The translations under genes were made by a program, and so were the position numbers. The notes under the pieces are model-generated. The model saw nothing but the letters and a program-made list of their open reading frames with translations, made no database searches and had not been told where the DNA came from. A stretch of 64,000 bases of DNA from Terriglobia bacterium (GTDB lineage: Bacteria > Acidobacteriota > Terriglobia > Terriglobales > Acidobacteriaceae): assembly GCA_020073015.1 (NCBI GenBank), contig JAIQFZ010000006.1, forward strand, positions 1 through 64,000, given 5' to 3'. Shown here in pieces: positions 1 through 64,000 of this stretch (positions are counted from its first letter, which is position 1; every line of letters begins with the position of its first letter).

Positions 1-3000
1 TTGGGCAACATCTTCATTCTGCCCGACCAGGCCACCATCGACAATCCCTACAATGCCCAAAATCAGACGCAGAACCTGGGGAGAGTAGAAAACCTGCCCA
101 GCCACGAGGGTGACACGGGTAGCGTGGAGTCCTTCTGGCCGTGCGTGGGCCAGGCGCGCGTCGTTCCCGACTACATCAGCCTGTTCCCGCTGTCTCAGGA
201 AGTATCTCCGTTCGCCGGAGCTACTCGCAATCTCTGTGACCGCAAGGAAGTTACACTCGACGAACAGACGTCGGCGTTGGCGAAGTTCTACATCTTCACC
301 TCGACTCACGCCGCCGCCCACTTCACCGGCGTGATCACGGACGACTACACTTCGGAATTCGATCCGTTCTCGCCGCAATTCGGTGAGAAATTCTCGCCGC
401 CCGATCTCCCGGTCTCCATTCGGGACTTCAACGGCAACGAAATCTTGCGCACCTATGCCGACCACTGGGGAACTTACAACGGCCTGAATTACTCCACGTG
501 GGAAGTGAACCCGCCGAATCCGACCGGATATGCGCCGACCATGATGGTCACGTGCATGAACGACCCGGGCACGGGACCGGTGCCGGATCCGCTGTTCAAC
601 CCGCAATACAGCGATTTCTGCTACGAGCTCCCGTTCATGCCTGGGCAGACCCAGTACATGGATACGCCCGTGGTGCCCACGTCCGCCTTCGCGGGTGCGG
701 GATACAACAACCCGGACTGCGCCTACCCGGCTGCCACGCCCGCGATCGCCGAAGTCGATGGCGACGGAGTTGGACCTTGGGTGCTCCAGGCTGGTAACAC
801 CATCACGATCCACGCGTTGGGCGACCAGTCTGTGCCCAACAATGCCTACTCGGGACCGTCCGCAACGACGGATCCTTACAATAAGAAGTTTGTTACCCGC
901 CACTATGGCTTTGGAGCTACCGCCGGTACAGTGGCGCTTCTGGGCCGGGATGGCATTGCTCGCCCGCTCACGGGTGTGAGCTGGAGCGACACGACGATTA
1001 CAGGTACCGTGCCCAGCATGCCGTCGCAAGGGTCGACGTGCCCCATCGTTCAACAACTGCAATACGGAGGCACCGGGAACAGCCAGCGGTGCGGTGAACT
1101 GGTCATCACTACGTCCAGCGGCCAACAATCGATCGACACCGTGACCGTCACGATCGCGGGGAAAGCTCCGACTCACGTCGCCGCCACGGATTCAATCCAG
1201 ACCGCGATTGACTTGGCCAAGCCGGGCGACTTGATTATCGTCGATCCTACTTGCACCACAACTGCGGGGCCAGCTGCGTGCGCGGTCACTGGTCAAACCC
1301 ACTCCCAGGCTACCCACGAAGAATTGTTGCTGATGTGGAAGCCGGTCCGCCTGCAAGGTGTCGGAGCTGCCTCCAGCCTCATCAACGCCAATACCCATCC
1401 CGCGGGCAAGCTGGACGCGTGGCGCGCACGGGTCAATTGTTTGTTCGGGCTGGGGCTCAATGGTTCGCCGAGCACGTGGGATTCGTCTTGCGGAGCTGGC
1501 TGGTTCGGTTTCTCCAACGCCAATGGAATCAATCCGCAGGTGGATCGCCTAGCGACGGAAGCAACGGTCGGGTGGGATGCCACGCTGAACGGCAACCTGG
1601 CCGAGTTGTTGCAAGAGCCAAGCCTGATGGGCGCGCTGGAAGGCGCGGGAATCACGGTGTTGTCGAAGGGCGTGTACTTCCCATCGAGTCCGTGGGTAAC
1701 GATCGGAGCCACGTTCCCGACGGGCACCCTGCTTCTTAACAACGGCACGAGCACCCAAAACGGTTGCGGGCCGAACAACGCGAATGCGCACAATCCGTAC
1801 CCCAGCAACTTCTGGTGCAATCCGTCGAGCATCGATGGCTTGACCATCACCAACAGTTCCCAGGGCGGTGGCGGCATCTTCGTGCACGCCTGGGGGCATA
1901 ACCTGCAAATCGCCAACAACCGGATCCAGAACAATGCGGGAACGCTCTCCGGCGGCATCAATGTGGGTCAGGGTGAATTTCCTCCCGCATACCTCCAGGG
2001 AGCCGCAAACGCGGATCCAGGCTCCTGCAATCTCAGCGCAACCCAGGGATCCCTTAGCCTTCCCGCGAATGCTCAACAACCGTACTGCCACGACTTGTAC
2101 GTGAACGTGCACCACAACTCGGTTACGTCGAACTCCTCCACCGGCGACGAATTGTTCTCGGCCACGCCGGCAGGCGCAGGCGGCGTCAGCTTCTGCACCG
2201 GCTCCGACTACTACAAGTTCAACTTCAACTGGGTGTGCGGGAACCTGAGCACGGGTGACGGGGGCGGCTTCGCTCACATGGGGTTCATCTTCAACGGTGA
2301 CATCGAGCACAACACGTTCCTCTTCAATCAGAGCACCAACCCGACGATCGCAGCCAACGGTGGCGGTGTCCTCATCATGGGCGCCCCTGATGTCGATCCG
2401 ACGTGCGGCACCACGACCGATGCGGATTGCGTCCCGGCCCCGAGTTCGGTTACGCCGAGTGACGGAGTCGGTCCAAACCTGGTCATCAATGCCAACCTGA
2501 TCATGGGCAACGCCGCGGAAGCCGGCAGCGGCGGCGGCCTGCGGTTCCAGCAGGTCAACGGCGGGGAGGTGCTTGCCTTCCCCACCACTCCTGCGAACTG
2601 GTACTCGCCGAGAGTCACCAACAACATCATCGCCAACAACGTTGCGGGCTGGGACGGCGCTGGCATTTCGCTCCAGGACGCGTTAACGATCAACATCATC
2701 AACAACACCGTCATGTCCAACGATACGACTGCATCGTCGGGCGTGCTCTTCAACACTCTTGGATCGCCCTTAGCCAGTAGCTCGGGAACCAATTGCATGA
2801 ACGGCTCTACGTCGTCGTGTCCTCAACCCGCTGGTTTAGTGAGCATCCAGAACAGCTCGGTCCTGAAGGCGAATCTGGCACTTTTGCCCACGGCCATCAC
2901 CTGCCCCACCGGGCATCCGAATTGCCAGAATTTCTCGAGCCCGGTTCTGGCGAACAATGTGTTCTGGCAAAACCATGCGTTCTACATCGGTGTCGGTTCC

Positions 3001-4482
3001 CTCGGTACGGGAACTACGAACCAGCAGAACGTAGTCGCCCTGTATACCGCGTTCACCACAACCCAAGCGCCGAGCCAGCCGCAAGCGGACGCCACCACCC
3101 CCAACGGCAACGGTGTGATCATCACCGGAGGTACCGGTGCCTGCACCAACCCCGCAAGCTATTGGGACATTGGCGTGCGCGGTGACACAGGACCCGGCAA
3201 TCACGCCTCAACCTTCACCCTGCACCCGACGTACTCGATCCTGACGGACGCCAGCGACTATCCGGGGGCAAACAATTTGTCGTCCAACCCGACCGTTATC
3301 AGCCAGTACTGCAACGGTTCTCGGGTGCCGCCGGAGTTGGGTTCGATGGGCTACCAGGTGCCACCGGGCATCTCGGACGCCACCGTGCCTAACCCAATCT
3401 TCAACCTGACGCCAGCCGCAACGGTGGACGAGGGCAACAACTGGATCAACATCAGCTGGGGCCCGCTGGCGGAGACGAACCCGGTCTCGGGAGCCGTGCT
3501 CGGCAACTACGCGCTGGCAGCTGGTTCACCAGCGATCAACGCCATCCCGACCTCGTCCGCGAACGGCACCGGAGTAGCGCCGACGACCGACTTCTTCGGC
3601 AATAACCGGCCCTTGGGCGGTGCATATGACATCGGCGCGGTAGAGTTCCGGGGCACTCCGCCAGCTCCGACTTCGATCACTCCGAACACGGGGGTGCGTG
3701 GAACCGTTGTTCCGGTGACCATTGCGGGCAGCGGCTTGACGGGAACTACGGCAGTAGCCGTGTCCGGCACCGGGGTTACCGTCAGCGCCATAACCGTGGT
3801 GAACGACAGTACCGTGACGGCAACCTTCACCATAACTACGACTGCGACGCTTAGCGCGAGGAACGTCAGCGTTACCACTTCGGGCGGAACCGCTACTCTG
3901 ACCGGGGCGTTCACGGTGACTGCTCCACCAGCGCCGACGCTGACCTCCGTCACTCCCAACTCGGGTGTGCGAGGAACCGCCGTTTCGGTAACCCTGACAG
4001 GCACTAACCTGACGGGAACCAGTGCCGTCCTGGTGTCCGGCACCGGAGTTACTGTCAGCAACATCGCGGTGGTGAACGACACTACGGTGACGGCGACCTT
4101 CACGATCACAACTGGCGCGACCCTTAGTGCGAGGACCGTCCGGGTCACTACGCCGGGCGGCACTAGCCCCACGGCCGGAGCCCCGACGTTCACCGTGCAG
4201 GGAGCGACGCTGACCTCCATCGCCCCCAACGCACACACGCGCGGCGGCGCCGCCTTCCAGGTGACCCTAACCGGTACCAACCTGACTGGCGCAACCTCAG
4301 TGAACGTGACACGGCCCGGCGGCGGCGCGGTCGGCATCACCGTTACCGGCGTTACCGTGGTGAACTCCACTACGGTCACGGCGAACTTCACGATCGCGGC
4401 GACTGCTAACCAATCGGCGAGGAACGTCACCGTCACCACGCCAATCGGGCCCACGAACGCCGTGACGTTCACGGTCCAGTAA
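1..4482 (+). CDS. Giant secreted beta-helix/IPT surface protein, 5'-truncated by the window edge
   Basis: The reading frame is open from base 1, and its first codons align with the interior of the 3089-aa protein at 17590-26859 (from about its residue 1558), so this is the C-terminal part of a paralogue that begins upstream. The visible 1493 residues contain a region with cysteines conserved between the two copies (about 1-390). A right-handed beta-helix/pectate-lyase-like region follows (about 395-1200), with many NN- and GGG-rich turns and an IQTAIDLAKPGDLIIV entry strand. Three tandem IPT/TIG immunoglobulin-like domains end the protein (about 1218-1493), each opening with a SITPNTGVRGT-like segment. 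Such architecture is typical of extracellular structural or adhesive proteins; no catalytic motif is evident. Unlike the full-length paralogue it has three rather than two IPT units and lacks the extra C-terminal domain. The family role is inferred, not shown. Confidence 0.85.
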   Translation: MGNIFILPDQATIDNPYNAQNQTQNLGRVENLPSHEGDTGSVESFWPCVGQARVVPDYISLFPLSQEVSPFAGATRNLCDRKEVTLDEQTSALAKFYIFTSTHAAAHFTGVITDDYTSEFDPFSPQFGEKFSPPDLPVSIRDFNGNEILRTYADHWGTYNGLNYSTWEVNPPNPTGYAPTMMVTCMNDPGTGPVPDPLFNPQYSDFCYELPFMPGQTQYMDTPVVPTSAFAGAGYNNPDCAYPAATPAIAEVDGDGVGPWVLQAGNTITIHALGDQSVPNNAYSGPSATTDPYNKKFVTRHYGFGATAGTVALLGRDGIARPLTGVSWSDTTITGTVPSMPSQGSTCPIVQQLQYGGTGNSQRCGELVITTSSGQQSIDTVTVTIAGKAPTHVAATDSIQTAIDLAKPGDLIIVDPTCTTTAGPAACAVTGQTHSQATHEELLLMWKPVRLQGVGAASSLINANTHPAGKLDAWRARVNCLFGLGLNGSPSTWDSSCGAGWFGFSNANGINPQVDRLATEATVGWDATLNGNLAELLQEPSLMGALEGAGITVLSKGVYFPSSPWVTIGATFPTGTLLLNNGTSTQNGCGPNNANAHNPYPSNFWCNPSSIDGLTITNSSQGGGGIFVHAWGHNLQIANNRIQNNAGTLSGGINVGQGEFPPAYLQGAANADPGSCNLSATQGSLSLPANAQQPYCHDLYVNVHHNSVTSNSSTGDELFSATPAGAGGVSFCTGSDYYKFNFNWVCGNLSTGDGGGFAHMGFIFNGDIEHNTFLFNQSTNPTIAANGGGVLIMGAPDVDPTCGTTTDADCVPAPSSVTPSDGVGPNLVINANLIMGNAAEAGSGGGLRFQQVNGGEVLAFPTTPANWYSPRVTNNIIANNVAGWDGAGISLQDALTINIINNTVMSNDTTASSGVLFNTLGSPLASSSGTNCMNGSTSSCPQPAGLVSIQNSSVLKANLALLPTAITCPTGHPNCQNFSSPVLANNVFWQNHAFYIGVGSLGTGTTNQQNVVALYTAFTTTQAPSQPQADATTPNGNGVIITGGTGACTNPASYWDIGVRGDTGPGNHASTFTLHPTYSILTDASDYPGANNLSSNPTVISQYCNGSRVPPELGSMGYQVPPGISDATVPNPIFNLTPAATVDEGNNWINISWGPLAETNPVSGAVLGNYALAAGSPAINAIPTSSANGTGVAPTTDFFGNNRPLGGAYDIGAVEFRGTPPAPTSITPNTGVRGTVVPVTIAGSGLTGTTAVAVSGTGVTVSAITVVNDSTVTATFTITTTATLSARNVSVTTSGGTATLTGAFTVTAPPAPTLTSVTPNSGVRGTAVSVTLTGTNLTGTSAVLVSGTGVTVSNIAVVNDTTVTATFTITTGATLSARTVRVTTPGGTSPTAGAPTFTVQGATLTSIAPNAHTRGGAAFQVTLTGTNLTGATSVNVTRPGGGAVGITVTGVTVVNSTTVTANFTIAATANQSARNVTVTTPIGPTNAVTFTVQ

Positions 4483-4492
4483 CCCGTACGGA

Positions 4493-4524
4493 CCGGACAT
4501 CCAGAAAACCTGCTGGATGTCCGG
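4493..4524 (+). terminator. Hairpin after the giant surface gene
   Basis: A perfect 12-bp stem (CCGGACATCCAG / CTGGATGTCCGG) with an 8-base loop starts 11 bases after the stop codon. There is no long T-run, so it may terminate weakly or stabilise the mRNA 3' end. A hairpin of the same design follows the paralogous giant gene at 26871-26900. Confidence 0.6.
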
Positions 4525-4536
4525 CTCTGTACTAAG

Positions 4537-5061
4537 ATGAAAAACCTGATGATGCGATCAACCATCTTCGCCAATCTTCTGCTTTGCGGCGCTCTGTTTG
4601 GACAGAGCGCCGCACCAGCTTCAACCGAAAACAAAACCAATCCATCGGCAGCCCCAGCGGTGAAGCCTGTAAAAACTGCGGCTAAATCGCCCTATCACCC
4701 CAATCGCTTCGCCGGACGAGCAGGTTCGTATTACCGGCTGGTCTGGGGAGTCGACTCTCTCGCAGTAAAGTGGACGGAGTCGGGCGAGGTTATAAAATTC
4801 ACCTACCAGGTGTTAGACGCCGATAAGGCCAAGACACTCAATGACAAGAAGAACGAGCCTTCTTTAATCGACCCGCAGGCCGGGGTCAAACTGGTGGTCC
4901 CGTCGCTGGAGAAGGTTGGGCAATTGCGTCAGAGCGCCACTCCTGAGGACGGCAAGTCCTACTGGATGGCTTTCTCGAACAAAGGCCGGCGGGTGAAGCG
5001 CGGAGACCGCGTGAGCATAGTGATCGGACAATTTCGAGCCGACGGCCTCGTAGTGGATTAG
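4537..5061 (+). CDS. 174-aa secreted protein of unknown function, copy 1
   Basis: The protein starts with a hydrophobic signal segment ending near FGQSAAP, followed by a low-complexity Ala/Pro/Lys linker to about residue 55 and a compact C-terminal domain (about 60-174). That domain is nearly the same in the second copy at 27060-27584: both contain WGVDSLAVK, an LNDKKNEPSLIDP block, GVKLVVPSLEKVG, YWMAFSNKGR and a closing FRADGL. I do not recognise a named family. Its fixed place between a giant surface protein and a LolA-like protein in both loci suggests a dedicated periplasmic or surface partner of the giant protein. ATG at 4549 is an alternative start that still leaves a signal peptide. 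Confidence 0.85.
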   Translation: MKNLMMRSTIFANLLLCGALFGQSAAPASTENKTNPSAAPAVKPVKTAAKSPYHPNRFAGRAGSYYRLVWGVDSLAVKWTESGEVIKFTYQVLDADKAKTLNDKKNEPSLIDPQAGVKLVVPSLEKVGQLRQSATPEDGKSYWMAFSNKGRRVKRGDRVSIVIGQFRADGLVVD

Positions 5062-5191
5062 TGCGTACCTTCCGGAGGTCGGCGAGTTCGGACAAGTCCA
5101 GCGAGGTTTTACCGTTTCCGGCTGGACAGATCCGTGATAGACTATGTCAACTTTTTCCTCCCCCCTATAACCCAATCTGAGGAGTCTGACT
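5062..5191 (+). promoter_or_regulatory. Spacer with -10-like CCCCTATAAC block before LolA-like copy 1
   Basis: The spacer holds CCCCTATAAC at 5162-5171, 20 bases before the ATG. The same ten bases occur at 27596-27605 before the paralogous gene, although the surrounding spacers differ. The shared TATAAC is a plausible -10 box. No convincing -35 box is visible, and the gene also has a good ribosome binding site (GAGGAG). Confidence 0.35.
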
Positions 5192-6061
5192 ATGCCGGGC
5201 AAGAAGTCCCTGCTTCTGAGTGTCCTATTCTGCCTGTGTTGTTCGCTGGCCTTGGTGGCGACGGATAGCAAGCCTGCGCCTGCCGACCTGACTGCCGCAC
5301 AGATCGTCGAAAAGAATATTGCGGCCCGCGGCGGTCTGCAAGCATGGCGCGGGGTCCAGACGATGTCGTGGACCGGCAAAATGGATGTCGGCGGCGGCTC
5401 GCTCGAGCGCAGCCGAAGAATGGCTGAACGTAAGCGCGGACGTCCCGGCAGGATGGAGATCACGGACCACAAGGATGCCGCGACCAAGGAAGAGGCCATC
5501 AAGCAAACCCAGCTGCCCTTCGTGTTCGATATGAAGCGCCCGGGCAAGTCAAGAGTCGAGATTGAATTTGCAGGCAAGAAAGCTGTGCAGGTTTACGACG
5601 GAACCAACGGGTGGAAGCTGCGTCCCTTCCTCAACCGGAACGATGTGGAGCCGTTCACGCCCGAGGAAGCGAAGTCCGAGGCGGGAAAGGATCTGGATGG
5701 CCCCCTGGTTGACTACGCGGCAAAGGGAACCAAAGTGGAAGTTGAGGGAGTGGAGAAGGTAGAAGACCGCGATGCCTACAAGCTCAAGCTCACCACTAAG
5801 ACCGGTAGTGTGCAACATGTCTGGATCGACAAACAGAGCTTTCTGGATGTAAAAGTCGAAGGATCACCGCGCCGCATGGATGGCAAGATGCATACGGTGT
5901 GGATTTACCAGAAAGACTTCCGATCCGTGCAAGGCGTAATGATTCCCTTCGTTCTGGTGACGGTAGTTGACGGATACCATGAAACGCACCAGATGGTAAT
6001 CGAGAAGGCAGAAGTAAATCCGAAGCTGGATGACGCTTTGTTCGCTAAGCCTAAGGTGTAA
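5192..6061 (+). CDS. LolA-like outer-membrane lipoprotein-sorting protein, copy 1
   Basis: This 289-aa exported protein has an N-terminal signal peptide ending near ALVATDSKP. Its body carries the hallmarks of the LolA/LppX-fold family annotated as outer membrane lipoprotein-sorting protein: a QIVEKNIAARGG helix, a VQVYDGTNGWKLRPF strand pair, a VDYAAKGTKVEVEGVEKV segment and a C-terminal LDDALFAKP. LolA-like proteins bind lipid or a lipoprotein acyl chain in the periplasm. Here a role in handling a surface component of the neighbouring giant protein/oxidase locus is inferred. The paralogue at 27635-28462 lacks an internal stretch of about 15 residues around the basic region near residues 70-95. 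The start is set by a GAGGAG ribosome binding site eight bases upstream. Confidence 0.85.
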   Translation: MPGKKSLLLSVLFCLCCSLALVATDSKPAPADLTAAQIVEKNIAARGGLQAWRGVQTMSWTGKMDVGGGSLERSRRMAERKRGRPGRMEITDHKDAATKEEAIKQTQLPFVFDMKRPGKSRVEIEFAGKKAVQVYDGTNGWKLRPFLNRNDVEPFTPEEAKSEAGKDLDGPLVDYAAKGTKVEVEGVEKVEDRDAYKLKLTTKTGSVQHVWIDKQSFLDVKVEGSPRRMDGKMHTVWIYQKDFRSVQGVMIPFVLVTVVDGYHETHQMVIEKAEVNPKLDDALFAKPKV

Positions 6062-6075
6062 GCGCTCATGTTGAT

Positions 6076-6098
6076 GGGGCGCTCAGCGTAAGCGCCCC
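6076..6098 (+). terminator. Hairpin terminator after LolA-like copy 1
   Basis: An 8-bp GC-rich stem (GGGGCGCT / AGCGCCCC) with a 7-base loop is followed by GTCCTTT. It lies 15 bases beyond the stop codon and separates this cassette from the pump genes. Confidence 0.6.
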
Positions 6099-6297
6099 GT
6101 CCTTTCGAAACTGGACGAGACCTCAGAGTTTTCTCCGTAAGGTGCTCACCCCCAGAGCACGCAAAGGATGAGCGAATGATCCCGCTCCCTACTTGCGAGA
6201 TGCGGTACCCGATACCAGCTCGCAAGAAAATCTTCCAAGAGGTAGTAGACTTTACCTCCGCGGAAGTCTTGCAGGCAGTATGTGTGGGGTGAAAACT

Positions 6298-7818
6298 ATG
6301 AACAAGCCGGCAGCAGTCGGTGCCGTACTCCTTATCGTCATTGGCGCCTTTGTGGTGGGCCGCTACACTGGCAAAACCGGTCAACGCTCGGAACATGGCG
6401 GAACCCGGCGCGTCCTCTACTACGTTGACTCTATGCACCCGGCCTATCGCTCGGACAAGCCGGGGATCGCGCCCGATTGTGGCATGCCGCTGGAGCCGGT
6501 CTATGCCGAGGATGTCGGCACTGCCCGATCTGCGTCCCTCGCGCAGTTGCCCCCAGGAGACGTCAGCATTGATGGCGTCACGCAGCGATTACTGGGGGTC
6601 CGGATGGCTACGGTGGAGAGAAGTGGCGCTCCACACGTCATCCGGCTAGTGGCCCGCGTGGTACCGGAAGACACAAAGGTGTATCGGATCAACTCTGGTA
6701 CGGACGGATTTATTCGGGAGACATACAACGATTCGGTAGGAGAATTAGTCAAGAAAGATCAAAAGTTGGCGACCTCTTATACTGGTGAGACCTTAGCAGT
6801 AGCCTCCGGGTTCCTGGCCGCAAGTGCGGGCGTGCCGGGCGCCAATGGCAGGGACGGGTCGCGGACTGTTCCATTTCCTGGCACTCTAGCCAAGCAAGGG
6901 TCAAGCAGTATTCAGGGCTATACCGACCGCTTGCGCAATCTCGGTGTGAGCGATGTGCAGATTAAGCAGATAGCCGAGAGCGGCCAGCTTCCTCAGAGTA
7001 TTGACATCGTCGCGCCCGTGGACGGATTCATTCTCGCCCGGAACATTACGCCCGGCCAGCATTTCGAGCACTCCACGGAGTTTTACCGCATCGCCGACCT
7101 GAGTCGAGTCTGGATTGTGGCTGACGTCTTCGCCAGCGAAGCGCAAAGCTTCCATCCTGGCGCCATGGCGCGCGTCACTCTGTCGGGACAGGGCAAGACC
7201 TTCTCGGCCCGCGTCAGTAACGTTTTACCGCAGGTTGATCCCGCGACGCGGACTTTGAAGCTTCGCTTGGAGGCCGACAACCCTGGCTTCGCTCTCCGCC
7301 CCGATATGTACGTGGATGTCGAATTGCCGGTGGCCATGCCGGCTGGACTCACCGTTCCCCAGGATGCTGTGCTGGACTCGGGACGCGAACAGCGCGTGTT
7401 CGTCGAGCGCAGCAGCGGAGTGTTTGAGCCGCGCCAGGTGCAAACCGGGTGGCGCTCCGGCGACCGCGTCCAAATTGTACATGGCTTGGCGGAAGGTGAG
7501 CGCGTGGTGGCTGCGGGAACCTTCCTGGTGGATTCGGAAAGCCGACTGAAGTCTATCGCGCAAGCAACTTCAATGCAGCCACATGAGAAAGTTCCGCCCC
7601 GATCCAACAACGAGCCCGGGTTGGCTGCCCGCGCCGGCAAGGTCAAAGATGCGGCGTGCGGCATGATGATCGACGCTGGTCAGGCTGTGGCAGAGGGCAA
7701 CACTCTGGATCGCGATGGCGTCACCTATTATTTCTGTTCCGACCGCTGTAAGAAGAAGTTCGGCGCGCAACCCGAGCATTATTTAGCTCTGAATCCATCC
7801 GGGCGCCGCCATGATTAA
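6298..7818 (+). CDS. CusB-like RND efflux periplasmic adaptor with heavy-metal-binding and YHS domains
   Basis: This 506-aa membrane-fusion protein links an inner-membrane RND pump to the outer membrane. A membrane anchor covers about residues 5-20. A heavy-metal-binding motif (YYVDSMHP ... PDCGMPLEPVY, about 40-70) follows, then the barrel-sandwich/beta-barrel core with an APVDGFI segment, and a C-terminal YHS domain (about 450-500) with ACGMM and YYFCSDRCKKKF. The metal-binding segment and YHS domain both point to a copper/silver-type system. The ATG at 6298 is preferred over upstream starts because it places the membrane anchor at the N terminus. The gene overlaps the pump gene by eight bases, so the two are translationally coupled. 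No outer-membrane CusC partner is adjacent. Confidence 0.88.
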   Translation: MNKPAAVGAVLLIVIGAFVVGRYTGKTGQRSEHGGTRRVLYYVDSMHPAYRSDKPGIAPDCGMPLEPVYAEDVGTARSASLAQLPPGDVSIDGVTQRLLGVRMATVERSGAPHVIRLVARVVPEDTKVYRINSGTDGFIRETYNDSVGELVKKDQKLATSYTGETLAVASGFLAASAGVPGANGRDGSRTVPFPGTLAKQGSSSIQGYTDRLRNLGVSDVQIKQIAESGQLPQSIDIVAPVDGFILARNITPGQHFEHSTEFYRIADLSRVWIVADVFASEAQSFHPGAMARVTLSGQGKTFSARVSNVLPQVDPATRTLKLRLEADNPGFALRPDMYVDVELPVAMPAGLTVPQDAVLDSGREQRVFVERSSGVFEPRQVQTGWRSGDRVQIVHGLAEGERVVAAGTFLVDSESRLKSIAQATSMQPHEKVPPRSNNEPGLAARAGKVKDAACGMMIDAGQAVAEGNTLDRDGVTYYFCSDRCKKKFGAQPEHYLALNPSGRRHD

Positions 7819-10800
7819 CCGGATCGTCGCTCTCTGCGTCCGAAACAAGTTTCTGGTCTTCACCCTTGTAGGCGCGGCTTGTGCTTGGGGCGCGTGGGCG
7901 ATGACGCATCAGCCGGTCGACGCCATGCCCGACCTGAGCGAAACCCAGGTCATCATCCTTTCGCGCTGGGACCGCAGTCCCGACATCATCGAAGACCAGG
8001 TCACCTATCCCATCATTTCCGCGATGACTGGCGCGCCCCACGTAAAAACCGTGCGCGGGGTTTCCGACTTCGGATTTTCCTACGTGTATGTCATTTTCGA
8101 CGAGGGCACGGACCTCTACTGGGCGCGTTCCCGCACGCTCGAATATCTCTCAGGAGTTACCGGGCGATTCCCGGAGGGAGTTAAGACCGAACTTGGGCCG
8201 GACGCCACCGGCCTGGGCTGGGTTTATCAATACGTCTTAAAGGATGAGTCCGGCAAGCACAGTCTGGGCGAACTCCGCTCCTATCAGGATTGGTATCTGA
8301 AGTACTACCTGAAGGCGGTACCGGGCGTGGCCGATGTGGCTTCGCTCGGCGGATTCACGCAACAGTATCAGGTCAATGTGGATCCCAACCGCCTGCGGTC
8401 TTACGGGATTCCCATCTCACGCGTGGCCGATGCGGTCCGTTCCGGCAACCGCGAAACGGGCGCGCGGCTGCTGGAATTTGGCGGCGCCGAATACATGATT
8501 CGCGGCCGCGGTTACGTGCAGTCGCAACATGACATCGAAGAAATCGCGCTGGCTTCCGTCGACGGCACTCCGATTCGAATTAAAGACGTTGGGAAAGTGG
8601 TCATCGGTCCCGATATCCGGCGCGGCGCCAGCGACCTGGACGGCAACGGAGAAGTAGTATCGGGCATCGTCATCATGCGTGACGGTAACAACGCGCTGGA
8701 TGTAATTGGCCGCGTGAAGAGCCGCCTGAAAGATGTCGAGCCCGGATTGCCGGACGGCGTCAAAGTGATGCCGGTGTATGACCGCTCGGAGCTGATCCAG
8801 CGCTCTATCTCCAACGCGCGCTGGACGCTGATCGAGGTGATTCTCACCGTTGTCCTCATCATCCTGATCTTCCTCTGGCATTTCCCCAGTGCGGTAATTC
8901 CCGTGGTCACGATTCCAGTGGCCGTGCTGGTGACCTTCATCCCGTTGCACTACGTCGGCGTCAGCATCAACGTAATGTCGCTGGCCGGCCTCGCCATTGC
9001 CTGCGGCGAGTTGGTGGACGCTGCCATCGTCGTGGTCGAACAGACGCACAAGAAACTCGAGAGCTACGAGAAAGCCGGACTGCCCTTCTCCTATCACGAC
9101 GTGGTTCTTGAGGCAGTTCAGGAAGTGGCCGGGCCCACTTTCTTCGCTTTGTTGGTGATCGCCGTAGCGTTTCTGCCAGTCTTGGTGTTGGAAGGGCAGG
9201 AAGGGAAGCTCTTCCGTCCGCTTGCTTATACCAAGAATTTTGCGATGCTGGCCGCTGCGGTGCTCGCCATCACTTTGGATCCAGCGCTCCGGTTGTTGTT
9301 CGTGCGGCGCCGCGCGTCCGCGGACGCCGCTCCGGGCATCGGGCGGCGTTTCTCTAACTGGCTGTTGGGCGGACGCATTCGTTCGCAAGAACAGCATCCG
9401 ATCACCGGGCCGCTCATGCGCGTGTACGATCCAGTCGTCCGTTGGACTCTGCGCTGGAAATGGCAAGTCATGGCAGGTGCGCTGGTGGTTGTGTTGCTGA
9501 CCGTCCCGCTGTTCTGGAAGATCGGTTCGGAATTCATGCCTTCGGTGGACGAAGGTTCGCTGCTCTATATGCCTTCCACCATGCCCGGCATCTCGATTGC
9601 GGAGTCGCAGACGCTGTTGCAGGTGACCGATCGCATCATCAAAGGGTTTCCGGAAGTCGATCACGTGCTGGGCAAGACCGGACGCGCCGACACTGCGACC
9701 GATCCCGCTCCGCTCTCCATGCTCGAGACCGTCATCGTTCTCAAGCCGCAATCGGAATGGCGCAAGACACAAACCTGGTATTCCTCTTGGGCTCCGAGCT
9801 GGATCTTGCCGGTCCTGCGTCACATCACCGCCGACCACATTTCTCAGGAGCAACTGGTGGCGGAAATGAACGACGCGTTGCGCATCCCTGGCTTGTCGAA
9901 CTCGTGGACGATGCCGATCCGTGGCCGCATCGACATGCTAAGCACCGGCATCCGCACGCCCATCGGTCTGAAGATCCAGGGTGGAGACGTAACCCAAATC
10001 CAGCAGATCGGTCAGCAGGTGGAACAGGCCCTGAGCACCGTGCCGGGCACCCGCAGTGTCTTCGCTGAGCGCACCGGCAATGGATACTTTCTCGATGTGG
10101 TGTGGGACCGCAACGCGCTGGCCCAGTACGGCCTCTCCATCGACGATGCGCAGAACGCATTGTCCACGGCGGTCGGCGGCGACAACGTCACGACGATGAT
10201 TGACGGCCGCGCCCGCTATCCCGTGAACGTGCGCTATATGCGCGACTTCCGCTCTGACCTGGACGCACTCGGCAAAGTGCTGATCTCGACCAACGAAAAG
10301 CAGATTCCCCTGTCGCAACTGGCAACCATCCGCACGTCGAACGGCCCGGCGATGATCCGCAACGAGAATGGTTTGCTCACCGGCTACGTTTTCGTCGATG
10401 TGGCGGACCGCCCGATCGGCGACTACGTGCAGCAGGCGCGGCGGGAATTGCAGACCCAACTGAAGCTCCCGGCCGGATCATCAGTCCTGTGGAGCGGGCA
10501 GTACGAGTCCGCCGAGCGCGTGCGCCAGCGACTGATGGTAGTGGTCCCGGCTACGATCGCCATCATCCTGTTCCTGCTCTACTGCAATACCCGTTCGGTC
10601 GTCAACACCATGATTGTCACCCTGGCTGTGCCTTTTTCGGCCGTGGGCGCTCTCTGGATGGTCTATGCCCTGGGCTACAACATGAGCATCGCCGTCTGGC
10701 TGGGAATTATTGCTCTGCTTGGAATCGATGCGGAGACCGGGGTCTTCATGCTTCTGTATCTGGATCTCGCGTATGAAAAAGCCAGGCGCGAGCCGGTGCG

Positions 10801-11143
10801 GATGACCCGACAGCGTCTCTACGAGGCGATTGTCGAAGGCGCTGCCAAGAGACTGCGTCCCAAGTTTATGACCTTCGCCACCATGAGCATCGGCCTGATC
10901 CCGATCCTGTGGTCCACGGGAAGCGGATCCGAAATCATGAAGCGCATCGCAGCTCCTATGGTGGGGGGAATTGTCACGTCTTTCATCCTGGAACTGCTGG
11001 TCTATCCGGCGGTCTACGCGGTTTGGAAGGAGGGCGCGCTCAACAAAGAATCTCGGTTGGTTCCCGGCAATGAGATGGTGACGACGAGCTACCTCGCGCC
11101 CGGACAAGTCGAACCGAGCGCTCTGGCAGGGCAGCGCACCTAG
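7811..11143 (+). CDS. cusA: CusA-like heavy-metal RND efflux pump
   Basis: This is a 1110-aa inner-membrane RND transporter with the expected 12-helix architecture and the heavy-metal-RND signatures CGELVDAAIVVVEQ and GIDAETGVFMLLYLD. The three methionines that ferry Cu(I)/Ag(I) in E. coli CusA are present in equivalent contexts: M587 in YMPST, M637 in PLSMLET and M709 in RIDMLSTGI. This supports monovalent copper/silver export rather than Zn/Co/Cd. There is an insertion rich in tryptophan (WYSSWAPSW) between the second and third methionine compared with the E. coli protein. It forms an operon with the upstream adaptor gene, and copper export beside copper-oxidase genes is functionally coherent. 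Confidence 0.93.
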   Translation: MINRIVALCVRNKFLVFTLVGAACAWGAWAMTHQPVDAMPDLSETQVIILSRWDRSPDIIEDQVTYPIISAMTGAPHVKTVRGVSDFGFSYVYVIFDEGTDLYWARSRTLEYLSGVTGRFPEGVKTELGPDATGLGWVYQYVLKDESGKHSLGELRSYQDWYLKYYLKAVPGVADVASLGGFTQQYQVNVDPNRLRSYGIPISRVADAVRSGNRETGARLLEFGGAEYMIRGRGYVQSQHDIEEIALASVDGTPIRIKDVGKVVIGPDIRRGASDLDGNGEVVSGIVIMRDGNNALDVIGRVKSRLKDVEPGLPDGVKVMPVYDRSELIQRSISNARWTLIEVILTVVLIILIFLWHFPSAVIPVVTIPVAVLVTFIPLHYVGVSINVMSLAGLAIACGELVDAAIVVVEQTHKKLESYEKAGLPFSYHDVVLEAVQEVAGPTFFALLVIAVAFLPVLVLEGQEGKLFRPLAYTKNFAMLAAAVLAITLDPALRLLFVRRRASADAAPGIGRRFSNWLLGGRIRSQEQHPITGPLMRVYDPVVRWTLRWKWQVMAGALVVVLLTVPLFWKIGSEFMPSVDEGSLLYMPSTMPGISIAESQTLLQVTDRIIKGFPEVDHVLGKTGRADTATDPAPLSMLETVIVLKPQSEWRKTQTWYSSWAPSWILPVLRHITADHISQEQLVAEMNDALRIPGLSNSWTMPIRGRIDMLSTGIRTPIGLKIQGGDVTQIQQIGQQVEQALSTVPGTRSVFAERTGNGYFLDVVWDRNALAQYGLSIDDAQNALSTAVGGDNVTTMIDGRARYPVNVRYMRDFRSDLDALGKVLISTNEKQIPLSQLATIRTSNGPAMIRNENGLLTGYVFVDVADRPIGDYVQQARRELQTQLKLPAGSSVLWSGQYESAERVRQRLMVVVPATIAIILFLLYCNTRSVVNTMIVTLAVPFSAVGALWMVYALGYNMSIAVWLGIIALLGIDAETGVFMLLYLDLAYEKARREPVRMTRQRLYEAIVEGAAKRLRPKFMTFATMSIGLIPILWSTGSGSEIMKRIAAPMVGGIVTSFILELLVYPAVYAVWKEGALNKESRLVPGNEMVTTSYLAPGQVEPSALAGQRT

Positions 11144-11144
11144 C

Positions 11145-11283
11145 AGGCTGCTGAAGAAGTGGGATTTCGCGCCTGATTTTGGGTGGCGCAGCGCTTCAGC
11201 GCTGCGATAACGGGCTTATTTTGGGACCGGCTTTAGCCAGTGCGGTTAGACTGCTGCGCAGAAAAACACTTTTTCAGCAGCCT
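11145..11283. repeat. 139-bp MITE/REP-like element with 17-bp terminal inverted repeats
   Basis: The ends are AGGCTGCTGAAGAAGTG (11145-11161) and the inverted CACTTTTTCAGCAGCCT (11267-11283), identical but for one base. Inside lies a perfect 8-bp hairpin, CGCAGCGC-TTCA-GCGCTGCG. It encodes nothing and begins one base after the pump stop codon, so it may also act as a transcript end. Confidence 0.7.
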
Positions 11284-11606
11284 CCTAGGCGACTGTTTTG
11301 TCATACGACACCTGATGCTGGGGCAGCAGCGTCTCGAAGGGGTTCAGCGCCCATCTGCCAGCTCCGCCCCACAGGTTACTTTCTTGCGATTACTCCGCCC
11401 TCGTCCAACCATCTGCAGCTTTGGTACAAGAGCCGTTATCTTTTATGAAATCTCGGTCACAGTTCTGCTAACATGGCCGGGTTCTGTATGCTAAATCCTT
11501 GGATCTAAAGCTCTCTTACCGGTGCGGCTTTGGATGCAGGCTTGCTCATACAGGATAGCTCCCCCCGCTGTAAGACTACTGGCCGAAGAGCCGGGCAGGA
11601 GTGCTT
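11284..11606. other. Non-coding spacer, 323 bp
   Basis: No coding region, RNA gene or clear promoter was recognised between the repeat element and the PEP-CTERM gene. Short overlapping reading frames here show no family-like sequence. Confidence 0.5.
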
Positions 11607-12575
11607 TTGAACGACCAAGTCGGAAGACGCGCGGTTCGCCGCAGGCGGAGTTGGTATCGGCGTCGCCTGCGGATCCAGCGCAGCCTGATCGCAGCGGCCA
11701 TGCTGGCGCTGCTGGCCGCGGTGTGCTGGCACAGCGCTGCGCGCTTTTTCGCGGCCGTCTCCAGGCGGGCTTCCCAATCCGTACCCGAGTCCTCTTGGAC
11801 CCGTGGCAACGTTCACGCCAATCTAAGCGCAATGGCGGCGCGCGCGAGCCGGTCCGCGCAGCCTCCCACGCAGAAGCGCGGCGTCTATCCTTATTCGGTT
11901 GTGCCCGGCGGTGTCGAGGGCCCCGACGATCTCCGGCGGGCGGCCGAGCACGATGCCGTCGTTTGGCAGCACTACGCGCGCTTCCAATACGAACATGCCC
12001 GCCTGATTCGCGCCAATGAAGCTCGCGAAGTCTATCTTTCGTATCGTCTGCGGAATCGCATCTTCTGGACCCGCAGGAAATTCCGCCTGCATCTGGGCGA
12101 ACTGCTGCTCACCGACGGTAAAATCACGGCCCGTGCGCGGTGCGGCAATCAGGTATCCGAAAGTCCTAAGCCGGAAGTCTCCGAGGAAGAGCCGGCTGAG
12201 GATGTGCTCGACCGACCCGTCGCTGAACTCGAGCCTCCACCACTTCCCATCCGATCTTCGCTCCTGCCGCCCTCTCTGCCCGGCGCTGATCCTGTATCTC
12301 CTCAAGGGCCTCATCTTTTCACCGGTGGCTTCGTGTTCCCCTATATCCCCTTCGGTGTGCCTGCCCCGCCCCATCTGTGTGAAACGGCAGCCCAGGAGCA
12401 GTACGAAGACAGTCACGGAATCATCGATGACGAGAAGAAGGAGAAACCCTGCGTTCCCCACCGCCACAAGCCTCCGGTGGTACCCGAGCCTTCGACCTGG
12501 GTCCTGATTGGCTCCGGACTGGGGGCGGTCTATTGGCGATATCGCAAGACGGGCCTCTCTCGCTCTGTCGCGTAG
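11607..12575 (+). CDS. PEP-CTERM-anchored exported protein of unknown function
   Basis: This 322-aa protein has a strongly basic N terminus followed by a hydrophobic export segment (about residues 25-45). The middle is Pro- and charge-rich with a YPYSVVPGG block that resembles no family I know. The C terminus (about 290-315) is a textbook PEP-CTERM sorting signal: VPEPSTW, a hydrophobic Gly/Ala-rich stretch, then the basic cluster RYRK. Such proteins are processed by an exosortase and usually delivered to the outer surface or matrix; no exosortase is in the window. The start is uncertain: TTG at 11607 sits five bases after AGGAG, while GTG at 11601 overlaps it. Confidence 0.72.
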   Translation: MNDQVGRRAVRRRRSWYRRRLRIQRSLIAAAMLALLAAVCWHSAARFFAAVSRRASQSVPESSWTRGNVHANLSAMAARASRSAQPPTQKRGVYPYSVVPGGVEGPDDLRRAAEHDAVVWQHYARFQYEHARLIRANEAREVYLSYRLRNRIFWTRRKFRLHLGELLLTDGKITARARCGNQVSESPKPEVSEEEPAEDVLDRPVAELEPPPLPIRSSLLPPSLPGADPVSPQGPHLFTGGFVFPYIPFGVPAPPHLCETAAQEQYEDSHGIIDDEKKEKPCVPHRHKPPVVPEPSTWVLIGSGLGAVYWRYRKTGLSRSVA

Positions 12576-12694
12576 CTGATCATTGTTTTCTGTCCCAATT
12601 CAGGAATTCAGACGGGTCCCTTCACGATCTAGTTCTACGACTTCCGCGTATGTGATCCGACGCTCCATGCTGCTAGACTCTTTCCAGGAGTCCC

Positions 12695-13549
12695 ATGCAG
12701 TCCTTCTCTTACCTCGGAGCTCTTCTGGCAGTAGGAAGCTTGCTGGCCGCGCCCGCCGCGGCGCAAGACCGCTCTTTTGTGCGCAATGTGGCGGTGCGCA
12801 ATGGTGCAACAGCGATCGAAATTGAAATTCACACCTCGGGTGCGGCTGTGTCCCCCAACACCCAGGCGATTACGGGTCCGGACCGGATCGTGGTAGATTT
12901 TCCCGGGGCATTGCCCTCCTCGGAACTGCGCGCGCTCAGGGTCAATCGCGGTCCATTGAAAGGCATTCGTTCAGGATTGTTTTTCAATGACCCTCCCATT
13001 ACCCGAATTGTGCTCGATCTGCTGGAGCCCCAGGCGTACCAGATCGTGCCGATTCCAAATGGAGTAGTGGTCAGATTGGGTCCCGCTTCTGCGGAGACCA
13101 ACGTGGCTTCGGCGCCGCTATCCGCGCCAACCATCGGTGGAGCACACTTGACATCGGTTGCGAAAGTCAGCGAGCACCTTGCAGTAGCAGAAGCCGGCGC
13201 AGCTTTACGATCCGCAGTCAGCGCTGTCTCTCAAATTCCCCCGCCGCCTCCGGAGCCGCCCAAGCCCGCGGTCAACGTAACCTTCCAGAACGGGCTGCTG
13301 CGCATTCGGACGGAAGGGGGAACGTTGGCCGAGGTGTTGTTCGAGGTGCAGCGACAAACCCAGGCGGAGATTGCTATTCCGGCCGGTGCTGAGCAGGAAC
13401 AAGTCGTGGCCGATCTGGGGCCCGCTCCCGCTCGCGATGTGCTGGCCTCGTTACTGAATGGTTCCAGCTACAACTTCATTTTCATTGATGGCGAGCAAGG
13501 CCGCGGCCTGGAAAAAGTCGTCCTGACCCGCAGAGAGCCAAGCTTCTAA
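12695..13549 (+). CDS. AMIN-domain protein with C-terminal STN-like domain
   Basis: This 284-aa protein has a signal peptide (cleavage near PAAAQDRS). An AMIN domain follows (about 25-125), recognisable from DRIVVDFPGALP, GIRSGLFF and TRIVLDLLEP; AMIN domains localise secretins (PilQ) and amidases to the peptidoglycan. After a Pro-rich linker there is a short STN/secretin-N0-like domain (about 195-275, GTLAEVLFEVQRQTQ ... ARDVLASLLNGSSYNFIF). It looks like a PilQ N-terminal half without the secretin pore, so it may be an accessory of a pilus or secretion machine. An AGGAG site precedes the ATG. Confidence 0.8.
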   Translation: MQSFSYLGALLAVGSLLAAPAAAQDRSFVRNVAVRNGATAIEIEIHTSGAAVSPNTQAITGPDRIVVDFPGALPSSELRALRVNRGPLKGIRSGLFFNDPPITRIVLDLLEPQAYQIVPIPNGVVVRLGPASAETNVASAPLSAPTIGGAHLTSVAKVSEHLAVAEAGAALRSAVSAVSQIPPPPPEPPKPAVNVTFQNGLLRIRTEGGTLAEVLFEVQRQTQAEIAIPAGAEQEQVVADLGPAPARDVLASLLNGSSYNFIFIDGEQGRGLEKVVLTRREPSF

Positions 13550-14392
13550 CAAATTAATGCGTACTTCGAGCGGCAGACGCACCCTGCTAGGGTGTCGTCA
13601 CGTTGTTCATTTTCCTGTCTTATAATCGATGGAAGTTATCACTCCCTTACGCAAGGCCATGTGTCTCCGCACCAACTAACAGAGAATAGTTAGTGAGATA
13701 ATCAGGTTGAATAATTCACTACGGACATGCTAACAGACAACCGCGCGATCAATGGTCAAGACGTTGCGCACAACTTATTGCCAACCTTAGCTGTATCAGC
13801 TCTTAAGCGATCAGTATGCTAAGCGCGATCCCACCCGCTGCAGCAAAGAACATCTCTCTTGCGACAGTGACCTCTCTGATGGAGTGAGATCCGGGGGCGA
13901 CAAGCTCATTTCCATTCAACGATATGCGAATACTTAACAAACTACAGCGAACTGACAAATATGTAAAAGATGTGAATTGATTGCAAATTCAAACCATCTC
14001 CCGCCGCTATTTGCTCATGCACAATGAGGCGATTTTCCCCAGCCCCTAAGCTCTCGTTACTTCAAGCCAGAAAGTTTTGGCTGCGAAGTCGGTAGTTGGA
14101 AGCGGCGAGTCAGAGTGGGCCGCAGTGATTGCCCACGGCCTGGTCCTTCCATGGAGTAGTGGGGTAATACAAGAACAATCTTGAGCAGTAGCGCGAGTCT
14201 TGCCTGATTGAGTTAAAGCGAGCCTTGGCGCTGTGAGAAGACTTCGCCCAGTCCTTCCCCCGGATCTGGCGACCCAGGAGCGCGTGCACAAACACCCGGA
14301 TCCTGCGGCGTTCGGACTTTTGACAAAGACGGTTCACTTACACTGCCCAGCGCGGTTGTTATGCCCGCGAGTAGTAAGGAGGCTATACGGTC
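13550..14392. promoter_or_regulatory. 843-bp AT-richer leader region of the oxidase operon
   Basis: No protein-like reading frame was found. It contains a perfect TATAAT (13621-13626) with no good -35 box, an operator-like inverted repeat ACTAAC-N8-GTTAGT (13675-13694), and a TTGACA at 14325-14330 without a good -10 at normal spacing. The final stretch supplies a strong AAGGAGG ribosome binding site for the first oxidase gene. The region is clearly richer in A and T than its flanks. It may hold the operon promoter, a long leader or a small RNA. Confidence 0.4.
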
Positions 14393-15997
14393 ATGAGGAA
14401 GCTTTTCCCGTTCTGTGTGTCACTGATTGTGGTCGTGGTTGCGACTCTCGCCGCGAATGCGCAGTCTTTCCAAGTTCAATGTCCAACCAGCACCATCACG
14501 CACCCGGTAGCGCGCACTTCGGCTCAGGGTGAGCCCGCGTACAGCGGGGCGACGACGTTTTCGACTGGCTCGCAAGGATACCAAGTACCTACTGCCAACG
14601 TGAACGGCGCGATTAAGTGCCAGCAGATCTCCGGCGGCGATGGTTTCGCGACCATGGGAGACGGCACTCAGACCTATTTGTTTGCCTTCGGTCCTCTGTC
14701 CGGATTGGCGGATATGGCTGCCGGGAAGCCCGGAACCCAGTTCCCGGATGTTTTCAATAGCGTTTTCTCGGGTACGTTGAAGCCCGGTGATCCGGCTACT
14801 ACGAACGGCGCCGGCGACGATCCATACGCGATCGGTAACCTCAGCACCTTTTCGTTTAACGGCGCTGTTGGGCTGGCTCCCGATCTGGATGCCATCGCGA
14901 GCGGCGCTTGCACTGCCCCGTGTATCGACGGTCACGTCGATCCGCGCCCAATCATGGATGTTGGTGTCATGAACGGCAACATGCCCGCGCCGCTGATGGC
15001 GATCGATGAAGATGACGAATTCTTCCTCACGTTGACCAACGTCGGCCAAGTCATGCGTCCCGACCTGTTCGAACAGCATACCGTTCACTTCCACGGTTAT
15101 CCCAATGCCTCCGCGTTCTACGACGGCGTGCCTGATGCTTCGGTGGCCATCAACATTGGCGGCAGCTTCACCTATTACTATCTAGCGCCCGAGGCTGGCA
15201 CTTACTTCTGGCACTGCCACATCACTCCCCCAGAGCACTTGCAGATGGGCATGGTCGGTCAAATCTACGTGCGCCCACGGCAGAACCGCTGGTCGGGAAC
15301 CCTCTTTGCAGGTTTGCAGCAACAGCAGTTGGATCTGCGGACCAAGTGCGATTCCACGGACATTCTGTGCAGCAATCCCTTGCCAGCCGTGAATACTGGG
15401 GCTAGTAACGACAGCACCAAGAAGTATGCCTATAACGACGGCGATGGTTCTACCGCCTATAACGTTGAGTATCCCCTCCAGATCCACGGTTTCGATCCCA
15501 ACTTCCACTTCGTCGGCATGACCTTCAACCCGGAGAACTTCACGGGCATGAAGGATAAGTACTTTCTGTTGAATGGCCGCAGTTATCCCGACACTGTGAA
15601 CCCCGATCCTCTGGCGACCCAGACTACCGATGGAGTCATGCACTATTCGCAGCCGATGCCGTCGATCATCAACATTCCAGCGGGCGGCAAGGCTTTGCTG
15701 CGCATTGCCGACCTGGACGTCACGGAATATCAGACACTGGCCTCCCTGGGCATTCCGATGCAGGTCATCGCGCTCAATGCCAAACTGCTGCGCGATCAGG
15801 CGGGCAACAACCTCTACTACAACACCAACTCAATCACGTTGGCTGGTGGCGAGTCGCTCGACGTGATTCTGGATGCCAGCGACCAAGCCAAATATCCCTC
15901 GGGTAGCGTGTTCTACCTTTACACCCCCAACCTTGATCACCTGTCGAACGATGCCGAGAACTTCGGCGGGTTGATGACCGAAGTCCGGATTAACTAG
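14393..15997 (+). CDS. Multicopper-oxidase-fold protein A, carrying the N-terminal-type copper motifs
   Basis: This 534-aa exported protein (signal peptide ending near AANAQSF) has cupredoxin domains of the multicopper oxidase superfamily. It carries motif I as HFHG (residues 232-235), and motif II as H274-C275-H276 in a WHCHITPPEHLQMGM context. That C275, with H282 and M287, could form a type-1 copper site inside this domain. The C-terminal cupredoxin has the fold signature but not the ligands: where HPxHxHG is expected it reads SLGIPMQVIA, and where HCHxxxH is expected it reads NLDHLSNDAENFGGLM. The next gene carries the missing motifs, so A probably works with it. The ribosome binding site is AAGGAGG, and the downstream gene follows after 10 bases. 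Confidence 0.85.
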   Translation: MRKLFPFCVSLIVVVVATLAANAQSFQVQCPTSTITHPVARTSAQGEPAYSGATTFSTGSQGYQVPTANVNGAIKCQQISGGDGFATMGDGTQTYLFAFGPLSGLADMAAGKPGTQFPDVFNSVFSGTLKPGDPATTNGAGDDPYAIGNLSTFSFNGAVGLAPDLDAIASGACTAPCIDGHVDPRPIMDVGVMNGNMPAPLMAIDEDDEFFLTLTNVGQVMRPDLFEQHTVHFHGYPNASAFYDGVPDASVAINIGGSFTYYYLAPEAGTYFWHCHITPPEHLQMGMVGQIYVRPRQNRWSGTLFAGLQQQQLDLRTKCDSTDILCSNPLPAVNTGASNDSTKKYAYNDGDGSTAYNVEYPLQIHGFDPNFHFVGMTFNPENFTGMKDKYFLLNGRSYPDTVNPDPLATQTTDGVMHYSQPMPSIINIPAGGKALLRIADLDVTEYQTLASLGIPMQVIALNAKLLRDQAGNNLYYNTNSITLAGGESLDVILDASDQAKYPSGSVFYLYTPNLDHLSNDAENFGGLMTEVRIN

Positions 15998-16007
15998 GAG
16001 CGCAGCA

Positions 16008-17573
16008 ATGAGGGCGACGAATATGAAAAGAGCGATTTCCAAGACACAACTGCTTCTGGCGATGGTGGTCACGATGACACTGTTGCTTACGCCGACGGCT
16101 TTCGCGGCGGCTCCTGGAATCACGGGCCCAACCTTCAACCTGACGGCGCAGCCCTCCTTCATCAGCGAGCCCGACGGCTCCTTCGTTTATTCGTGGGGGT
16201 ATGGGTGCAATGGCGCGCCGCTCGGCTATGCCCCGGCGGCGATCTCCAGCAACTTCTGCAATACCATGCAGATACCCGGGCCGACGCTGATCGTTACGCA
16301 AGGACAGGCGGTCACGGTGACGCTCACGAACAATCTGCCCAACGCGGCCGGGAACACATCCATTCTTTTTCCCGGCTTCAACGTGGCAACCACGGGCGGC
16401 GTTGCGGGACTGCTGACGCAAGAGGCAGTGCCCGGCGGTTCGGTGACCTACACGTTCACTGCTTCGACGCCCGGCACGCGCTCCTATTACAGCGGAACAC
16501 AAGGCGACCTCCAGGTTGAGATGGGCCTGTACGGGGCGATCATCGTCCTGCCCTCCACGATCCCCGCAGCCTGCACATCCGGGATTCACGCCAGCAACCA
16601 GACGGCACAAGGCAACTGGGGTGAATCCGATTTCCGGCTGGCAGCGGCGGCATACAACCACCCGGGCGCCTGCTATGACAGGGAATACTTGTTCCAGTTC
16701 TCCGAGATGGATGACAGGATTCACCGAGAAGCCGAAGCACAGTCCACCCGGGCTTGCACGGGTTGCATGAGCGTCGCCACCGAGCCTTATGTTCCGGCCT
16801 ACTTCATGATCAACGGCCGCTCGATGCCGGACCTTATGGATCCCAACTATGCTCCGGAATATCCACACCAGCCTTACAACGGCAATCCGCACATGCATCC
16901 TGGCGAATTGACATTGTTGCGCGTCATCGGCCAGGGACGCTGGCAACACCCGTTCCACGAGCACGGCAACCACGTGCGCGTGCTGGCCCGCGATGGAAAT
17001 TTGATTCTCAGCGCGACCGATCCTAACAGTCTTGCCGGACCGTTACTCTTCACGACAACCACAACCCCGGGCCAGGCGATGGATGGAATCTACTACTGGA
17101 CGGGCAAGGGGCTGAACTGGGATCCGTATGGCCATAACCCCACCTCGAGTGACCCACAGGCCAAGCTGACGTGTACGCCGGATGGCAACGGCTACAACAC
17201 GAGCGCGCCAGCCGCAATCAATTATTTCGAGTGGTGCCAGGATCACAACAAGCCACTGCAAGCTACGCCAGCTGGCGATGTCGCTGGTGGCGGTCCGGCA
17301 ACTCTGCCCGATCCCAACATCTTCGCTAACGGTGCTTGGTTCGGTGGCAGCCCCTATCTGGGACCAAACGCGACGGTACGCGCGGTTGGCACGACCGGGA
17401 CCACACCACCCTCCGGGACGGTAGCGAACGCGCCCGATTCCGAAGCCGGCTTTGCCTTCATGTGGCACTCGCACAACGAGCGCGAAATCACCACGAACAA
17501 TATTTTTCCGGGCGGCATGCTCATGATGATGCTGGTTGATTCCCGGGAATTCGTCATCGACGAGTCCAACTAA
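16008..17573 (+). CDS. Multicopper-oxidase-fold protein B, carrying the C-terminal-type copper motifs
   Basis: This 521-aa protein has an N-terminal hydrophobic export segment and multicopper oxidase domains complementary to protein A. The first cupredoxin keeps the framework (IPGPTLIVTQGQAVTVTLTN, GLYGAIIV), but the HxHG position reads LFPG and the HxH position reads YYSGTQGD. The last cupredoxin carries motif III as H314-P-F-H317-E-H319-G. Motif IV appears as H487-S-H489-NERE493, so the type-1 cysteine and following histidine are replaced by Ser and Glu. Alone it would lack half of the trinuclear cluster; paired with A all four motifs would be present, with the type-1 site in A. The ribosome binding site is AGGAG; the next gene starts 16 bases after the stop. 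Confidence 0.85.
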   Translation: MRATNMKRAISKTQLLLAMVVTMTLLLTPTAFAAAPGITGPTFNLTAQPSFISEPDGSFVYSWGYGCNGAPLGYAPAAISSNFCNTMQIPGPTLIVTQGQAVTVTLTNNLPNAAGNTSILFPGFNVATTGGVAGLLTQEAVPGGSVTYTFTASTPGTRSYYSGTQGDLQVEMGLYGAIIVLPSTIPAACTSGIHASNQTAQGNWGESDFRLAAAAYNHPGACYDREYLFQFSEMDDRIHREAEAQSTRACTGCMSVATEPYVPAYFMINGRSMPDLMDPNYAPEYPHQPYNGNPHMHPGELTLLRVIGQGRWQHPFHEHGNHVRVLARDGNLILSATDPNSLAGPLLFTTTTTPGQAMDGIYYWTGKGLNWDPYGHNPTSSDPQAKLTCTPDGNGYNTSAPAAINYFEWCQDHNKPLQATPAGDVAGGGPATLPDPNIFANGAWFGGSPYLGPNATVRAVGTTGTTPPSGTVANAPDSEAGFAFMWHSHNEREITTNNIFPGGMLMMMLVDSREFVIDESN

Positions 17574-17589
17574 TTACGAGGAGACAGCA

Positions 17590-20500
17590 ATGCGATTCAA
17601 CAATCTCAAGGCGACTTTGAAAACAGCGGTACTAGTAACAACTGTTCTCCTCCTCGGAGCGGGTCTCGCAGTCGGTCAGGTGACAGTCAACCTGACCGCA
17701 GGGCCGAGCACGGCGACGCTACCCGACGGCTCAGCGGTGCCCATGTGGGGTTACAGCTGCGACGGCGGTGCGAGCGCGAACTGCCGCGCGTTGAATGGCT
17801 CGACGTCGGTCGGCGCCTGGTCCCCCGTTGTGATTACTGTTCCTACGGGGCAAAACCTGACGATCAGCCTGACCAACAGTCTGTCCTTTACGGCTGGAGC
17901 GGGCACGAATGGCATACCCACTTCGCTGACCATCGTCGGCCAGTTGGGCGGCGGTCTGGGAAGCACGGCGCAGAGGAGCACCACGCCGAGTCCGGACCAT
18001 CCCACGCAGACACTCACGTGGCCGGCCGCCAGCAGTGACCCGGGTGACGGCGCGAACAATCCGCCGCCGCAGGGACCGCGCGTGCAGTCGTTTGCTACGG
18101 AAGTTGCCGCAGGAGCCACGACCAGCCTGACCTGGACAGCTCCCCGGCCCGGAACCTATTTGCTGGAGTCGGGCACTCACCCATCGATTCAAGGGCCGAT
18201 GGGACTGTTCGGCATCGTGGTGGTGACGAGTGCGCCCGTGGGAACCACGGCGGGCACCGCCTATTCGGCAGGGGCGAATCCTGCTGTGACCTACAACGCG
18301 GACATTCCGCTGCTGTTTAGTGAAATCGATCCGGTCCAGAACAAATCGGTCGACACGGCGGTCCGTACGGCTGGCTTCACCGAGACCAAGGTGTGGTCTG
18401 GACAGCCAGATCATTGCGGCAATGCGGCTTCCGCGGACTACAACACCTGCTATCCGCCGGCCGTGAACTACTCTCCGCGCTATTACCTCATCAACGGACT
18501 TGCGTTCGACAAGACCCACGCTTCGCTCTCGTTGTTCCCAGTTGCGCCCGCCTCGGGAGTCACCGGAACCGTCCTGGTGCGCATGGTCAATGCTGGCCTG
18601 CGCATGCACATCCCGTCGATTGTTGGCGCCCAAACCGGGTCTGCAGCATCGGGCTTCGGACTGATTGCGGAAGACGGCAATCCGCTTCCTGGCGTAACCC
18701 GCGTGCAAAGCGAAGTGTTCATGGCCCCGGGCAAAACGTACGACGTGATGATCAATGTGCCTGCGGCGGGCGGCACGGCTCTCCCGATCTTCGACCGCCA
18801 GGGGAGCTTGTCGGGCAACGCGACCACACGTGACGCCGGCATGTTGGCGTACCTCAGCGTCAATGGCGCGGCGCTGCCAAATGTGGCGGCATTCTCGGCC
18901 TCTGCGACAGCGAATGGCGATACCTATCATGTGATCGCGGACCATACGCTCACGGTCGCGGATCCGTCCAAGGGCGTGATCGGTAATGACGCCAATGTTT
19001 ACAACGTCAAGGTTTCCACACCGCCGACGCAGGGCACGCTCACTCTGAACACCGACGGAACTTTCACCTATGTTCCTAACGCTGGGTGGACCGCTCCTGA
19101 CAGCTTCGTGTACCAGGCCAACGGCAGCGGCCCGACCGCGACCGTGACCCTGGATGCGTGCACGAATGGCAACGGCTGCCTTGAAGCGGCCGTCGGCATC
19201 AGCCTTACAGACGATGCCTACACATCTGCGATCGGCCCACGCGCCGCTAAGCCTGCAAGTTTCAGCATCAAGCCTCCCGGCGTCCTCTTCAACGATAAAG
19301 ACGGCGCCGGCTTCCCGCTCAAGGTTGCGCTGTCCGGTAGCGATGCTCCCGTGGCGTCCGCCGGCCTCACCCTTTCGGTGGATCCGGACGGCGGATTCAA
19401 TGCATCCGTGAGCGCAGCGGGCACCTATACCTTCACTTACAAGGCGGTTAACTCCCAGGGAACGGTCAGCGCCTCCGCTGCGACCGTGACCCTGAGCTTC
19501 CCAACGCCGAACGGTCCTGCGGTCACGCTGGTGGACGGCGCAACCAAGGCTGCCCTGAGTACTCAGGACTACCGCTGGATCATTGAGGAAGACCGCACCT
19601 TCTATGTAAACCCCAATTGCCAAACGAACCCTGTGCCCGCAGGTTGCCCGGTTGCCACTCCTCAAGGGGCTCCCGCGATCTTTGGGACGAACTTCCACAC
19701 CAGCTACATGCCCGTCGTAGCGCAGGGCTGCGTCGGGACGATTTCCTGCGAAGATGGGCAGTTCGTCCTCGACAGTAGCGGTGCCCACGTACCCGCAGTG
19801 TGCGACATCGGCAATGGAGCCTGCAGACCCGGCACCACCAAGACGGAGGTCGATCCCAGCCAAGTTGTTCTGGATCCGACCAAGCACTACTACATCTCGG
19901 TCCTGCCTGGCGATGCCATGGATCCGGGACACGGCATGGGCGGCGCTCAGATTGCCCCTGGACAGACGTCAGTGTCGGTCACGGTTGAGCCCGAGCTAGC
20001 GCAAGCGGCTAAAGTCTCAGTGTTCGTGTTCGAAGATGACCATCCGCTCAACGGCGAGCACGATGCCAGTGGCGGTATCGACACATTGTCGCCGAACGAG
20101 GCCGGCTTGGGTGGGTTTAACATCACCATCCTCGACCTGGTAGGCATGTCGGGCGACCCTGCCGGTCAGATGACCTACGACGAGTTCGGCCAACCTCTGT
20201 CGAACGCCTTGGCGGGAACCATCGATCCGGTCACGAAGAAGGATGCGTGCCCGGTCACCGCAAATCCGACGAAAGGATTTGACGGAACCGACAGTCCTGT
20301 GGGCATCACCGGCGTGATCCCTGTCTGCCCGAGGTACGAGTCGGACGGCACAACGCTGTCCCCACTAGCCGGTCAGGCGATCGTCGTGAACATGCCTCCC
20401 GGAAGGTACGGCATCGTAGCCACGCCCGCTGCGGACCGGATTGCACGTGGTGAAGAGTGGCTGCAAACCAACACTCTGGACGGCGGAAAGGACCACGAGG

Positions 20501-23500
20501 CTTTCATCCGTAACAACGAACCCAGCTACTTCCAGGAATTCGGTCCGGGTTCATTCCACGTGTCCATTGGCTTTGCCAATCCGAAGTTCATCCATGACAT
20601 TGGACATGCGCTTTGTACCGGTACTGGCGCCCCAGCGTGCAACCAGACGGTGCAGGGAATCGTCACCGGCGCGCATATGAGCCGACCCTCGGATGAGAGA
20701 CTGTACGGCAGTGGCACGAACGATACGTTTGGTTACACCCAGTGCTACGTGAGCCTGGGGAGCCCGGACGGCGCCGACTTCGCGTTCACTAAGTGCAATA
20801 GCGATGGAACGTTCAGCCTGGCCGGCATTCCCGAAGGTGATTGGAAGATCACGGTCTTCGACCAGTGGAACGACATCATCGTCGACGGGATTTCGACCCC
20901 CGTGCGCGTGGGCAGCGATAACGCCACCTTGTGTCATGGATCGAATTCTTCTGGCTCGGTCTGCGATATGGGAGAAATCGCGGTGAACGCGTGGAAGGAT
21001 AACCTCAACACCCGCACGTTCTTCGACGTGAACGGAAACGGTATCTCGGACGACGGTGAGCAAGGGCTCACATTCGTGCCCACCAACATCCGGTACCGCG
21101 ACGGCAGTATCTCCAACCTGAACAGCACCGACCTGGAAGGTTTCGCCGGCTTCAACGAGGTCTTCCCGATCTTCAACTGGTATGTGATGGAAACGGATTC
21201 GAACCGCTATAAAACCACCGGGATACACGTCATCAACGACGCAGGTGGCCCGGTCGACGGTTCCACCGGCCCCTACGCCTGCGGCCAAGGCAACTTCCCG
21301 GCTTGCGGAGATTCCTCCCTCCTGCAGAACCTTGCCAGGACTAACGAGGATTTCCCTCTGCCCGTGGGGGATGCCACTCATCCAAACTTGCGGATTCCCG
21401 GCGCGGTCTATTGCGATCATGCTGACTGCGCTGGCTTCTCGATCGCAAATGGGCCGATCGCCGGTGGTTCGAGCGGCCCGGGCGGCTCCACTGGCCGAAT
21501 CGATCCGCCTTGGGTCACCAGCTACGGTTGGCAGAATTTCATGGGGCAGAACCAGCTCCTGGAATTCGGCAAGAAGCCATTCGCAGCGGGCGAGAACGGC
21601 GGCATCCGCGGCCACGTCGTATATACCTCGACCCGTCCGTTTGATGACCCGGCACTGCTGCTCCAGCTTACTTGGGAACCGCAGGTTCCGAACGTCACGA
21701 TGAACCTCTACCAGGAGGGCTTTGCGGCAGACGGAGTAACCCCGACCCTGACCCTGGTGGACACGACCAAGACCAGCAGCTGGGACGAGTGGGCGCAGGG
21801 CTTCCGCTCCGACGGCGTGCCGAACATGAACTGCCCGGGCCAGTCAACCGGCGATCTGTTCTTCTACACCATCAATAATCAGCCGAACCTCCTGGATTTC
21901 TACAACTCCCAGCACGGAGGACCGGCGGTGACTCCGCTGCCGTACAACTCCCAGTACAAGTGCTATGACGGAATGCACAACTGGAACCAGCTGCAACCGG
22001 CTCCGTACGACGGCATGTATTCATTCCCCAGCGTCACGGGCTTGAATCCGACCACCGGGAAGCCAGCCGGGACCAATTGCACGATTTGTGTGTCGAATCC
22101 GGACAACACGGATCCCTACCGGTTCGGTACGGCCATGCTGCCCGCAGGCAAGTACGTAGTCGAAATGATTGTTCCTCCGGGCTACGAACTGGTGAAAGAA
22201 GAAGACAAGAACATCCTGCTTGGCGACACGTACGAAGCTCCGGTAACCACGCAGTTCGCCGGCTTCGGCAACATTTTCATTATGCCGGACCAGGCTTCGG
22301 TCGCGTCTGCTTACAACCCGAACAATCCGCTGAATTCGACGACCGATCTGGGCGCAACGCCACGCCATGAAGGTGACACCGGAAGCGTTGAAACCTTCTG
22401 GCCTTGTGTCGGTACCGCCCGCGTTGTTCCCGACTACATGAGCCTCTTCCCGCAGTCGGGGCAGAACTCTCCGTTTGCCGGAGCCACGCGCAATCTTTGC
22501 GATCGCAAAGAGGTTACGCTCGAGGATCAGATGTCGGTGCTGGCGAAGTTCTACGTCTTCAGCTCAACCCACGTTGCTGCCCACTTCACGGGCATCATCT
22601 CGGACGATTTCACCTCGGAATTCGATCCGTTCTCGCCGGCGTTCGGCGAGAAGTTCTCGCCTCCCAATCTGCCGGTGGGCGTCCGGGATTTCAACGGAAA
22701 CGAAATCGCTCGCGTCTGGTCCGACCAACATGGAATCTATAACGGGCTGACGTACTCGACGTTCTCCGTGAACCCGCCGGATCCCAGCGGCTACATCCCG
22801 CAGATGATGGTCATGTGCATGAACGACCGTGGTTCTGGCGTGGCGCCCGATCCTTTCTATCAGGCCGCCTACAGCCAGTTCTGCTATGAGTGGTCCTTCA
22901 TGCCGGGCCAAACTTCCTACATGGATACGCCGGTGATCCCCACCTCCGCGTTTGCGGCGGAATACAACCATCCCGATTGTGCTTATCCGAACGCCACTCC
23001 GGCGATCAAGAGCGTCATCGGCAACGATGCAACTGGCTCCACGGCTGCCAGCGGTAAAGGACCGTGGGTGAGTGGGTCCGGTGCCGGTCACACTCTCACG
23101 ATCACCGCGCTGGGCGACGTTGACGTGAACGACTACGCGTACTCCGGGCCTTCTGCGACGGTGGCGCCGTTTAACAACAAGACGATCACCCGCCACTACG
23201 GCTTCGGGACCACGGCAGGTACGGTCGCTCTGCTCGGCAGCGATGGCAATACTTATCCGCTGACGGGCGTGAGTTGGAGTGACCTGACGATCACGGGCAC
23301 GGTTCCCAATGGGGTGCCGGCGTGCGCGATCCAGCAGCAGCGGCAATACGGAGGCCCGAACAACGGCAATGCCGAGCGCTGCGGTGAATTGGTGATCACG
23401 GCCGCCAATGGCAAAAAATCCATTGACACCGTGACCGTTACCATCGGCAGCATCGGAACCAATGGAAGCAAGATTCCGACGGTGCTCGCAGCTGGACAGA

Positions 23501-26500
23501 CGATTCAGTCCGCCATCGACGCTGCCGCACCGGGCGATCTGATCATCGTTCCTCCCGGTAGCTACCATGAATTGTTGCTGATGTGGAAGCCGGTCCGGCT
23601 GCAAGGAGTCGGAGCTGCGTCCAGCATCATCGACGCAAACACGCATCCTTCAGGCACTCTCCTCAATGACTGGCGCCTGCGGGTGGTCTGTCTGTTCGGG
23701 CTAGCCCCCAATGGCGTGCCTGACGGGTATGACTCGGCTTGCGGAAACGGCTGGAACTTCTTCAGTCCGACGACGTCGAACCCACAAGTCGATCGCTTGC
23801 CGTTGGAGGCCACAGTCGGCTGGGACGCCACGCTGAACGGCAACCTGGCAGAGCAGCTGCAGGAACCAAGCCTGATGGGAGCGTATGAAGGAGCGGGAAT
23901 TACCGTGCTCTCGAAGGGCGTGCGTTTCCCCAACGGATCGAACCCGTGGACCGACGGCGCTGAGCCGGGCGGGTTCCCGGTCGGCACCACGCTTCTTGAC
24001 AACGGCACCCAGGCTCTCAGCGCTGACCCCAACGGTTGCGGGCCAAACACCACAGGTGCTCACAATCCGTTCCCAAGCAGCTTCCAATGCAACCCGTCGC
24101 GTATTGACGGCTTGTCGGTTACCAACAGTTCCCAAGGCGGCGGCGGCATCTTCGTGCACGGCTGGGGACACAATCTGGAAATCGCCAACAATCGCGTCTA
24201 CAACAACCAGGGCACGCTGTCGGGCGGGATCACGGTTGGCCAAGGGGAACATCCTGGCGCCTACGTCCAGGGAGCTGCCAATGCAGATCCGGGTTCCTGC
24301 GTTAACGGGGGCACGGGCGTTTTCACGAATACTCAGCTGCCGTACTGCTTTGACCGGTTTGTAAACGTACACCACAACGCGGTCACGGCGAACTCCTCCG
24401 AAGGCGATGAATTGTTCTCGGCCACTCCCTCAGGGGCGGGCGGCGTTTCCTTCTGTTCGGGTGCCGACAACTACCAGTTCAACTTCAACTGGGTGTGCGG
24501 CAACATGAGCACGGGTGACGGCGCTGGAGTTGCCCAGATGGGGTTCGTGTGGGATGCGAGCATCCAGCACAACACGATCCTGTTCAACCAGGCCACTAAC
24601 CCAACCACGCCCAGCAACGGCGGCGGTCTGCTCATCATGAGCGCTCCGGATACGGATCCGACCTGTCCTGGAGAGCCCGACGCGGATTGCAGCCATGCCT
24701 TCGGCACGGTGGGCGACGGCATCGGTCGCAACCTGGTGATCAACGCCAACCTCATCATGGGTAACGCTGCGGAAGCTGGTGCCGGCGGCGGTATCCGCTT
24801 CCAGGGTGTCAACGGCGTGGAAGTGTCCACGTTCCCCAACAATCCGGAGCGCTGGTACTCGGTCAGCGTTACGAACAACATCATCGCTAACAACGTTGCC
24901 GGTTGGGACGGTGGCGGCCTGTCGTTGCAGGACTCCATCGGAGTGAACCTGATCAACAACACGATCGTCTCCAACGACTCCACCGCATCGTCGGGAACGC
25001 TCTTTGGCGCCTTCTTTGCGACCCAAGCCAGCTCCCCGACACCTTGCCCACGGGACGCCCAGGGGGCAAACATCCCCTGCGTGCCGCTATCGGATCCGCA
25101 GCCAGCCGGCCTCTCGAGTGCCGGACACACGGCTGAGTTCCTCGCGTCGCTCCCGGCGAGCATCACCTGTCCTCCGGGCCATCCGATCGCCGCAAACCCC
25201 GCCAATGGCGTGGTGAATGGCGCTTGCCGGACGGTCTCGTACCCGAGTCTGTACAACGATGTGTTCTGGCAGAACCGCGCCTTCAACATCGTGGTGACGC
25301 AGCCGGCTGCGGGAGCCACGCAGGCAACGGTAACCCTGGTTCCAACGCTGAGTCAGACCAACACCGGCGATTGCATCGCTCCGCCGGCTGGGACGACCTA
25401 TTGGGATATCGGTCTGCGCGGCGACCACGGACCGACCGACCATAGCTCAGGGGTAACGTTCACACCGGAAGCGTCGGTGCTGACCGATATCACTGGCTAT
25501 GCTGGTGGAGGTTCAGGCTTCCGCGCCAACACGGCTTCCTTTAGCCCAGGCGTTGTCCGGCAGTACTGCAACGGCTCGAAGATTCCGCCGGAGGCGGGTG
25601 CTTCGACTTGGTACCAGGTGCCCCCGGGTACCTTTGAAGGCAACGTGCCCGTGCCCGTCTTCAGTCTGACGGCAGGGGCGACTGTGGACGAGGGCAACAA
25701 CTGGATCAATATCAGCTGGGGCCCCTTGTCACTGATCAAGCCGACTACGGAGACCAACCCGGCCACCGAGGATGTGCTTGCTGACTACTCGTTGTTGGCG
25801 GGCTCTCCGGCCATCAACTACATCACGCCAGTCAACTCCAGCAGGACTTACGCAGCGGCGCCGAACAATGATTTCTTCGGTAACCTGCGCAAGACCAACA
25901 ATGCGGTTGACGCGGGTGCGGTCGAGTTCGCGGGCCCGGCTGCTGCCCAGCCGACGCTGACCTCGATCGCTCCCAGCTCCGGACGGCGGAATAGCGCCGT
26001 AAACGTGACTCTCACCGGCACGAACCTGACCGGTGCCACAGGGGTGGCCGTGTCCGGAACTGGTGTGAACGCTATTTCCGTTAGCAACCTCGTGGTGGTG
26101 AACGACACTACCGTCACGGCGACCTTCACCATCGGAGCGAACGCTGCAGTTACCGGCGCAAACGCTTCCCACAACGTCACCGTCTCTACTCCTGGCGGAA
26201 CCAGCAACGCCGTGATCTTCACGGTGGTAGCGCCGTCGCTGGCTTCAGTCACTCCCAACACGGGCGTACGTAGCAGCACGGTTAACGTGAGCCTTGTGGG
26301 CACCGGCTTCACGGGAGCGACGGCTGTCAACGTCGTGGGACCGGGGGCAGTCAATGCCACCAGCTTCACGGTGGTGGATGACTCGCATATCAACGCGACC
26401 ATCCAAATCGGTGGTCTCTCGAATGCGCAACTCGGGAATCAGACTGTCAGCGTTACCACTCCGGGCGGAACCACCAACACCGTGCCGTTCACGGTCTTGG

Positions 26501-26859
26501 GGGGGACGGTCGCCTTCACCGGACCTGTCCCGGTGTTGACTTCGACCCCGGCCAACACCAACCAGAAGAACGGCGTGATCACGGTTACCAATAGCGCCAC
26601 CGGGGCGTTTGCTGGTCCGATTACGCTGACCGCGAATCCGACGATCGTTCCAGTGACGGGTGGCGCCAATGGAACGTTCTCGATCCAACCCGGCGGAACG
26701 TGCGTGTCGGGTTTCCAAATCACCTCAGGCGGCGGTACTTGCACGATCAATGTGCGGTACCAGCCAAACAATTCGTCAAATGCGACGGCCCATGTCACTC
26801 TCAACGATACCGGGGCCACCACCGCAACGCAGAGCAGCGCCAACTTCACTGCGAACTAA
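17590..26859 (+). CDS. 3089-aa surface protein: degenerate oxidase domains, Ig-like, SdrD-B-like, beta-helix, IPT
   Basis: The ATG at 17590 follows GAGGAGACAGCA and begins a signal peptide (ending near LAVGQ). Residues 30-430 resemble multicopper oxidase domains 1 and 2 (LVRMVNAGLRMHIP, GLIAEDGNPLPG, MAPGKTYDVMI) but lack the four copper motifs. Two Ig/cadherin-like domains follow (about 450-535 and 540-640), then Cna-B/SdrD-B-like modules (about 810-1340, including FFDVNGNGISDDGEQGL at 1142). A region shared with the truncated paralogue starts near 1558. A right-handed beta-helix (about 1963-2700), two IPT/TIG domains (about 2785-2970) and a terminal domain resembling ASPM/SPD-2/Hydin repeats complete it. 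It is the third gene of the oxidase operon, which suggests a scaffold or surface display platform for the A/B oxidase. Confidence 0.9.
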   Translation: MRFNNLKATLKTAVLVTTVLLLGAGLAVGQVTVNLTAGPSTATLPDGSAVPMWGYSCDGGASANCRALNGSTSVGAWSPVVITVPTGQNLTISLTNSLSFTAGAGTNGIPTSLTIVGQLGGGLGSTAQRSTTPSPDHPTQTLTWPAASSDPGDGANNPPPQGPRVQSFATEVAAGATTSLTWTAPRPGTYLLESGTHPSIQGPMGLFGIVVVTSAPVGTTAGTAYSAGANPAVTYNADIPLLFSEIDPVQNKSVDTAVRTAGFTETKVWSGQPDHCGNAASADYNTCYPPAVNYSPRYYLINGLAFDKTHASLSLFPVAPASGVTGTVLVRMVNAGLRMHIPSIVGAQTGSAASGFGLIAEDGNPLPGVTRVQSEVFMAPGKTYDVMINVPAAGGTALPIFDRQGSLSGNATTRDAGMLAYLSVNGAALPNVAAFSASATANGDTYHVIADHTLTVADPSKGVIGNDANVYNVKVSTPPTQGTLTLNTDGTFTYVPNAGWTAPDSFVYQANGSGPTATVTLDACTNGNGCLEAAVGISLTDDAYTSAIGPRAAKPASFSIKPPGVLFNDKDGAGFPLKVALSGSDAPVASAGLTLSVDPDGGFNASVSAAGTYTFTYKAVNSQGTVSASAATVTLSFPTPNGPAVTLVDGATKAALSTQDYRWIIEEDRTFYVNPNCQTNPVPAGCPVATPQGAPAIFGTNFHTSYMPVVAQGCVGTISCEDGQFVLDSSGAHVPAVCDIGNGACRPGTTKTEVDPSQVVLDPTKHYYISVLPGDAMDPGHGMGGAQIAPGQTSVSVTVEPELAQAAKVSVFVFEDDHPLNGEHDASGGIDTLSPNEAGLGGFNITILDLVGMSGDPAGQMTYDEFGQPLSNALAGTIDPVTKKDACPVTANPTKGFDGTDSPVGITGVIPVCPRYESDGTTLSPLAGQAIVVNMPPGRYGIVATPAADRIARGEEWLQTNTLDGGKDHEAFIRNNEPSYFQEFGPGSFHVSIGFANPKFIHDIGHALCTGTGAPACNQTVQGIVTGAHMSRPSDERLYGSGTNDTFGYTQCYVSLGSPDGADFAFTKCNSDGTFSLAGIPEGDWKITVFDQWNDIIVDGISTPVRVGSDNATLCHGSNSSGSVCDMGEIAVNAWKDNLNTRTFFDVNGNGISDDGEQGLTFVPTNIRYRDGSISNLNSTDLEGFAGFNEVFPIFNWYVMETDSNRYKTTGIHVINDAGGPVDGSTGPYACGQGNFPACGDSSLLQNLARTNEDFPLPVGDATHPNLRIPGAVYCDHADCAGFSIANGPIAGGSSGPGGSTGRIDPPWVTSYGWQNFMGQNQLLEFGKKPFAAGENGGIRGHVVYTSTRPFDDPALLLQLTWEPQVPNVTMNLYQEGFAADGVTPTLTLVDTTKTSSWDEWAQGFRSDGVPNMNCPGQSTGDLFFYTINNQPNLLDFYNSQHGGPAVTPLPYNSQYKCYDGMHNWNQLQPAPYDGMYSFPSVTGLNPTTGKPAGTNCTICVSNPDNTDPYRFGTAMLPAGKYVVEMIVPPGYELVKEEDKNILLGDTYEAPVTTQFAGFGNIFIMPDQASVASAYNPNNPLNSTTDLGATPRHEGDTGSVETFWPCVGTARVVPDYMSLFPQSGQNSPFAGATRNLCDRKEVTLEDQMSVLAKFYVFSSTHVAAHFTGIISDDFTSEFDPFSPAFGEKFSPPNLPVGVRDFNGNEIARVWSDQHGIYNGLTYSTFSVNPPDPSGYIPQMMVMCMNDRGSGVAPDPFYQAAYSQFCYEWSFMPGQTSYMDTPVIPTSAFAAEYNHPDCAYPNATPAIKSVIGNDATGSTAASGKGPWVSGSGAGHTLTITALGDVDVNDYAYSGPSATVAPFNNKTITRHYGFGTTAGTVALLGSDGNTYPLTGVSWSDLTITGTVPNGVPACAIQQQRQYGGPNNGNAERCGELVITAANGKKSIDTVTVTIGSIGTNGSKIPTVLAAGQTIQSAIDAAAPGDLIIVPPGSYHELLLMWKPVRLQGVGAASSIIDANTHPSGTLLNDWRLRVVCLFGLAPNGVPDGYDSACGNGWNFFSPTTSNPQVDRLPLEATVGWDATLNGNLAEQLQEPSLMGAYEGAGITVLSKGVRFPNGSNPWTDGAEPGGFPVGTTLLDNGTQALSADPNGCGPNTTGAHNPFPSSFQCNPSRIDGLSVTNSSQGGGGIFVHGWGHNLEIANNRVYNNQGTLSGGITVGQGEHPGAYVQGAANADPGSCVNGGTGVFTNTQLPYCFDRFVNVHHNAVTANSSEGDELFSATPSGAGGVSFCSGADNYQFNFNWVCGNMSTGDGAGVAQMGFVWDASIQHNTILFNQATNPTTPSNGGGLLIMSAPDTDPTCPGEPDADCSHAFGTVGDGIGRNLVINANLIMGNAAEAGAGGGIRFQGVNGVEVSTFPNNPERWYSVSVTNNIIANNVAGWDGGGLSLQDSIGVNLINNTIVSNDSTASSGTLFGAFFATQASSPTPCPRDAQGANIPCVPLSDPQPAGLSSAGHTAEFLASLPASITCPPGHPIAANPANGVVNGACRTVSYPSLYNDVFWQNRAFNIVVTQPAAGATQATVTLVPTLSQTNTGDCIAPPAGTTYWDIGLRGDHGPTDHSSGVTFTPEASVLTDITGYAGGGSGFRANTASFSPGVVRQYCNGSKIPPEAGASTWYQVPPGTFEGNVPVPVFSLTAGATVDEGNNWINISWGPLSLIKPTTETNPATEDVLADYSLLAGSPAINYITPVNSSRTYAAAPNNDFFGNLRKTNNAVDAGAVEFAGPAAAQPTLTSIAPSSGRRNSAVNVTLTGTNLTGATGVAVSGTGVNAISVSNLVVVNDTTVTATFTIGANAAVTGANASHNVTVSTPGGTSNAVIFTVVAPSLASVTPNTGVRSSTVNVSLVGTGFTGATAVNVVGPGAVNATSFTVVDDSHINATIQIGGLSNAQLGNQTVSVTTPGGTTNTVPFTVLGGTVAFTGPVPVLTSTPANTNQKNGVITVTNSATGAFAGPITLTANPTIVPVTGGANGTFSIQPGGTCVSGFQITSGGGTCTINVRYQPNNSSNATAHVTLNDTGATTATQSSANFTAN

Positions 26860-26870
26860 CCAACCATGCG

Positions 26871-26900
26871 GGCCGGGCATCCGAACCTGGATGCCCGGCC
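26871..26900 (+). terminator. Hairpin after the 3089-aa gene
   Basis: A perfect 12-bp stem (GGCCGGGCATCC / GGATGCCCGGCC) with a 6-base loop lies 11 bases after the stop codon and is followed by TTGCAT. Its location and design match the hairpin after the truncated giant gene at 4493-4524. Confidence 0.65.
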
Positions 26901-26992
26901 TTGCATAACTGCAAGAAAACATAGGGATGGGGACCCCGCAACCGAGACACAGTGAGTTTGTGGAACGCTCAGTTTCCTCGAAGAAAAAAGCG

Positions 26993-27021
26993 TTGCCAAA
27001 GGAAAGCGCATAAGCTACGCT
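26993..27021 (+). promoter_or_regulatory. Possible sigma-70 promoter for 174-aa gene copy 2
   Basis: TTGCCA (26993-26998) and TACGCT (27016-27021) are 17 bases apart, 38 bases before the ATG. The -35 is good and the -10 is weak. Confidence 0.35.
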
Positions 27022-27059
27022 CGACCCAATAGCAGAAGGGGTGGCAAAGTCCAAGGGTG

Positions 27060-27584
27060 ATGTCCAGTAAGTTAGTAGTAAACACAAAGCTGCTGCTGAC
27101 AGCCGTTCTCGCCAGTGTGATCGCGTTTCCCCCCGCACAAGCGCAATCGGTTCAGGCCAATAAGAGTTCTGCGGTCCCGGCTGGGAAGGCTCGGGCGCCG
27201 GTGGTTCCACAACGCTATCGGCAAAATCGTATGCCGCCGAAAGCGCGTCAGTACTACGCAGTGATGTGGGGCGTTGATTCTCTCGCTGTGAAGTCAGTGG
27301 AGTCCGGCGAGATTATCCGGTTTACCTACCGCGTGCTCGACGCGGCGAAGGCAAAGGTTCTCAATGACAAGAAGAACGAACCGTCGTTGATCGACCCCGG
27401 AGCCGGTGTCAAACTGGTGGTCCCGTCTCTGGAGAAGGTTGGTAAGTTACGTCAGAGCAGTACGCCCGAGGCGGGCAAGGTGTATTGGATGGCCTTCTCG
27501 AATAAGGGCAGGTACGTGAAACCGGGGCACCGAGTCAGCGTCGAAATCGGACCGTTTCGGGCCGACGGCCTTATCGTCCAGTAG
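27060..27584 (+). CDS. 174-aa secreted protein of unknown function, copy 2
   Basis: This is the paralogue of 4537-5061, with the same length, the same gene neighbours and the same domain order: signal peptide (ending near PPAQAQS), short linker, then a conserved domain of about 115 residues. Within that domain MWGVDSLAVK, LNDKKNEPSLIDP, GVKLVVPSLEKVG, YWMAFSNKGR and FRADGL are kept, while the N-terminal linker has diverged completely. The pattern indicates purifying selection on the folded domain. The ATG at 27060 is chosen; a GTG immediately before it is an alternative. No family was recognised. Confidence 0.85.
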   Translation: MSSKLVVNTKLLLTAVLASVIAFPPAQAQSVQANKSSAVPAGKARAPVVPQRYRQNRMPPKARQYYAVMWGVDSLAVKSVESGEIIRFTYRVLDAAKAKVLNDKKNEPSLIDPGAGVKLVVPSLEKVGKLRQSSTPEAGKVYWMAFSNKGRYVKPGHRVSVEIGPFRADGLIVQ

Positions 27585-27595
27585 GATTCCCCAAT

Positions 27596-27605
27596 CCCCT
27601 ATAAC
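27596..27605 (+). promoter_or_regulatory. -10-like CCCCTATAAC block before LolA-like copy 2
   Basis: This ten-base block is identical to 5162-5171 and lies 29 bases before the start codon of the second LolA-like gene, in an otherwise diverged spacer. Confidence 0.35.
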
Positions 27606-27634
27606 TCACGCGCGACAATTAGGAGCGATCATCA

Positions 27635-28462
27635 ATGTCTCGAAAAACGGTGTTAGTCAGCGGCTTCCTGGCCTTGGCTGTTTCCCTCGCCCTGGGTGCG
27701 GATGCGCCGTCCTCAGTGGCCAAACTGACGGCGGAGCAGGTCATAGAGAAGAACGTTGCGGCGCGGGGTGGGTTGCAGGCGTGGCGGGCGGTGCAGACTC
27801 TCTCCATGAGCGGCAAGATGGATGCCGGTGGGAACGAGAGCCCGACCCGTCCGGTGCAAGGAGTGAAGACCGGAGGTGTGCAGCTGCCCAGGCGTCCGGC
27901 GGAGCAGGCGCAGTTGCCCTTTCGGCTGGAACTGAAGCGCACGCGCAAGTCACGCATGGAACTCGATTTTCGTGGACAGACTGCGGTCCAGGTCTACGAT
28001 GGCACCAACGGCTGGAAGCTGCGTCCGTTCCTGAATCGCCACGAAGTAGAGCCGTTTACGAAGGATGAGATGAAAGCAGTCGCGACGCAATCCGATCTGG
28101 ACGGTCCGCTTGTGGACTACGCCACCAAAGGGACCAAGGTCGAACTGGAAGGCACCGAAAAGGTCGAGGGCAACGATACGTATCGACTGAAGCTGACTTT
28201 CAAGAACGGGCAATCCCAGCGCGTATGGGTGAATGCGAAAACCTTCCTGGAGGCCAAGATCGATGGCACGCCCCGCCGCCTGGATGGCAAGTACCACGCG
28301 GTCGAAGTATATTATCGTGACTACCGAGCAGTGAATGGCTTGATGATGCCCTACGTCATGGAGACGAAAGTGGAGGGAGTCAAGCAGACAGAGAAGATCG
28401 AGGTCGAAAAGATTGCCGTCAACCCGCGAGTGGAGGATTCTCGCTTTGCCAAACTGCAATGA
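27635..28462 (+). CDS. LolA-like outer-membrane lipoprotein-sorting protein, copy 2
   Basis: This 275-aa protein is the paralogue of 5192-6061. It has a signal peptide (ending near LALGADAPS), the VIEKNVAARGGLQAWRAVQT helix, VQVYDGTNGWKLRPFLNRHEVEPF, and a C-terminal VNPRVEDSRFAKLQ. The fold family binds lipids or acylated proteins in the periplasm; the actual cargo is unknown. It has a clear AGGAG ribosome binding site. Unlike copy 1, which is followed by a terminator and pump genes, this copy runs almost directly into an LTxxQ-type gene. Confidence 0.85.
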   Translation: MSRKTVLVSGFLALAVSLALGADAPSSVAKLTAEQVIEKNVAARGGLQAWRAVQTLSMSGKMDAGGNESPTRPVQGVKTGGVQLPRRPAEQAQLPFRLELKRTRKSRMELDFRGQTAVQVYDGTNGWKLRPFLNRHEVEPFTKDEMKAVATQSDLDGPLVDYATKGTKVELEGTEKVEGNDTYRLKLTFKNGQSQRVWVNAKTFLEAKIDGTPRRLDGKYHAVEVYYRDYRAVNGLMMPYVMETKVEGVKQTEKIEVEKIAVNPRVEDSRFAKLQ

Positions 28463-28469
28463 GAGGTTC

Positions 28470-28916
28470 GTGGCGAAGTCGCGGATCTGTTCCGGCAGGG
28501 CAGTCTGGTGTCTGGCTCTGATATTGCCGCTGGGTGCACCACTTGTCGCTCAGGTGGCTGGCGCAGCCAGCCCGGCACCGCAGACGCATCGCTCTCCGAG
28601 GCGTCCAAGTCTGGATGATCGAGTCAAAGTTCTAGCCAAGAACCTGGACCTGACCCAGGCGCAGCAGGCTGCCGTCAAGAAGATCCTGGAGCAACGGCAG
28701 CAAGAGACCCTGCGCATTCGCACGGACTCGTCACTTTCGGGAAGCGCTCGGATGGCACAGTTTCGTGCCCTCCAGGACAATACGGTGGAGCGGATCCGGG
28801 CCGTACTCAACGAGGAGCAGAAGAAGAAATACGATCCCCTCGCGGTGCGGAGAGTGCAGCCAGCGCCGGATCAGCGCAGTGTAGAAGATTGGCTCAAAGC
28901 CACGACTCCGCAATAA
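28470..28916 (+). CDS. LTxxQ/Spy-CpxP-like periplasmic protein
   Basis: This 148-aa protein has a signal peptide (ending near APLVAQVAGA) and a helical domain with LDLTQAQQAAVKKILEQ, matching the LTxxQ repeat of Spy/CpxP-type periplasmic chaperones and heavy-metal sensors (CnrR/ZraP group). A second helical half (IRAVLNEEQKKKYDPL) fits the typical hairpin. A GTG start at 28470 preceded by GAGAGG is chosen because upstream starts would overlap the previous gene and leave the signal peptide internal. It begins seven bases after the LolA-like stop and is likely co-transcribed. A role in envelope stress or metal handling is inferred. Confidence 0.72.
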   Translation: MAKSRICSGRAVWCLALILPLGAPLVAQVAGAASPAPQTHRSPRRPSLDDRVKVLAKNLDLTQAQQAAVKKILEQRQQETLRIRTDSSLSGSARMAQFRALQDNTVERIRAVLNEEQKKKYDPLAVRRVQPAPDQRSVEDWLKATTPQ

Positions 28917-29020
28917 GGAGTTCGCGACGCTGTTGTGGAACCGTCTTGCTCGGTTCGCAGCGTGCCCCCTGAATTCCTATGAGACAGCGAAATCTAATGA
29001 ACTCAGCGAAGGAAAGAAGG

Positions 29021-29662
29021 ATGAAGCTCAAAGCAACCAGTCTCGCGGCAATGTTTTTACTGGGTCTGATTCCCGCGGCAAGCCACGCGCAGGAGTTTTC
29101 CGCTGACGTCGTGTACCTCGCCACCAGCACGCCGGATGCGCCATCCACCGGAACCGCGACCTCACCCCATCCTTCCTCGAAGCTCTACGTAAGTAAGGAC
29201 AAGATGCGTCTGGAGACGCGCGGACTAGCCGGCACTATCATGTTGGTGAATGGAGGGGAGCACACCGCCGTCGCCCTGTTCCCAGCGAAGAAGGCGTACC
29301 AGCCCTTAGGTATTGGTCCCTCGGAGTATTTTCGGGTGGAGAACGCAGACGATGCCTGTGCCGACTGGAAGAAGGCTGCGGGCGAGAAGATTGTCTGCGA
29401 AAAAGTGGGTCATGAGGTGGTGGATGGGCGTCAGGCGGTGAAGTACCAGAACAAGGGTGCCTCAGACGTTGCGACCGCTGCCGTCTGGATCGATGTGGCC
29501 CTCAAATTTGTAGTCAAGTGGGAGGACGCCAGCACCGGCGCCGAACTGCGCAATATCAAGGTAGCACAGCAAGCGGCGGATTTGTTTGCTGTGCCTTCGG
29601 GTTACGAGGTTCTCAAACCCCAGAAGGCGACGTCCAAAGGCTTCTCGCAGCGATCGCGATAA
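29021..29662 (+). CDS. Secreted protein of unknown function (DUF4412-like)
   Basis: This 213-aa protein has a signal peptide (ending near ASHAQEF). The body has alternating short strands: KLYVSKDKMRLETRG, a VNGGEHTAVALFPAKKAYQPL stretch, and VWIDVALKFVVKWED. It reads like the small LolA-like/DUF4412 proteins that bind or sense an envelope component, but the assignment is tentative. The start is set at the ATG preceded by AAGGAAAGAAGG; earlier in-frame ATGs at 28979 and 28997 would put 14 or 8 polar residues before the signal peptide. It may be co-transcribed with the LTxxQ gene, 104 bases upstream. Confidence 0.65.
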   Translation: MKLKATSLAAMFLLGLIPAASHAQEFSADVVYLATSTPDAPSTGTATSPHPSSKLYVSKDKMRLETRGLAGTIMLVNGGEHTAVALFPAKKAYQPLGIGPSEYFRVENADDACADWKKAAGEKIVCEKVGHEVVDGRQAVKYQNKGASDVATAAVWIDVALKFVVKWEDASTGAELRNIKVAQQAADLFAVPSGYEVLKPQKATSKGFSQRSR

Positions 29663-30014
29663 AGCGAGCCGCTATTTCCCAGGGATGTTGGCCTCGGCTC
29701 AGGCTGCACCAAACGATCTGGTTACGCTGCGACCGCAGCCATCGCAGACAGCCTTGCCTTGCTCCGCGGTGTGAATAAAGTCCACAATTGTCCCGCCTCC
29801 TTGACAGCTGAGTTGGAGCATATGACAATATCGCCAGTCGGCAGCGTAAGTTGCTTGTTCTCCGAGATTGGGTAACAACTCCCCCAATTTGCATGACAGA
29901 AGCGGGCAGACAGGGTAGCCGTGCGTGGGTATCCAATGGCTGCCCGGCTTGGAGGTAGGGGTGCGGGGCTTACGTCGCTTCACGAAACGTCCGTCCAACC
30001 TCTCAACTCCGCAC
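29663..30014 (+). promoter_or_regulatory. Intergenic region with sigma-70 promoter for the first two-component operon
   Basis: TTGACA (29801-29806) and GACAAT (29824-29829) are separated by exactly 17 bases, giving a start point near 29836 and a leader of roughly 180 bases before the kinase ATG. Nothing else was recognised in this 352-bp stretch. Confidence 0.6.
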
Positions 30015-31955
30015 ATGCGTGAGCTTCGGCTCAAACGATCATTTCCGTTTTGGCCGCTTGTTCTGTCGGGTATGGTGGTCTTGCTGACCATCGTTGCAGT
30101 TCTCCAATACCGCTGGACGTCTGAGGTCAGCGCTGCCACCGAAGTCCGCATTGGGACCGAACTCGAGTCGCTCATGGTGAAGTGGCAACTCGATCTTTAC
30201 GGCGAGTTCTCAGCCATCTGTGTTGCGATGCAGGTCGGTCCAGATTCAGGCGCACGCGACACTTGGAACGATTATCTCCAGCGCTATGTGGAATGGAGCG
30301 GTAGTACGCTGAATCGCGATTCGCTGGCGAACACCTACAAGAATCCAGATTTGGTCCAGAATATCTACATCTGGGAAACCAGCCAGAAAGCGAAACCCCG
30401 GTTGTTGCGTCTGAACGCTGACCAGAAGAGAATTGACCCTTCCAGCGCACCCCCGAATCTCGATACTTTATTGACTCGCTTGCAGGCGAACTCGGCTAAC
30501 CTTTCCCTCGCCTTGCGCGCGTGGGAATCACCCGCTCCACCCTCCGAGCAGCGCTTCCGAGGTAACCACACCGCGAGCGCAGATTCGCTGCGAAGCAACA
30601 CAACCATGGGGTGGCAGTTCGATGACAGCATCCCTGCCATCGTTCACCCTATCGTTCGGCACAGCGATGCCAAGCCCTCAAGCAGCCGGAATCCTGTTGA
30701 TTGGATCGTGGTCGTTCTTGATCTCAATACAATCCAGAAACGAATCCTGCCCGAACTTGCAAAACGATATTTCGGTGGTCGGGACGGACTTGATTACAAG
30801 GTGGCTGTTATCGATACTGGACCCACGCCTCGCATGATTTATTCTTCGGTACCTGGATTTGGGGTCCGGGATATCGGCGCCTTCGATTCAACGATGAATA
30901 TATTTGGTCCCCCGCCAGAAAGTGTGGAGGGTAACTTCTGGCAAACAGTCAAGAATAGCCAGTCTTTACGAAGCGAGGAATGGCACAGTTTTTCAGGGCC
31001 GGTTTGGTTTCCCACAATCGAATTCGATTCTCGCCAGGATCCGTGGGTGCTAGTTCTGCAACATCGCAGCGGCCCACTCCAAGCCGTGGTGGACAGAGTG
31101 CGGCAAAGAAACTTGACAATCAGTGCTCTTGTGCTCGTGTTGCTCGCCGTGAATATGGGTTTTGTCACCGTCGCCGGTTTTCGAGCACAGAAGTTCGCCA
31201 AACTTCAGATGGATTTCGTGGCCTCCATCTCGCACGAGTTGCGCACCCCATTGACTGCTATTTTTTCCGCGGGCGAAAATATCAGAGACGGTTTTGTAAG
31301 CGGACAATCGAGTCTGAGGCACTATGGTTCGCTTGTTATCGGCCAGGCGCGCCAGCTCATGGACCTCGTTGATCGCATTCTACTTTTTGCGTCGATACGC
31401 AGCGGCGAGAACCGGTACGTATGGCGCCCGCTTCAGGTCTCCGAAATCCTGGAACGCGTTCGCAAGACCACGGCGGCGATTGTTGAGGAAGCTGCCTATA
31501 CTGTCGAGGAGCAGGTGGAGCCTAACCTGCCGTGCGTTCTCGGCGATCTGTTCGCCGTCTGTGGCTGCTTGGAGAATCTGATTACAAACGCTCTTAAGTA
31601 CAGCGAGACAGATCGCCGCATTCGTATTTCCGCCACCCTTCATGAAATCGACAGGCATGGGAAGGAAATCTGGATCAGCGTAGAAGACCACGGAATCGGC
31701 ATCAGTAGTTCCGAGCTGCCGCATATCTTCGAGCCGTTTTACCGCAGCCCCAAGGTAGCTGCCGCCCAGATCCATGGGACGGGGTTGGGACTGTCTCTGG
31801 CAAAGCATCTTGCGGAGGCGATGGGAGGAAGACTTTCGGTGGCCAGCGAAGTTGGAGTGGGAAGCGTGTTTACATTACACCTACCCGCCGCCCAAGCACA
31901 GGAAAGCGAACTCTCTGCCGTGAGTTCAACAAGCGATGAGGTGATGCGAAAATGA
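30015..31955 (+). CDS. Sensor histidine kinase
   Basis: This 646-aa membrane kinase has an N-terminal transmembrane helix, a large periplasmic sensor (about 45-365) with no recognised domain, a second transmembrane helix (LVLVLLAVNMGFVTVAGF) and then a complete kinase core. The phosphoacceptor is H407 in SISHELRTPLTAI. The ATP-binding domain shows the N box (LENLITNALKYS), G1 (VEDHGIGISS), F box (FEPFYR) and G2 (GTGLGLSLAKHL). The ATG at 30015 is preferred; an in-frame start at 29925 would add 30 residues. It overlaps the regulator gene by four bases (ATGA). Confidence 0.88.
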   Translation: MRELRLKRSFPFWPLVLSGMVVLLTIVAVLQYRWTSEVSAATEVRIGTELESLMVKWQLDLYGEFSAICVAMQVGPDSGARDTWNDYLQRYVEWSGSTLNRDSLANTYKNPDLVQNIYIWETSQKAKPRLLRLNADQKRIDPSSAPPNLDTLLTRLQANSANLSLALRAWESPAPPSEQRFRGNHTASADSLRSNTTMGWQFDDSIPAIVHPIVRHSDAKPSSSRNPVDWIVVVLDLNTIQKRILPELAKRYFGGRDGLDYKVAVIDTGPTPRMIYSSVPGFGVRDIGAFDSTMNIFGPPPESVEGNFWQTVKNSQSLRSEEWHSFSGPVWFPTIEFDSRQDPWVLVLQHRSGPLQAVVDRVRQRNLTISALVLVLLAVNMGFVTVAGFRAQKFAKLQMDFVASISHELRTPLTAIFSAGENIRDGFVSGQSSLRHYGSLVIGQARQLMDLVDRILLFASIRSGENRYVWRPLQVSEILERVRKTTAAIVEEAAYTVEEQVEPNLPCVLGDLFAVCGCLENLITNALKYSETDRRIRISATLHEIDRHGKEIWISVEDHGIGISSSELPHIFEPFYRSPKVAAAQIHGTGLGLSLAKHLAEAMGGRLSVASEVGVGSVFTLHLPAAQAQESELSAVSSTSDEVMRK

Positions 31956-32644
31956 ATGAGAGCATTCTGCTGGTCGAGGATGAACAGGCACTAAGGACCA
32001 CCCTGGGCGACCGTCTGCGTGGCGAGGGATATATCGTTGACACCGCAGCCGACGGACAAGAGGGGTTCGACAAGGCGTCCAACCTGCCCTACGACCTGAT
32101 TATTCTCGACCTCATGTTGCCGCGTCGCAGCGGACTGGATGTCTGCCGGGATATTCGACAGGCAGGCATGGCCACTCCGATTCTGATCCTCACGGTTCGG
32201 AACGAGACGGTTGATAAAGTGGTGGGTCTCAAGATGGGCGCCGACGACTACGTAACGAAACCATTCGAGGCCGCCGAACTCATGGCTCGCATCGAGGTTC
32301 TATTGCGACGCGTACCCATCCATGCGGGACAAGGTCTTTACGAATTCGGTTCGATCCGTGTCGACGTCCGGCGAGCGGAGGTGACTCGAGAGGGAAAGCC
32401 TGTTTACCTGACGGCTAAAGAATTTCAGCTTCTTCGTTATTTCATGGAACGCGTAGGAAGCACTGTCCCTCGAGACGAACTGTTGCGGTCGGTGTGGGGC
32501 TATGACACCGACACGTTCACCCGTACCGTCGATACGCACGTGGGCAGTCTCCGGCAAAAGTTGGAGGAAAACCCCAAGCGACCTGAGCTTATCCTTACCG
32601 TCTCCGGAGTCGGCTACAAGTTCGTGGGCCTAAATGGCAAGTAA
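31952..32644 (+). CDS. OmpR-family response regulator
   Basis: This 230-aa protein has a receiver domain (ILLVEDE, phosphorylation site D53 in LILDLMLPRRSG, TVRNE, K in YVTKPF) followed by an OmpR/PhoB winged-helix DNA-binding domain ending with VGSLRQKLEENP and VSGVGYKFV. It is translationally coupled to the kinase by an ATGA overlap, so the two form a cognate pair. Targets are not visible; the neighbouring secreted-protein cluster upstream is a candidate only by position. Confidence 0.92.
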   Translation: MNESILLVEDEQALRTTLGDRLRGEGYIVDTAADGQEGFDKASNLPYDLIILDLMLPRRSGLDVCRDIRQAGMATPILILTVRNETVDKVVGLKMGADDYVTKPFEAAELMARIEVLLRRVPIHAGQGLYEFGSIRVDVRRAEVTREGKPVYLTAKEFQLLRYFMERVGSTVPRDELLRSVWGYDTDTFTRTVDTHVGSLRQKLEENPKRPELILTVSGVGYKFVGLNGK

Positions 32645-32829
32645 CCGGTCGCCGAATGGGGGCTAGTTGAGTGCGCGCGCCTTCCCCTATGAGTCCCGGT
32701 AGATCCTGTGCCTTCTGATTGCATGGAGGAATTCCTGCCTCTTTCAGACTCAAGCGAAATCGGAACGAAGCGAGCCAGTCGTGTGTTATCAACCAGCGTA
32801 GAGCACACCGATGGCACTTCCTGAGATTC

Positions 32830-34338
32830 TTACGGAGGCGTAATCAGGCGCACCGGTACGGGAGAGGCACCGTTGCCAAGAATGGGCGGTAGGGGAGCGC
32901 CGTTGCCGCAACCGACGACGTTGATGACGGTGGTCTTGATACGGCCGGAGTTGGGCGCTGTATCCGACACGCCGACACCGTCGGAGTTCAGAAGGAGTTG
33001 AACGAAGCCAATCACGGTGACCGGGCTGGTTGGAGCCGGATCGCCGCTGTCCGCGTCGTAGATGGGTACTGTGACCAGGGAATCGCTGACGATTACATTG
33101 TTGCCAACTGCCCCAGGCACCGGGTTGTTGTTGCCGCCTAGAAATTCAAAGGGCTCACCGGGTGTGACGGCGGGACTGAGCGAGTCAGCGTCGCCCGCCA
33201 CGTTGGCCGCCGTATGGGTCAGGCAGTTCACCGCATCGGCAGTTTGACTATTACGGCCGAAGTGACTGCTGGTGTCCAAATTGATCGGTGTGCCACCGTT
33301 TGCCGTTGTGCCGCAAGTGATCGGGGCCGGTACGCAACCCGCAATGTCCAGTTGATACGCATTGACCAAAGTCGCAGCGCAAGCGGGAAGCGCTACAGGA
33401 GATGGAAAACTGGCCGGGTCTGCGGGATAGTATCGCCACCCGATCGGGGTCGCGTTGGTGGACCAATTGGGCTGACAGTTTCCGCCGCAGCGGGCGTACA
33501 AACGGGTCCCTCCGAGATCCCTGCCCACCAGGCTCGTGTCCAGGATCGCACCGGTCGCGGCATCGATGATCTTATTGTTAACGCCGCCAGGAGGACTGAT
33601 GTTCGGCAAGACCCAAGGTTTTACGCAGGTGGGGGCAACGGGTGTCACTGCAGCACCCAGCGGCAGAGCGCTTGCACCGGAGGGATTGTAGGCTTCAGCC
33701 GCGGCGGAGGCCTGGACGCCGACTGTCGTGGTGCCCCAGATGCGAGCAAAAAACGTGGGTAGATCAGTTCTGGTCACCTGCACCGTCACGTGAGGGTTTG
33801 TGGCAAAAAGGGCTGCGCTGACGCTTCCATCGTTAAAGGTAACGTTGACTTCGGTAGCTGCATTTAGAAGTCTTCCTCCAACCTCATTCTGCGCGGCCAC
33901 TTGTTTGGCGATGGCCCCGGCGAGGATCTTTGTAGCGGACACCAGATTGGCGTGATTCGGGTCGGTCACCGGGTTCGAGGTCATCCCGGAATTTGCCAGC
34001 ACGCGGGCGGCGGCCAGCGCGGCTGCGTCGGCGGCCAACTGCGCTTCGCTGCGGGCGGTGTAAAAGGTGACCACATCAATCGAGAGCGCGGCCATAGCTC
34101 CGACGACAAACAGGAGGACGACGGCGACCAGGAGAATGACGACGCCGCGCTGGCGGTTGGGTGCGGGAGGGACGGCGGAAGACATCCCGAGTTGAGGTCG
34201 AACGTCCGTGGCCACCGAGGGACTCGTGTCGTTTGCTAAAGCGGACTCGGTTTGTTCGGTGACTGCCGTACCGGCACTGCCGTGCCGGCCTTTCTTCTGT
34301 CGTTGCTGCTCGGCGGGGTCGTTTCTGGTTGGGTGCAC
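32830..34338 (-). CDS. TadG-like pilus assembly/surface protein
   Basis: This 502-aa protein has a single transmembrane helix (VVILLVAVVLLFVVGAMAALSIDVV) near residue 65-90, directly followed by the Ala-rich AQLAADAAALAAARVLA segment typical of TadE/TadG-family proteins of the Flp/Tad pilus. The remaining extracellular part is rich in Thr, Asn and Pro and has several cysteines. About 60 residues of polar sequence precede the helix, so an internal Met (such as in LGMSSAVPP) could be the true start. It is the last gene of a four-gene minus-strand cluster. Confidence 0.78.
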   Translation of the reverse strand: MHPTRNDPAEQQRQKKGRHGSAGTAVTEQTESALANDTSPSVATDVRPQLGMSSAVPPAPNRQRGVVILLVAVVLLFVVGAMAALSIDVVTFYTARSEAQLAADAAALAAARVLANSGMTSNPVTDPNHANLVSATKILAGAIAKQVAAQNEVGGRLLNAATEVNVTFNDGSVSAALFATNPHVTVQVTRTDLPTFFARIWGTTTVGVQASAAAEAYNPSGASALPLGAAVTPVAPTCVKPWVLPNISPPGGVNNKIIDAATGAILDTSLVGRDLGGTRLYARCGGNCQPNWSTNATPIGWRYYPADPASFPSPVALPACAATLVNAYQLDIAGCVPAPITCGTTANGGTPINLDTSSHFGRNSQTADAVNCLTHTAANVAGDADSLSPAVTPGEPFEFLGGNNNPVPGAVGNNVIVSDSLVTVPIYDADSGDPAPTSPVTVIGFVQLLLNSDGVGVSDTAPNSGRIKTTVINVVGCGNGAPLPPILGNGASPVPVRLITPP

Positions 34339-34345
34339 ATTTTCC

Positions 34346-34903
34346 TCACATCTGATTATGGACGCCGGCGGTTTCGCTGAGAGGCGTCGTCGCGCTGTAT
34401 GAGGTCGAGCCTGGAAACAGCAACTGAATAGCGCTGCTGAAGTGCCAGTGGTACGGGTATGTCACTTTCACCTGGGTGCCGACAACAGACGTGGTAACGC
34501 CTGGCGCGCTGGGTGGTACCCATGCGCGATTGATGTCGATGATGAGATTGTCGGAGCCGCATGAAATCTTGTACTCCCAGAGCAGCGGACCGCGTTGAGT
34601 GGGCGCGCCTACTGCGGCACAAGTGCTTTGGGGCACCACGGCGTCGGCGACGAGCGAATTGAAAATCACGGTCGCCACAGCGCGAAGGTTGGCCGTTTCG
34701 ACATCGCTGGTGGGCTGGGCACCCGCTAAAATGGCCCCTTCCTGGGCGGCGTGCTCGATCTTTTGCTTCTGATTGAAGGCGCCGCTGAAGTCGTAGATGC
34801 CGACGATGAAGACCACGAGCAGGGGCAGGGAGATGGCGAGCTCCAGGAGGGCCGAGCCCTCGGTCGCGCGCAAAAACCGGGAGAGACTGGTCAGGCGGTT
34901 CAT
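34346..34903 (-). CDS. TadE-like pseudopilin
   Basis: This 185-aa protein starts with a short basic leader and the processing-like EGSALLELAISLPLLVVFIVGIYDF helix, where E at +5 of the mature part is typical of TadE/pseudopilins. AQEGAILAGA follows, then a globular domain with paired cysteines. The start at 34903 is supported by the TGATG stop-start overlap with the upstream TadE-like gene. Longer upstream starts would be buried in that gene. Confidence 0.82.
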   Translation of the reverse strand: MNRLTSLSRFLRATEGSALLELAISLPLLVVFIVGIYDFSGAFNQKQKIEHAAQEGAILAGAQPTSDVETANLRAVATVIFNSLVADAVVPQSTCAAVGAPTQRGPLLWEYKISCGSDNLIIDINRAWVPPSAPGVTTSVVGTQVKVTYPYHWHFSSAIQLLFPGSTSYSATTPLSETAGVHNQM

Positions 34904-35457
34904 CAATTCTCCATCCGAGTCTGCGCTCTCGCCGTCAGCGTGATGGTCTGCATGTTGAGGGATGTGAAAGGCAGATAAAACTGGAACGGATATTGAAAGC
35001 TCACGACCGCGCCACACTGGTCAGGCGGGGTCGAACTGGCCGGAGGATTGAGAAGCGCCGAACGGCAGACAGTGACGTTGTGTGCAGTGGTCGTGCAACT
35101 GCCGGGGGATACGCCGAGTGGCAACTGATCCGGAACCGTACAAAGAGGCGGGTTTGGGTTGGAATTGATCGGAATTAGAGTGGGGTCGAGGCGTGATGTT
35201 TGGATGAAAGTGGAAATGACAGTGTCGACCTGTAGAGCGACCTGGGCATCGGTGAGGGGGGTGCAGGTGGCGCAGGTCGGGCGCGCTGCGGCGATGGCTC
35301 CTTGTTGTGCGGCCTGAGTAATGGTGGAGTAGATGTTGAAGGCGCGGCCAAACCAGACAATCCCCAGCAGGAACATAAAGACGATCGGTAGAACGACGGC
35401 CACTTCGGCGATCTCAGCGCCGGATTCGTCTCCGAGTCTAAGTTTCAGGGTTGGCAT
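34903..35457 (-). CDS. TadE-like pseudopilin
   Basis: This 184-aa protein has a DESGAEIAEVAVVLPIVFMFLLGIVWFGRAF N-terminal helix (segments seen at about residues 8-40), the hallmark of TadE minor pilins, then QAAQQGAIAAARP and a Cys-rich extracellular domain. The start at 35457 is the ATG closest to the pilin-like helix; a start at 35496 would overlap the prepilin peptidase gene. It lies between the peptidase gene and the second TadE-like gene in one operon. Confidence 0.8.
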   Translation of the reverse strand: MPTLKLRLGDESGAEIAEVAVVLPIVFMFLLGIVWFGRAFNIYSTITQAAQQGAIAAARPTCATCTPLTDAQVALQVDTVISTFIQTSRLDPTLIPINSNPNPPLCTVPDQLPLGVSPGSCTTTAHNVTVCRSALLNPPASSTPPDQCGAVVSFQYPFQFYLPFTSLNMQTITLTARAQTRMEN

Positions 35458-35464
35458 AGTCTTG

Positions 35465-36001
35465 CTAAAATTTCCTGATCGCTCTTCCAATGCCATATAG
35501 CACTACCGTAGCCGCCATGGCCACACCGAACGGAATCTTGGCCGACTGCGGGTTGTCGAGCGACACTTCCAACCCTGGCATCCGCAGACTGAAGAAAGCT
35601 GCCAGCATGTGCGCCATGTTCCGCCACGTCTGCTGCCAGCGTCCCGTCCAGATCACCACGGCCAGGGCCATGACTCCCGCCAACAGAATCGTTCCCACCA
35701 ATACTGCCAGCAGTTGCCGCGGGCCCAGACACGCTCCCAGTGCACCCGCCAGTTTCCAATCTCCCGCACCCAGGCTGCGGAGAAGCACGAAGGGCAGCAG
35801 CAGCCCGAGCCCGAGCAGCGTTCCCAGCAGCGCCGCCTGCAGTCCCGGCCATCCCGTCAAAATCCCGTTGACCACGATGCCCGCGACCAAGCCTGAAACG
35901 GTCAGCCAGTTCGGAATCCGCCGGTAGCGCCAGTCCAGCACTCCTGCGCAGAGGGCCACCAGGATCGCCGGAATCCAGGGGCCTGATTGGAGCATGTTCA
36001 A
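35465..36001 (-). CDS. Prepilin peptidase, CpaA/TadV type (A24 family)
   Basis: This 178-aa polytopic membrane aspartic protease carries the two catalytic aspartates: D23 in LDWRYRRIPNW and D81 in the GAGDWKL motif. It lacks the methyltransferase domain of large prepilin peptidases, as expected for the TadV/CpaA subtype that processes Flp pilins and TadE/TadF. It is the first gene of the minus-strand Tad cluster and its own substrates (the two TadE-like proteins) follow immediately. The ATPase, secretin and Flp pilin genes of a full tad locus are not in the window. Confidence 0.88.
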   Translation of the reverse strand: MNMLQSGPWIPAILVALCAGVLDWRYRRIPNWLTVSGLVAGIVVNGILTGWPGLQAALLGTLLGLGLLLPFVLLRSLGAGDWKLAGALGACLGPRQLLAVLVGTILLAGVMALAVVIWTGRWQQTWRNMAHMLAAFFSLRMPGLEVSLDNPQSAKIPFGVAMAATVVLYGIGRAIRKF

Positions 36002-36104
36002 TGCTGGCAGACAAAGGCCTCCCGGGCTTCCCTGACAGTACTTTAGGGCTTTCCGGGGCGGTACTCAAGAGGCATTTCGGGCGTTGATCCGGTGCCATCC
36101 AGGG

Positions 36105-36749
36105 CTATTTCGTTGCGTCTGGGGTGGGTGAGCGCAGACCTTCGAACGCGGGGTTGGTCTCCAGGTGCTTCGGGAAAGCCTTCTCGTACGATGCCAAGCC
36201 GGGGCAGAGGGCGTGATGCACCTTGGAGAAGCCAAATAGATGCATTTCCTGCATTGCTTCGTCCGCGGTCCAGCCCTGTGCTGCCATGCGATAGGCAGCG
36301 ACCATCATCCCGGTACGATCTTCCCCCAGCCGGCAGTGCACAAATACTTTCTTGTTGGGATTTTCCTGGAACACCTTCAAGAATCTTACGAAGACATCGT
36401 CGTTCGGGGACGGACAATGCCACGGAATCGCAACATATTGCATTCCAAGTTTGCCAACCTCTTTTCCTTCGCTGCTAGTCCGGTTGCCACGTCCGTCCAC
36501 GATAATCTCGATCCCCATCTTCGCCAGTGCTTCGAACCCTTCATGGGTTGGCTGCGCCCCGCGAAAAAGGATGGGCGTTACTTCGCCGAAATTGCCGATA
36601 CCCTTGAGTTTCCGCTTCAGGCCGAACGGACGTGCGGGCTGAGAGGCGAGGCTGGCGCTTTGTTGCTGCGGCTCCTGGCCGGTACACATCGTGATCGCCA
36701 ACAGCAGAGCGGTGGCGAGAACTCGGAGGCTGCGAAAGGCTCGGGCCAT
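36105..36749 (-). CDS. Secreted dual-specificity/tyrosine protein phosphatase
   Basis: This 214-aa protein has an N-terminal hydrophobic export segment (about 8-22) and a dual-specificity phosphatase fold. The P-loop is HCRLGEDRTG with catalytic C139 and R145, and a candidate general acid lies in the SPNDD loop near residue 117. The beginning matches the bacterial DSP pattern (NFGEVTPILFRGAQPT). Export to the periplasm is unusual and implies a phosphoprotein, phosphoinositide or polyphosphate-type substrate outside the cytoplasm. It is transcribed alone, away from the Tad cluster by about 100 bases. Confidence 0.85.
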   Translation of the reverse strand: MARAFRSLRVLATALLLAITMCTGQEPQQQSASLASQPARPFGLKRKLKGIGNFGEVTPILFRGAQPTHEGFEALAKMGIEIIVDGRGNRTSSEGKEVGKLGMQYVAIPWHCPSPNDDVFVRFLKVFQENPNKKVFVHCRLGEDRTGMMVAAYRMAAQGWTADEAMQEMHLFGFSKVHHALCPGLASYEKAFPKHLETNPAFEGLRSPTPDATK

Positions 36750-36810
36750 AGAGAAGAGATACCCGTATCTTACCGTACGAAAACTCCGGTTTTTTCCGGA
36801 TCAAACGAAA

Positions 36811-36830
36811 AGGCCCGGTCGCCCGGGCCT
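36811..36830 (-). terminator. Rho-independent terminator of the CtpA-like gene
   Basis: An 8-bp stem (AGGCCCGG / CCGGGCCT) with a 4-base loop reads, on the minus strand, into TTTTCGTTT. It lies 26 bases beyond the protease stop codon. Confidence 0.8.
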
Positions 36831-36855
36831 GATGTTATTCGGAGATGGTATTCGT

Positions 36856-38451
36856 CTAACGCGTGACCGGGGCCGCATTCCGTTCGGCAATCACCTTCTT
36901 GGCGTTATCGGCCAGGGCCCGTGCCTGGGGCAGCAGTTCCAGCGCCTTCACAACTTCTGGGTCTGTTTCCGCCCGCACCTTCAGCCCTTCCTCCTGCCCG
37001 AAGGAATCGATGAAGAGTTCGGCCTTGATGTTCGAGCGCAGCCAGTCGTTATTTTCAATCAGCTCGGCTTCGGTAAAAGGAATCTTTTCCGAGTCGAGGA
37101 ACTTGCGGAAGTCCTGCAGCACGGCATCGTCGACTTCGAAGCTCTGCGTGACCTTGTGCCCGATCACATAGTGCTTGGCGAAATTAAACAGCCCGTAGTG
37201 TTGCAGAAGCGTTTCCTGGAACTTGTTGGACTTGTAGGGCGGCAGTTTCACGTCGGGGGAGATGCCGCCGCCGCCATACACCGTGCGTCCGCCGTCAGTG
37301 AGCTTCACTTCGTGGTTCGAGTTGTTCTCTTCGTTCTCGCGATTGTAATAGTAGTCGTAGAGAGAAAGGTTCGAGTAATCGCGCTGGATCAGCCGTCCGC
37401 TGGGCGTGTAGTACTTCGCCGTGGTCAGCGCCAGCCCGGTGTTCTCGGCCAACGGATATACGGTCTGCACCAGCCCTTTGCCGAACGTCGTCTCGCCGAC
37501 AATCAGCCCGCGATCATGGTCCTGAATCGCGCCCGCAACAATCTCAGCGGCGGATGCCGTGCCCCGGTTCACCAGCACGACCAGCGGATAATCCCGCCCG
37601 CCATTCCCGTGCGCCGCAACATAGCGCTTTTCCGGGGAAGACCGCCCGTGGTGCGAGACGATGAGCTGCCCCTTCTTCAGAAACTTATCGGCCACGCCCA
37701 CGCCTTCACTCAGCAGTCCACCGGGGTTCTGCCGCAGGTCGAGGACTAGGCCCTTCACGTCGCCCATTTCTTCCAGTGCCTGGGCGACTTCGTGCTCGGT
37801 CGTTTCCTGGAAGCCGGAAACGTGCATGTAGCCGACGCCGGGCTTGATGATGAAGTGCAGGTCCACGCTGTAACGCGGAATTTCGTCGCGGATCACGCTG
37901 AATTCCAGCGGATGATCGGAACCCTCGCGCAGCATGGTGATCCGCACGGTGGTGCCTTTCGGCCCCTTCAGCAGATCGGCCACGTCGGAGGTGCTCATAT
38001 TGTCGGTGGGCTTGCCGTCGACCGCGGCGATAATGTCGCCCGGACGGATGCCGGCCCGATACGCGGGTGTTCCGACAAACGGAGCGATTACGATCACCTT
38101 GTTATTGCGCGGGCCCACCGTCATGCCCACGCCGTAGTACTTGCCGCGCTGCTCTTCGCGAAGTTGCGAATAAGACTTGGGATCAAAAAAATTCGAGTGC
38201 GGATCGAGCGAGTGCAGCATGCTCGGGATCGCCCCGTTATAGATCGCCTTGTCAGGATTCACCGGGTCGGCATAGTTTTCCTCGACCGTCTCATACACCT
38301 GGGTGAACTGCCTGAAGCTGTCGCGGACGTCGGAATCACTGCTCGGCGTGGCCGCCGGGGCAACCCGCTGAGCAAACAGCAAGCCCAGGAAACCGAACAG
38401 CGCAAGGACAAAAACGATCAGGAATAGAGAGCGACGAGAACTACGAGCCAT
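36856..38451 (-). CDS. C-terminal processing protease (S41 family, CtpA/Prc type)
   Basis: This 531-aa exported serine protease has a membrane anchor/signal at about 8-28, an N-terminal helical region and a PDZ domain (about 100-185, with YYGVGMTV and GIRPGDII). The S41 catalytic domain contains S300 in NRGTASAAE and K325 in TTFGKGLVQT, the Ser-Lys dyad. Such proteases trim periplasmic proteins and cell-wall hydrolases. The C-terminal 130 residues extend beyond the minimal domain, which is common in this subgroup. The gene has its own extended -10 promoter and terminator, so it is monocistronic. Confidence 0.92.
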   Translation of the reverse strand: MARSSRRSLFLIVFVLALFGFLGLLFAQRVAPAATPSSDSDVRDSFRQFTQVYETVEENYADPVNPDKAIYNGAIPSMLHSLDPHSNFFDPKSYSQLREEQRGKYYGVGMTVGPRNNKVIVIAPFVGTPAYRAGIRPGDIIAAVDGKPTDNMSTSDVADLLKGPKGTTVRITMLREGSDHPLEFSVIRDEIPRYSVDLHFIIKPGVGYMHVSGFQETTEHEVAQALEEMGDVKGLVLDLRQNPGGLLSEGVGVADKFLKKGQLIVSHHGRSSPEKRYVAAHGNGGRDYPLVVLVNRGTASAAEIVAGAIQDHDRGLIVGETTFGKGLVQTVYPLAENTGLALTTAKYYTPSGRLIQRDYSNLSLYDYYYNRENEENNSNHEVKLTDGGRTVYGGGGISPDVKLPPYKSNKFQETLLQHYGLFNFAKHYVIGHKVTQSFEVDDAVLQDFRKFLDSEKIPFTEAELIENNDWLRSNIKAELFIDSFGQEEGLKVRAETDPEVVKALELLPQARALADNAKKVIAERNAAPVTR

Positions 38452-38508
38452 GTTTCAAAATCCTTCGGGCAAGGGACGTGGAGGGACCCAGCCACCGCTT
38501 CTGAGCGC

Positions 38509-38517
38509 AGTATACCA
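38509..38517 (-). promoter_or_regulatory. Extended -10 promoter of the CtpA-like gene
   Basis: On the minus strand the sequence reads TGGTATACT: TGn followed by TATACT. It lies about 58 bases upstream of the start codon. No good -35 is seen, as is usual for extended -10 promoters. Confidence 0.5.
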
Positions 38518-38596
38518 TGCAATCGAGCCTTCTTACTTGGACACAAATTAGCGCCGAAGGTTACCCCGGTTCGCCATCTTTTGGTCCCGAAATGCC

Positions 38597-39493
38597 TCAA
38601 AAAAAGCGGGTTACGCCCTCTTCGAGCACCACGATCTTGTCTTTAACCCCGGCCGCAACTGCCTCCTGCTCCAACAACTGCAGAGGTTCTTCGATGGGCT
38701 CATGCGAGAGGCGAAACGTCCCATAGTGCATCGGAACCATCCAGCGGGATTTCAGATCGAGGAAGGCCTGGGTGGCGTCGGCCGGACTGGTATGCACGTT
38801 CCGGAACTGCGGCGGGTTGTAAGCTCCGATCGGCAGCAACGCCAGTTCCGGGGCCAAGCGGCGCCCAATCTCGCGGAAACCCTGGAAGTACGCGGTGTCG
38901 CCCGCGTGGTACACCGAATGTTTGCCGGCGCGCAGCACGTACCCGCCATAGCCCCGGTGCGAATCTTTAATCACGCGCGCGCCCCAATGCCGCGAGGGTA
39001 CATGCGTGATCTCCAGTTTGCCGTGGCGATAGCTGTTCCACCACTCGAGCTCAACGATATCGTCAAAGCCCAGATCCGAAACCAGGTCAAAGACGTGATG
39101 CGGGACCACCAGCGTGGGCGGCGATCCGGTCTGCCGCTTCGTCTGGCGCGCGATCGTGCGCAGCGACTGGCGGTGCAGATGATCGAAATGCGCGTGGGTC
39201 ACCAGCACTAGGTCGATCGGAGGCAGGTCGCGCAGGTGCATTCCGGGTTGCCGCAACCGTTTCAGCACAAACAGCCAGCGTGCGAAGTTCGGATCAATGA
39301 CCACGTTCTGCCCGCCAACTTGCAGAAAAAAGCTGGAGTGCCCGATGAAGGTGACGCCCATTTCGCCGTTGGTGACCAGTTGCGGCTTGTGCGTTTGTCC
39401 GGTGCGCGGAGTGACTGCCGAGTGGCGCACCAGGCGGGTAAACTGGCTCGCCCGTTTGCGCAGGGCAGGGTTCTTCAATGAGGCCTTAATCAT
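38597..39493 (-). CDS. MBL-fold metallohydrolase (UlaG/NAPE-PLD-like)
   Basis: This 298-aa cytoplasmic protein has the metallo-beta-lactamase fold. The metal motif is THAHFDHLH (H100, H102, D104, H105). Other family segments are VTFIGHSSFFLQVGG at the start, ITHVPSRHWGARV, YHAGDTAYF and HYGTFRLSHEP. The arrangement resembles the UlaG/NAPE-PLD subgroup acting on phosphodiester or lactone bonds in lipids or sugars; the substrate is unknown. An in-frame TTG at 39505 would add four residues, but the ATG is chosen. Confidence 0.88.
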   Translation of the reverse strand: MIKASLKNPALRKRASQFTRLVRHSAVTPRTGQTHKPQLVTNGEMGVTFIGHSSFFLQVGGQNVVIDPNFARWLFVLKRLRQPGMHLRDLPPIDLVLVTHAHFDHLHRQSLRTIARQTKRQTGSPPTLVVPHHVFDLVSDLGFDDIVELEWWNSYRHGKLEITHVPSRHWGARVIKDSHRGYGGYVLRAGKHSVYHAGDTAYFQGFREIGRRLAPELALLPIGAYNPPQFRNVHTSPADATQAFLDLKSRWMVPMHYGTFRLSHEPIEEPLQLLEQEAVAAGVKDKIVVLEEGVTRFF

Positions 39494-39735
39494 CGATTCA
39501 ACCAATCCGCGTCCGCGCGGATCGCTGGTTCTTCGTTCGCTTGATCGTCAATCTAGATAGATGCCAGGGGCGAGGAATTCGTCGCTCAACTTTACCTCCA
39601 CAAACGGCGCAATCCCCACGCACTCTGCAGATTCCCCGAAACCATGAGTCTAAATCAAGTTCGGGTCAATTGCTTCTTTCTTGACCGTGACTTTCGTGGT
39701 CATTTCTAATCGAAAGTTTGGAGGAACACAACCGC

Positions 39736-40617
39736 ATGCGCGTCGCTTTTTTAGGCCTGGGAATCATGGGACGGCCCATGGCTGCCAATCTTGTCAAAGC
39801 CGGACACGAGGTTACCGTCTGGAATCGAACTGCTGGCCAAGATGTCGAAGGTGCCCGCAACGCACCCTCACCCGCCGAGGCCGCTCGCGGCGCCGAAGTC
39901 GTCTGGATGTGCGTGTCCGACACGAAAGCCGTCGAGCGAGTCCTGTTCGGGCCGGACGCCGTCGAGCAATCGCTCGCTCAGGGCATGATTATCGCCGACT
40001 CCAGCACCATCTCGCCCTCAGCCACGCACCGCTTTGCCGAGCGCGTGAAAGCTCGCGGAGTGGATTACGTGGACGCACCCATCACCGGCTCGAAAATCGC
40101 GGCCGAAGCGGGGAGCTTGATCTTTATGGCCGGGGGAGACGAGGCAGTGCTAGCCCGGCTGCAACCGCTATTTCAGGCGATGGGCAAGCAAGTCTTCCAT
40201 ATGGGCGAAACCAGCAAGGGCCAGGCCACCAAGTTGGTCATGAACCTGCAGATCGCGCTCATTTACGAAGGCTTCGCCGAAGCCCTCACTCTCGCGACCA
40301 AACTCGGCGTGGACGTCGAGAAACTGTTGCCGCTGGTGCAGGCTTCGATGGTGCGCTCGGGCGTGGTGGATTACAAAGCTCCATTCATCTTGAAACGCGA
40401 TTTCTCTCCCAACTTCCCCCTGCGCCTCATGCTGAAGGATATTCACCTCACGCTCGACGCCGCCAGGGAATCGCGCGTCCGCCTGCCTGGCCTCGAAGCC
40501 GTGGAAGAGGTTTATGACCTCGCCGCCGAGGAAGGGCATCAGGACTTGGACTACGCTGCGACGCTGACCTTGCTGGAAAAATGGGCTGGGGTGGAGGTGA
40601 AGGCCAGCGGGGCCTAA
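39736..40617 (+). CDS. NAD(P)-dependent beta-hydroxyacid dehydrogenase (HIBADH/GLYR family)
   Basis: This 293-aa enzyme opens with the Rossmann motif FLGLGIMGRPMA and continues with VTVWNRT. The family substrate signature DAPITGSKIAAEAGSL and the catalytic lysine region GQATKLVMN are present. It belongs to the 3-hydroxyisobutyrate dehydrogenase / glyoxylate-succinic semialdehyde reductase group; the exact substrate cannot be deduced. The ATG at 39736 is preceded by GGAGG 11 bases earlier and starts directly with the nucleotide-binding fold. Confidence 0.9.
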   Translation: MRVAFLGLGIMGRPMAANLVKAGHEVTVWNRTAGQDVEGARNAPSPAEAARGAEVVWMCVSDTKAVERVLFGPDAVEQSLAQGMIIADSSTISPSATHRFAERVKARGVDYVDAPITGSKIAAEAGSLIFMAGGDEAVLARLQPLFQAMGKQVFHMGETSKGQATKLVMNLQIALIYEGFAEALTLATKLGVDVEKLLPLVQASMVRSGVVDYKAPFILKRDFSPNFPLRLMLKDIHLTLDAARESRVRLPGLEAVEEVYDLAAEEGHQDLDYAATLTLLEKWAGVEVKASGA

Positions 40618-40731
40618 CGGGTTGGAATTTGGGACAGCAGGTCGCCACCCGCCACGCGGCTTACGATGAAAGCAAAGGCCGGGGTGATTCGCGATGAATC
40701 CCCGCTGGAGGAATTTTCGTCGGCTGGCGGC

Positions 40732-41151
40732 CTACTTCTTTTTCAGCGAGCGGATGTAGTTCACCAGGTTCCAGATGTCGTCGTTCTTGGCGCGGTCGCC
40801 CTCGGGAGGCATGTCGCCCTTGCCCTTGCGCATGATGTAGAAGAGTTCGCCGTCGGTGCGGTTCTTCATCGCGTCGGGCGCGGTGAAGTCGGTGACGTTC
40901 TTCATGTCGGCGGCCAGGTCGCCCTTGCCGTCGCCAGCGTCGCCGTGACACATCGCGCAGTCGATCGCGTAGGTCTTCTTCCCCTTGGCCAGCGACTCGG
41001 GCGTCGGCTTCACGGGATTTTCCTTCTGCGCGTCTGCCGCGGGGACCTTGTAGTCGGCCGGCGGCTTCGCGGGCGGCTGACTTTGCTGCGCGCCCAGCAC
41101 ACAGGCAACAAAGAGAAGTGCGAAAACGATGAGAGCGGTTTTCTTCAACAC
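40732..41151 (-). CDS. Small exported c-type cytochrome
   Basis: This 139-aa protein has a signal peptide (ending near VLGAQQ), a Pro/Lys-rich linker and one cytochrome c domain. The haem site is CAMCHG (C65, C68, H69), and a GDMPPEGD loop supplies a Met as the likely axial ligand. It resembles the class I cytochromes c6/cbb3-subunit-III group that carry electrons in the periplasm. GGAGG lies five bases before the GTG at 41151; a GTG at 41157 or a TTG at 41148 are alternatives. It stands alone. Confidence 0.88.
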   Translation of the reverse strand: MLKKTALIVFALLFVACVLGAQQSQPPAKPPADYKVPAADAQKENPVKPTPESLAKGKKTYAIDCAMCHGDAGDGKGDLAADMKNVTDFTAPDAMKNRTDGELFYIMRKGKGDMPPEGDRAKNDDIWNLVNYIRSLKKK

Positions 41152-41436
41152 GACCACCTCCGTTCGGGAGTACGGTTGAATACTACATGCATTCTACGAC
41201 CCGGGCGAGCGCCCCGAAAGTGTCGTGCGTCACGCGCACGCGTGGGCGGAATCACCAGTGACACGGAACCCCCCGCCCGTGAGTTTGGGGGGATAGGGCC
41301 TTTCGCCCACAGGCTCATTACGCTCGTAACCCCTTTCCGCAGCTGCGATTACACAAGTATTACAAAGCGGTGCACGCTCTCTTGGTATCGTCGTAGTAAG
41401 ACTTCGTCGCAACCCTTGTGGGGAGAACTCAACACC

Positions 41437-42345
41437 ATGGAAGACACCAGCCTGCGCAAAGAACGCGCGGATAAAGACGGTTTTAACTGGGGCACGGCCA
41501 CGGCCATGTTCCTGTTTCATGTGGGCGCTGTAGCGGCGCTATTCTTCTTTACCTGGAAGGCACTTTTCGTCACCGCATTTTTATGGTGGGTCTCGGGCAG
41601 CCTCGGGATTGGCATGAGCTATCACCGCCTGCTGACGCATCGCGGCTACAAGACTCCGAAGTGGGTCGAATACTTCCTGACCTGGTGCGCGACGCTGGCG
41701 CTGGAAGGCGGGCCGATCTTCTGGGTAGCGACCCATCGCATTCACCATCAGTACTCCGACGAAGACGGCGATCCCCACTCGCCGCGGGACGGCAAATGGT
41801 GGTCCCACATGGGCTGGATCCTGATGGGCAAGTCGATGCATCACGACACCACCACGCTGGCGCGTTACGTGCCCGACCTGACGAAAGACAAGGTTCACGT
41901 CTGGCTGACCAAGTATCACTGGACCGGCAACATTCTTGTCGGCGCTATTCTTTATGCCATCGGCGGTCTGCCGTGGCTGCTGTGGGGAGTTTTCTTCCGC
42001 GTCGTTCTCGGACTGCATTCCACCTGGGCGGTGAACTCGATCACGCACATTTGGGGTTCGCGGCGCTTTGCCACCAAAGACCTTTCCACCAACAACTTTC
42101 TGATTGCGCTGTTCACCTTTGGCGAGGGTTGGCACAACAACCACCACGCGCATCCCGTCTCCGCGCGCCATGGCATGACCTGGTATGAGTTCGACCTGAA
42201 CTGGTACGGCATCTGGCTGCTGAAGAAGTTGGGACTCGCGCGCCACGTCTACAAAGTCACACTGGACAATCTGCCGCCCAAGCCGCCCCTGGTGCGGGAT
42301 CTCAAGACGGCCGAGGTGATGGCCGCAGCCGCTGGGAACGACTAA
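41437..42345 (+). CDS. Membrane fatty-acid (acyl-CoA type) desaturase
   Basis: This 302-aa membrane di-iron enzyme has the three histidine boxes of the stearoyl-CoA/delta-9 desaturase family: HRLLTH (63-68), HRIHH (100-104) and HNNHH (233-237), separated by paired transmembrane segments. It introduces a double bond into long acyl chains and adjusts membrane fluidity. Start at the ATG following GGGGAGAAC; the frame is open far upstream, but that part has no family similarity. The 285-bp spacer before it contains no gene. Confidence 0.92.
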   Translation: MEDTSLRKERADKDGFNWGTATAMFLFHVGAVAALFFFTWKALFVTAFLWWVSGSLGIGMSYHRLLTHRGYKTPKWVEYFLTWCATLALEGGPIFWVATHRIHHQYSDEDGDPHSPRDGKWWSHMGWILMGKSMHHDTTTLARYVPDLTKDKVHVWLTKYHWTGNILVGAILYAIGGLPWLLWGVFFRVVLGLHSTWAVNSITHIWGSRRFATKDLSTNNFLIALFTFGEGWHNNHHAHPVSARHGMTWYEFDLNWYGIWLLKKLGLARHVYKVTLDNLPPKPPLVRDLKTAEVMAAAAGND

Positions 42346-42482
42346 AGAGAAGGTCACAGGTCACAGGTCTCAGGAAAATCGCGTCAGGCGCAATCCTAGT
42401 TGGTTGACCGGCACGATTTATGTTGACACCGTCCACTCCTTGAGACTTTTGTCGCTGAGAACTGAGAACTGAGAGCAGCCAC

Positions 42483-42511
42483 CTGACACCTGACCCCTGC
42501 CCCGCTACAAT
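42483..42511 (+). promoter_or_regulatory. Consensus promoter feeding a leaderless kinase gene
   Basis: CTGACA (42483-42488) and TACAAT (42506-42511) are 17 bases apart, each one base off consensus. The GTG start codon lies six bases after the -10 box, at the expected transcription start, and no ribosome binding site is present. The -35 box lies in a CACCTGACACCTGACCCCTG repeat-like tract. Confidence 0.7.
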
Positions 42512-42517
42512 CTCCCT

Positions 42518-43423
42518 GTGCGAATTACCAGCCGGCGCAAGGCGATCTACTTCTTCCTTACGTTCGGTGTGTGCCTGGCGGCGCTGGCCGTTGCGGTCGG
42601 CAGCGGCTGGATCATCCTCAACTGGCAGCAGGGCGTCAAAGTCTTTCTGGGCATCATTTTCTTCAGCGCCATCGTCACGGGCCTGGTACTCAACACAATT
42701 TTTCTGGTGCGCGAGCTCCGGCGCAACGAGCAGCATGACAGTTTCATCAACGCAGTGACGCATGAGCTGAAAACGCCGATTACCTCCATCCGTCTTTATC
42801 TGCAGACCCTCGAACAGCGCGAGGTCGGGGAGGCGCAGCGGCGGGAGTTCTACCAGTTGATGCTGCTCGATACCGACCGCCTGCTCGGCACGGTGGAGCA
42901 GGTGCTGAAGGCGGGCGAAGCGGGACATAAGAAGACCGGCCAGCGTCTGCCGGTCGAGTTCAATGGGCTGGTGCACGAGTGCGTGGAACTGGCGCGAACC
43001 CGGCATCACCTCCGACCGGAAAGTCTGGAATACCAGGAGCATTTCACCAACGCCGATCCGGCCTGCGTGATGGGCGATCCGGAAGAGCTGCGCACCGCGG
43101 TTTCGAACCTGCTCGACAATGCCGTGAAGTACTCGCCCGACGGTGTCTACATTTCGGTGGAACTGGAGTCGCCGGACAAGGAACGCATTGTGCTGCGCGT
43201 GCGCGATCGCGGTGTAGGCATTCCACAACAGGAACTGAAGCGCATCTTCAGGCGGTTTTATCGCGTGACGCAGCGGTCGGTGTCGCAGGTGAAGGGGACG
43301 GGGCTGGGGTTGTTCATCGTGCGGGCGATTGCGCGCAAGCATGGCGGCCGCGTGTTCGCGCAGAGCGAAGGTGCCGGGAAGGGAACGACGGTGACGCTGG
43401 AACTGCCGCGGAGCCTGGCATGA
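42518..43423 (+). CDS. Sensor histidine kinase, short-sensor type
   Basis: This 301-aa protein has two transmembrane helices (about 8-34 and 42-64) with almost no periplasmic loop, so it probably senses within the membrane. The phosphoacceptor is H82 in AVTHELKTPITSI. The catalytic domain has the N box (VSNLLDNAVKYSPDG), G1 (VRDRGVGIP), F box (IFRRFYR) and G2 (GTGLGLFIVRAI). The start is a GTG with no Shine-Dalgarno, matching a leaderless transcript. It overlaps the following regulator by four bases. Confidence 0.9.
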   Translation: MRITSRRKAIYFFLTFGVCLAALAVAVGSGWIILNWQQGVKVFLGIIFFSAIVTGLVLNTIFLVRELRRNEQHDSFINAVTHELKTPITSIRLYLQTLEQREVGEAQRREFYQLMLLDTDRLLGTVEQVLKAGEAGHKKTGQRLPVEFNGLVHECVELARTRHHLRPESLEYQEHFTNADPACVMGDPEELRTAVSNLLDNAVKYSPDGVYISVELESPDKERIVLRVRDRGVGIPQQELKRIFRRFYRVTQRSVSQVKGTGLGLFIVRAIARKHGGRVFAQSEGAGKGTTVTLELPRSLA

Positions 43424-44178
43424 GCCGGGTGCTGATTGTCGAGGACGAGGCCCACCTCGCACAGGGGCTGCGTTTCAACCTGCAGGCCGAGGGGCACGTC
43501 GTGGAAGTAGCGGGCGATGGCGAGGGTGCGCTCGATCGTCTGCTCACGAAGCGCGAGCCCTACGATGCAGTGGTTCTCGACGTGATGCTGCCGGGCAAAA
43601 GCGGCTTCGATGTGGCGACCGCCCTGCGCGAAAAGAAGAACTATGTGCCGATTTTGATGCTGACTGCGCGCGGGCGTCCGGAGGATGTGCTGCAGGGATT
43701 TGCGGCCGGGGCGGACGATTATTTGCCGAAGCCGTTTGAACTCGCGATTCTGATTGCGCGGCTGGAGAGTCTGCTGCGCCGCAACGCGTGGATGAGGGAA
43801 ACGGGGCAGCGCAAGACCGCTAACGGCGCGGCCCGCCCAGTGCCTGCCGGAGAACAGAATTCCGATTACAGTACCTTCAGTTTTGCCGGCAAATCGCTGG
43901 ACTTCGGAGAGCTGGAACTGCGCACGCTGGGCAACACGATCCATTTGACGTTGATGGAAGCGCAGCTGCTGCAATACCTGGTCCGCAGCGAAGGGCGCGT
44001 GGTGTCGCGAAAGTCGATCCTGGAAGGGGTGTGGGGATTGCATGAAGACACCGACACGCGCGCGATCGACAATTTTATTGTGCGATTGCGGCGCTACATT
44101 GAAGAGGACCCGTCGCAGCCCAAGCATCTCCAGACGGTGCGCGGCGTGGGCTACCGCTTCGTGGCCGAGCCGGGGTAG
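43420..44178 (+). CDS. OmpR-family response regulator
   Basis: This 252-aa regulator has a receiver domain (VLIVEDE, D54 in VVLDVMLPGKSG, TARG, K in YLPKPF), a 40-residue linker and an OmpR/PhoB-type winged helix (LTLMEAQLLQYL, VRGVGYRFV). The ATGA overlap with the kinase gene marks them as a pair. The longer open frame upstream is an out-of-frame shadow of the kinase and is not used. Confidence 0.92.
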   Translation: MSRVLIVEDEAHLAQGLRFNLQAEGHVVEVAGDGEGALDRLLTKREPYDAVVLDVMLPGKSGFDVATALREKKNYVPILMLTARGRPEDVLQGFAAGADDYLPKPFELAILIARLESLLRRNAWMRETGQRKTANGAARPVPAGEQNSDYSTFSFAGKSLDFGELELRTLGNTIHLTLMEAQLLQYLVRSEGRVVSRKSILEGVWGLHEDTDTRAIDNFIVRLRRYIEEDPSQPKHLQTVRGVGYRFVAEPG

Positions 44179-44229
44179 GAACGTGACGTCCTGGCTCTTG
44201 GCCGAAATTTCCGTGCGCACTTTGCAGAT

Positions 44230-44269
44230 CGGTGCTCCGTCTTGCGAGGAACGCAAGCCCGGAGCACCG
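44230..44269. terminator. Long compound hairpin between convergent genes
   Basis: The outer stem CGGTGCTCCG / CGGAGCACCG (10 bp, perfect) encloses an inner CTTGCG / CGCAAG stem with a 5-base loop. It lies between the convergent regulator and secreted-protein genes and could end transcription from either side, though T-runs are absent. Confidence 0.5.
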
Positions 44270-44341
44270 TCGCGACGCGCTTGAAAAGGGTATCGGGCTA
44301 CCACTCACCACTTCCAAGCCACTCAGGTCGATCGCGAACTG

Positions 44342-45109
44342 CTATTTGCCTGGCAAGTAACTCAAATCGGGACGAAATTGGATGATCTCGCTCGTCTCTT
44401 TCTCCACGGAATGGTCAATTCGATCGACAATGGAATCTGCCTCCGCCTGTCCAAACGCTTCTTTGAGCATGTCGCGGAAGGGTTTTACGTCCGGCTTGTC
44501 CTCGAAGTCTGCCCAATTGTTGTGCGGCAACGACAGCACATAGATCCCCGTTTGTCCGCCGTTCACCAACTCGTACCATTCGTAATTGGGGGGCCACTTT
44601 GTCTTCTGGGACGCCTCGTAGATCCGGCCGATCGCGGACCGAAAATCCGAGCCCTTCCCGTAGCGAACGTGGAAGATGATGACTTCCGAGAACTTGGGAG
44701 GCATCGTGCCCCCGCTCGGGGGGTTACTAATCTTGGGCAAGAACGCATAGTAGCGAGCGGTGACGGAGTCCACGTACGTCCCCACAACCTTCTGGAACTC
44801 CGCCAGGTCGGCCTCGTCCGGAATGGCCGGCTTGTCGAAATCCTCCCAGTGCTGGCCGAAGCGGCCGACCAGGTAGGTTCCCGTAGTGTCGCCACTCAGT
44901 GTCTCCCATACCAGCAAGGGCTGAGGGTCGTTCTGTTGTTTATGCCATGCCGCCTTCTGTTTTCGTCCAGCCTCGTACTGCGGCACCATTCCGTTCTTCG
45001 GTTTCTGGAACTCCAAAGCGGCCAGCGTTCCGGGTTTTTCCTGGGCGGCCAGCGAACAGGCTGCAAACAACATGATCCCAACCGCTGACAGCATCTTGTT
45101 GCGTTTCAT
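44342..45109 (-). CDS. Secreted protein of unknown function, 255 aa
   Basis: It has a signal peptide (ending near ACSLAAQEK) followed by two halves that look alike in outline. Each has a strand/loop region with a GxY motif before an aromatic segment (GTYLVGRFGQHWEDF; GIYVLSLPHNNWADF) and then an acidic helix. This suggests a duplicated ferredoxin-like (dimeric alpha/beta barrel) fold. No catalytic motif or named family was recognised. The start is the ATG preceded by AGAGGACACA. Confidence 0.72.
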   Translation of the reverse strand: MKRNKMLSAVGIMLFAACSLAAQEKPGTLAALEFQKPKNGMVPQYEAGRKQKAAWHKQQNDPQPLLVWETLSGDTTGTYLVGRFGQHWEDFDKPAIPDEADLAEFQKVVGTYVDSVTARYYAFLPKISNPPSGGTMPPKFSEVIIFHVRYGKGSDFRSAIGRIYEASQKTKWPPNYEWYELVNGGQTGIYVLSLPHNNWADFEDKPDVKPFRDMLKEAFGQAEADSIVDRIDHSVEKETSEIIQFRPDLSYLPGK

Positions 45110-45383
45110 TGTGTCCTCTTTTCGTCGGTAGGTTGTTTGGTTCCCCACGCTTCCCACTCACCAGCAACCCTCAAGGTCGCTTGCTCGGGACGCCAGGTTC
45201 TTTCAATGGGTTGCCGGGACTGTAGAGGGAAGGAACGCGAGCATGGTACACGATCCTGTTCAGGCAAAGCGAAAATAGTGATTTGGCCAATTTCCGAATC
45301 TTCTGGAAGCGGGGCCGCTTCGGCTACCGCCCTTGCAGGCTGCACCCATGTACGATCTTCCTTCGGCAATCGCTCTTCATTTA

Positions 45384-46034
45384 TTAGTGCTGCTTGGCAG
45401 AGGAACTCGCCGCCAGTTCCCGAAACAATCCGAGCAGAGCCGCGGCCGCTTGTTGGTTGGAGAGTTTTTCGAGCGCCACGGTGGCGACGAAGTGCGGCGA
45501 GGTGGGGTTGAAGCGGACGCTCACGAAATCCTTGTCACGCCATGAAGTCAGGGCGTTCATGACCGGGCTCAGTTCGGCGGGCCAGTCTTCTTTGGTGGTC
45601 AGAACGACTGGGTCGGCGCGGTGGATGTTCCACGTCCGCATACGGGACGACTTGCCCGTGTGGCCCGACCAGCGGTGGCGGATAACGTTGAGATCGAAGC
45701 CGGGAGGAAATCCCATGTTCGCTTCGAACGTGAGCGTCTCTTCCTGCTTGCGGTAGCGGCTGAGGAACCACTGTACCGGAAGGGGACGGGGCAGAAGGCG
45801 GATGGTGAGACGGGCGTCCTCAAACCAGCGCGAAGAAAGATTCAACGTGGCCTTCAGCAGGGAACTGCTGGCTTGCCAGTGTGGATGAACGATGCGGCCG
45901 TGACCGAGGCAGGCGGCTTGTACCCACTCGAGGACGGCGGCGCCGCGCCGGCGGTTGGAGCGCGTGAACCAGGCATACCAAAGGAATGCCAGCACCGCTG
46001 CTACCACGACGTCGATCGGGAGAGAACGCCCCAC
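45384..46034 (-). CDS. Membrane-anchored protein of unknown function, 216 aa
   Basis: One N-terminal transmembrane helix (IDVVVAAVLAFLWYAWF) is followed by RSNRRR and a cytoplasmic-looking globular domain with many Trp and Arg residues (SRWFEDARLTIRLLPRP, GFPPGFDLNVIRHRWSG). A C-terminal Ala-rich helix ends it. I recognise no family. It starts with GTG and has no obvious partner gene. Confidence 0.62.
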   Translation of the reverse strand: MGRSLPIDVVVAAVLAFLWYAWFTRSNRRRGAAVLEWVQAACLGHGRIVHPHWQASSSLLKATLNLSSRWFEDARLTIRLLPRPLPVQWFLSRYRKQEETLTFEANMGFPPGFDLNVIRHRWSGHTGKSSRMRTWNIHRADPVVLTTKEDWPAELSPVMNALTSWRDKDFVSVRFNPTSPHFVATVALEKLSNQQAAAALLGLFRELAASSSAKQH

Positions 46035-46205
46035 GCTGTGCCTCTGCTAGAAAATCGTACGTCTACCGAGGCGAGTGCGCAAGAGGATGAAGGTGGAAAA
46101 ATGGGCGGGCTATTTGCGGCAGCGCAAACAGGGCAGTGCCTGCGGCGGAACTGTGCCAGCCACTAAATTCGCCGCGAATTCAGAGTCATTATGGCTGGCT
46201 CCCGC

Positions 46206-46211
46206 TACAAT
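46206..46211 (+). promoter_or_regulatory. -10 box of a leaderless acetyltransferase gene
   Basis: TACAAT lies six bases before the chosen GTG start, with the same preceding CCCGC as the promoter at 42501-42511. A recognisable -35 is lacking (GAGTCA at 17-base spacing). Confidence 0.5.
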
Positions 46212-46217
46212 GGCGGC

Positions 46218-46712
46218 GTGTCGTTTCGTACGCGAGATTTCCGCAGGCCGGATTTCGAGACTTTATGGCGGATTGACCAAGCGTGTTTCGATCCGCAGTT
46301 GGCGTACTCGCGGCTGGAGTTGGCGTTCTACATGCGGCGTCCCGGGGCGTTTACTCTGGTGGCGGAAAGCGAGGGCGGAGAGCTTGCTGGGGACGGGGAC
46401 TCCCCGCGGCGGATTCTTGGCTTCATCGTAGCGGAGGCGCGCCGCAAGACTGGACACATCATCACGATTGATGTCGTGGCAGAAGCAAGGCGCGGGGGCG
46501 TTGGCACGGGTTTGCTGCTCGCTGCCGAGCGGCGCTTGCAGCAGGCGGGCGCGGTCGTGGTCGAGTTGGAGACCCCGGTCAACAATGCGACCGCCATCCG
46601 CTTCTACAAACAGATGGGCTATTTCGTGGAGAAGACGGTTACCGGCTACTATTCGAACCAGATGGATGCACTGGTGATGAGGAAAGAACTGGAAATAGTC
46701 GCCCGGGGCTAA
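46218..46712 (+). CDS. GNAT-family N-acetyltransferase (RimI-like)
   Basis: This 164-aa enzyme has the acetyl-CoA-binding motif A (GHIITIDVVAEARRGGVGTGLLLAAERRL in segments at about 85-115), the VELETPVNNATAIRFYKQMGY motif B region and an YYSNQMDALVMRK end, all matching RimI-like protein N-acetyltransferases. The GTG at 46218 is chosen: it lies six bases after TACAAT and gives the usual N terminus (SFRTRDFRRPDFE). An ATG at 46191 would add nine residues but overlap the promoter. Confidence 0.85.
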   Translation: MSFRTRDFRRPDFETLWRIDQACFDPQLAYSRLELAFYMRRPGAFTLVAESEGGELAGDGDSPRRILGFIVAEARRKTGHIITIDVVAEARRGGVGTGLLLAAERRLQQAGAVVVELETPVNNATAIRFYKQMGYFVEKTVTGYYSNQMDALVMRKELEIVARG

Positions 46713-46724
46713 ACAGGGTTGGCT

Positions 46725-46842
46725 GAGTTTCAAGAAACGGGTTTGGGAAGGGCACGACTTCAGAGCCTGCCCGGAAGGGTGCCGGCAAGAGCCGCCAAAG
46801 ATGCGGGCTTTAGTCCTCGAGGGCCGCTTTTCTCAATCCTCA
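46725..46842 (+). repeat. Dispersed intergenic repeat, copy 1
   Basis: This segment matches the reverse complement of 62252-62350 over about 100 bases. Shared blocks include TTTGGGAAGGGCACG, AGAGCCGCCAAA, GGGCTTTAG and GCTTTTCTCAA. Both copies are non-coding and lie next to genes. Confidence 0.65.
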
Positions 46843-46915
46843 AAAGGGGAGCGGAGGTAGCAGTCGTAGATTCAACTCGCGACTCGCTGCTCGCGACTCA
46901 AAAAGGAATGGCTTC

Positions 46916-47731
46916 ATGAAAATCGCAATCCAGGGGGAACTCGGTTCTTTCAGTCACGAGGCGGCAGAGGCGATGGTGCGGGGCGCGAAGGTAGTGCCGT
47001 GTGCACGGTCGCTCGAGGTGTTTGAGCGCGTGACCCGGGGAACAGTGGGCGGCGCGGTGATTCCCATCGAAAATTCGTTGGCCGGTTCGGTCGCCGAACA
47101 TTTTGACCTGTTGCTGAGCCGCGACGTGCACATTGTGCGCGAGTTTCGTTTGCGCATCGTGCACAACCTGATCGCCCTGCCGGGAACGAAACTGCGCGAC
47201 GTGCGCCGGGTGTTTTCGCATCCGGTGGCGCTCGATCAGTGCCGCGACCTGTTCGCGAAGAATCGGAAGCTGGAACCAACGCCCTTTTACGACACGGCGG
47301 GCAGCGTGAAGCATGTGGTGGGGAGCGGATTGCGCGACGCGGCGGGCATTGCCAGCCGGCGCGCCGCCCAGGTGTACGGCGGTGAGATTTTGAAGGCGGG
47401 GATCGAGGACGATAAGAAGAACTTCACCCGCTTTTTTCTGATCCAGCGGGGCAAGCCGCGAGCGGCGCGCCATGCTACCAAGACTTCGCTGGCGTTCAGC
47501 GTGAAGAACATTCCGGGAGCGCTGTTCAAGGCGCTTAGCGTGTTTGCGCTGCGCGAGATCAGTCTGAGCAAGATCGAGTCGCGGCCCATGCGCGGGCGGC
47601 CGTGGGAGTACGTCTTCTTTGTGGACCTGTTGCGGGGCGACGACGAAGCGGCGCGCAATGCCCTGCGGCATCTGAGCGAAGTGGCGGAACCGGTCAAAGT
47701 GCTGGGGATTTATCCGGAGAGCAAGTCCTAG
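46916..47731 (+). CDS. pheA: Prephenate dehydratase
   Basis: This 271-aa monofunctional enzyme converts prephenate to phenylpyruvate in phenylalanine biosynthesis. The catalytic domain (1-180) has IQGELGSFSHEAA, AVIPIENSLAGSV and the conserved DTAGSVKHV and NFTRFFLI motifs. The C-terminal ACT domain (about 190-271) carries the allosteric ESRP signature and KTSLAFSV. It has no fused chorismate mutase. An AAAAAGGAATGGCTTC leader supplies the ribosome binding site. Confidence 0.94.
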   Translation: MKIAIQGELGSFSHEAAEAMVRGAKVVPCARSLEVFERVTRGTVGGAVIPIENSLAGSVAEHFDLLLSRDVHIVREFRLRIVHNLIALPGTKLRDVRRVFSHPVALDQCRDLFAKNRKLEPTPFYDTAGSVKHVVGSGLRDAAGIASRRAAQVYGGEILKAGIEDDKKNFTRFFLIQRGKPRAARHATKTSLAFSVKNIPGALFKALSVFALREISLSKIESRPMRGRPWEYVFFVDLLRGDDEAARNALRHLSEVAEPVKVLGIYPESKS

Positions 47732-47931
47732 GACGGCAGGGGTCAGGTCGCAGCTCTCAGGCAAACCTTCGAGCGCGTCCTCGTGGCGATGGCCACGCCG
47801 TCCGGACGGGCAGCGGAAAAGCTTGGATTCGGGTTGGCGCCGCGCTGTAACGCTGCGTGTCGCCCGCCCATCGGGTGCGATCGCCTGGGGTGCCCGGCAG
47901 TACCCAAGTAACTGACAAGCAGGAAATCCTT

Positions 47932-47962
47932 TTGTCAAACGCCGCACCGTACCAAATACTTT
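47932..47962 (+). promoter_or_regulatory. Possible promoter just upstream of the 300-aa secreted protein
   Basis: TTGTCA (47932-47937) and TACTTT (47957-47962) have a 19-base spacer, and the ATG lies five bases after the -10. No Shine-Dalgarno is seen, so the gene may be leaderless. Confidence 0.4.
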
Positions 47963-47967
47963 CCATT

Positions 47968-48870
47968 ATGAAGAATCCATCTTTGTTGGGGATTTGGTTT
48001 CTGCTGTGTGCGGTTGGCCTGTGGGCGCAGCCGCCCCGGACTTTCGATTGGGTGCGGGCCAGTGATGAGATGGTGCAACTCGATCCGTCGGACTTCCACG
48101 CCGGGCGGGTCTACCGGCCCGGGGCTCAGGGTGGCAACATGCACGTCCTAATTCATGCCAGGCAGCCGGTGACGCTGGCCATGACCTGGGCGCACGAGTG
48201 GAATGACGCGTTGCTGCATCCGGAGACACTCGGGAATTTGGAGTATCGTTGCGTGCGCGAGCACGTGGTGGACACGACCTACGAATGCCATCTTCCCTCC
48301 GACCGGCCGATGGTGCTGGTGCTCCACGATGAACGCACGCCGGATCGCGCGATCCTGCAGGGAATCGGCGCGATCATGGGCAGAGTAGGAGCCAGGCAAC
48401 TGGTTTCTCCTAACGAAGTGCAGATCACCTATCACAGTTGGCAGTGCGTGCAGAACTGCGTCCAGCCGGAGTACCAGTGGTTTCGCGTGGTGAAGGAAAA
48501 ATACGATATCACGCCCGCCCCGAAGCTTTACAGCGTGCTCACCCCGGAATACGACGGCCAGCGGATGTGGGTGAAGATCAAGGCCGGCGCGCCGATGACG
48601 GTTGCGGTATTGCCTTCGAAGACAGCCGATCAGGTCTACGACAAGCCGGAGACGCTCGCGTCCGCACTTTCACAAACGGTCTGCAAACAGCGGGGCGTGC
48701 AGTCGATGGAATTCGAGTGCAGAATCAATCGAGCGGATGGTCCACAGTCGCTGATCGTTCTACCGGAGTCACCGGTCCGTTCCCATAAGAAGGCGGAGAT
48801 CGAGTTTCAGGCCGTGAAGTGCACCGCGAACTGCGAGTTGATCCCGAGCGAGAGCGCCGACAGTCAGTAG
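47968..48870 (+). CDS. Secreted protein of unknown function, 300 aa
   Basis: It has a signal peptide (ending near VGLWAQPPR). The mature protein has two similar halves, each ending with a Cys pair: CVREHVVDTTYECHLPS in the first and CKQRGVQSMEFECRINR in the second. Each is followed by a hydrophobic V/L-rich strand and an ARQ/SHKKAE turn with a further Cys-containing VQNC/TANC motif. This points to an internal duplication with disulphides. No family was recognised. The start is placed at the ATG directly before the signal peptide; an upstream open extension lacks similarity to anything. Confidence 0.7.
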   Translation: MKNPSLLGIWFLLCAVGLWAQPPRTFDWVRASDEMVQLDPSDFHAGRVYRPGAQGGNMHVLIHARQPVTLAMTWAHEWNDALLHPETLGNLEYRCVREHVVDTTYECHLPSDRPMVLVLHDERTPDRAILQGIGAIMGRVGARQLVSPNEVQITYHSWQCVQNCVQPEYQWFRVVKEKYDITPAPKLYSVLTPEYDGQRMWVKIKAGAPMTVAVLPSKTADQVYDKPETLASALSQTVCKQRGVQSMEFECRINRADGPQSLIVLPESPVRSHKKAEIEFQAVKCTANCELIPSESADSQ

Positions 48871-49055
48871 GCGAATTCCATTCATTGCAAGTACACGATG
48901 TGCGAGGCACCCGGTCCGAAGAACGCGGACAGCAGTGTCTGCGCTACCTGGAAGGCGTTTATACCAGCAGTCGGGGATCGTTGGTGCAATCGCGATGTTT
49001 CGCCAGTTGACCAGGACCTTCCGCAGGAACCGTCTTAGTTCCAAATTGCGAGTGA

Positions 49056-49061
49056 TAGGAT
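49056..49061 (+). promoter_or_regulatory. -10 box six bases before a start codon
   Basis: TAGGAT precedes the ATG of the basic 80-aa gene by six bases, with no Shine-Dalgarno between. No good -35 is visible. Confidence 0.35.
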
Positions 49062-49067
49062 TGATTC

Positions 49068-49310
49068 ATGCCAAAAACACTGATGCAGTCTGTAGTTAGC
49101 CAACTCCAGAACGAACGCAGACGACTTGAGGATGAACTGCACCGCGTAACAGCCGCCCTGACCGCCTTCGGGACGGTCTACATGCGTGGAAGCAAACCGA
49201 AAGCTGCTGTTGCAACTCGCAAAAAGCGAACGATCTCGGCTGCAGGACGCAGGAAAATAGCGGCAGCCCAGAGGGCACGATGGGCGAAAGTTAGGGCAGC
49301 TAAGAAATGA
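49068..49310 (+). CDS. Small basic coiled-coil protein
   Basis: This 80-aa protein has an N-terminal amphipathic helix (VVSQLQNERRRLEDELHRVTAAL) and a very basic C-terminal tail: RKKRTISAAGRRKIAAAQRARWAK. The tail resembles the small nucleic-acid-binding proteins with an SAAGRRKIAAAQRARWAK core common in Acidobacteriota. A DNA-binding or nucleoid role is inferred from the charge pattern only. Ends 123 bases before the next gene. Confidence 0.72.
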   Translation: MPKTLMQSVVSQLQNERRRLEDELHRVTAALTAFGTVYMRGSKPKAAVATRKKRTISAAGRRKIAAAQRARWAKVRAAKK

Positions 49311-49433
49311 AAAGGTCCGAGCTTCGACCCTACTACCACCAGTACCTTAAACGATACGAGAGGACGTTATTGAAAGAAGGCGGCGAGTGATAGAATTCTT
49401 CTAATAAGCCCCGATTGGTGAGGCTGGGGTGTT

Positions 49434-49967
49434 GTGATGAAAATCTATGAGCACGAGTTCGCTCACTCTTATGAGCACTCCAAGAGCATTTGGCGGTACA
49501 GTTCGGCGTCCTTCCTCCAATCCCTGACCACTGCGTTGGTCCTAGGTTCGATGGCTGCGCTCATTGGATTGGCCGCGAGCGCTGCTTTGTACTATAGCCA
49601 CGTCGCGTGGTACATAAGCTTGGCGGCCGGGCCACTAGTGGACACGCTAGTCGTCATTTGCCTGGCGACGATTGCGCTCGAACAAGCCCGCAAGCGATCC
49701 ATCCGGCGCACCCTGGAACTCTCCTTTCTGAACCATCACGTTCGCAACGCTCTTACCCAGATGATGATGGCTTCGAACCTCACCGATGCTGACGAGCAGG
49801 ACCGCTTCATTCGGGAGGCGGTCAGCCGCATTTCCGAAGCTTTGTTCCGAGTCGCGAACAGTGCGGATCTAACCGGGCTCTCTCTCGAAGTCGATCTCAG
49901 GGGCACAGAACTGACCCAGGAAGGAGAAGAGCGAGAAAAGAATGTGGGGGCGAGAAGGGCCGGGTGA
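49434..49967 (+). CDS. Two-helix membrane protein with a lone histidine-kinase-like dimerisation helix
   Basis: This 177-aa protein has two transmembrane segments (about 37-60 and 68-88), then a cytoplasmic helix ELSFLNHHVRNALTQMMMASN. That helix resembles the phosphoacceptor helix of sensor kinases, with His followed by an RN-A-L pattern (candidate H102 or H103). No ATP-binding domain follows; the protein ends after about 75 residues. It may be a phosphotransfer partner or a degenerate kinase. There is no strong ribosome binding site (GGTGTTGTG precedes the ATG). Confidence 0.68.
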   Translation: MMKIYEHEFAHSYEHSKSIWRYSSASFLQSLTTALVLGSMAALIGLAASAALYYSHVAWYISLAAGPLVDTLVVICLATIALEQARKRSIRRTLELSFLNHHVRNALTQMMMASNLTDADEQDRFIREAVSRISEALFRVANSADLTGLSLEVDLRGTELTQEGEEREKNVGARRAG

Positions 49968-50147
49968 CCAGATTCTCTCATCCTCGCATCATTGACGGTG
50001 GGGCACCCCCGGATCATTAGTCTTACCAAAGCTGGAGCAGCCCTCGCGGGGAAAGAGTCCGACCTTCGAGCCCATCAGGTTCGATTACAACTGCACTAAG
50101 GATCGCACCGCCGTTCAACGAGGCGGAGTTGGCGAGAGATAGAAGCG

Positions 50148-50153
50148 TATAAT
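50148..50153 (+). promoter_or_regulatory. Perfect -10 box upstream of a small Cys-rich gene
   Basis: TATAAT lies 30 bases before the ATG at 50184. The -35 region (GGAGTT at 17-base spacing) is poor. Confidence 0.4.
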
Positions 50154-50183
50154 GGTCTCGCACATTGAGAGTTGGAATATGCA

Positions 50184-50390
50184 ATGTCAGCCAGCAGTTC
50201 TACGCCCACTCCTCATCAAATCTCTATCCTAATGACGGCCACAGGCCGTTTTCTAACATGCAGGAATTGCAGCCTAAGCTTTGAATTTCCAACCGGGATG
50301 CCTTACCGCACACTTGCAGAACAGTTCGAATCTCATTCCTGCGACAGCTGCACAGTCCCGCTAAAAGGTGGAGGGCCGCGAGTCGGCTAG
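50184..50390 (+). CDS. Small Cys-containing protein, possibly zinc-binding
   Basis: This 68-aa protein has CRNC and, 30 residues later, HSCDSC; together these could coordinate a zinc ion. Between them is a short FEFPTGMPYRTLAEQFES segment. The predicted length and Cys spacing fit a zinc-ribbon-like fold, but no family was recognised. The ATG at 50184 is preferred to a TTG at 50172. Confidence 0.5.
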   Translation: MSASSSTPTPHQISILMTATGRFLTCRNCSLSFEFPTGMPYRTLAEQFESHSCDSCTVPLKGGGPRVG

Positions 50391-50580
50391 TGAAGGCGCT
50401 TGGTGGGCATCGCTTTATGATTGAGGTCACCGACGGTTGCCTTTGGTCTGAAGGAAAATAATCAAGCGACACGAGACCTGACCTTCTCCCCCTGCGTTCC
50501 CGATGGTCGTCGAACCGCTGTTCAGTTGACGCAATCAGGTCTGTTCTCGACAGTAATCCTCTGGCAGGCGACAATCGGGG

Positions 50581-50997
50581 ATGGAAGAAGAACGAGCTGA
50601 CGCTGTTTCGTCCATTGCTGCTGTCCGACAGGAGTGGCTGGACGCAGTGAAAGCCGGTGATGCTGAGCGGCTCGCCGCGCTGGTAACTGACGACGTTGTC
50701 GTAGTGCATGGCAACGGACGTTGTGTCCGCGGTAGAGACGAGTTGAAGGTAGATTTTCTGCGTGGTTTCGAAGCATTCTCGATTGAGCAGAATGTCTCGT
50801 CGGTCGAAATTGTCATTCGCGGTGCGTGGGCTTTTGAGATCTGTGAAGTCGAAAGCAAGTTCACCCCAAATTGCGGAGGCGAATCAACGCACGTTCAATC
50901 CACCACCGTTGTCGCGCTTAATCGGCAGTCGGACGGGTCATGGAAAGTCGGACGTGTACTTGGGATACTCCATTCACCGCTTCCGAGTTCGAAGTAG
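50581..50997 (+). CDS. NTF2-like/SnoaL-type protein (DUF4440-like)
   Basis: This 138-aa protein matches the cone-shaped NTF2-like fold. The N-terminal helix pair AVRQEWLDAVKAGDAERLAALVTDDVVVVHGNG is diagnostic of the DUF4440/SnoaL-like group, and the end STTVVALNRQSDGSWKVGRV is the typical last strand pair. Members include ketosteroid-isomerase-like enzymes and small binding proteins; no catalytic assignment is possible. No signal peptide is seen. Confidence 0.8.
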   Translation: MEEERADAVSSIAAVRQEWLDAVKAGDAERLAALVTDDVVVVHGNGRCVRGRDELKVDFLRGFEAFSIEQNVSSVEIVIRGAWAFEICEVESKFTPNCGGESTHVQSTTVVALNRQSDGSWKVGRVLGILHSPLPSSK

Positions 50998-51210
50998 CCT
51001 GCCGACATCCGCCGCGCTTGCCGGTGTTTCTCCGGCAACGAATCTTCTCTATATATTCCGCAGACTGACCCTAACGCTTAATTGGCGAAAATCGCGATTA
51101 CACTCAGGACCCCGCCCCGGCAGGCCGGGGGACCGTAGTTGGTGCTGACGCCTGTTTACGTCAGCTATGACAGGCACAACGAAAAAGCCCCAAAGTCGAG
51201 CTTGCTACCT

Positions 51211-51921
51211 TCATGAGAAGAACGCGACCACGCCGCCGATGACATCTTGCAACCCGTGGGCCAGCACTCCGGGGCGCAGACTCTTCCGCCAGTAGGCAAG
51301 CAGTCCCAGCAGCCATCCCTGGACCATGACGACGACCATGATCTTGTGGTAGTACCCGTGGGCGAGCCCAAAGGCCACCCCTTGCAGGACGACAGCGAAT
51401 ACTCGGCTGCCGGTCCAGGCGCTGAATTGTCGGGTCAAATATCCACGGAAGACGAGCTCTTCACAAAACCCGCCCGTCGCTGCGAGTCCTAGCCATATTA
51501 GAAGCTCGAACCCGGTCTTGGGAGTGATATTGGCCAGGGTGCTATCAGCGTTGCCCCCAAGGAGATAAGCCAGAACTCCTACGAGCGGGACTGCGACAAC
51601 CAGAAATCCGATGGCTAGTCCTAAATCTCTGAAGAACGCGCCGAGTGTCTGCCAACGGCCGGAAACCAAAGTGCCTATCGAGAGGCCGCGGCGTCTGAGT
51701 GCGGGCCAGATCAAGAGAACCACAAACCACTCTTCCACCAGTATGGTGAAATAGCCTGAGAGTCGGGAACTTATGCCTGGCACATGCGCGTTCGGAAGCC
51801 CGTGCTGGTACGCGCTCGCGATAGACCCTACAGCTATAGGCACTAGCACCAGTACGGTATGCCACCAGGGTGCGAGAGGCTCTCCCGGAGTATCCGCGCA
51901 CGGTATTGCTAAGCTCGACAT
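51211..51921 (-). CDS. CPBP-family intramembrane metalloprotease
   Basis: This 236-aa membrane protein has about six transmembrane helices and the CPBP (CAAX protease/bacteriocin-processing, Abi) motifs: EE in GGFCEELVFRGYL (E154, E155, R159), an H in FGLAHGYYH and a final H in LAHGLQDVIGG. These residues bind the active-site metal. Substrates in bacteria are mostly unknown. The ATG at 51921 is chosen over upstream in-frame starts because it is preceded by GAGGAAGACACA. Confidence 0.86.
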   Translation of the reverse strand: MSSLAIPCADTPGEPLAPWWHTVLVLVPIAVGSIASAYQHGLPNAHVPGISSRLSGYFTILVEEWFVVLLIWPALRRRGLSIGTLVSGRWQTLGAFFRDLGLAIGFLVVAVPLVGVLAYLLGGNADSTLANITPKTGFELLIWLGLAATGGFCEELVFRGYLTRQFSAWTGSRVFAVVLQGVAFGLAHGYYHKIMVVVMVQGWLLGLLAYWRKSLRPGVLAHGLQDVIGGVVAFFS

Positions 51922-52106
51922 TGTGTCTTCCTCGTCTCTCGCATGTTTAGGGAGCGCAACTGCACATGGGAGGGAAACAATATCATGCGAATGGATCAGT
52001 TCAGCCCGCCGACCGCGGCGATCAGCAAGCTTCATTCCGCCATCGTTTTGACCATAAGTCAAGGGATCGGGAAAGCCTTGAGCGTCTCTTGTCGGTTGTC
52101 GCTGAT

Positions 52107-52505
52107 CTAGTTGCAGGCCAGGGTCGCCGCTCGCACGACTTGGCGTCCGTTATTCTTACTGGCTGGCAGAGTTGCCGTCACCGTGACTGGAGTGGGAGCG
52201 GAAGTGATGCAGGTGGCTGTGCCGAAAGTCGAGTCCTGCGCGTTGCTGATGGTGATACTCACCGGGTCGGACACCGACCAGGTGACGTCCATGAGGTTCG
52301 ACGCTAAAGCACTGCACCCTGCGGTTAGATTACCGCCCCATGCCAGGAAACGCTGTGAATTTCCCGGTGGTGGGGTCGCGTGGTCGGCAGTCGCCGTCGG
52401 CGGCGAGACGCTGAGAGACCCAAAAGAGCAGTCGTGAGTACTAATGCCGCAACCAGCGAGCGGAAGCACCAGGGAGAGAGCGAAGGTGAGTCGCCAGCAT
52501 TTCAT
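52107..52505 (-). CDS. Small lipoprotein with a bacterial Ig-like domain
   Basis: This 132-aa protein has a lipoprotein signal (FALSLVLPLAGC, with the lipidated Cys about residue 20), so it is membrane-anchored. The rest is a single beta-rich domain with Ig/BIG2-like features: LSVSPPTATADH, VTWSVSDPVSITISNAQDS and a final VTVTATLPAS. Four further cysteines may form disulphides. On its strand, TATACT (52515-52520) lies nine bases upstream of the ATG, so the transcript would begin almost at the start codon. Confidence 0.72.
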   Translation of the reverse strand: MKCWRLTFALSLVLPLAGCGISTHDCSFGSLSVSPPTATADHATPPPGNSQRFLAWGGNLTAGCSALASNLMDVTWSVSDPVSITISNAQDSTFGTATCITSAPTPVTVTATLPASKNNGRQVVRAATLACN

Positions 52506-52520
52506 AACAAATATAGTATA

Positions 52521-53200
52521 CGGCGGCGAAACGTCGATTGTGCTGGAGTTTGGGTTTAGTGATTCCCTTTTGGGAACGCCTAAACTCAACGGTAGGCTGC
52601 TCGGAAGGAAGCCCTCTTGTGCACTCTCCAGCGGTCGATCCAAGAATGTGCCGCCCTGTTGTTTGATACGCCGCCGCCGCTTCGTCAACGATTCGGGTCA
52701 CGGGACGGAGGGCCTGTTTGCGCCAGCGATGCGCCCTCCTGCTCCCGACAACACGTCAGCCAGAAGGAAACCAGGAGTTACTATGATGGTGGACGGATTC
52801 TGCTGCGAACTTCCCGGGTTGGCGGACGGGGTCTTCCAATCAATCGTTGCTGTGGATCCGAAGGCGAGGTTTCACGATCCCTTGCGCAACTGGTCTCGGC
52901 CAGATTCGGCCGCCTCTGGCTCTGTCTATCAGTATTTGTCTTCAGCGTCATCGCCTCACCGTGCCAGGGCACCTGTAAACAGCCGACCACCCAACGTGGC
53001 TTCAGAAGTGGGAGGAGAGGCAACTGCCGCACTCCCAGCGACACGATCAGCTGCGATTCAAGGTTTCGAGCCCATTAACCCGTCACTGGCGTTGTGCTCA
53101 TTCATCACAGGCGCGTGTGAGGCAACACACGGCGGGAACCGCGCGTGCGTTCTAGCCTGAGGGTGGGCCGTTCTGGTCCAAAGCCAGAAGGAGGGCTTTT
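52521..53200. other. 680-bp stretch without a supported gene
   Basis: Overlapping reading frames occur on both strands, but none shows a signal peptide at its start, family-like sequence or a ribosome binding site. A decayed gene is possible because one plus-strand frame contains an isolated hydrophobic segment near 52905-52950. The last 20 bases supply AGAAGGAGG for the next gene. Confidence 0.4.
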
Positions 53201-53563
53201 ATGCGTCAGATTCTTGTTATCTTGCTGTGTGTCTTCATGCTAGGCGCTTTTTCCGTAGCCGAAAATCAGTTGGGAATCGCTGACACCTATAAGGTCAGCT
53301 TTTCAGAGAAGGTGCGGGTGGCGGACACGTTGCTGCCCAAGGGGGATTACGAGATCCGTCACGTGATGGAGGGCACGGACCACATCATGGTGTTCCGGCA
53401 ATTGGGAACGAAGAAGCCGGTCGAGGTGCGCGCGAAGTGCACACTGGTTCCCTTGAGCGCGAAGGCCAATGACGATCAGAAGACTTTCATCTTGAATGCG
53501 GCCAACGAGCGAGTTCTGCACGAACTGATTTTCAAAGGCGACCGCGCGAAGCACGTGTTCTAG
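53201..53563 (+). CDS. Small secreted protein of unknown function, 120 aa
   Basis: It has a signal peptide (LLCVFMLGAFSVAENQ), then a beta-rich domain beginning with TYKVSFSEKVRVADTLLPKGDYEIRHV, with an HIMVFRQL strand and a C-terminal LHELIFKGDRAKHVF. This pattern recurs in small secreted proteins of Acidobacteriota, but no function is known. A strong AGAAGGAGG ribosome binding site precedes the ATG. Confidence 0.75.
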   Translation: MRQILVILLCVFMLGAFSVAENQLGIADTYKVSFSEKVRVADTLLPKGDYEIRHVMEGTDHIMVFRQLGTKKPVEVRAKCTLVPLSAKANDDQKTFILNAANERVLHELIFKGDRAKHVF

Positions 53564-53672
53564 TTGGACGCGTGGAACCGAGAAGTAACCGATTCTTTTG
53601 ACGGGGACGCGCAGGAGGGGAGCGCGTCCTCGGAAGACCGGCACGAGCGTGAGGCCGAACCCCCTCCGTGTC

Positions 53673-53700
53673 TTGCAAAAAGGCAAAAAAGGTCTAGAAT
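53673..53700 (+). promoter_or_regulatory. Promoter upstream of lon
   Basis: TTGCAA (53673-53678) and TAGAAT (53695-53700) are separated by 16 bases, 80 bases before the lon start codon. No CIRCE-type operator is seen. Confidence 0.55.
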
Positions 53701-53704
53701 TCAA

Positions 53705-53735
53705 CAGCCTAGCTTAAGAGGCTGCATCTTTTTTG
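53705..53735 (+). terminator. Intrinsic-terminator-like hairpin between the secreted-protein gene and lon
   Basis: The 6-bp stem CAGCCT / AGGCTG with an 8-base loop is followed by CATCTTTTTTG. It lies 141 bases after the previous gene, but also directly at the predicted start point of the promoter at 53673-53700. Confidence 0.6.
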
Positions 53736-53780
53736 TACCCGAGCTCATCCAAAGTTGAGTAAAACTCACTCAAGGCACAT

Positions 53781-56198
53781 ATGACCAGTACTAATTATTC
53801 GGGACCTCCTTACGAAACCACAGACCGCTCCCTGCCCATCCTTCCGGTTCGGGACACAGTGCTTTTTCCGCACGCGGTCCTGCCATTGACGGTGGGGCGC
53901 GAAAGCTCGGTACAGCTGATTAACTCGCTGGGCGAAGACAAGACCATCGTGGTGGTGGCGCAACGCGAGGCGCGCGTGGACGCACCTCAGCCCACCGATC
54001 TCTACACTGTGGGAACTCTGGCGGTGGTGCACAAAGTGGTCAAGATGCCGAACCAGAGCTTGTTCGTTTTTGCCGAGGGTCTGGAGCGGGTGCGGCTGGC
54101 GGAGTTCTCGCAGCTTTCCCCATTCATGCGCGCGCAGGTGACGACCATCCCAGAGGCGATTCCGCCGAAGAATTCCGAGGTCGAAGCCCTGCAGCGCAAT
54201 GTGCTGACGCTGTTCCAGCAGATCGTCGCCGGTTCGCCGACTTTGTCGGATGAGCTTTCCACTGTGGCCATGAACATCGAGGAGCCCGGGCGGCTGGTCG
54301 ATTTTATCGCTTCGTCGCTACCGTCGCTTTCGACCGCCGACAAGCAGGACACGCTCGAGACCACCGATGTTCACATCCGGCTCGAGAAAATTAATCAGCA
54401 CCTGGCCAAGGAACTCGAGGTCCAGCAACTGCGCAACAAGATCCAGTCTGAGGTACAGGACCGGGTCCAGCAGACGCAGCGTGAATACTACCTGCGCGAG
54501 CAGATGAAGGCGATCCAGAAAGAACTGGGCGAACAGGACGAGGGCCAGCGCGACACCGAAGAGCTGCGCCAGAAGATCGAAGCCGCAGGCATGCCCGACG
54601 ACGTGAAGAAAGAGGCGCTAAAAGAGTTGGGGCGTCTTTTGCGCATGTCGCCCATGGCAGCCGATTATTCCGTGACCCGCAACTACATCGAGTGGCTGGC
54701 GATACTGCCGTGGGCCAAGACGTCGGGCGTCGAAATTGAAATCCCGAAGGCGAAAGAGATTCTCGACACCGACCACTACGACCTGCAGAAAGTGAAAGAC
54801 CGGATTCTCGACTATCTATCCGTGCGCCGTCTGAAGCCCGCCATGAAGGGACCGATTCTTTGCTTTGTCGGGCCGCCAGGAGTAGGGAAGACCTCGCTCG
54901 GCAAATCGATTGCCCGCGCGCTGGGCCGCAAGTTCGTGCGGCTCTCGCTCGGCGGTGTGCATGACGAGGCGGAAATTCGCGGGCACCGCCGCACCTACAT
55001 TGGCGCGCTGCCGGGGCAGATTATTCAGGGCATCCGGCGGGCGGAGACCAAGGACCCGGTGTTCATGCTGGACGAGATCGACAAGGTGGGGCGCGACTTC
55101 CGCGGCGACCCCGGCTCCGCCCTGCTCGAAGCGCTCGATCCGGAACAAAACGCGGCTTTCCGCGACAACTATCTGGATGTGACATTCGATCTCTCGAAGG
55201 TGCTGTTCATCACCACCGCCAACATGCTGGATCCGATCGCCGAGCCGCTGCGCGACCGCATGGAGATCATCGAACTGCAGGGGTACACGGAAGAAGAGAA
55301 AGTTCACATTGCGTTCCAGTACCTGATTCCGCGGCAAATCGATGAGAACGGAATCACGCCCGGGCAGATCGAGTTTCCGGAAGAGGCGGTAAGTCACATC
55401 ATCCGCCACTACACGCGCGAAGCCGGCGTGCGCAGCCTGGAGCGCAACATCGGCACCATTTGCCGCAAGCAGGCGCGCCGCATCGCGGAAGGGAAGAGCG
55501 AGAAGCTCTACATCAGCCCGCAGGTCGTGCAGGAATTTCTGGGCGGGATCAAAATTCGCAGCGAGGGCGAAATTGCCGAGCGCACCAAGCGCCCGGGTGT
55601 GGTCGTGGGACTGGCCTGGACTCCGGCGGGCGGCGATGTATTGTTCGTCGAAGCCAACCAGATGAAGGGCAAGGGCGGTCTGACCATCACCGGCCAGATC
55701 CAGGACGTCATGCGCGAGTCGATGCAGGCCGCGCTCAGCTGGGTGCGTTCGAACGCCCAGCAGTTGAACATCGACGAAGAATTTTTTGCCAACCACGACA
55801 TCCACATTCACGTTCCCGCGGGCGCGATTCCCAAAGACGGGCCCTCGGCGGGCGTCACCATTGTGACCGCCCTGGTCTCGTTGCTGAGCGGCAAGCAAGT
55901 GCGTCCGCTGACCGCGATGACGGGCGAAATCACTCTCAGCGGAAATGTCCTCCCGGTCGGCGGCATCAAGGAAAAAGTGCTGGCCGCGAAACGTGCCGGG
56001 GTGCACGACGTAATTCTTCCCGCCGACAACAAAACCAACGTCGAAGAAGACCTGACGCCGGAACAGTTGCAGGGACTGAATACCCACTACGTGAAGAACA
56101 TCGGCGAGGTGCTCGAAATCGCGCTGCCATCATCGGCCAGCGAAGCGCGACAAGACGCCGAGGAGCGCGAGAAAGTCCTGACCCAGCCGGTGGCGTAG
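53781..56198 (+). CDS. lon: ATP-dependent protease Lon (LonA)
   Basis: This 805-aa protein has the N-terminal substrate-binding Lon domain (about 15-210, beginning [19 protein letters not shown]). A coiled-coil linker follows, then an AAA+ domain with Walker A GPPGVGKT (364-371) and Walker [10 protein letters not shown]. The C-terminal Ser-Lys peptidase has S689 in PKDGPSAGV and the catalytic lysine in the GGIKEK motif (K730/K732). It degrades misfolded and regulatory proteins. Length is standard for the family. A short AAGG ribosome binding site precedes ATG. Confidence 0.96.
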
Positions 56199-56214
56199 CG
56201 ACACGCGTTATCAG

Positions 56215-56240
56215 TTGTCATCCCGAGCGAGGGATCTGCA
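56215..56240 (+). repeat. Dispersed repeat TTGTCATCCCGAGCG...GAGGGATCTGCA, copy 1
   Basis: These 26 bases match the reverse complement of 63066-63096 except for a short TAGC-type insertion in the latter. Confidence 0.55.
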
Positions 56241-56284
56241 TCTTGCCGCGAACTACCGATCCCTCGGCGCCCTCAGATCGAAAA

Positions 56285-56309
56285 CCCCACCCAAGCGGAG
56301 CTTGGGCGG
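56285..56309. repeat. Palindromic repeat CCCAAGC-GGA-GCTTGGG, copy 1
   Basis: A GC-rich palindrome downstream of the minus-strand secreted gene; nearly the same sequence occurs on its other side at 57318-57343. Confidence 0.6.
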
Positions 56310-56349
56310 GCACCCTCGTAGGCTAGCCCGGGCCAACCGATCCGGGGAA

Positions 56350-57129
56350 CTATTTGTAAGTTCCAGTTGAGCTGGACAGAGAATCGCGGTGCGGTGTGAA
56401 GTCCACCATCGAGCCGATCGCCGGACCGTACAGGGGGTTCTTCTTAGTCGTGTCCTGCAGTGCGGCATTGAATTTGTCGAGGCCTTCCGCGTTCGGGGTA
56501 ATGAAGATGACCCAGAAGGTTGCGGGATTAGCCGTGTGGATCGCTTCGGTGTCGACTTCATACTCGAGAATCGCCCCGTCGGCCAGCATCTTCTCCAGCA
56601 GCGGTACGAACAGATTCTTGCTGAGCGTTTCCACCGCGTGATTCGGCGCATCGGGCTTCAGGTTGTACTGCGCCGCGCGTGTGTAGGCGCCCTTAAACGA
56701 GCCCGAATGCCAGTTGTAATATCGGCTGACCAAGATACTGTCCCAGTGCTTGGTGGCGCTGGCGAGTACGGGTGAAGTTACCGTGCTCGACTTGTAGAAC
56801 TTGTCCAGCACGTTCAGCAGCCCGGCCATGGACATCGAGGACCACCAGTCGTCGTGCGTTCCCCCGTCCGGCGTATGCACCAGGTTCATGTCGTTGCCGT
56901 AGGCCACAATCGTGCCATCGGCCATCGCTTTTTCGAGAATCTTCTGGTCGGCGGCGTTGGACTTTTCCATGTCCGCCCATTGCGCGCGGGGAATGTTCCA
57001 AAATCCGACGTAACTGTACATCGGCGGTTTTTCCTTCGGTTCGTCTTGCGCGCTTGCCGGTGCGGCCGAGGCGACCATCATCGCGAGCGTGCACACACCT
57101 GCAAAAATCCCACACAACTTTTTGTTCAT
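56350..57129 (-). CDS. Secreted protein of unknown function, 259 aa
   Basis: It has a signal peptide (ending near PASAQDEP) and two similar halves. Each contains a strand-helix-strand unit with an acidic/Met-rich helix (MEKSNAADQKILEKAMADG; LLEKMLADGAILEYEVD) followed by an aromatic strand (HTPDGGTHDDWWSS; HTANPATFWVIF). This suggests a duplicated ferredoxin-like fold of the dimeric alpha-beta-barrel type, as for the protein at 44342-45109, although clear sequence similarity between the two is not evident. No family was recognised. It is flanked on both sides by the palindromic repeat. Confidence 0.72.
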   Translation of the reverse strand: MNKKLCGIFAGVCTLAMMVASAAPASAQDEPKEKPPMYSYVGFWNIPRAQWADMEKSNAADQKILEKAMADGTIVAYGNDMNLVHTPDGGTHDDWWSSMSMAGLLNVLDKFYKSSTVTSPVLASATKHWDSILVSRYYNWHSGSFKGAYTRAAQYNLKPDAPNHAVETLSKNLFVPLLEKMLADGAILEYEVDTEAIHTANPATFWVIFITPNAEGLDKFNAALQDTTKKNPLYGPAIGSMVDFTPHRDSLSSSTGTYK

Positions 57130-57317
57130 TGATTGTTCCCCCTCAAGGAGTCACCGGCTCGTGCGAGCATGCCGGTGCTATGCCACTTTATGTGGCTGCG
57201 GTCTCGGAACCGTACTCCGCAGGGCAGTGAATGTCAATTAATCAAAGACCTGGGCCGGGCGACCCGCCGTGGCGGAAAAATAGCAATGCGCTGCGGGTGT
57301 GCCCACAGACACAGAAT

Positions 57318-57343
57318 CCCCGCCCAAGCGGAGCTTGAGCGGG
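57318..57343. repeat. Palindromic repeat CCCAAGC-GGA-GCTTGAG, copy 2
   Basis: The second copy of the palindrome that flanks the secreted-protein gene; it differs by one base in the right arm. Confidence 0.6.
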
Positions 57344-57423
57344 ACACCCTCTAGAGTTCGGACGATCGCGATTGGCAGGGCCACCCGCTGCTGCTCTAGA
57401 AGAATCGGCGCAAAGAGGCGACA

Positions 57424-58950
57424 ATGGTTCCGTCAATTTCAGGAGCCACGGTGGGAGCAACTCCGAGTCCGAAGCCTGCGAATCCAAAGCCTGCAAGAAC
57501 CAAGCCGAAGCTCGGGCTGCGTGCCTGGATGGAGCGCGTGCTGGTGGAGTGTGACCGGGCGGCGGTGGGGTTTGAGGCCGATCCGGTGCATGATTTACGG
57601 GTTGCGCTGCGGCGCTGCCGGTCTCTTGCGGATGGCCTGATGGCTATGGATCCGGATTCTTCGTGGAAGGACTTGAAGAAAGACGGAAAGAAATTGTTCC
57701 AGGCCCTGGGCGATCTGCGCGACATGCAGGTGATGCAGGAGTGGATCGAAAAGCTGGGGGACGCGAGCGATCCGGTCACGGTCAAGCTGCTAAATCATGT
57801 GCACGCTCGCGAAGCTGCTGCGAAGCAGGAAGCCTTCAAAGACCTGGATCAGTTTGACCGCAAGCAATGGCGGCAGTGGACGAAGACGCTGCCGGGGCGG
57901 GCGTCGAGGGTGCGGCCGGGGAGCTTGGTCTTCAAGCATCTGGCGCTGGAAAAGTGGACGGCGGCTTACGATCTGCATAAACGCGCGATGAGCACGCGCT
58001 CGCAGGTGGCACTGCACGAGCTGCGGATTGGCCTCAAGCGCTTCCGGTATACGGTCGAGAACTTTTTGCCGCAGCAGCACGCGGCCTGGGGCGGCGATCT
58101 GAAAGAGCTGCAGGATCTGTTGGGGGAAGTGCACGACCTGGATGTGCTGTGGGCGGCGGCGACCGAGATCGTCGCGTTCCCTGACCTGGAGAGCCGCAGC
58201 CGCTGGCGGGAGAAGCTGGATCAGGAGCGTGGCAAGCGGGTCGAGCGCTATCGCGAGAAGATGGTGGGGAAACAGTCGCTTTGGCGCGTCTGGCGGGCCG
58301 AGTTGCCGTCGGGGCCGGAACTGCGCTCGGCCGCGATGAACCGGCTGCGGGTATGGGCGGGATTTCTGGATCCTGATTTTCAGCATTCGCAGCGGGTGGC
58401 GCAGTTGGCGCTTTCTCTGTACGACGGATTGAAGTCGGCGGGGTTGCTGGCGGCGAATCCGGAGCACGATTCGCGCGCGGTGCTGCATGTCGCCGCACTG
58501 CTGCATGACATCGGCAAGGCGAGGGGCGACGGGGGACATCAAAAGGAGTCGTTTCGGATGATCCGCAGCCTGGCGCAGCCGCTGGGATGGAGTGCTCGGG
58601 AAATGGAACTGGCGGCGGTGGTAGCGCGCTATCACTGCGGAGCGTTGCCTCGTCCTCGGGGAAAGACTTTGCAGAGGCTGGAGCTTCCGGATCGGCGGAT
58701 TGCGGTGCAACTGGCGGGCGTGCTGCGGCTGGCCAACGCGCTTGACTTGCGCAACGGCAGCGAACCGGCGCTCCGGGTTGCCGTGCAGGATCGCATTGTG
58801 ATGGTGCAGGCGGCGGGTTATTCGGCGCTGGATCGGTCGGCCGAGGAGGTGGCGGCGGCGCGACATCTGCTGGAAACGGTGTTGCGGAGGCCGGTGCTGG
58901 TGCGGGGAATGCGAGTAGCTCGTAGTTCGTCGCTCGCGGCTCGTAGCTAG
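57424..58950 (+). CDS. CHAD-HD fusion protein, probably polyphosphate-related
   Basis: This 508-aa protein joins an N-terminal CHAD domain (about 30-290), with conserved His/Arg/Lys positions such as HDLRVALRRCRS and HELRIGLKRFRY, to an HD-type phosphohydrolase domain. The HD domain (about 320-500) has a catalytic-looking LLHDIGKARGDGGH (H361, D362) and ARYHCGALPRP; it resembles the C-terminal half of Ppx/GppA exopolyphosphatases. CHAD domains bind inorganic polyphosphate, so a polyphosphate-binding hydrolase is likely. The last dozen residues (SSSLAARS) come from a repeat-like sequence and may not be functional. Confidence 0.86.
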   Translation: MVPSISGATVGATPSPKPANPKPARTKPKLGLRAWMERVLVECDRAAVGFEADPVHDLRVALRRCRSLADGLMAMDPDSSWKDLKKDGKKLFQALGDLRDMQVMQEWIEKLGDASDPVTVKLLNHVHAREAAAKQEAFKDLDQFDRKQWRQWTKTLPGRASRVRPGSLVFKHLALEKWTAAYDLHKRAMSTRSQVALHELRIGLKRFRYTVENFLPQQHAAWGGDLKELQDLLGEVHDLDVLWAAATEIVAFPDLESRSRWREKLDQERGKRVERYREKMVGKQSLWRVWRAELPSGPELRSAAMNRLRVWAGFLDPDFQHSQRVAQLALSLYDGLKSAGLLAANPEHDSRAVLHVAALLHDIGKARGDGGHQKESFRMIRSLAQPLGWSAREMELAAVVARYHCGALPRPRGKTLQRLELPDRRIAVQLAGVLRLANALDLRNGSEPALRVAVQDRIVMVQAAGYSALDRSAEEVAAARHLLETVLRRPVLVRGMRVARSSSLAARS

Positions 58951-58994
58951 TCTGGTACTTCTCAGAACTGAATTTTCCTTTCAAGCTGTTTCTG

Positions 58995-59546
58995 ATGACT
59001 CACGCAAAACTTGTTTTGATGGCGGTCGCGTGGCTGCGGCGGTATCGCTGCGGGGTTGTGCTCAGCGAGCAGGCCTGCGTCAGTGGCGAGATGCCGGATG
59101 CTATTGGCTGGAAGAAAGCCTGTCATTCGGTGCTGGTGGAATGCAAAGCTTCGCGCCCGGATTTTCTTGCCGATCGCGAGAAACCCTTTCGTCAGAAACC
59201 GGAGACTGGCGTCGGATGTGAGCGGTACTACCTGGCTCCCAAGGGGTTGATCCGAATCGAAGACCTCGCGGCCGGCTGGGGACTGCTGGAAGTGTGCGGA
59301 CGGGAAATCGAGAAAGTCCGGCCGTCGGCGAAGAACCTGCGTTCCGAGATTGGCTTGCAGTGTGAAATGAATCTGCTGCTGGCGAGCCTGCGGCGGGTGG
59401 AAGTCCGCATTGAGCCGCAGAGCATCACCGACTTTCTCAAGTGGAAGAACCGCATGGCGGAGTACAACCGGGGCGCGCTGCCCGAGGGGTTGGTAGCGGC
59501 GGATCAGGAATTCAATCTTTTCCTGGAGCCGGTGAGCGGCGACTGA
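58995..59546 (+). CDS. MmcB-like DNA repair nuclease
   Basis: This 183-aa protein has a PD-(D/E)xK nuclease motif: D35 in PDAIGW, then E49-C-K51 in VLVECKASRPDFLADREKPF. The segment after it (CERYYLAPKGLI) matches the MmcB family of mismatch/alkylation-repair-linked endonuclease-like proteins. The C-terminal helical part is variable. Upstream ends are 44 bases apart from the CHAD-HD gene, with no clear linking function. ATG follows a weak ribosome binding site. Confidence 0.65.
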   Translation: MTHAKLVLMAVAWLRRYRCGVVLSEQACVSGEMPDAIGWKKACHSVLVECKASRPDFLADREKPFRQKPETGVGCERYYLAPKGLIRIEDLAAGWGLLEVCGREIEKVRPSAKNLRSEIGLQCEMNLLLASLRRVEVRIEPQSITDFLKWKNRMAEYNRGALPEGLVAADQEFNLFLEPVSGD

Positions 59547-59571
59547 GATCCGGCGGGGCCTGACCAAAAAT

Positions 59572-59596
59572 GAAACCGGGCAGTTGGCCCGGTTTC
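59572..59596. terminator. Hairpin after the MmcB-like gene
   Basis: A perfect 10-bp stem (GAAACCGGGC / GCCCGGTTTC) with a 5-base loop lies 25 bases after the stop codon. It is preceded by AAAAAT, so it also reads as a T-tailed terminator on the minus strand. Confidence 0.75.
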
Positions 59597-60049
59597 GGTA
59601 GCGTCGGTTTGAGATGCGGTTACATCGCAAGCGCGGCGCGCTGGCTTGGAATGTACTGGCGCAGTTCACGCCAGCTTTTGCACCCCGCGCCAGCAAAAGT
59701 CAAGAGGAGCGAGGAAACAGCGGTAGGGATGGAGCAGTTGGCGGGCCAGTGCCAGATTTTATGTGAATGTTTTAGTGATGCCAGTAAAACGATAAAAACA
59801 ATGCAGTTAGATACTCTTTGATGTTGAGATTGGCGGTCCCATTCGGGTTCTGTGCGGCCTTCAAGTTTCAAAGAGTTGCACAGTTTTGCGTGCAGTTGTG
59901 CGCGTTCGATTTCTGGGCTGGGCTGGAGGGAGGTGTCATAAAAACCAACACTTTCGTGGTCTTGATCAGTACAGTCGTTCAGGTACAACTGTATAATCCT
60001 GCGACGCAAGGTGGGACAGAGTGTCGTTTTTCACAGGGTAACCGCCTAA
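59597..60049. other. 453-bp stretch without a supported gene
   Basis: No family-like reading frame was found. It ends with the promoter of the small peptide gene. Reading frames on both strands here have no start context and no recognisable sequence. Confidence 0.4.
59992..59997 (+). promoter_or_regulatory. Perfect -10 box upstream of the small peptide gene
   Basis: TATAAT lies 52 bases before the ATG. A -35-like TACAGT is found at 59970-59975 with a 16-base spacer. Confidence 0.5.
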
Positions 60050-60232
60050 ATGGACAATGGAAATCCGGTGGACTTGGGGAACCAGGGGCCGACCAGGCAA
60101 CAGACTACCAAAAAGAAGATCTATTCCAAGCCCGCATTCCGGTTTGAGCGTGTCTTTGAGACTCAAGCACTGAGTTGCGGCAAAATCGATTTCAAACAGC
60201 TGCAGTGCCGCACGAACCGGAAGAATTCCTAG
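60050..60232 (+). CDS. 60-aa peptide resembling RiPP-type precursors
   Basis: The peptide has a short polar N terminus, a basic KKKIYSKPAF segment and then RFERVFETQALSCGKID, with Cys at 43 and 53. The YxKP...VFETxALxCGK layout is like small peptides described as putative modified-peptide precursors in several phyla. No maturation enzyme lies nearby, so this is tentative. A perfect TATAAT precedes it; a weak CAGGG may be the ribosome binding site. Confidence 0.5.
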   Translation: MDNGNPVDLGNQGPTRQQTTKKKIYSKPAFRFERVFETQALSCGKIDFKQLQCRTNRKNS

Positions 60233-60284
60233 CCGCTCGGCCTCGGGCGGACAATTCCAGATCCGCCTGCCGCGAAACTCCTCT

Positions 60285-62120
60285 TTACTTGAGACCGCTC
60301 TGCGTCAGCTTCACCGCGCAATAATTGTTGGCACCACAGGTGGTCGTGGTTGCATTCGCAAACAAGGTCGAAAAGTAAATGCTTGCGGCTTGCGCCTGGG
60401 CGCTGGCGTTGTCGATGGTGAAGCCGGTCGTGCCCCCGAGATAGGGCGAAGCGGCCGCGGTTGGTGTGGCGACGGCGCTAGTGATGCGGTTGGTGATGTC
60501 CCACATCTGGACTACATTGGCGCCGGTCGCATCGGTCCAGTTGCCCACGCCCACGAAGAGGCGGTCTCTTGTGCCGTCAAAAAAATCGGTGAGAGGGGAG
60601 CACAGGCCGTTGGCGCCTCCCGGATTGATGTTCTTATTTTGGGTCATGACGGGCGTGGTGTTGATGAGACCGGTGCCTAGAAAATTGAGAGTGAAGAGAT
60701 CCTGGGATGCGGTATTGGTCGAATCCGTGCCGCAGGTGTAGAGCGTGGAGCGAGCATCGGTGGGGCCAAAATTGAAGTAGTTCTCGTCGAAGGCGCCGTC
60801 GATCAGAATGGCGTTGGCGTGCGTATTCCTGGGACCGATATGGACGTCGATCTTGGATGCGAGCGTGGTGGGGATCTGCGACACGGCAGTGAAATTTCCT
60901 GTCGTGTCGCGGCTGGAGAACATGTAGAGATAGCCGTTGAAGCTGTCCAGGATCGGCGAATCGCTAAACGCGTTGCCTCCGTAAAGGATGGATCCTGCGG
61001 CGGTGAAACTGGTGGGCCCGACCGTAAACGCATAGAGCGTTTTGGAATCGGAGATGAACACCTTGTTCGTCTTGGAATCGTAGACTGCGCCGGTCATGCC
61101 AAGGCCGGCGCTGGTGTTGACGGGGATGCAGAAATCGACCGTGGGCGTGCCCTTGAAGACGCCGGACACGTGGTAAAGCAGGCCGTTGTCGGCGCTCACA
61201 AATCCGGCGTCGTGACCGTAGTCCACGTACAGGTTGGAGTTGCTGTCGGCCCTGGTGCTGACGGTAGGACAGCCGGGATAGGCAGATGAGGTGTAGTTGA
61301 TCGCTACATCGCAAGAAGCGCCCGGACTACAGTTCCCAATGGCGACCGCACCGGTCGTGGCATTGGTGCCTTGGCCGGCGACCCAGGTCGTTACGTGGAG
61401 ATACGCGACGGTACCTCGGTTCTCGAGCCAGGCGATTTTCTTGCCATCCAGAGAAAGGACGGGAGACAGGTCCGATGTGCCGCTCCCAATTGCGTAGGAA
61501 AAAAGAAAGGTGGGTGCCGTCCCACAGATGCCCGCGGGAGTTCCGGAGTAGAGATTTCGCAACGCGACCAGGTTGGCCTGTCTGCCCACGCGCCCGCCGG
61601 CCTGGATCGTGAACACGACGTAGTCGTTATTGCAATCGGGGGCAGCATTGGGATCGAAACTGTACTTGGCCGGGTTCTCGCCCAGAGACATCCCGCTGGT
61701 TGTGCCGAGGGAGACGGCCCAGTCAACCTTGGAATGGCGGTGCTTCAGTTTGGACGGCGGGCGATGGGTCCGTCGATCGGGCGCGGCTTGCGCATCTGGA
61801 TCCGGCACAACGATGGTGGACGTTGCGTCGTCCGTTGCGTTTTCTAAGGGCTGGGGAAGCTGGCTTCCTTGTTCTCTCATCTTATGCAGAAGAAAGCTAT
61901 GCAAGAAACGCGGATCGTCGCGAACCTTCATCATGTCTTCGACGGAGCCGTTCCGCGTGTAGATGACGTGGCCGGTGCTCCAGTCCTGTGGCAAGCCGAT
62001 GTGGGGCGTGGATACGGCAGAGTTTGCCGGGGCATCCTGAGCGAACACAAGCGCGGTCAGCATCAGGACAGCGCACAGCCAGAAAACCAGCCGACAGGAC
62101 ATACCGCAGACACGACTCAT
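60285..62120 (-). CDS. Large secreted protein of unknown function, probably a beta-propeller
   Basis: This 611-aa protein has a signal peptide (ending near ALVFAQDAP), a charged helical region (about 45-140) with VRDDPRFLHSFLLHKMREQ, and a long beta-rich domain (about 150-605). Propeller-like strands recur there: GKKIAWLENRGTVAYLHV, GMTGAVYDSKTNKVFISDS, FNGYLYMFSSRD and DRLFVGVGNW. No catalytic motif was recognised. An in-frame ATG at 62102 is an alternative start. A perfect -10 box lies 37 bases upstream. Confidence 0.78.
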   Translation of the reverse strand: MSRVCGMSCRLVFWLCAVLMLTALVFAQDAPANSAVSTPHIGLPQDWSTGHVIYTRNGSVEDMMKVRDDPRFLHSFLLHKMREQGSQLPQPLENATDDATSTIVVPDPDAQAAPDRRTHRPPSKLKHRHSKVDWAVSLGTTSGMSLGENPAKYSFDPNAAPDCNNDYVVFTIQAGGRVGRQANLVALRNLYSGTPAGICGTAPTFLFSYAIGSGTSDLSPVLSLDGKKIAWLENRGTVAYLHVTTWVAGQGTNATTGAVAIGNCSPGASCDVAINYTSSAYPGCPTVSTRADSNSNLYVDYGHDAGFVSADNGLLYHVSGVFKGTPTVDFCIPVNTSAGLGMTGAVYDSKTNKVFISDSKTLYAFTVGPTSFTAAGSILYGGNAFSDSPILDSFNGYLYMFSSRDTTGNFTAVSQIPTTLASKIDVHIGPRNTHANAILIDGAFDENYFNFGPTDARSTLYTCGTDSTNTASQDLFTLNFLGTGLINTTPVMTQNKNINPGGANGLCSPLTDFFDGTRDRLFVGVGNWTDATGANVVQMWDITNRITSAVATPTAAASPYLGGTTGFTIDNASAQAQAASIYFSTLFANATTTTCGANNYCAVKLTQSGLK

Positions 62121-62156
62121 GGGCCCGATTCCTCGAGGACGTTGGAATTGCGGTCA

Positions 62157-62183
62157 ATTATACGCAGGCGCGTTTCCTGTCAT
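62157..62183 (-). promoter_or_regulatory. Promoter of the 611-aa secreted protein
   Basis: On the minus strand, ATGACA (62178-62183) and TATAAT (62157-62162) are separated by 15 bases; the spacing is short but the -10 is perfect. Confidence 0.45.
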
Positions 62184-62251
62184 CTAGTGACCAACGGGAG
62201 CCGTCTCGGGGTTCCTGCCGGACGGTTCTTGAACTGGTGTGTGCTGTTCAG

Positions 62252-62350
62252 GGTTGAGAAAAGCGACCCTTAGGGGCTAAAGCCCACATTTTTGGCGGCT
62301 CTCAGTGGCACGGCTAAAGCCGTGCCCTTCCCAAAACCTATTTGTGAAAC
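62252..62350 (-). repeat. Dispersed intergenic repeat, copy 2
   Basis: The reverse complement matches 46725-46842. It contains a perfect palindrome GGCACGGCT-AA-AGCCGTGCC (62307-62326), less complete in the other copy. Confidence 0.65.
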
Positions 62351-62398
62351 CAGTAACCAGGTTTAGTTGGGTTCGGCGTTAGCGGGGGAGAGACGAAT

Positions 62399-62998
62399 CT
62401 ACACTTCCCGGCGGCCTTCCATGGCTTTGAGCATGGTGACTTCGTCGGTGTATTCGATGTCACTGCCGACCGGGATGCCCATGGCGATGCGGGTTACGCG
62501 CAGTCCCTGTCGTTTGAGTTGCTGGGCGAGGTAGGTGGCGGTGGCTTCGCCTTCCACCGTGGGATTGGTGGCGAGGATCACTTCCTCAATTTGTCCGGTG
62601 GCGACGCGGCTGATCAGGTTGCTGATGCGCAGTTGCTCGGGGCCGACTCCGTGGAGCGGAGAAATCGAGCCGTGCAGCACATGATAGACGCCATTGAAGT
62701 GGCGCGTCTTTTCGATGGCGGCAATGTTGGTGGGCTCTTCGACCACGCAGACGAGTTTTTGATTGCGGGTGGGATTGCTGCAGTAGACGCAAGGGTCCAC
62801 GTCGGTGATGTTGTTGCAGATTGAGCACAGGCGCAGCTTGGCCTTGACGTCGCGCACGGCCGAGGCGAGGGCTTCGGCATCGTCCTCGCTGGAGCGAAGA
62901 ATGTGAAACGCGAGCCGCTGGGCGCTCTTGCTGCCGATGCCGGGCAGCTTCTTGAGTTCGTCGATGAGCCGGGTCATCGGCTCGGCAAACTTGGACAT
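62399..62998 (-). CDS. recR: Recombination mediator RecR
   Basis: This 199-aa protein acts with RecF/RecO to load RecA onto gapped DNA. It has the N-terminal helix-hairpin-helix ([20 protein letters not shown]), the C4 zinc finger ([16 protein letters not shown]) and a Toprim domain ([16 protein letters not shown] ... [17 protein letters not shown]). Its place downstream of ybaB and dnaX is the common bacterial arrangement. The intergenic gap of about 140 bases is filled by AT-rich repeats. Confidence 0.95.
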
Positions 62999-63002
62999 TT
63001 TG

Positions 63003-63147
63003 TAATTTTATAATCGGATAATTTGGTAATTTGAAGAGCCCGTCAGCGTATTTGCCGCTCCCAACTGCAGATCCCTCGCTACGCTCGGGATGACAATTCC
63101 TATAGAGACTCTTCAAATTACCAAATTAACAATTACCAAATTACAAA
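63003..63147. repeat. AT-rich inverted repeat between recR and ybaB
   Basis: AATTTGGTAATTTGAAGAG (63020-63038) is exactly inverted at 63109-63127 around a 70-base spacer. The spacer contains the dispersed repeat at 63066-63096. The right edge overlaps the last codons of ybaB. Confidence 0.7.
63066..63096 (-). repeat. Dispersed repeat TTGTCATCCCGAGCG...GAGGGATCTGCA, copy 2
   Basis: The reverse complement of the sequence at 56215-56240 with a four-base insertion in the middle. Confidence 0.55.
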
Positions 63148-63443
63148 ATCCCCCCGAGTCCTCCCAGCATTCCGCCCATGCTGGCCTGCATTTCCTGATC
63201 GACTTTGCGGCTGGCTTCGTTCAGGGCGGCCATCACGAGGTCCTGCAGCATTTCGACATCGCCAGCCTTGATGGCCTCGGGGTCGATGTGGATGGCGAGC
63301 ACTTGCTTGCGGCCATCCATCTTCACCGTGACCGTACCCCCGCCGGCGGAAGCTTCGACGACGGTCTGCTGCATCTTCTTCTGCAGCGTTTCATAGTGCT
63401 GCTTGGCTTGCGACATCAGGTCTTGCAAGTTAAATCCGGGCAT
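63141..63443 (-). CDS. ybaB: YbaB/EbfC-family nucleoid-associated protein
   Basis: This 100-aa DNA-binding protein has the typical helix-strand-helix layout: NLQDLMSQAKQHYETLQKKMQQ, then VVEASAGGGTVTVKMDGRKQVLAIHIDPEAI, then DLVMAALNEASRK. A Gly/Met-rich tail (GGMLGGLGG) follows. The ATG at 63443 is chosen since it gives the family N terminus (MPGFNLQDLM). The upstream in-frame extension is encoded by the AT-rich repeat. Confidence 0.92.
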   Translation of the reverse strand: MPGFNLQDLMSQAKQHYETLQKKMQQTVVEASAGGGTVTVKMDGRKQVLAIHIDPEAIKAGDVEMLQDLVMAALNEASRKVDQEMQASMGGMLGGLGGIL

Positions 63444-63449
63444 AGGGAA

Positions 63450-63534
63450 AATTTGTAATTGGTAATTTGTAATTGGTAATTTAACGTGCGCGCCAACGCG
63501 TAATGGGCTTTTCAATTACAAATTATCAAATTAC
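63450..63534. repeat. AT-rich tandem and inverted repeat upstream of ybaB
   Basis: Two exact 14-base copies of AATTTGTAATTGGT (63450-63477) and a partial third are followed, after a GC-richer spacer, by an inverted version (CAATTACAAATTATCAAATTAC). Confidence 0.7.
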
Positions 63535-63543
63535 AGATCAGCT

Positions 63544-64000
63544 TCATCCTTTCTCCCGGTAGTCAATCACGGTTCGGATCTCGGCGCCGAATTTTTCCTG
63601 CATGCGGCGGACCACAGGGTCTTGTTCAGCGCGGCTGCGTGCACTCCCATTCGATGATGAGCGGCGGACTGGGGATGCTGCCTGCGGCGTGCCACCGGGC
63701 TGCACCAGCATCTTGATCGGTCTTCCGGCCAAGCCGCTGGCGGCGGCTGAGGCGACGCGGCGCGCATCCGCAGTGAATGACATTTCGATCATGGTGTTCG
63801 AGGCTGACACTTTGGCTACCAGGGAGTTGCCTTCGAGCGACCACTGGGCAGCTTCCAGCATGGAAGCGAGCATCGGTTGCTGACTCAGGGCGGAAAGAAC
63901 ACATTCACGCAAAGCGTCAGCGGTCGCCGTGGCCGCAGGAGAAGCCGCTGGTTCGGGTGAAATTTCCGAAACGGCCGGTGCGGCCGAGCCCATGATGACG
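63544..64000 (-). CDS. dnaX: DNA polymerase III gamma/tau subunit, C-terminal part
   Basis: The frame is open to the window end, so the gene continues beyond 64000. The visible part is the C-terminal region of the tau subunit: an Ala/Pro-rich linker, then a small domain (LRECVLSALSQQPMLASMLEAAQWSLEGN ... FGAEIRTVIDYREKG, segments about the last 120 residues). The ATPase domain lies outside. The identification rests on the C-terminal VRRMQEKFGAEI-type motif and the dnaX-ybaB-recR gene order. Confidence 0.8.
   Translation of the reverse strand, partial: VIMGSAAPAVSEISPEPAASPAATATADALRECVLSALSQQPMLASMLEAAQWSLEGNSLVAKVSASNTMIEMSFTADARRVASAAASGLAGRPIKMLVQPGGTPQAASPVRRSSSNGSARSRAEQDPVVRRMQEKFGAEIRTVIDYREKG

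Follow-up and report, generated by a model that had tools for sequence, protein, structure and literature searches.

Proteins A and B, encoded by two adjacent genes in the window (the whole 64,000-nucleotide stretch analysed here, from an Acidobacteriota-like genome of 5.5 Mb whose closest named relatives are Acidobacteriota MAGs), are probably subunits of one secreted multicopper oxidase, with a trinuclear copper cluster at the A-B interface and a third protein, C, completing an A-B-C heterotrimer. Enzyme activity very probably requires the mixed complex, i.e. an obligate hetero-oligomer, because each gene encodes half of the cluster, and because the pair travels with C and with a giant protein part, here called D, across groups of bacteria. 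Table 1 lists the features on which the analysis rests.

Table 1. Features of the A-B-C operon, of the preceding second operon and of their surroundings (positions in the window).
Feature	Position	Strand	Description
Second C protein, 3' part	1..4482	+	58% identity to C 1559-2979; end of a tandem A-B-C operon
p162 family protein, second operon	4537..5061	+	Recurs downstream of C, as in the first operon
LolA-like protein, second operon	5192..6061	+	Counterpart of the first-operon LolA-like protein
CusB- and CusA/CzcA-type metal efflux pump genes	6193-11143		Between the two operon copies
Protein A	14393..15997	+	Secreted two-domain cupredoxin subunit, 534 aa; from ORF, Pfam Cu-oxidase_3, fold and conservation
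A motif I, H229-TV-H232-F-H234	15077..15094	+	In register with HTIHWHG of 3g5w; 99-100% kept in 117 sequences
A motif II, H274-C275-H276, with H282 and M285/M287	15212..15253	+	100% kept in 117 sequences
Protein B	16008..17573	+	Secreted two-domain cupredoxin subunit, 521 aa; from ORF, Pfam and fold
B motif III, H314-PF-H317-E-H319	16947..16964	+	In register with domain 2 of 3g5w and 2zwn; 100% kept
B motif IV, H487-S488-H489	17466..17474	+	In register with WHSH/FHDH of 2zwn; Ser in 103/103
Protein C	17590..26859	+	3089 aa; residues about 30-434 a two-domain cupredoxin, the rest the D part
p162 family small protein	27057..27584	+	Apparent signal peptide; follows C in Acidobacteriota, Burkholderiales and sister clusters
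LolA-like protein, after the operon	27635..28462	+	Pfam PF17131, E about 1e-6, just under the curated cut-off; conserved downstream

Complementary copper motifs in two co-inherited genes

The genes of A and B lie 10 nt apart on the plus strand, in different reading frames. Signal peptides are apparent at the start of both products, and both match Pfam multicopper oxidase domains above the cut-off, with cupredoxin domains of the Cu-oxidase type that are also recovered at the level of the fold (Z 25-30). In protein A, domain 1 holds motifs I and II together with a candidate type-1 site. The ligands are spaced as H229-TV-H232-F-H234-G and, after H274-C275-H276, as five residues, H282, two residues and M285-G-M287. 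Profile alignments place these motifs against domain 1 of 3g5w and 2zwn, which are solved type C two-domain oxidases. H229, C275, H282 and M285/M287 are the candidate type-1 ligands, and H232 and H234 of motif I and H274 and H276 of motif II are the cluster histidines. Domain 2 of A is ligand-free: VTEYQTLASLGIPM and YLYTPNLDHLSN stand at the places of motifs III and IV, the second of which reads YLYTPNLDHL.

Protein B shows the opposite arrangement. In its first domain, which is free of ligands, LFPG and YYSGTQGD stand where motifs I and II belong, and its second carries motif III, which continues into a glycine (H314-PF-H317-E-H319-G), and motif IV. The former aligns with domain 2 of both 3g5w and 2zwn, and the latter with domain 2 of 2zwn. 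The cluster histidines of B are H317, H319, H487 and H489; the position of the type-1 cysteine is occupied by Ser488 and is serine in every sequence covered (103/103). The first-pass annotation had described this division, with motifs III and IV lacking in the last cupredoxin of A, motifs I and II replaced in the first of B and the type-1 cysteine of B exchanged for serine, and it was correct on both proteins. It had also proposed C275, H282 and M287 as the type-1 site of A; these stand as candidates, but it had overlooked the candidate ligand H229. Taken together, A and B contain all four motifs, the eight cluster histidines and a type-1 site, while neither contains them alone.

The conservation of these residues was evaluated over 114-117 homologous sequences, including distant sister clusters, with A down to about 35% identity. 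All nine ligands of A (H229, C275, H282, M285/M287 and the four cluster histidines) are essentially invariant, with H234 present in 99% of 117 sequences, and all four cluster histidines of B are kept at 100%. Every ligand was already kept in 17 close A and B sequences; over about 106 loci the cluster histidines and type-1 ligands are invariant except for one serine at H234, and gaps; and the pattern was unchanged when sister clusters, whose A is about 35-57% identical to that of the window, were added. The joint set of four motifs is complete in every homologous pair covering both regions, with the one exception at H234, and the 99-100% conservation also covers sister clusters in which A is no more than 35-49% identical. 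The loss of complementary motifs has thus become fixed, and strong purifying selection acts on the halves that remain. From the histidines alone, 7 of the 12 alignable ones in A are conserved at 98% or above, six of them at ligand positions, and six in B are conserved at 100%, five of them at positions of motifs III and IV; this enrichment is far beyond chance. The two remaining invariant histidines, H372 of A and H413 of B, lie outside the copper motifs and are possible substrate or structural metal ligands.

The homologous loci are distributed over the Acidobacteriota and several proteobacterial groups. The first-pass annotation had suggested a search for co-occurring A/B pairs, and had named as evidence against its reading homologous loci in which A or B regularly occurs alone. 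We therefore looked for A and B independently in the same genomes of three independent samples. In the first, where A was counted at E < 1e-100 as weaker matches are other oxidases, A was found in 9 of 151 genomes and B in the same 9. In the Burkholderiales-type order both were found in the same 6 of 250 genomes, and in the class of genome G370 A was found in 10 of 369, with B in the same 10 and, as a weak match, once more elsewhere. In all 96 fetched loci (96/96, a few of them mutual duplicates) A directly precedes B on the same strand, C follows in every contig that extends far enough, and a fusion of A with B occurred in none of the loci seen. Divergence is matched as well: the distance matrices of A and B over 109 loci correlate with r = 0.96, the best of 999 permutations reaching 0.29, and where a genome holds paralogous copies, their A and B have diverged to nearly the same extent. 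The condition named as evidence against the first reading, A or B regularly alone, was thus not observed in these samples; the pairs are adjacent, ordered, complementary in their ligands and matched in divergence. In two loci (L065 and L083), both on metagenome contigs, copies of B or C look broken, perhaps through assembly errors. In some genomes of Acidobacteriota the A-B-C operon is present in four or more paralogous copies, for example in G155 (L066, L069, L076, L150 and others) and G081 (L037-L040).

Protein C, the giant part D and the proposed heterotrimer

At residues about 30-434, C has a two-domain cupredoxin that is a homologue of B, with about 26% identity, and that keeps none of the copper ligand set. 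The remainder, the D part, gives Big_9, SdrD_B, NosD-like and choice-of-anchor Q matches. A sister lineage (L145-L147, L160, L162, L163 and L166-L169) encodes the C cupredoxin independently, in a gene of about 390-1100 aa; the D gene there stands apart as well and, on contigs long enough to include it, sits right before A. In another locus (L159, 8515-15558, minus strand), D and A form one ORF of 2347 aa, followed by B and C. D is therefore fused to C in the window-type loci versus A in L159, and such a change of fusion partner between lineages is a classic sign of components, here four, with a joint function. The unit of two genes proposed at first was thus right about the A-B pair but incomplete, as the ligand-free C and the giant D also belong to it. 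The six cupredoxin domains are encoded by separate genes, and not in one chain, in all loci seen.

By homology to the two-domain oxidases, the only pairing among the domains of A, B and C that would bring together the full set of eight histidines is that of A domain 1 with B domain 2. With this pairing, an A-B-C ring would comprise six cupredoxin domains and one cluster, and such a heterotrimer is probably comparable to a homotrimeric two-domain oxidase or a six-domain ceruloplasmin with a single trinuclear cluster. Each protein is a subunit of the two-domain type that makes homotrimers in ordinary two-domain oxidases and in copper nitrite reductase; here such a trimer would have become a heterotrimer with one copy of each protein. 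A would supply domain 1, with the type-1 copper (H229, C275, H282 and M287 or M285) and H232, H234, H274 and H276; B would supply domain 2, with H317, H319, H487 and H489; and the contribution of C would be a third domain pair, without ligands and attached to a giant protein that serves as surface protein or scaffold. The type-1 copper of A would be the entry point for electrons, which would pass over the His-Cys-His bridge to the single A-B cluster, where O2 would be reduced. A metal in its reduced form, for instance Fe(II) or Mn(II), may be the substrate, or else some other reductant outside the cell.

The strongest alternative, which we nevertheless consider unlikely, keeps the shared cluster in an A-B hetero-oligomer and places C outside the ring, for example as A3B3 with three equivalent sites and with C as a surface anchor only. 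It would account for the absence of copper ligands in C, and it agrees with the pTM of 0.76 that the linked A-B chain reached without C in one of the two AlphaFold2 models. However, the N-terminus of C is itself a two-domain cupredoxin of the B type that adjoins A-B in every lineage, and in the sister clusters it is an independent gene; the homology, the constant neighbourhood and the separate gene together fit a third member of the ring. In a six-membered A-B ring, moreover, half of the interfaces would be empty. The A-B-C heterotrimer is accordingly the arrangement that we prefer.

Predicted folds and comparison with known oxidases

AlphaFold2 models were obtained from natural genomic stretches with A and B in one frame, the intervening stop being read as a residue, in two loci (L067 and L163), each as a single chain without copper and without C. 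Both models predict a complete two-domain subunit for A as well as for B. The B part of the L163 model matches 2zwn with Z 30.4 (rmsd 2.6 A over 273 residues) and 3g5w with Z 30.3 (rmsd 2.4 A), and its A part matches the nitrite reductase (NirK) chain 3wia with Z 27.9 (rmsd 2.2 A over 257 residues); the subunit folds of the L067 model agree. The relative placement of the halves is a different matter. The L067 chain, with the higher pTM, gave one match to a three-domain oxidase (6vow) across A and B, over 351 residues with an rmsd of 6.3 A, and its stretch of B motif IV is below pLDDT 50. For the shorter L163 chain (pTM 0.61), no oxidase-like placement of A and B was found; A, B and C are all in frame in this locus (1187 aa), and in the three-protein alignment the B and C rows slid onto A. 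As the placement is not reproducible between the two models, we draw no claim on it, and it neither supports nor refutes the interface. The interpretation of the first-pass annotation is hence supported by the complementary ligands, the co-occurrence and the likeness to type C enzymes, but not by the predicted complex, since AlphaFold2 gave no reproducible oxidase-like arrangement.

The closest known systems are the type C two-domain oxidases, represented by the metagenome laccase 2zwn and the Nitrosomonas blue copper oxidase 3g5w. These have two cupredoxin domains per subunit, a type-1 site in domain 1, and cluster histidines in motifs I and II of domain 1 and motifs III and IV of domain 2. 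They provide the best structural matches of B and the best sequence matches of A, and A has the same build, a two-domain subunit with its candidate type-1 site in the N-terminal domain, so that the comparison with type C enzymes made at first sight holds. Two protomers contribute the residues that coordinate the cluster of two-domain oxidases (PMC13151041, PMC3192119). The type C enzymes, however, hold the four motifs in one polypeptide and form a homotrimer with three sites, whereas A-B takes two genes and has at most one site per pair. A-B would work like a type C enzyme, yet no single polypeptide carries the four motifs: A has only I and II, and B only III and IV.

If the A-B-C ring is right, the likeness extends to the six-domain oxidases (ceruloplasmin and the bacterial MnxG-like proteins), which have six cupredoxin domains and a single trinuclear cluster and which Foldseek ranked first by E-value. 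They are one polypeptide, whereas A, B and C are separate proteins whose site would be formed by domain 1 of A and domain 2 of B. Bacterial MnxG-like proteins have their cluster between domains 2 and 3 and the mononuclear site in domain 2 (PMC3600357). The manganese oxidase MnxEFG is also a multi-subunit multicopper oxidase complex, but MnxG is its sole multicopper oxidase subunit and MnxE and MnxF are small accessory proteins, in which it differs from A-B (PMC5622069).

The subunit fold of A also resembles NirK (Z about 27), and with its type-1 site and the domain 1 histidine in place, A alone could be a homotrimeric NirK-like or type-1 electron-transfer protein, with B as a separate structural or copper-binding protein and the half sites never meeting; the missing A-B interface in the AlphaFold2 result would agree with this. 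We regard this reading as improbable and rejected it on the ligand conservation and the missing ligands of the second domain. NirK has no trinuclear cluster, whereas A has a His-Cys-His motif. Domain 2 of A has no histidine at the positions of motifs III and IV, and therefore lacks the neighbour-domain ligand that the type-2 site of NirK needs; the match of A to the NCBIfam model Cu_nitrite_red is far below the cut-off. Also, the four cluster-type histidines of A, including the second one of His-Cys-His, are kept at 99-100%, as are the matching four of B, and no sampled genome has A without B. Far less credible still is the reading that an ordinary two-domain oxidase was duplicated and is now decaying, with complementary losses by drift: each protein is indeed short of two motifs when compared with type C oxidases, but this reading is already contradicted, and was rejected, by retained ligands that are 99-100% conserved over about 115 loci of Acidobacteriota and several proteobacterial groups, in every one of which the identical complementary loss is fixed.

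A search of the literature on heteromeric, split and heterodimeric oxidases, with subscription papers and preprints outside its scope, gave no precedent for a cluster shared by two gene products. Only heterodimeric laccases turned up, mostly in fungal papers. In POXA3 of Pleurotus, the whole copper site lies in the large subunit.

Genomic setting and significance

The start of the window lies within the C gene of another A-B-C operon, and the first 139 nt of the window are exactly the end of another contig (C232, locus L036), on which the A and B genes of that operon lie directly upstream of the window. From this overlap, two tandem operons flank a CusBA-type pump. The pump was considered as a part of the system and rejected; related proteins of pump size, putatively of this family, cluster near only about 10 loci. 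The upstream neighbours of the A-B-C loci are not conserved. On the downstream side, the recurring genes encode the small protein with its apparent signal peptide, LolA-like proteins, a cytochrome c protein and SCO1/SenC. We count the presence of SCO1/SenC, a family known for copper delivery, and of cytochrome c genes within the cluster in several lineages in favour of the oxidase reading.

In one group of loci (L130, L131, L132, L149/L153 and L158), a single protein downstream of C combines a cytochrome c domain with a periplasmic-binding-like part, and SCO1/SenC is next where the contig reaches; the two may be an electron partner and a copper chaperone. Downstream of the operon in the window, a histidine kinase and an OmpR-type response regulator (29925-32644) could be a metal sensor.

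A cluster of similar content has been described in Sideroxydans lithotrophicus ES-1. According to the available part of that report, Slit_1812-1818 includes three adjacent cupredoxin proteins, the third much larger and with adhesin- and lyase-like domains, as well as small proteins, SCO1/SenC and a cytochrome (PMC12016527). The same part states that the cluster is expressed more highly on magnetite than on Fe(II)-citrate, that similar clusters occur in Paraburkholderia and Ralstonia, and that two of the proteins have canonical oxidase motifs; it makes no mention of complementary half sites or a split site (PMC12016527). By gene content and layout, as far as they are given there, this cluster (with Slit_1816-1818) very probably belongs to the A-B-C family.

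All multicopper oxidases compared here build the cluster from the four motifs of a single gene product, as one chain or as a homo-oligomer. A natural and widely inherited split would mean that a division of work between subunits was one more way in which the symmetry of the ancestral trimer was lost, and it would be the intermediate expected between the homotrimeric two-domain enzymes and the six-domain ceruloplasmins. Annotation pipelines that score single proteins miss such an enzyme; for example, in the one annotated relative examined, all three genes are labelled 'hypothetical protein'. We see about an even chance that the family is a new architectural class, in which an obligate A-B-C heterotrimer with a single trinuclear cluster from two genes, a catalytically empty third subunit and a giant surface scaffold oxidises metals, solid or soluble, outside the cells of soil Acidobacteriota and Proteobacteria. 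If the Sideroxydans cluster is of the same family, the complex would be a testable candidate for extracellular metal oxidation.

Follow-up and report, generated by a model that had tools for sequence, protein, structure and literature searches.

What does a degenerate oxidase module do at the head of a giant extracellular-type protein? The question is raised by gene C, which directly follows the multicopper oxidase (MCO) genes A and B in a 64,000-nt stretch of a contig from a soil acidobacterium, JAIQFZ010000006.1 (the window; Table 1). The open reading frame of C starts with the ATG at 17590 and ends at 26859 (3089 codons). The ORF coordinates confirm that it begins 16 nt after B, whose stop lies at 17573, as the initial annotation had reported, and the gap contains a GGAG box. 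A scan for consensus promoters and terminators returned nothing above shuffled sequences.

Table 1. Features of the A-B-C operon, its downstream neighbours and the second operon copy (positions in the window).
Feature	Position	Strand	Reading	Evidence
A	14393..15997	+	two-domain MCO subunit	Pfam Cu-oxidase_3/_2; best PDB relative by sequence 3g5w
B	16008..17573	+	two-domain MCO subunit	Pfam Cu-oxidase domains
C	17590..26859	+	3089 aa; giant extracellular-type body with a ligand-free two-domain MCO subunit as its head	
C residues 30-436	17677..18897	+	third, ligand-free 2dMCO subunit (Cm)	AF2, Foldseek, hhalign
C residues 437-655	18898..19554	+	Ig/cadherin-like pair	Pfam Big_9, two stretches
C residues 656-1945	19555..23424	+	conserved body, prealbumin/CnaB-like domains	includes SdrD_B 1142-1210
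C residues 1946-2790	23425..25959	+	right-handed beta-helix, ending in a choice-of-anchor-Q-like stretch	
C residues 2791-3089	25960..26856	+	TIG/IPT-like tail, not conserved	
D	27057..27584	+	small exported protein, no Pfam family	tblastn
E	27635..28462	+	LolA-like exported protein	Pfam LolA_like, E 1e-6
C' (C-terminal 1493 aa)	1..4482	+	paralogue of C	58% identity to C 1559-2979
D'	4537..5061	+	paralogue of D	60% identity
E'	5192..6061	+	paralogue of E	50% identity; LolA_like

Pfam places Big_9 (residues 440-521) and SdrD_B on C and finds no oxidase domain, and a sequence search of the whole protein against the PDB gave no match. Residues 30-436 scanned alone showed no significant Cu-oxidase match, the best being a weak Cupredoxin_1 match (E 0.0065); among 49 relatives of this head, 25 match Cupredoxin_1 and 15 match Cu-oxidase at E values up to 0.1. 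Profile comparison with hhalign relates the head to the B profile (99.2% probability, E 5.5e-20) and to the A profile (62%, E 7.6e-5). Its AF2 model consists of two cupredoxins (pLDDT 80.8, pTM 0.82) and matches two-domain MCOs and copper nitrite reductases in Foldseek, with the Nitrosomonas two-domain MCO 3g5w as the top match (E 1.7e-14; VIA Z 22.2, 3.3 Å over 276 residues). Profile comparison and structure together settle the head of C as a two-domain MCO fold, in agreement with the initial annotation, which had described it as two MCO domains stripped of their copper motifs. None of the 75 fused relatives has these motifs, the sole exceptions being isolated strings (HC[HAG] twice, HxH eight times). 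The module (Cm) retains a few invariant His and Met residues (H137, H197 and M339-H340), which might still bind a metal.

The copper ligands lie in A and B. The sole type 1 (T1) copper site of the system is found in A (H229, C275, H282 and M287), together with four trinuclear-cluster histidines (H232, H234, H274 and H276), the second domain of A being without ligands. The complementary four cluster histidines belong to B (H317 and H319 in HPFHEHGN, H487 and H489 in WHSHNE), whose first domain is without ligands and has the T1 cysteine changed to serine. We take these residue roles from the motifs and from general knowledge of MCOs rather than from a copper-bound structure. The total is one complete T1 site and exactly eight cluster histidines distributed over A and B, with none in C. 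The pattern recurs in about 75 operons with a fused C, from Acidobacteriota, Burkholderiales and MAGs of other groups. It also recurs, unchanged, in 13 distant operons whose Cm is a gene of its own (split). The A motifs HxxHxHG and HCHxxxxxHxxxxM occur in 72 of 73 relatives of the fused type and in all 13 of the split type; the B motif is present in 79 of 79 fused and 12-13 of 13 split relatives (WHSHxE in 13 of 13); the copper motifs are present in none of the 75 fused or 13 split Cm modules.

Profile comparison shows that A, B and C are mutually homologous, which makes A, B and the C head a set of three paralogous two-domain MCO (2dMCO) subunits. B and Cm have in common a decayed first-domain motif, SGTxxxxQxxMGL (Cys to Ser, His to Gln), which replaces the HCH...H...MGM stretch of A. 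This shared motif suggests that B and Cm descend from one decayed ancestor.

A scan with B, using one genome per species, yielded 194 relatives, 80 of which were examined. Their hosts are Acidobacteriota, Paraburkholderia, Cupriavidus, Pandoraea and MAGs assigned to other groups. Of 81 loci with B, 79 also have A and 80 have C; the three lacking one of them stop at a contig edge. Gaps below 60 nt separate A from B in 74 of 79 pairs and B from C in 76 of 80 pairs. The order A-B-C is kept on every sufficiently long contig, in about 80 relatives, so the arrangement is not due to chance. The possibility that C is an isolated or chance fusion was rejected because every relative carries C. Relatives with the same arrangement, which the initial annotation had proposed to seek, were thus found at about 80 loci, and the giant protein is linked to A and B in all homologous operons examined, either fused or split. 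The distances among A, B and C sequences correlate at 0.65-0.78 (about 75 sequences), which fits co-inheritance without being specific to it. The distribution is patchy, with B in 7 and the body of C in 15 of 396 Acidobacteriota genomes. In the Paraburkholderia record AP028202, the sole fully annotated record examined, A, B, C, D, E and F (the Burkholderiales duplicate of E) are all named 'hypothetical protein'.

The 13 split operons (nine from Acidobacteriota, four found through a Burkholderiales search) form a subfamily at 36-52% identity, found in genomes with a weaker body match only and, in addition, in genome G231. Their gene order is giant, A, B and free Cm, the giant body having no oxidase head and Cm being a separate ligand-free two-domain oxidase, down to 349 residues in one locus (L102). 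Several free Cm genes bear other C-terminal additions. Since Cm and the body are separate genes in these operons, the C of the window is regarded as a fusion of subunit and body. Locus L099 (5857-12726) has the giant joined at its C-terminus to A rather than at its N-terminus to Cm; the body can fuse with either of the two. G231 holds both the fused and the split form (L094, L101). An A-B gene fusion suggested there by a 1109-codon frame was rejected, as A and B lie in different frames (L094).

2dMCOs are known to assemble into trimers whose protomers hold the cluster between them, type C having its T1 site in the N-terminal domain (PMC13151041), and the two-domain enzymes show activity only in this trimeric state (PMC3738974). 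Ceruloplasmin has a single trinuclear cluster, between domains 1 and 6 (PMC3738974), and six-domain oxidases are thought to derive from a tripled two-domain ancestor that subsequently lost sites (PMC3600357). Three co-encoded subunits with exactly one site, combined with the known 2dMCO trimers, make an A:B:C heterotrimer the simplest model. We consider it likely that the system is such a heterotrimer, with six cupredoxins, a single working site and a body that places the enzyme outside the inner membrane.

In the A:B:C heterotrimer, A, B and the N-terminal module of C would assemble as a ring of six cupredoxin domains, both the assembly and the ring order being predicted. Electrons from the substrate would enter at the T1 copper of A domain 1 and cross the His-Cys-His strand of A to the trinuclear cluster. 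This cluster would be held half by domain 1 of A and half by domain 2 of B, and O2 would be reduced to water there. The B/C and C/A interfaces are ligand-free, which would leave one live and two dead interfaces and make C a structural, perhaps substrate-selecting, third subunit. Following export by Sec and, in several lineages, by type II secretion, the body of C may then position the enzyme beyond the inner membrane, probably on the cell surface or within the matrix.

The initial annotation had pictured a ligand-free oxidase module heading a long stalk, on which the A/B enzyme would dock and be displayed at the surface. In that case A and B alone would be the enzyme, and the head of C a dead copy serving as a mere docking plug. 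A and B could conceivably form a heteromer without C, since the T1 site and the cluster require no other subunit; the head of C has no copper ligands, and SdrD/CnaB, Ig and TIG modules give its body a stalk-like make-up. However, the dead subunit is free of the giant body in the 13 distant operons and yet always encoded with A and B, which is why we interpret the C head as the trimer's third subunit. The fusion of the body to A in L099 and the need of 2dMCOs for three subunits also argue against a plug, as does the conservation of the body, which is about that of the oxidase module (62-72% mean pairwise identity over residues 656-1945 vs 66%). A docking plug is therefore improbable. What stands of the earlier proposal is the ligand-free head on a long extracellular-type body, encoded with A and B; its docking role on a stalk fits poorly with a free-standing module and a conserved body.

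The Ig-like, SdrD-B-like, beta-helix and IPT modules that had been described downstream of the head were recovered with Pfam and NCBIfam, the beta-helix region through weak Beta_helix/NosD matches and the TIG domain when the tail was scanned alone (E 2.7e-4). The anchor-type match, choice_anch_Q at residues 2732-2780, scores barely above its NCBIfam cut-off (25.6 vs 25 bits), and the N-termini look signal-like by eye. Conservation differs among the modules. Mean pairwise identity is highest in residues 1301-1800 (72%), lowest among the inner modules in the Ig pair (51%), and falls to 29% in the TIG tail, which is often absent (occupancy 0.45). On these values the tail is dispensable, and IPT modules were rejected as an essential element. 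A body as conserved as the oxidase parts points to more than a passive stalk or spacer. Its model has low confidence (pLDDT 62, much of residues 1301-1945 included) and matches SdrD, BcpA and CnaB folds, this weak model backing prealbumin-like domains only. The stretch of about 500 residues at 1301-1800 (window 21490-22989) contains many invariant Cys, His, Asp and Glu residues and belongs to no Pfam family.

As for export, Cupriavidus metallidurans CH34 has GspF, GspE, secretin and pseudopilin genes clustered immediately upstream of A and on its strand (L090, 4669-14165). Parts of a type II secretion cluster occur upstream in eight further loci, about nine in total, including Pandoraea, C. 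basilensis and several MAGs. The adjoining Gsp genes suggest export of the system by type II secretion in those lineages. In the genome of the window, a related secretin is found near A', on the other strand.

A second recurrent neighbour is G, which combines a cytochrome c with a periplasmic-binding protein and stands beside the system in several lineages. The same architecture has been described for MofC of the mof/omp operons (PMC5566968). Seven of the nine Burkholderiales genomes with G carry A, B, Cm and the giant, six of them with these genes in the stretch around G, the seventh being G396 (the genome of locus L084). G also stands beside the system in at least one Acidobacteriota locus; it was not found in the genome of the window. 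A mof/mnx-type operon of a Burkholderiales genome, G548 (L138, 5141-17470), encodes a 1988-codon MCO-like frame without a Pfam match, a G homologue, a beta-propeller, SCO1 and a PpiC/SurA isomerase.

Downstream of C, gene D was found by tblastn in 41 examined loci and in Paraburkholderia, and E follows D in Acidobacteriota and Burkholderiales, being duplicated as F in the latter. As they follow C in many Acidobacteriota and Paraburkholderia, D and E are part of the conserved neighbourhood. The window also opens with the end of a second operon copy. A', B' and the start of C' lie on another contig (C232, locus L009), which ends inside C', and window positions 1-139 are identical to L009 14620-14758. 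From this exact 139-base overlap of contig ends, the two contigs probably join inside C', and the operons are probably in tandem, in the order A'-B'-C'-D'-E', a CusB/CusA-type pair and A-B-C-D-E. Several copies per genome are common; one MAG contig (VBMV01000053.1) carries two tandem operons about 16.5 kb apart (L054 and L056).

The pair between the tandem operons (window 6193-11143) consists of a CusB-like protein with HMBD and YHS domains and a CusA-like RND protein. Of about 80 loci, only two others have CusB or CusA homologues nearby, and CusBA was therefore rejected as a standing partner. A weak Metal_resist-like gene lies downstream, at 28413. A sensor kinase and a response regulator at 29925-32644 are a candidate regulator, with homologues upstream of the operon in about seven other Acidobacteriota loci.

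The substrate would be extracellular, either a metal (Mn, Fe or Cu) or a phenolic compound. Metal oxidation is plausible, and the lead is slightly strengthened by a G partner like that of mof/mnx-type operons. An Mn(II) or Fe(II) oxidase, functionally analogous to MofA or MnxG and building or using metal oxides outside the cell, is a possible reading to be held with reserve. It accords with a large secreted MCO and with the MofC-like partner of several lineages, whose homologue in G548 shares an operon with the 1988-residue MCO-like protein, SCO1 and the PpiC/SurA isomerase. However, the A, B and Cm profiles compared with that single-chain giant MCO gave E values above 0.1, so that close kinship with it was rejected, and the genome of the window lacks a detected MofC-type partner.

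A laccase role, in which phenolic or humic matter is oxidised in acidic soil, is somewhat unlikely. Most hosts are soil and peat Acidobacteriota, Paraburkholderia or Cupriavidus, 2dMCOs include laccases (PMC13151041), and the beta-helix could bind a polymer, but no carbohydrate- or lignin-processing genes appear among the recurrent neighbour families looked at. Defence against copper by CueO-like oxidation of Cu(I) is very improbable: although the CusB/CusA-type pair and the Metal_resist-like gene would suit it, CusBA is not a recurrent neighbour, and CueO-like enzymes work without a giant body. Metal oxidation thus remains the leading, if weak, guess, slightly favoured over phenolic oxidation. 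On the widest reading, the system might be a natural split ceruloplasmin: a heterotrimer of six cupredoxins whose single active site comes from three diverged two-domain genes, mounted on a giant secreted scaffold and serving soil bacteria in the extracellular oxidation of metals. It would thereby preserve in living cells the triplication-then-site-loss step suggested for six-domain oxidases (PMC3600357). We propose this reading tentatively, as it may well prove wrong.

If the heterotrimer is correct, a single site would be kept in three separate chains, implying that site loss can precede fusion. Relatives in cultured Paraburkholderia, C. metallidurans CH34, Granulicella and Pandoraea open it to genetics, so that a large uncharacterised extracellular oxidase system could be directly reached in cultured hosts.

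The closest known systems are the type C 2dMCOs, such as the Nitrosomonas europaea blue copper oxidase 3g5w, which is the top PDB match both of A by sequence and of the C model in Foldseek. They likewise have two cupredoxins per subunit, as found here for A and B (Pfam, profiles) and C (AF2, VIA). Their T1 site lies in the first domain, an N-terminal position found here in A only, and their cluster is common to two subunits, as it would be in A and B with four histidines each. However, they are homotrimers with equal sites, whereas here three incomplete genes have one site among them, and one subunit bears a body of about 2650 residues. Without a homotrimer of complete subunits, the system is best described as a variant rather than a plain 2dMCO member. 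Ceruloplasmin and the six-domain MCOs likewise combine six cupredoxins with one trinuclear cluster, the partner interfaces being dead (PMC3738974, PMC3600357), as proposed here. In ceruloplasmin these belong to one chain, in contrast to the three chains and single T1 site of this system.

Among metal oxidases, the MofA/OmpB and MnxG/McoA operons also encode a large exported MCO and a MofC-type partner, the latter found here in several lineages. MofA/OmpB and MnxG are single-chain MCOs, whereas the copper motifs are here split over A and B, and the accessible part of the reports on MofA/MnxG-type operons mentions no giant SdrD/beta-helix body. MnxEFG of Bacillus likewise needs a heteromeric assembly for a working MCO (PMC5622069), as is proposed here. 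Its MnxE and MnxF have no similarity to characterised proteins, in contrast to the three MCO paralogues found here, two of which would share the active site. The literature searched, outside which most subscription journals lie, contained no description of this system or of a heterotrimeric or giant MCO of this kind. The body of C resembles MSCRAMM- and pilin-type surface proteins (SdrD, BcpA) in its prealbumin-like modules and differs from them in its Gram-negative-type hosts, in being fused to or encoded with an oxidase, and in being mostly without a Pfam family. Overall, the comparison identifies the system, as judged from its genes, as a widespread and apparently undescribed variant of the 2dMCOs that is heteromeric, has a single site and carries a giant body.
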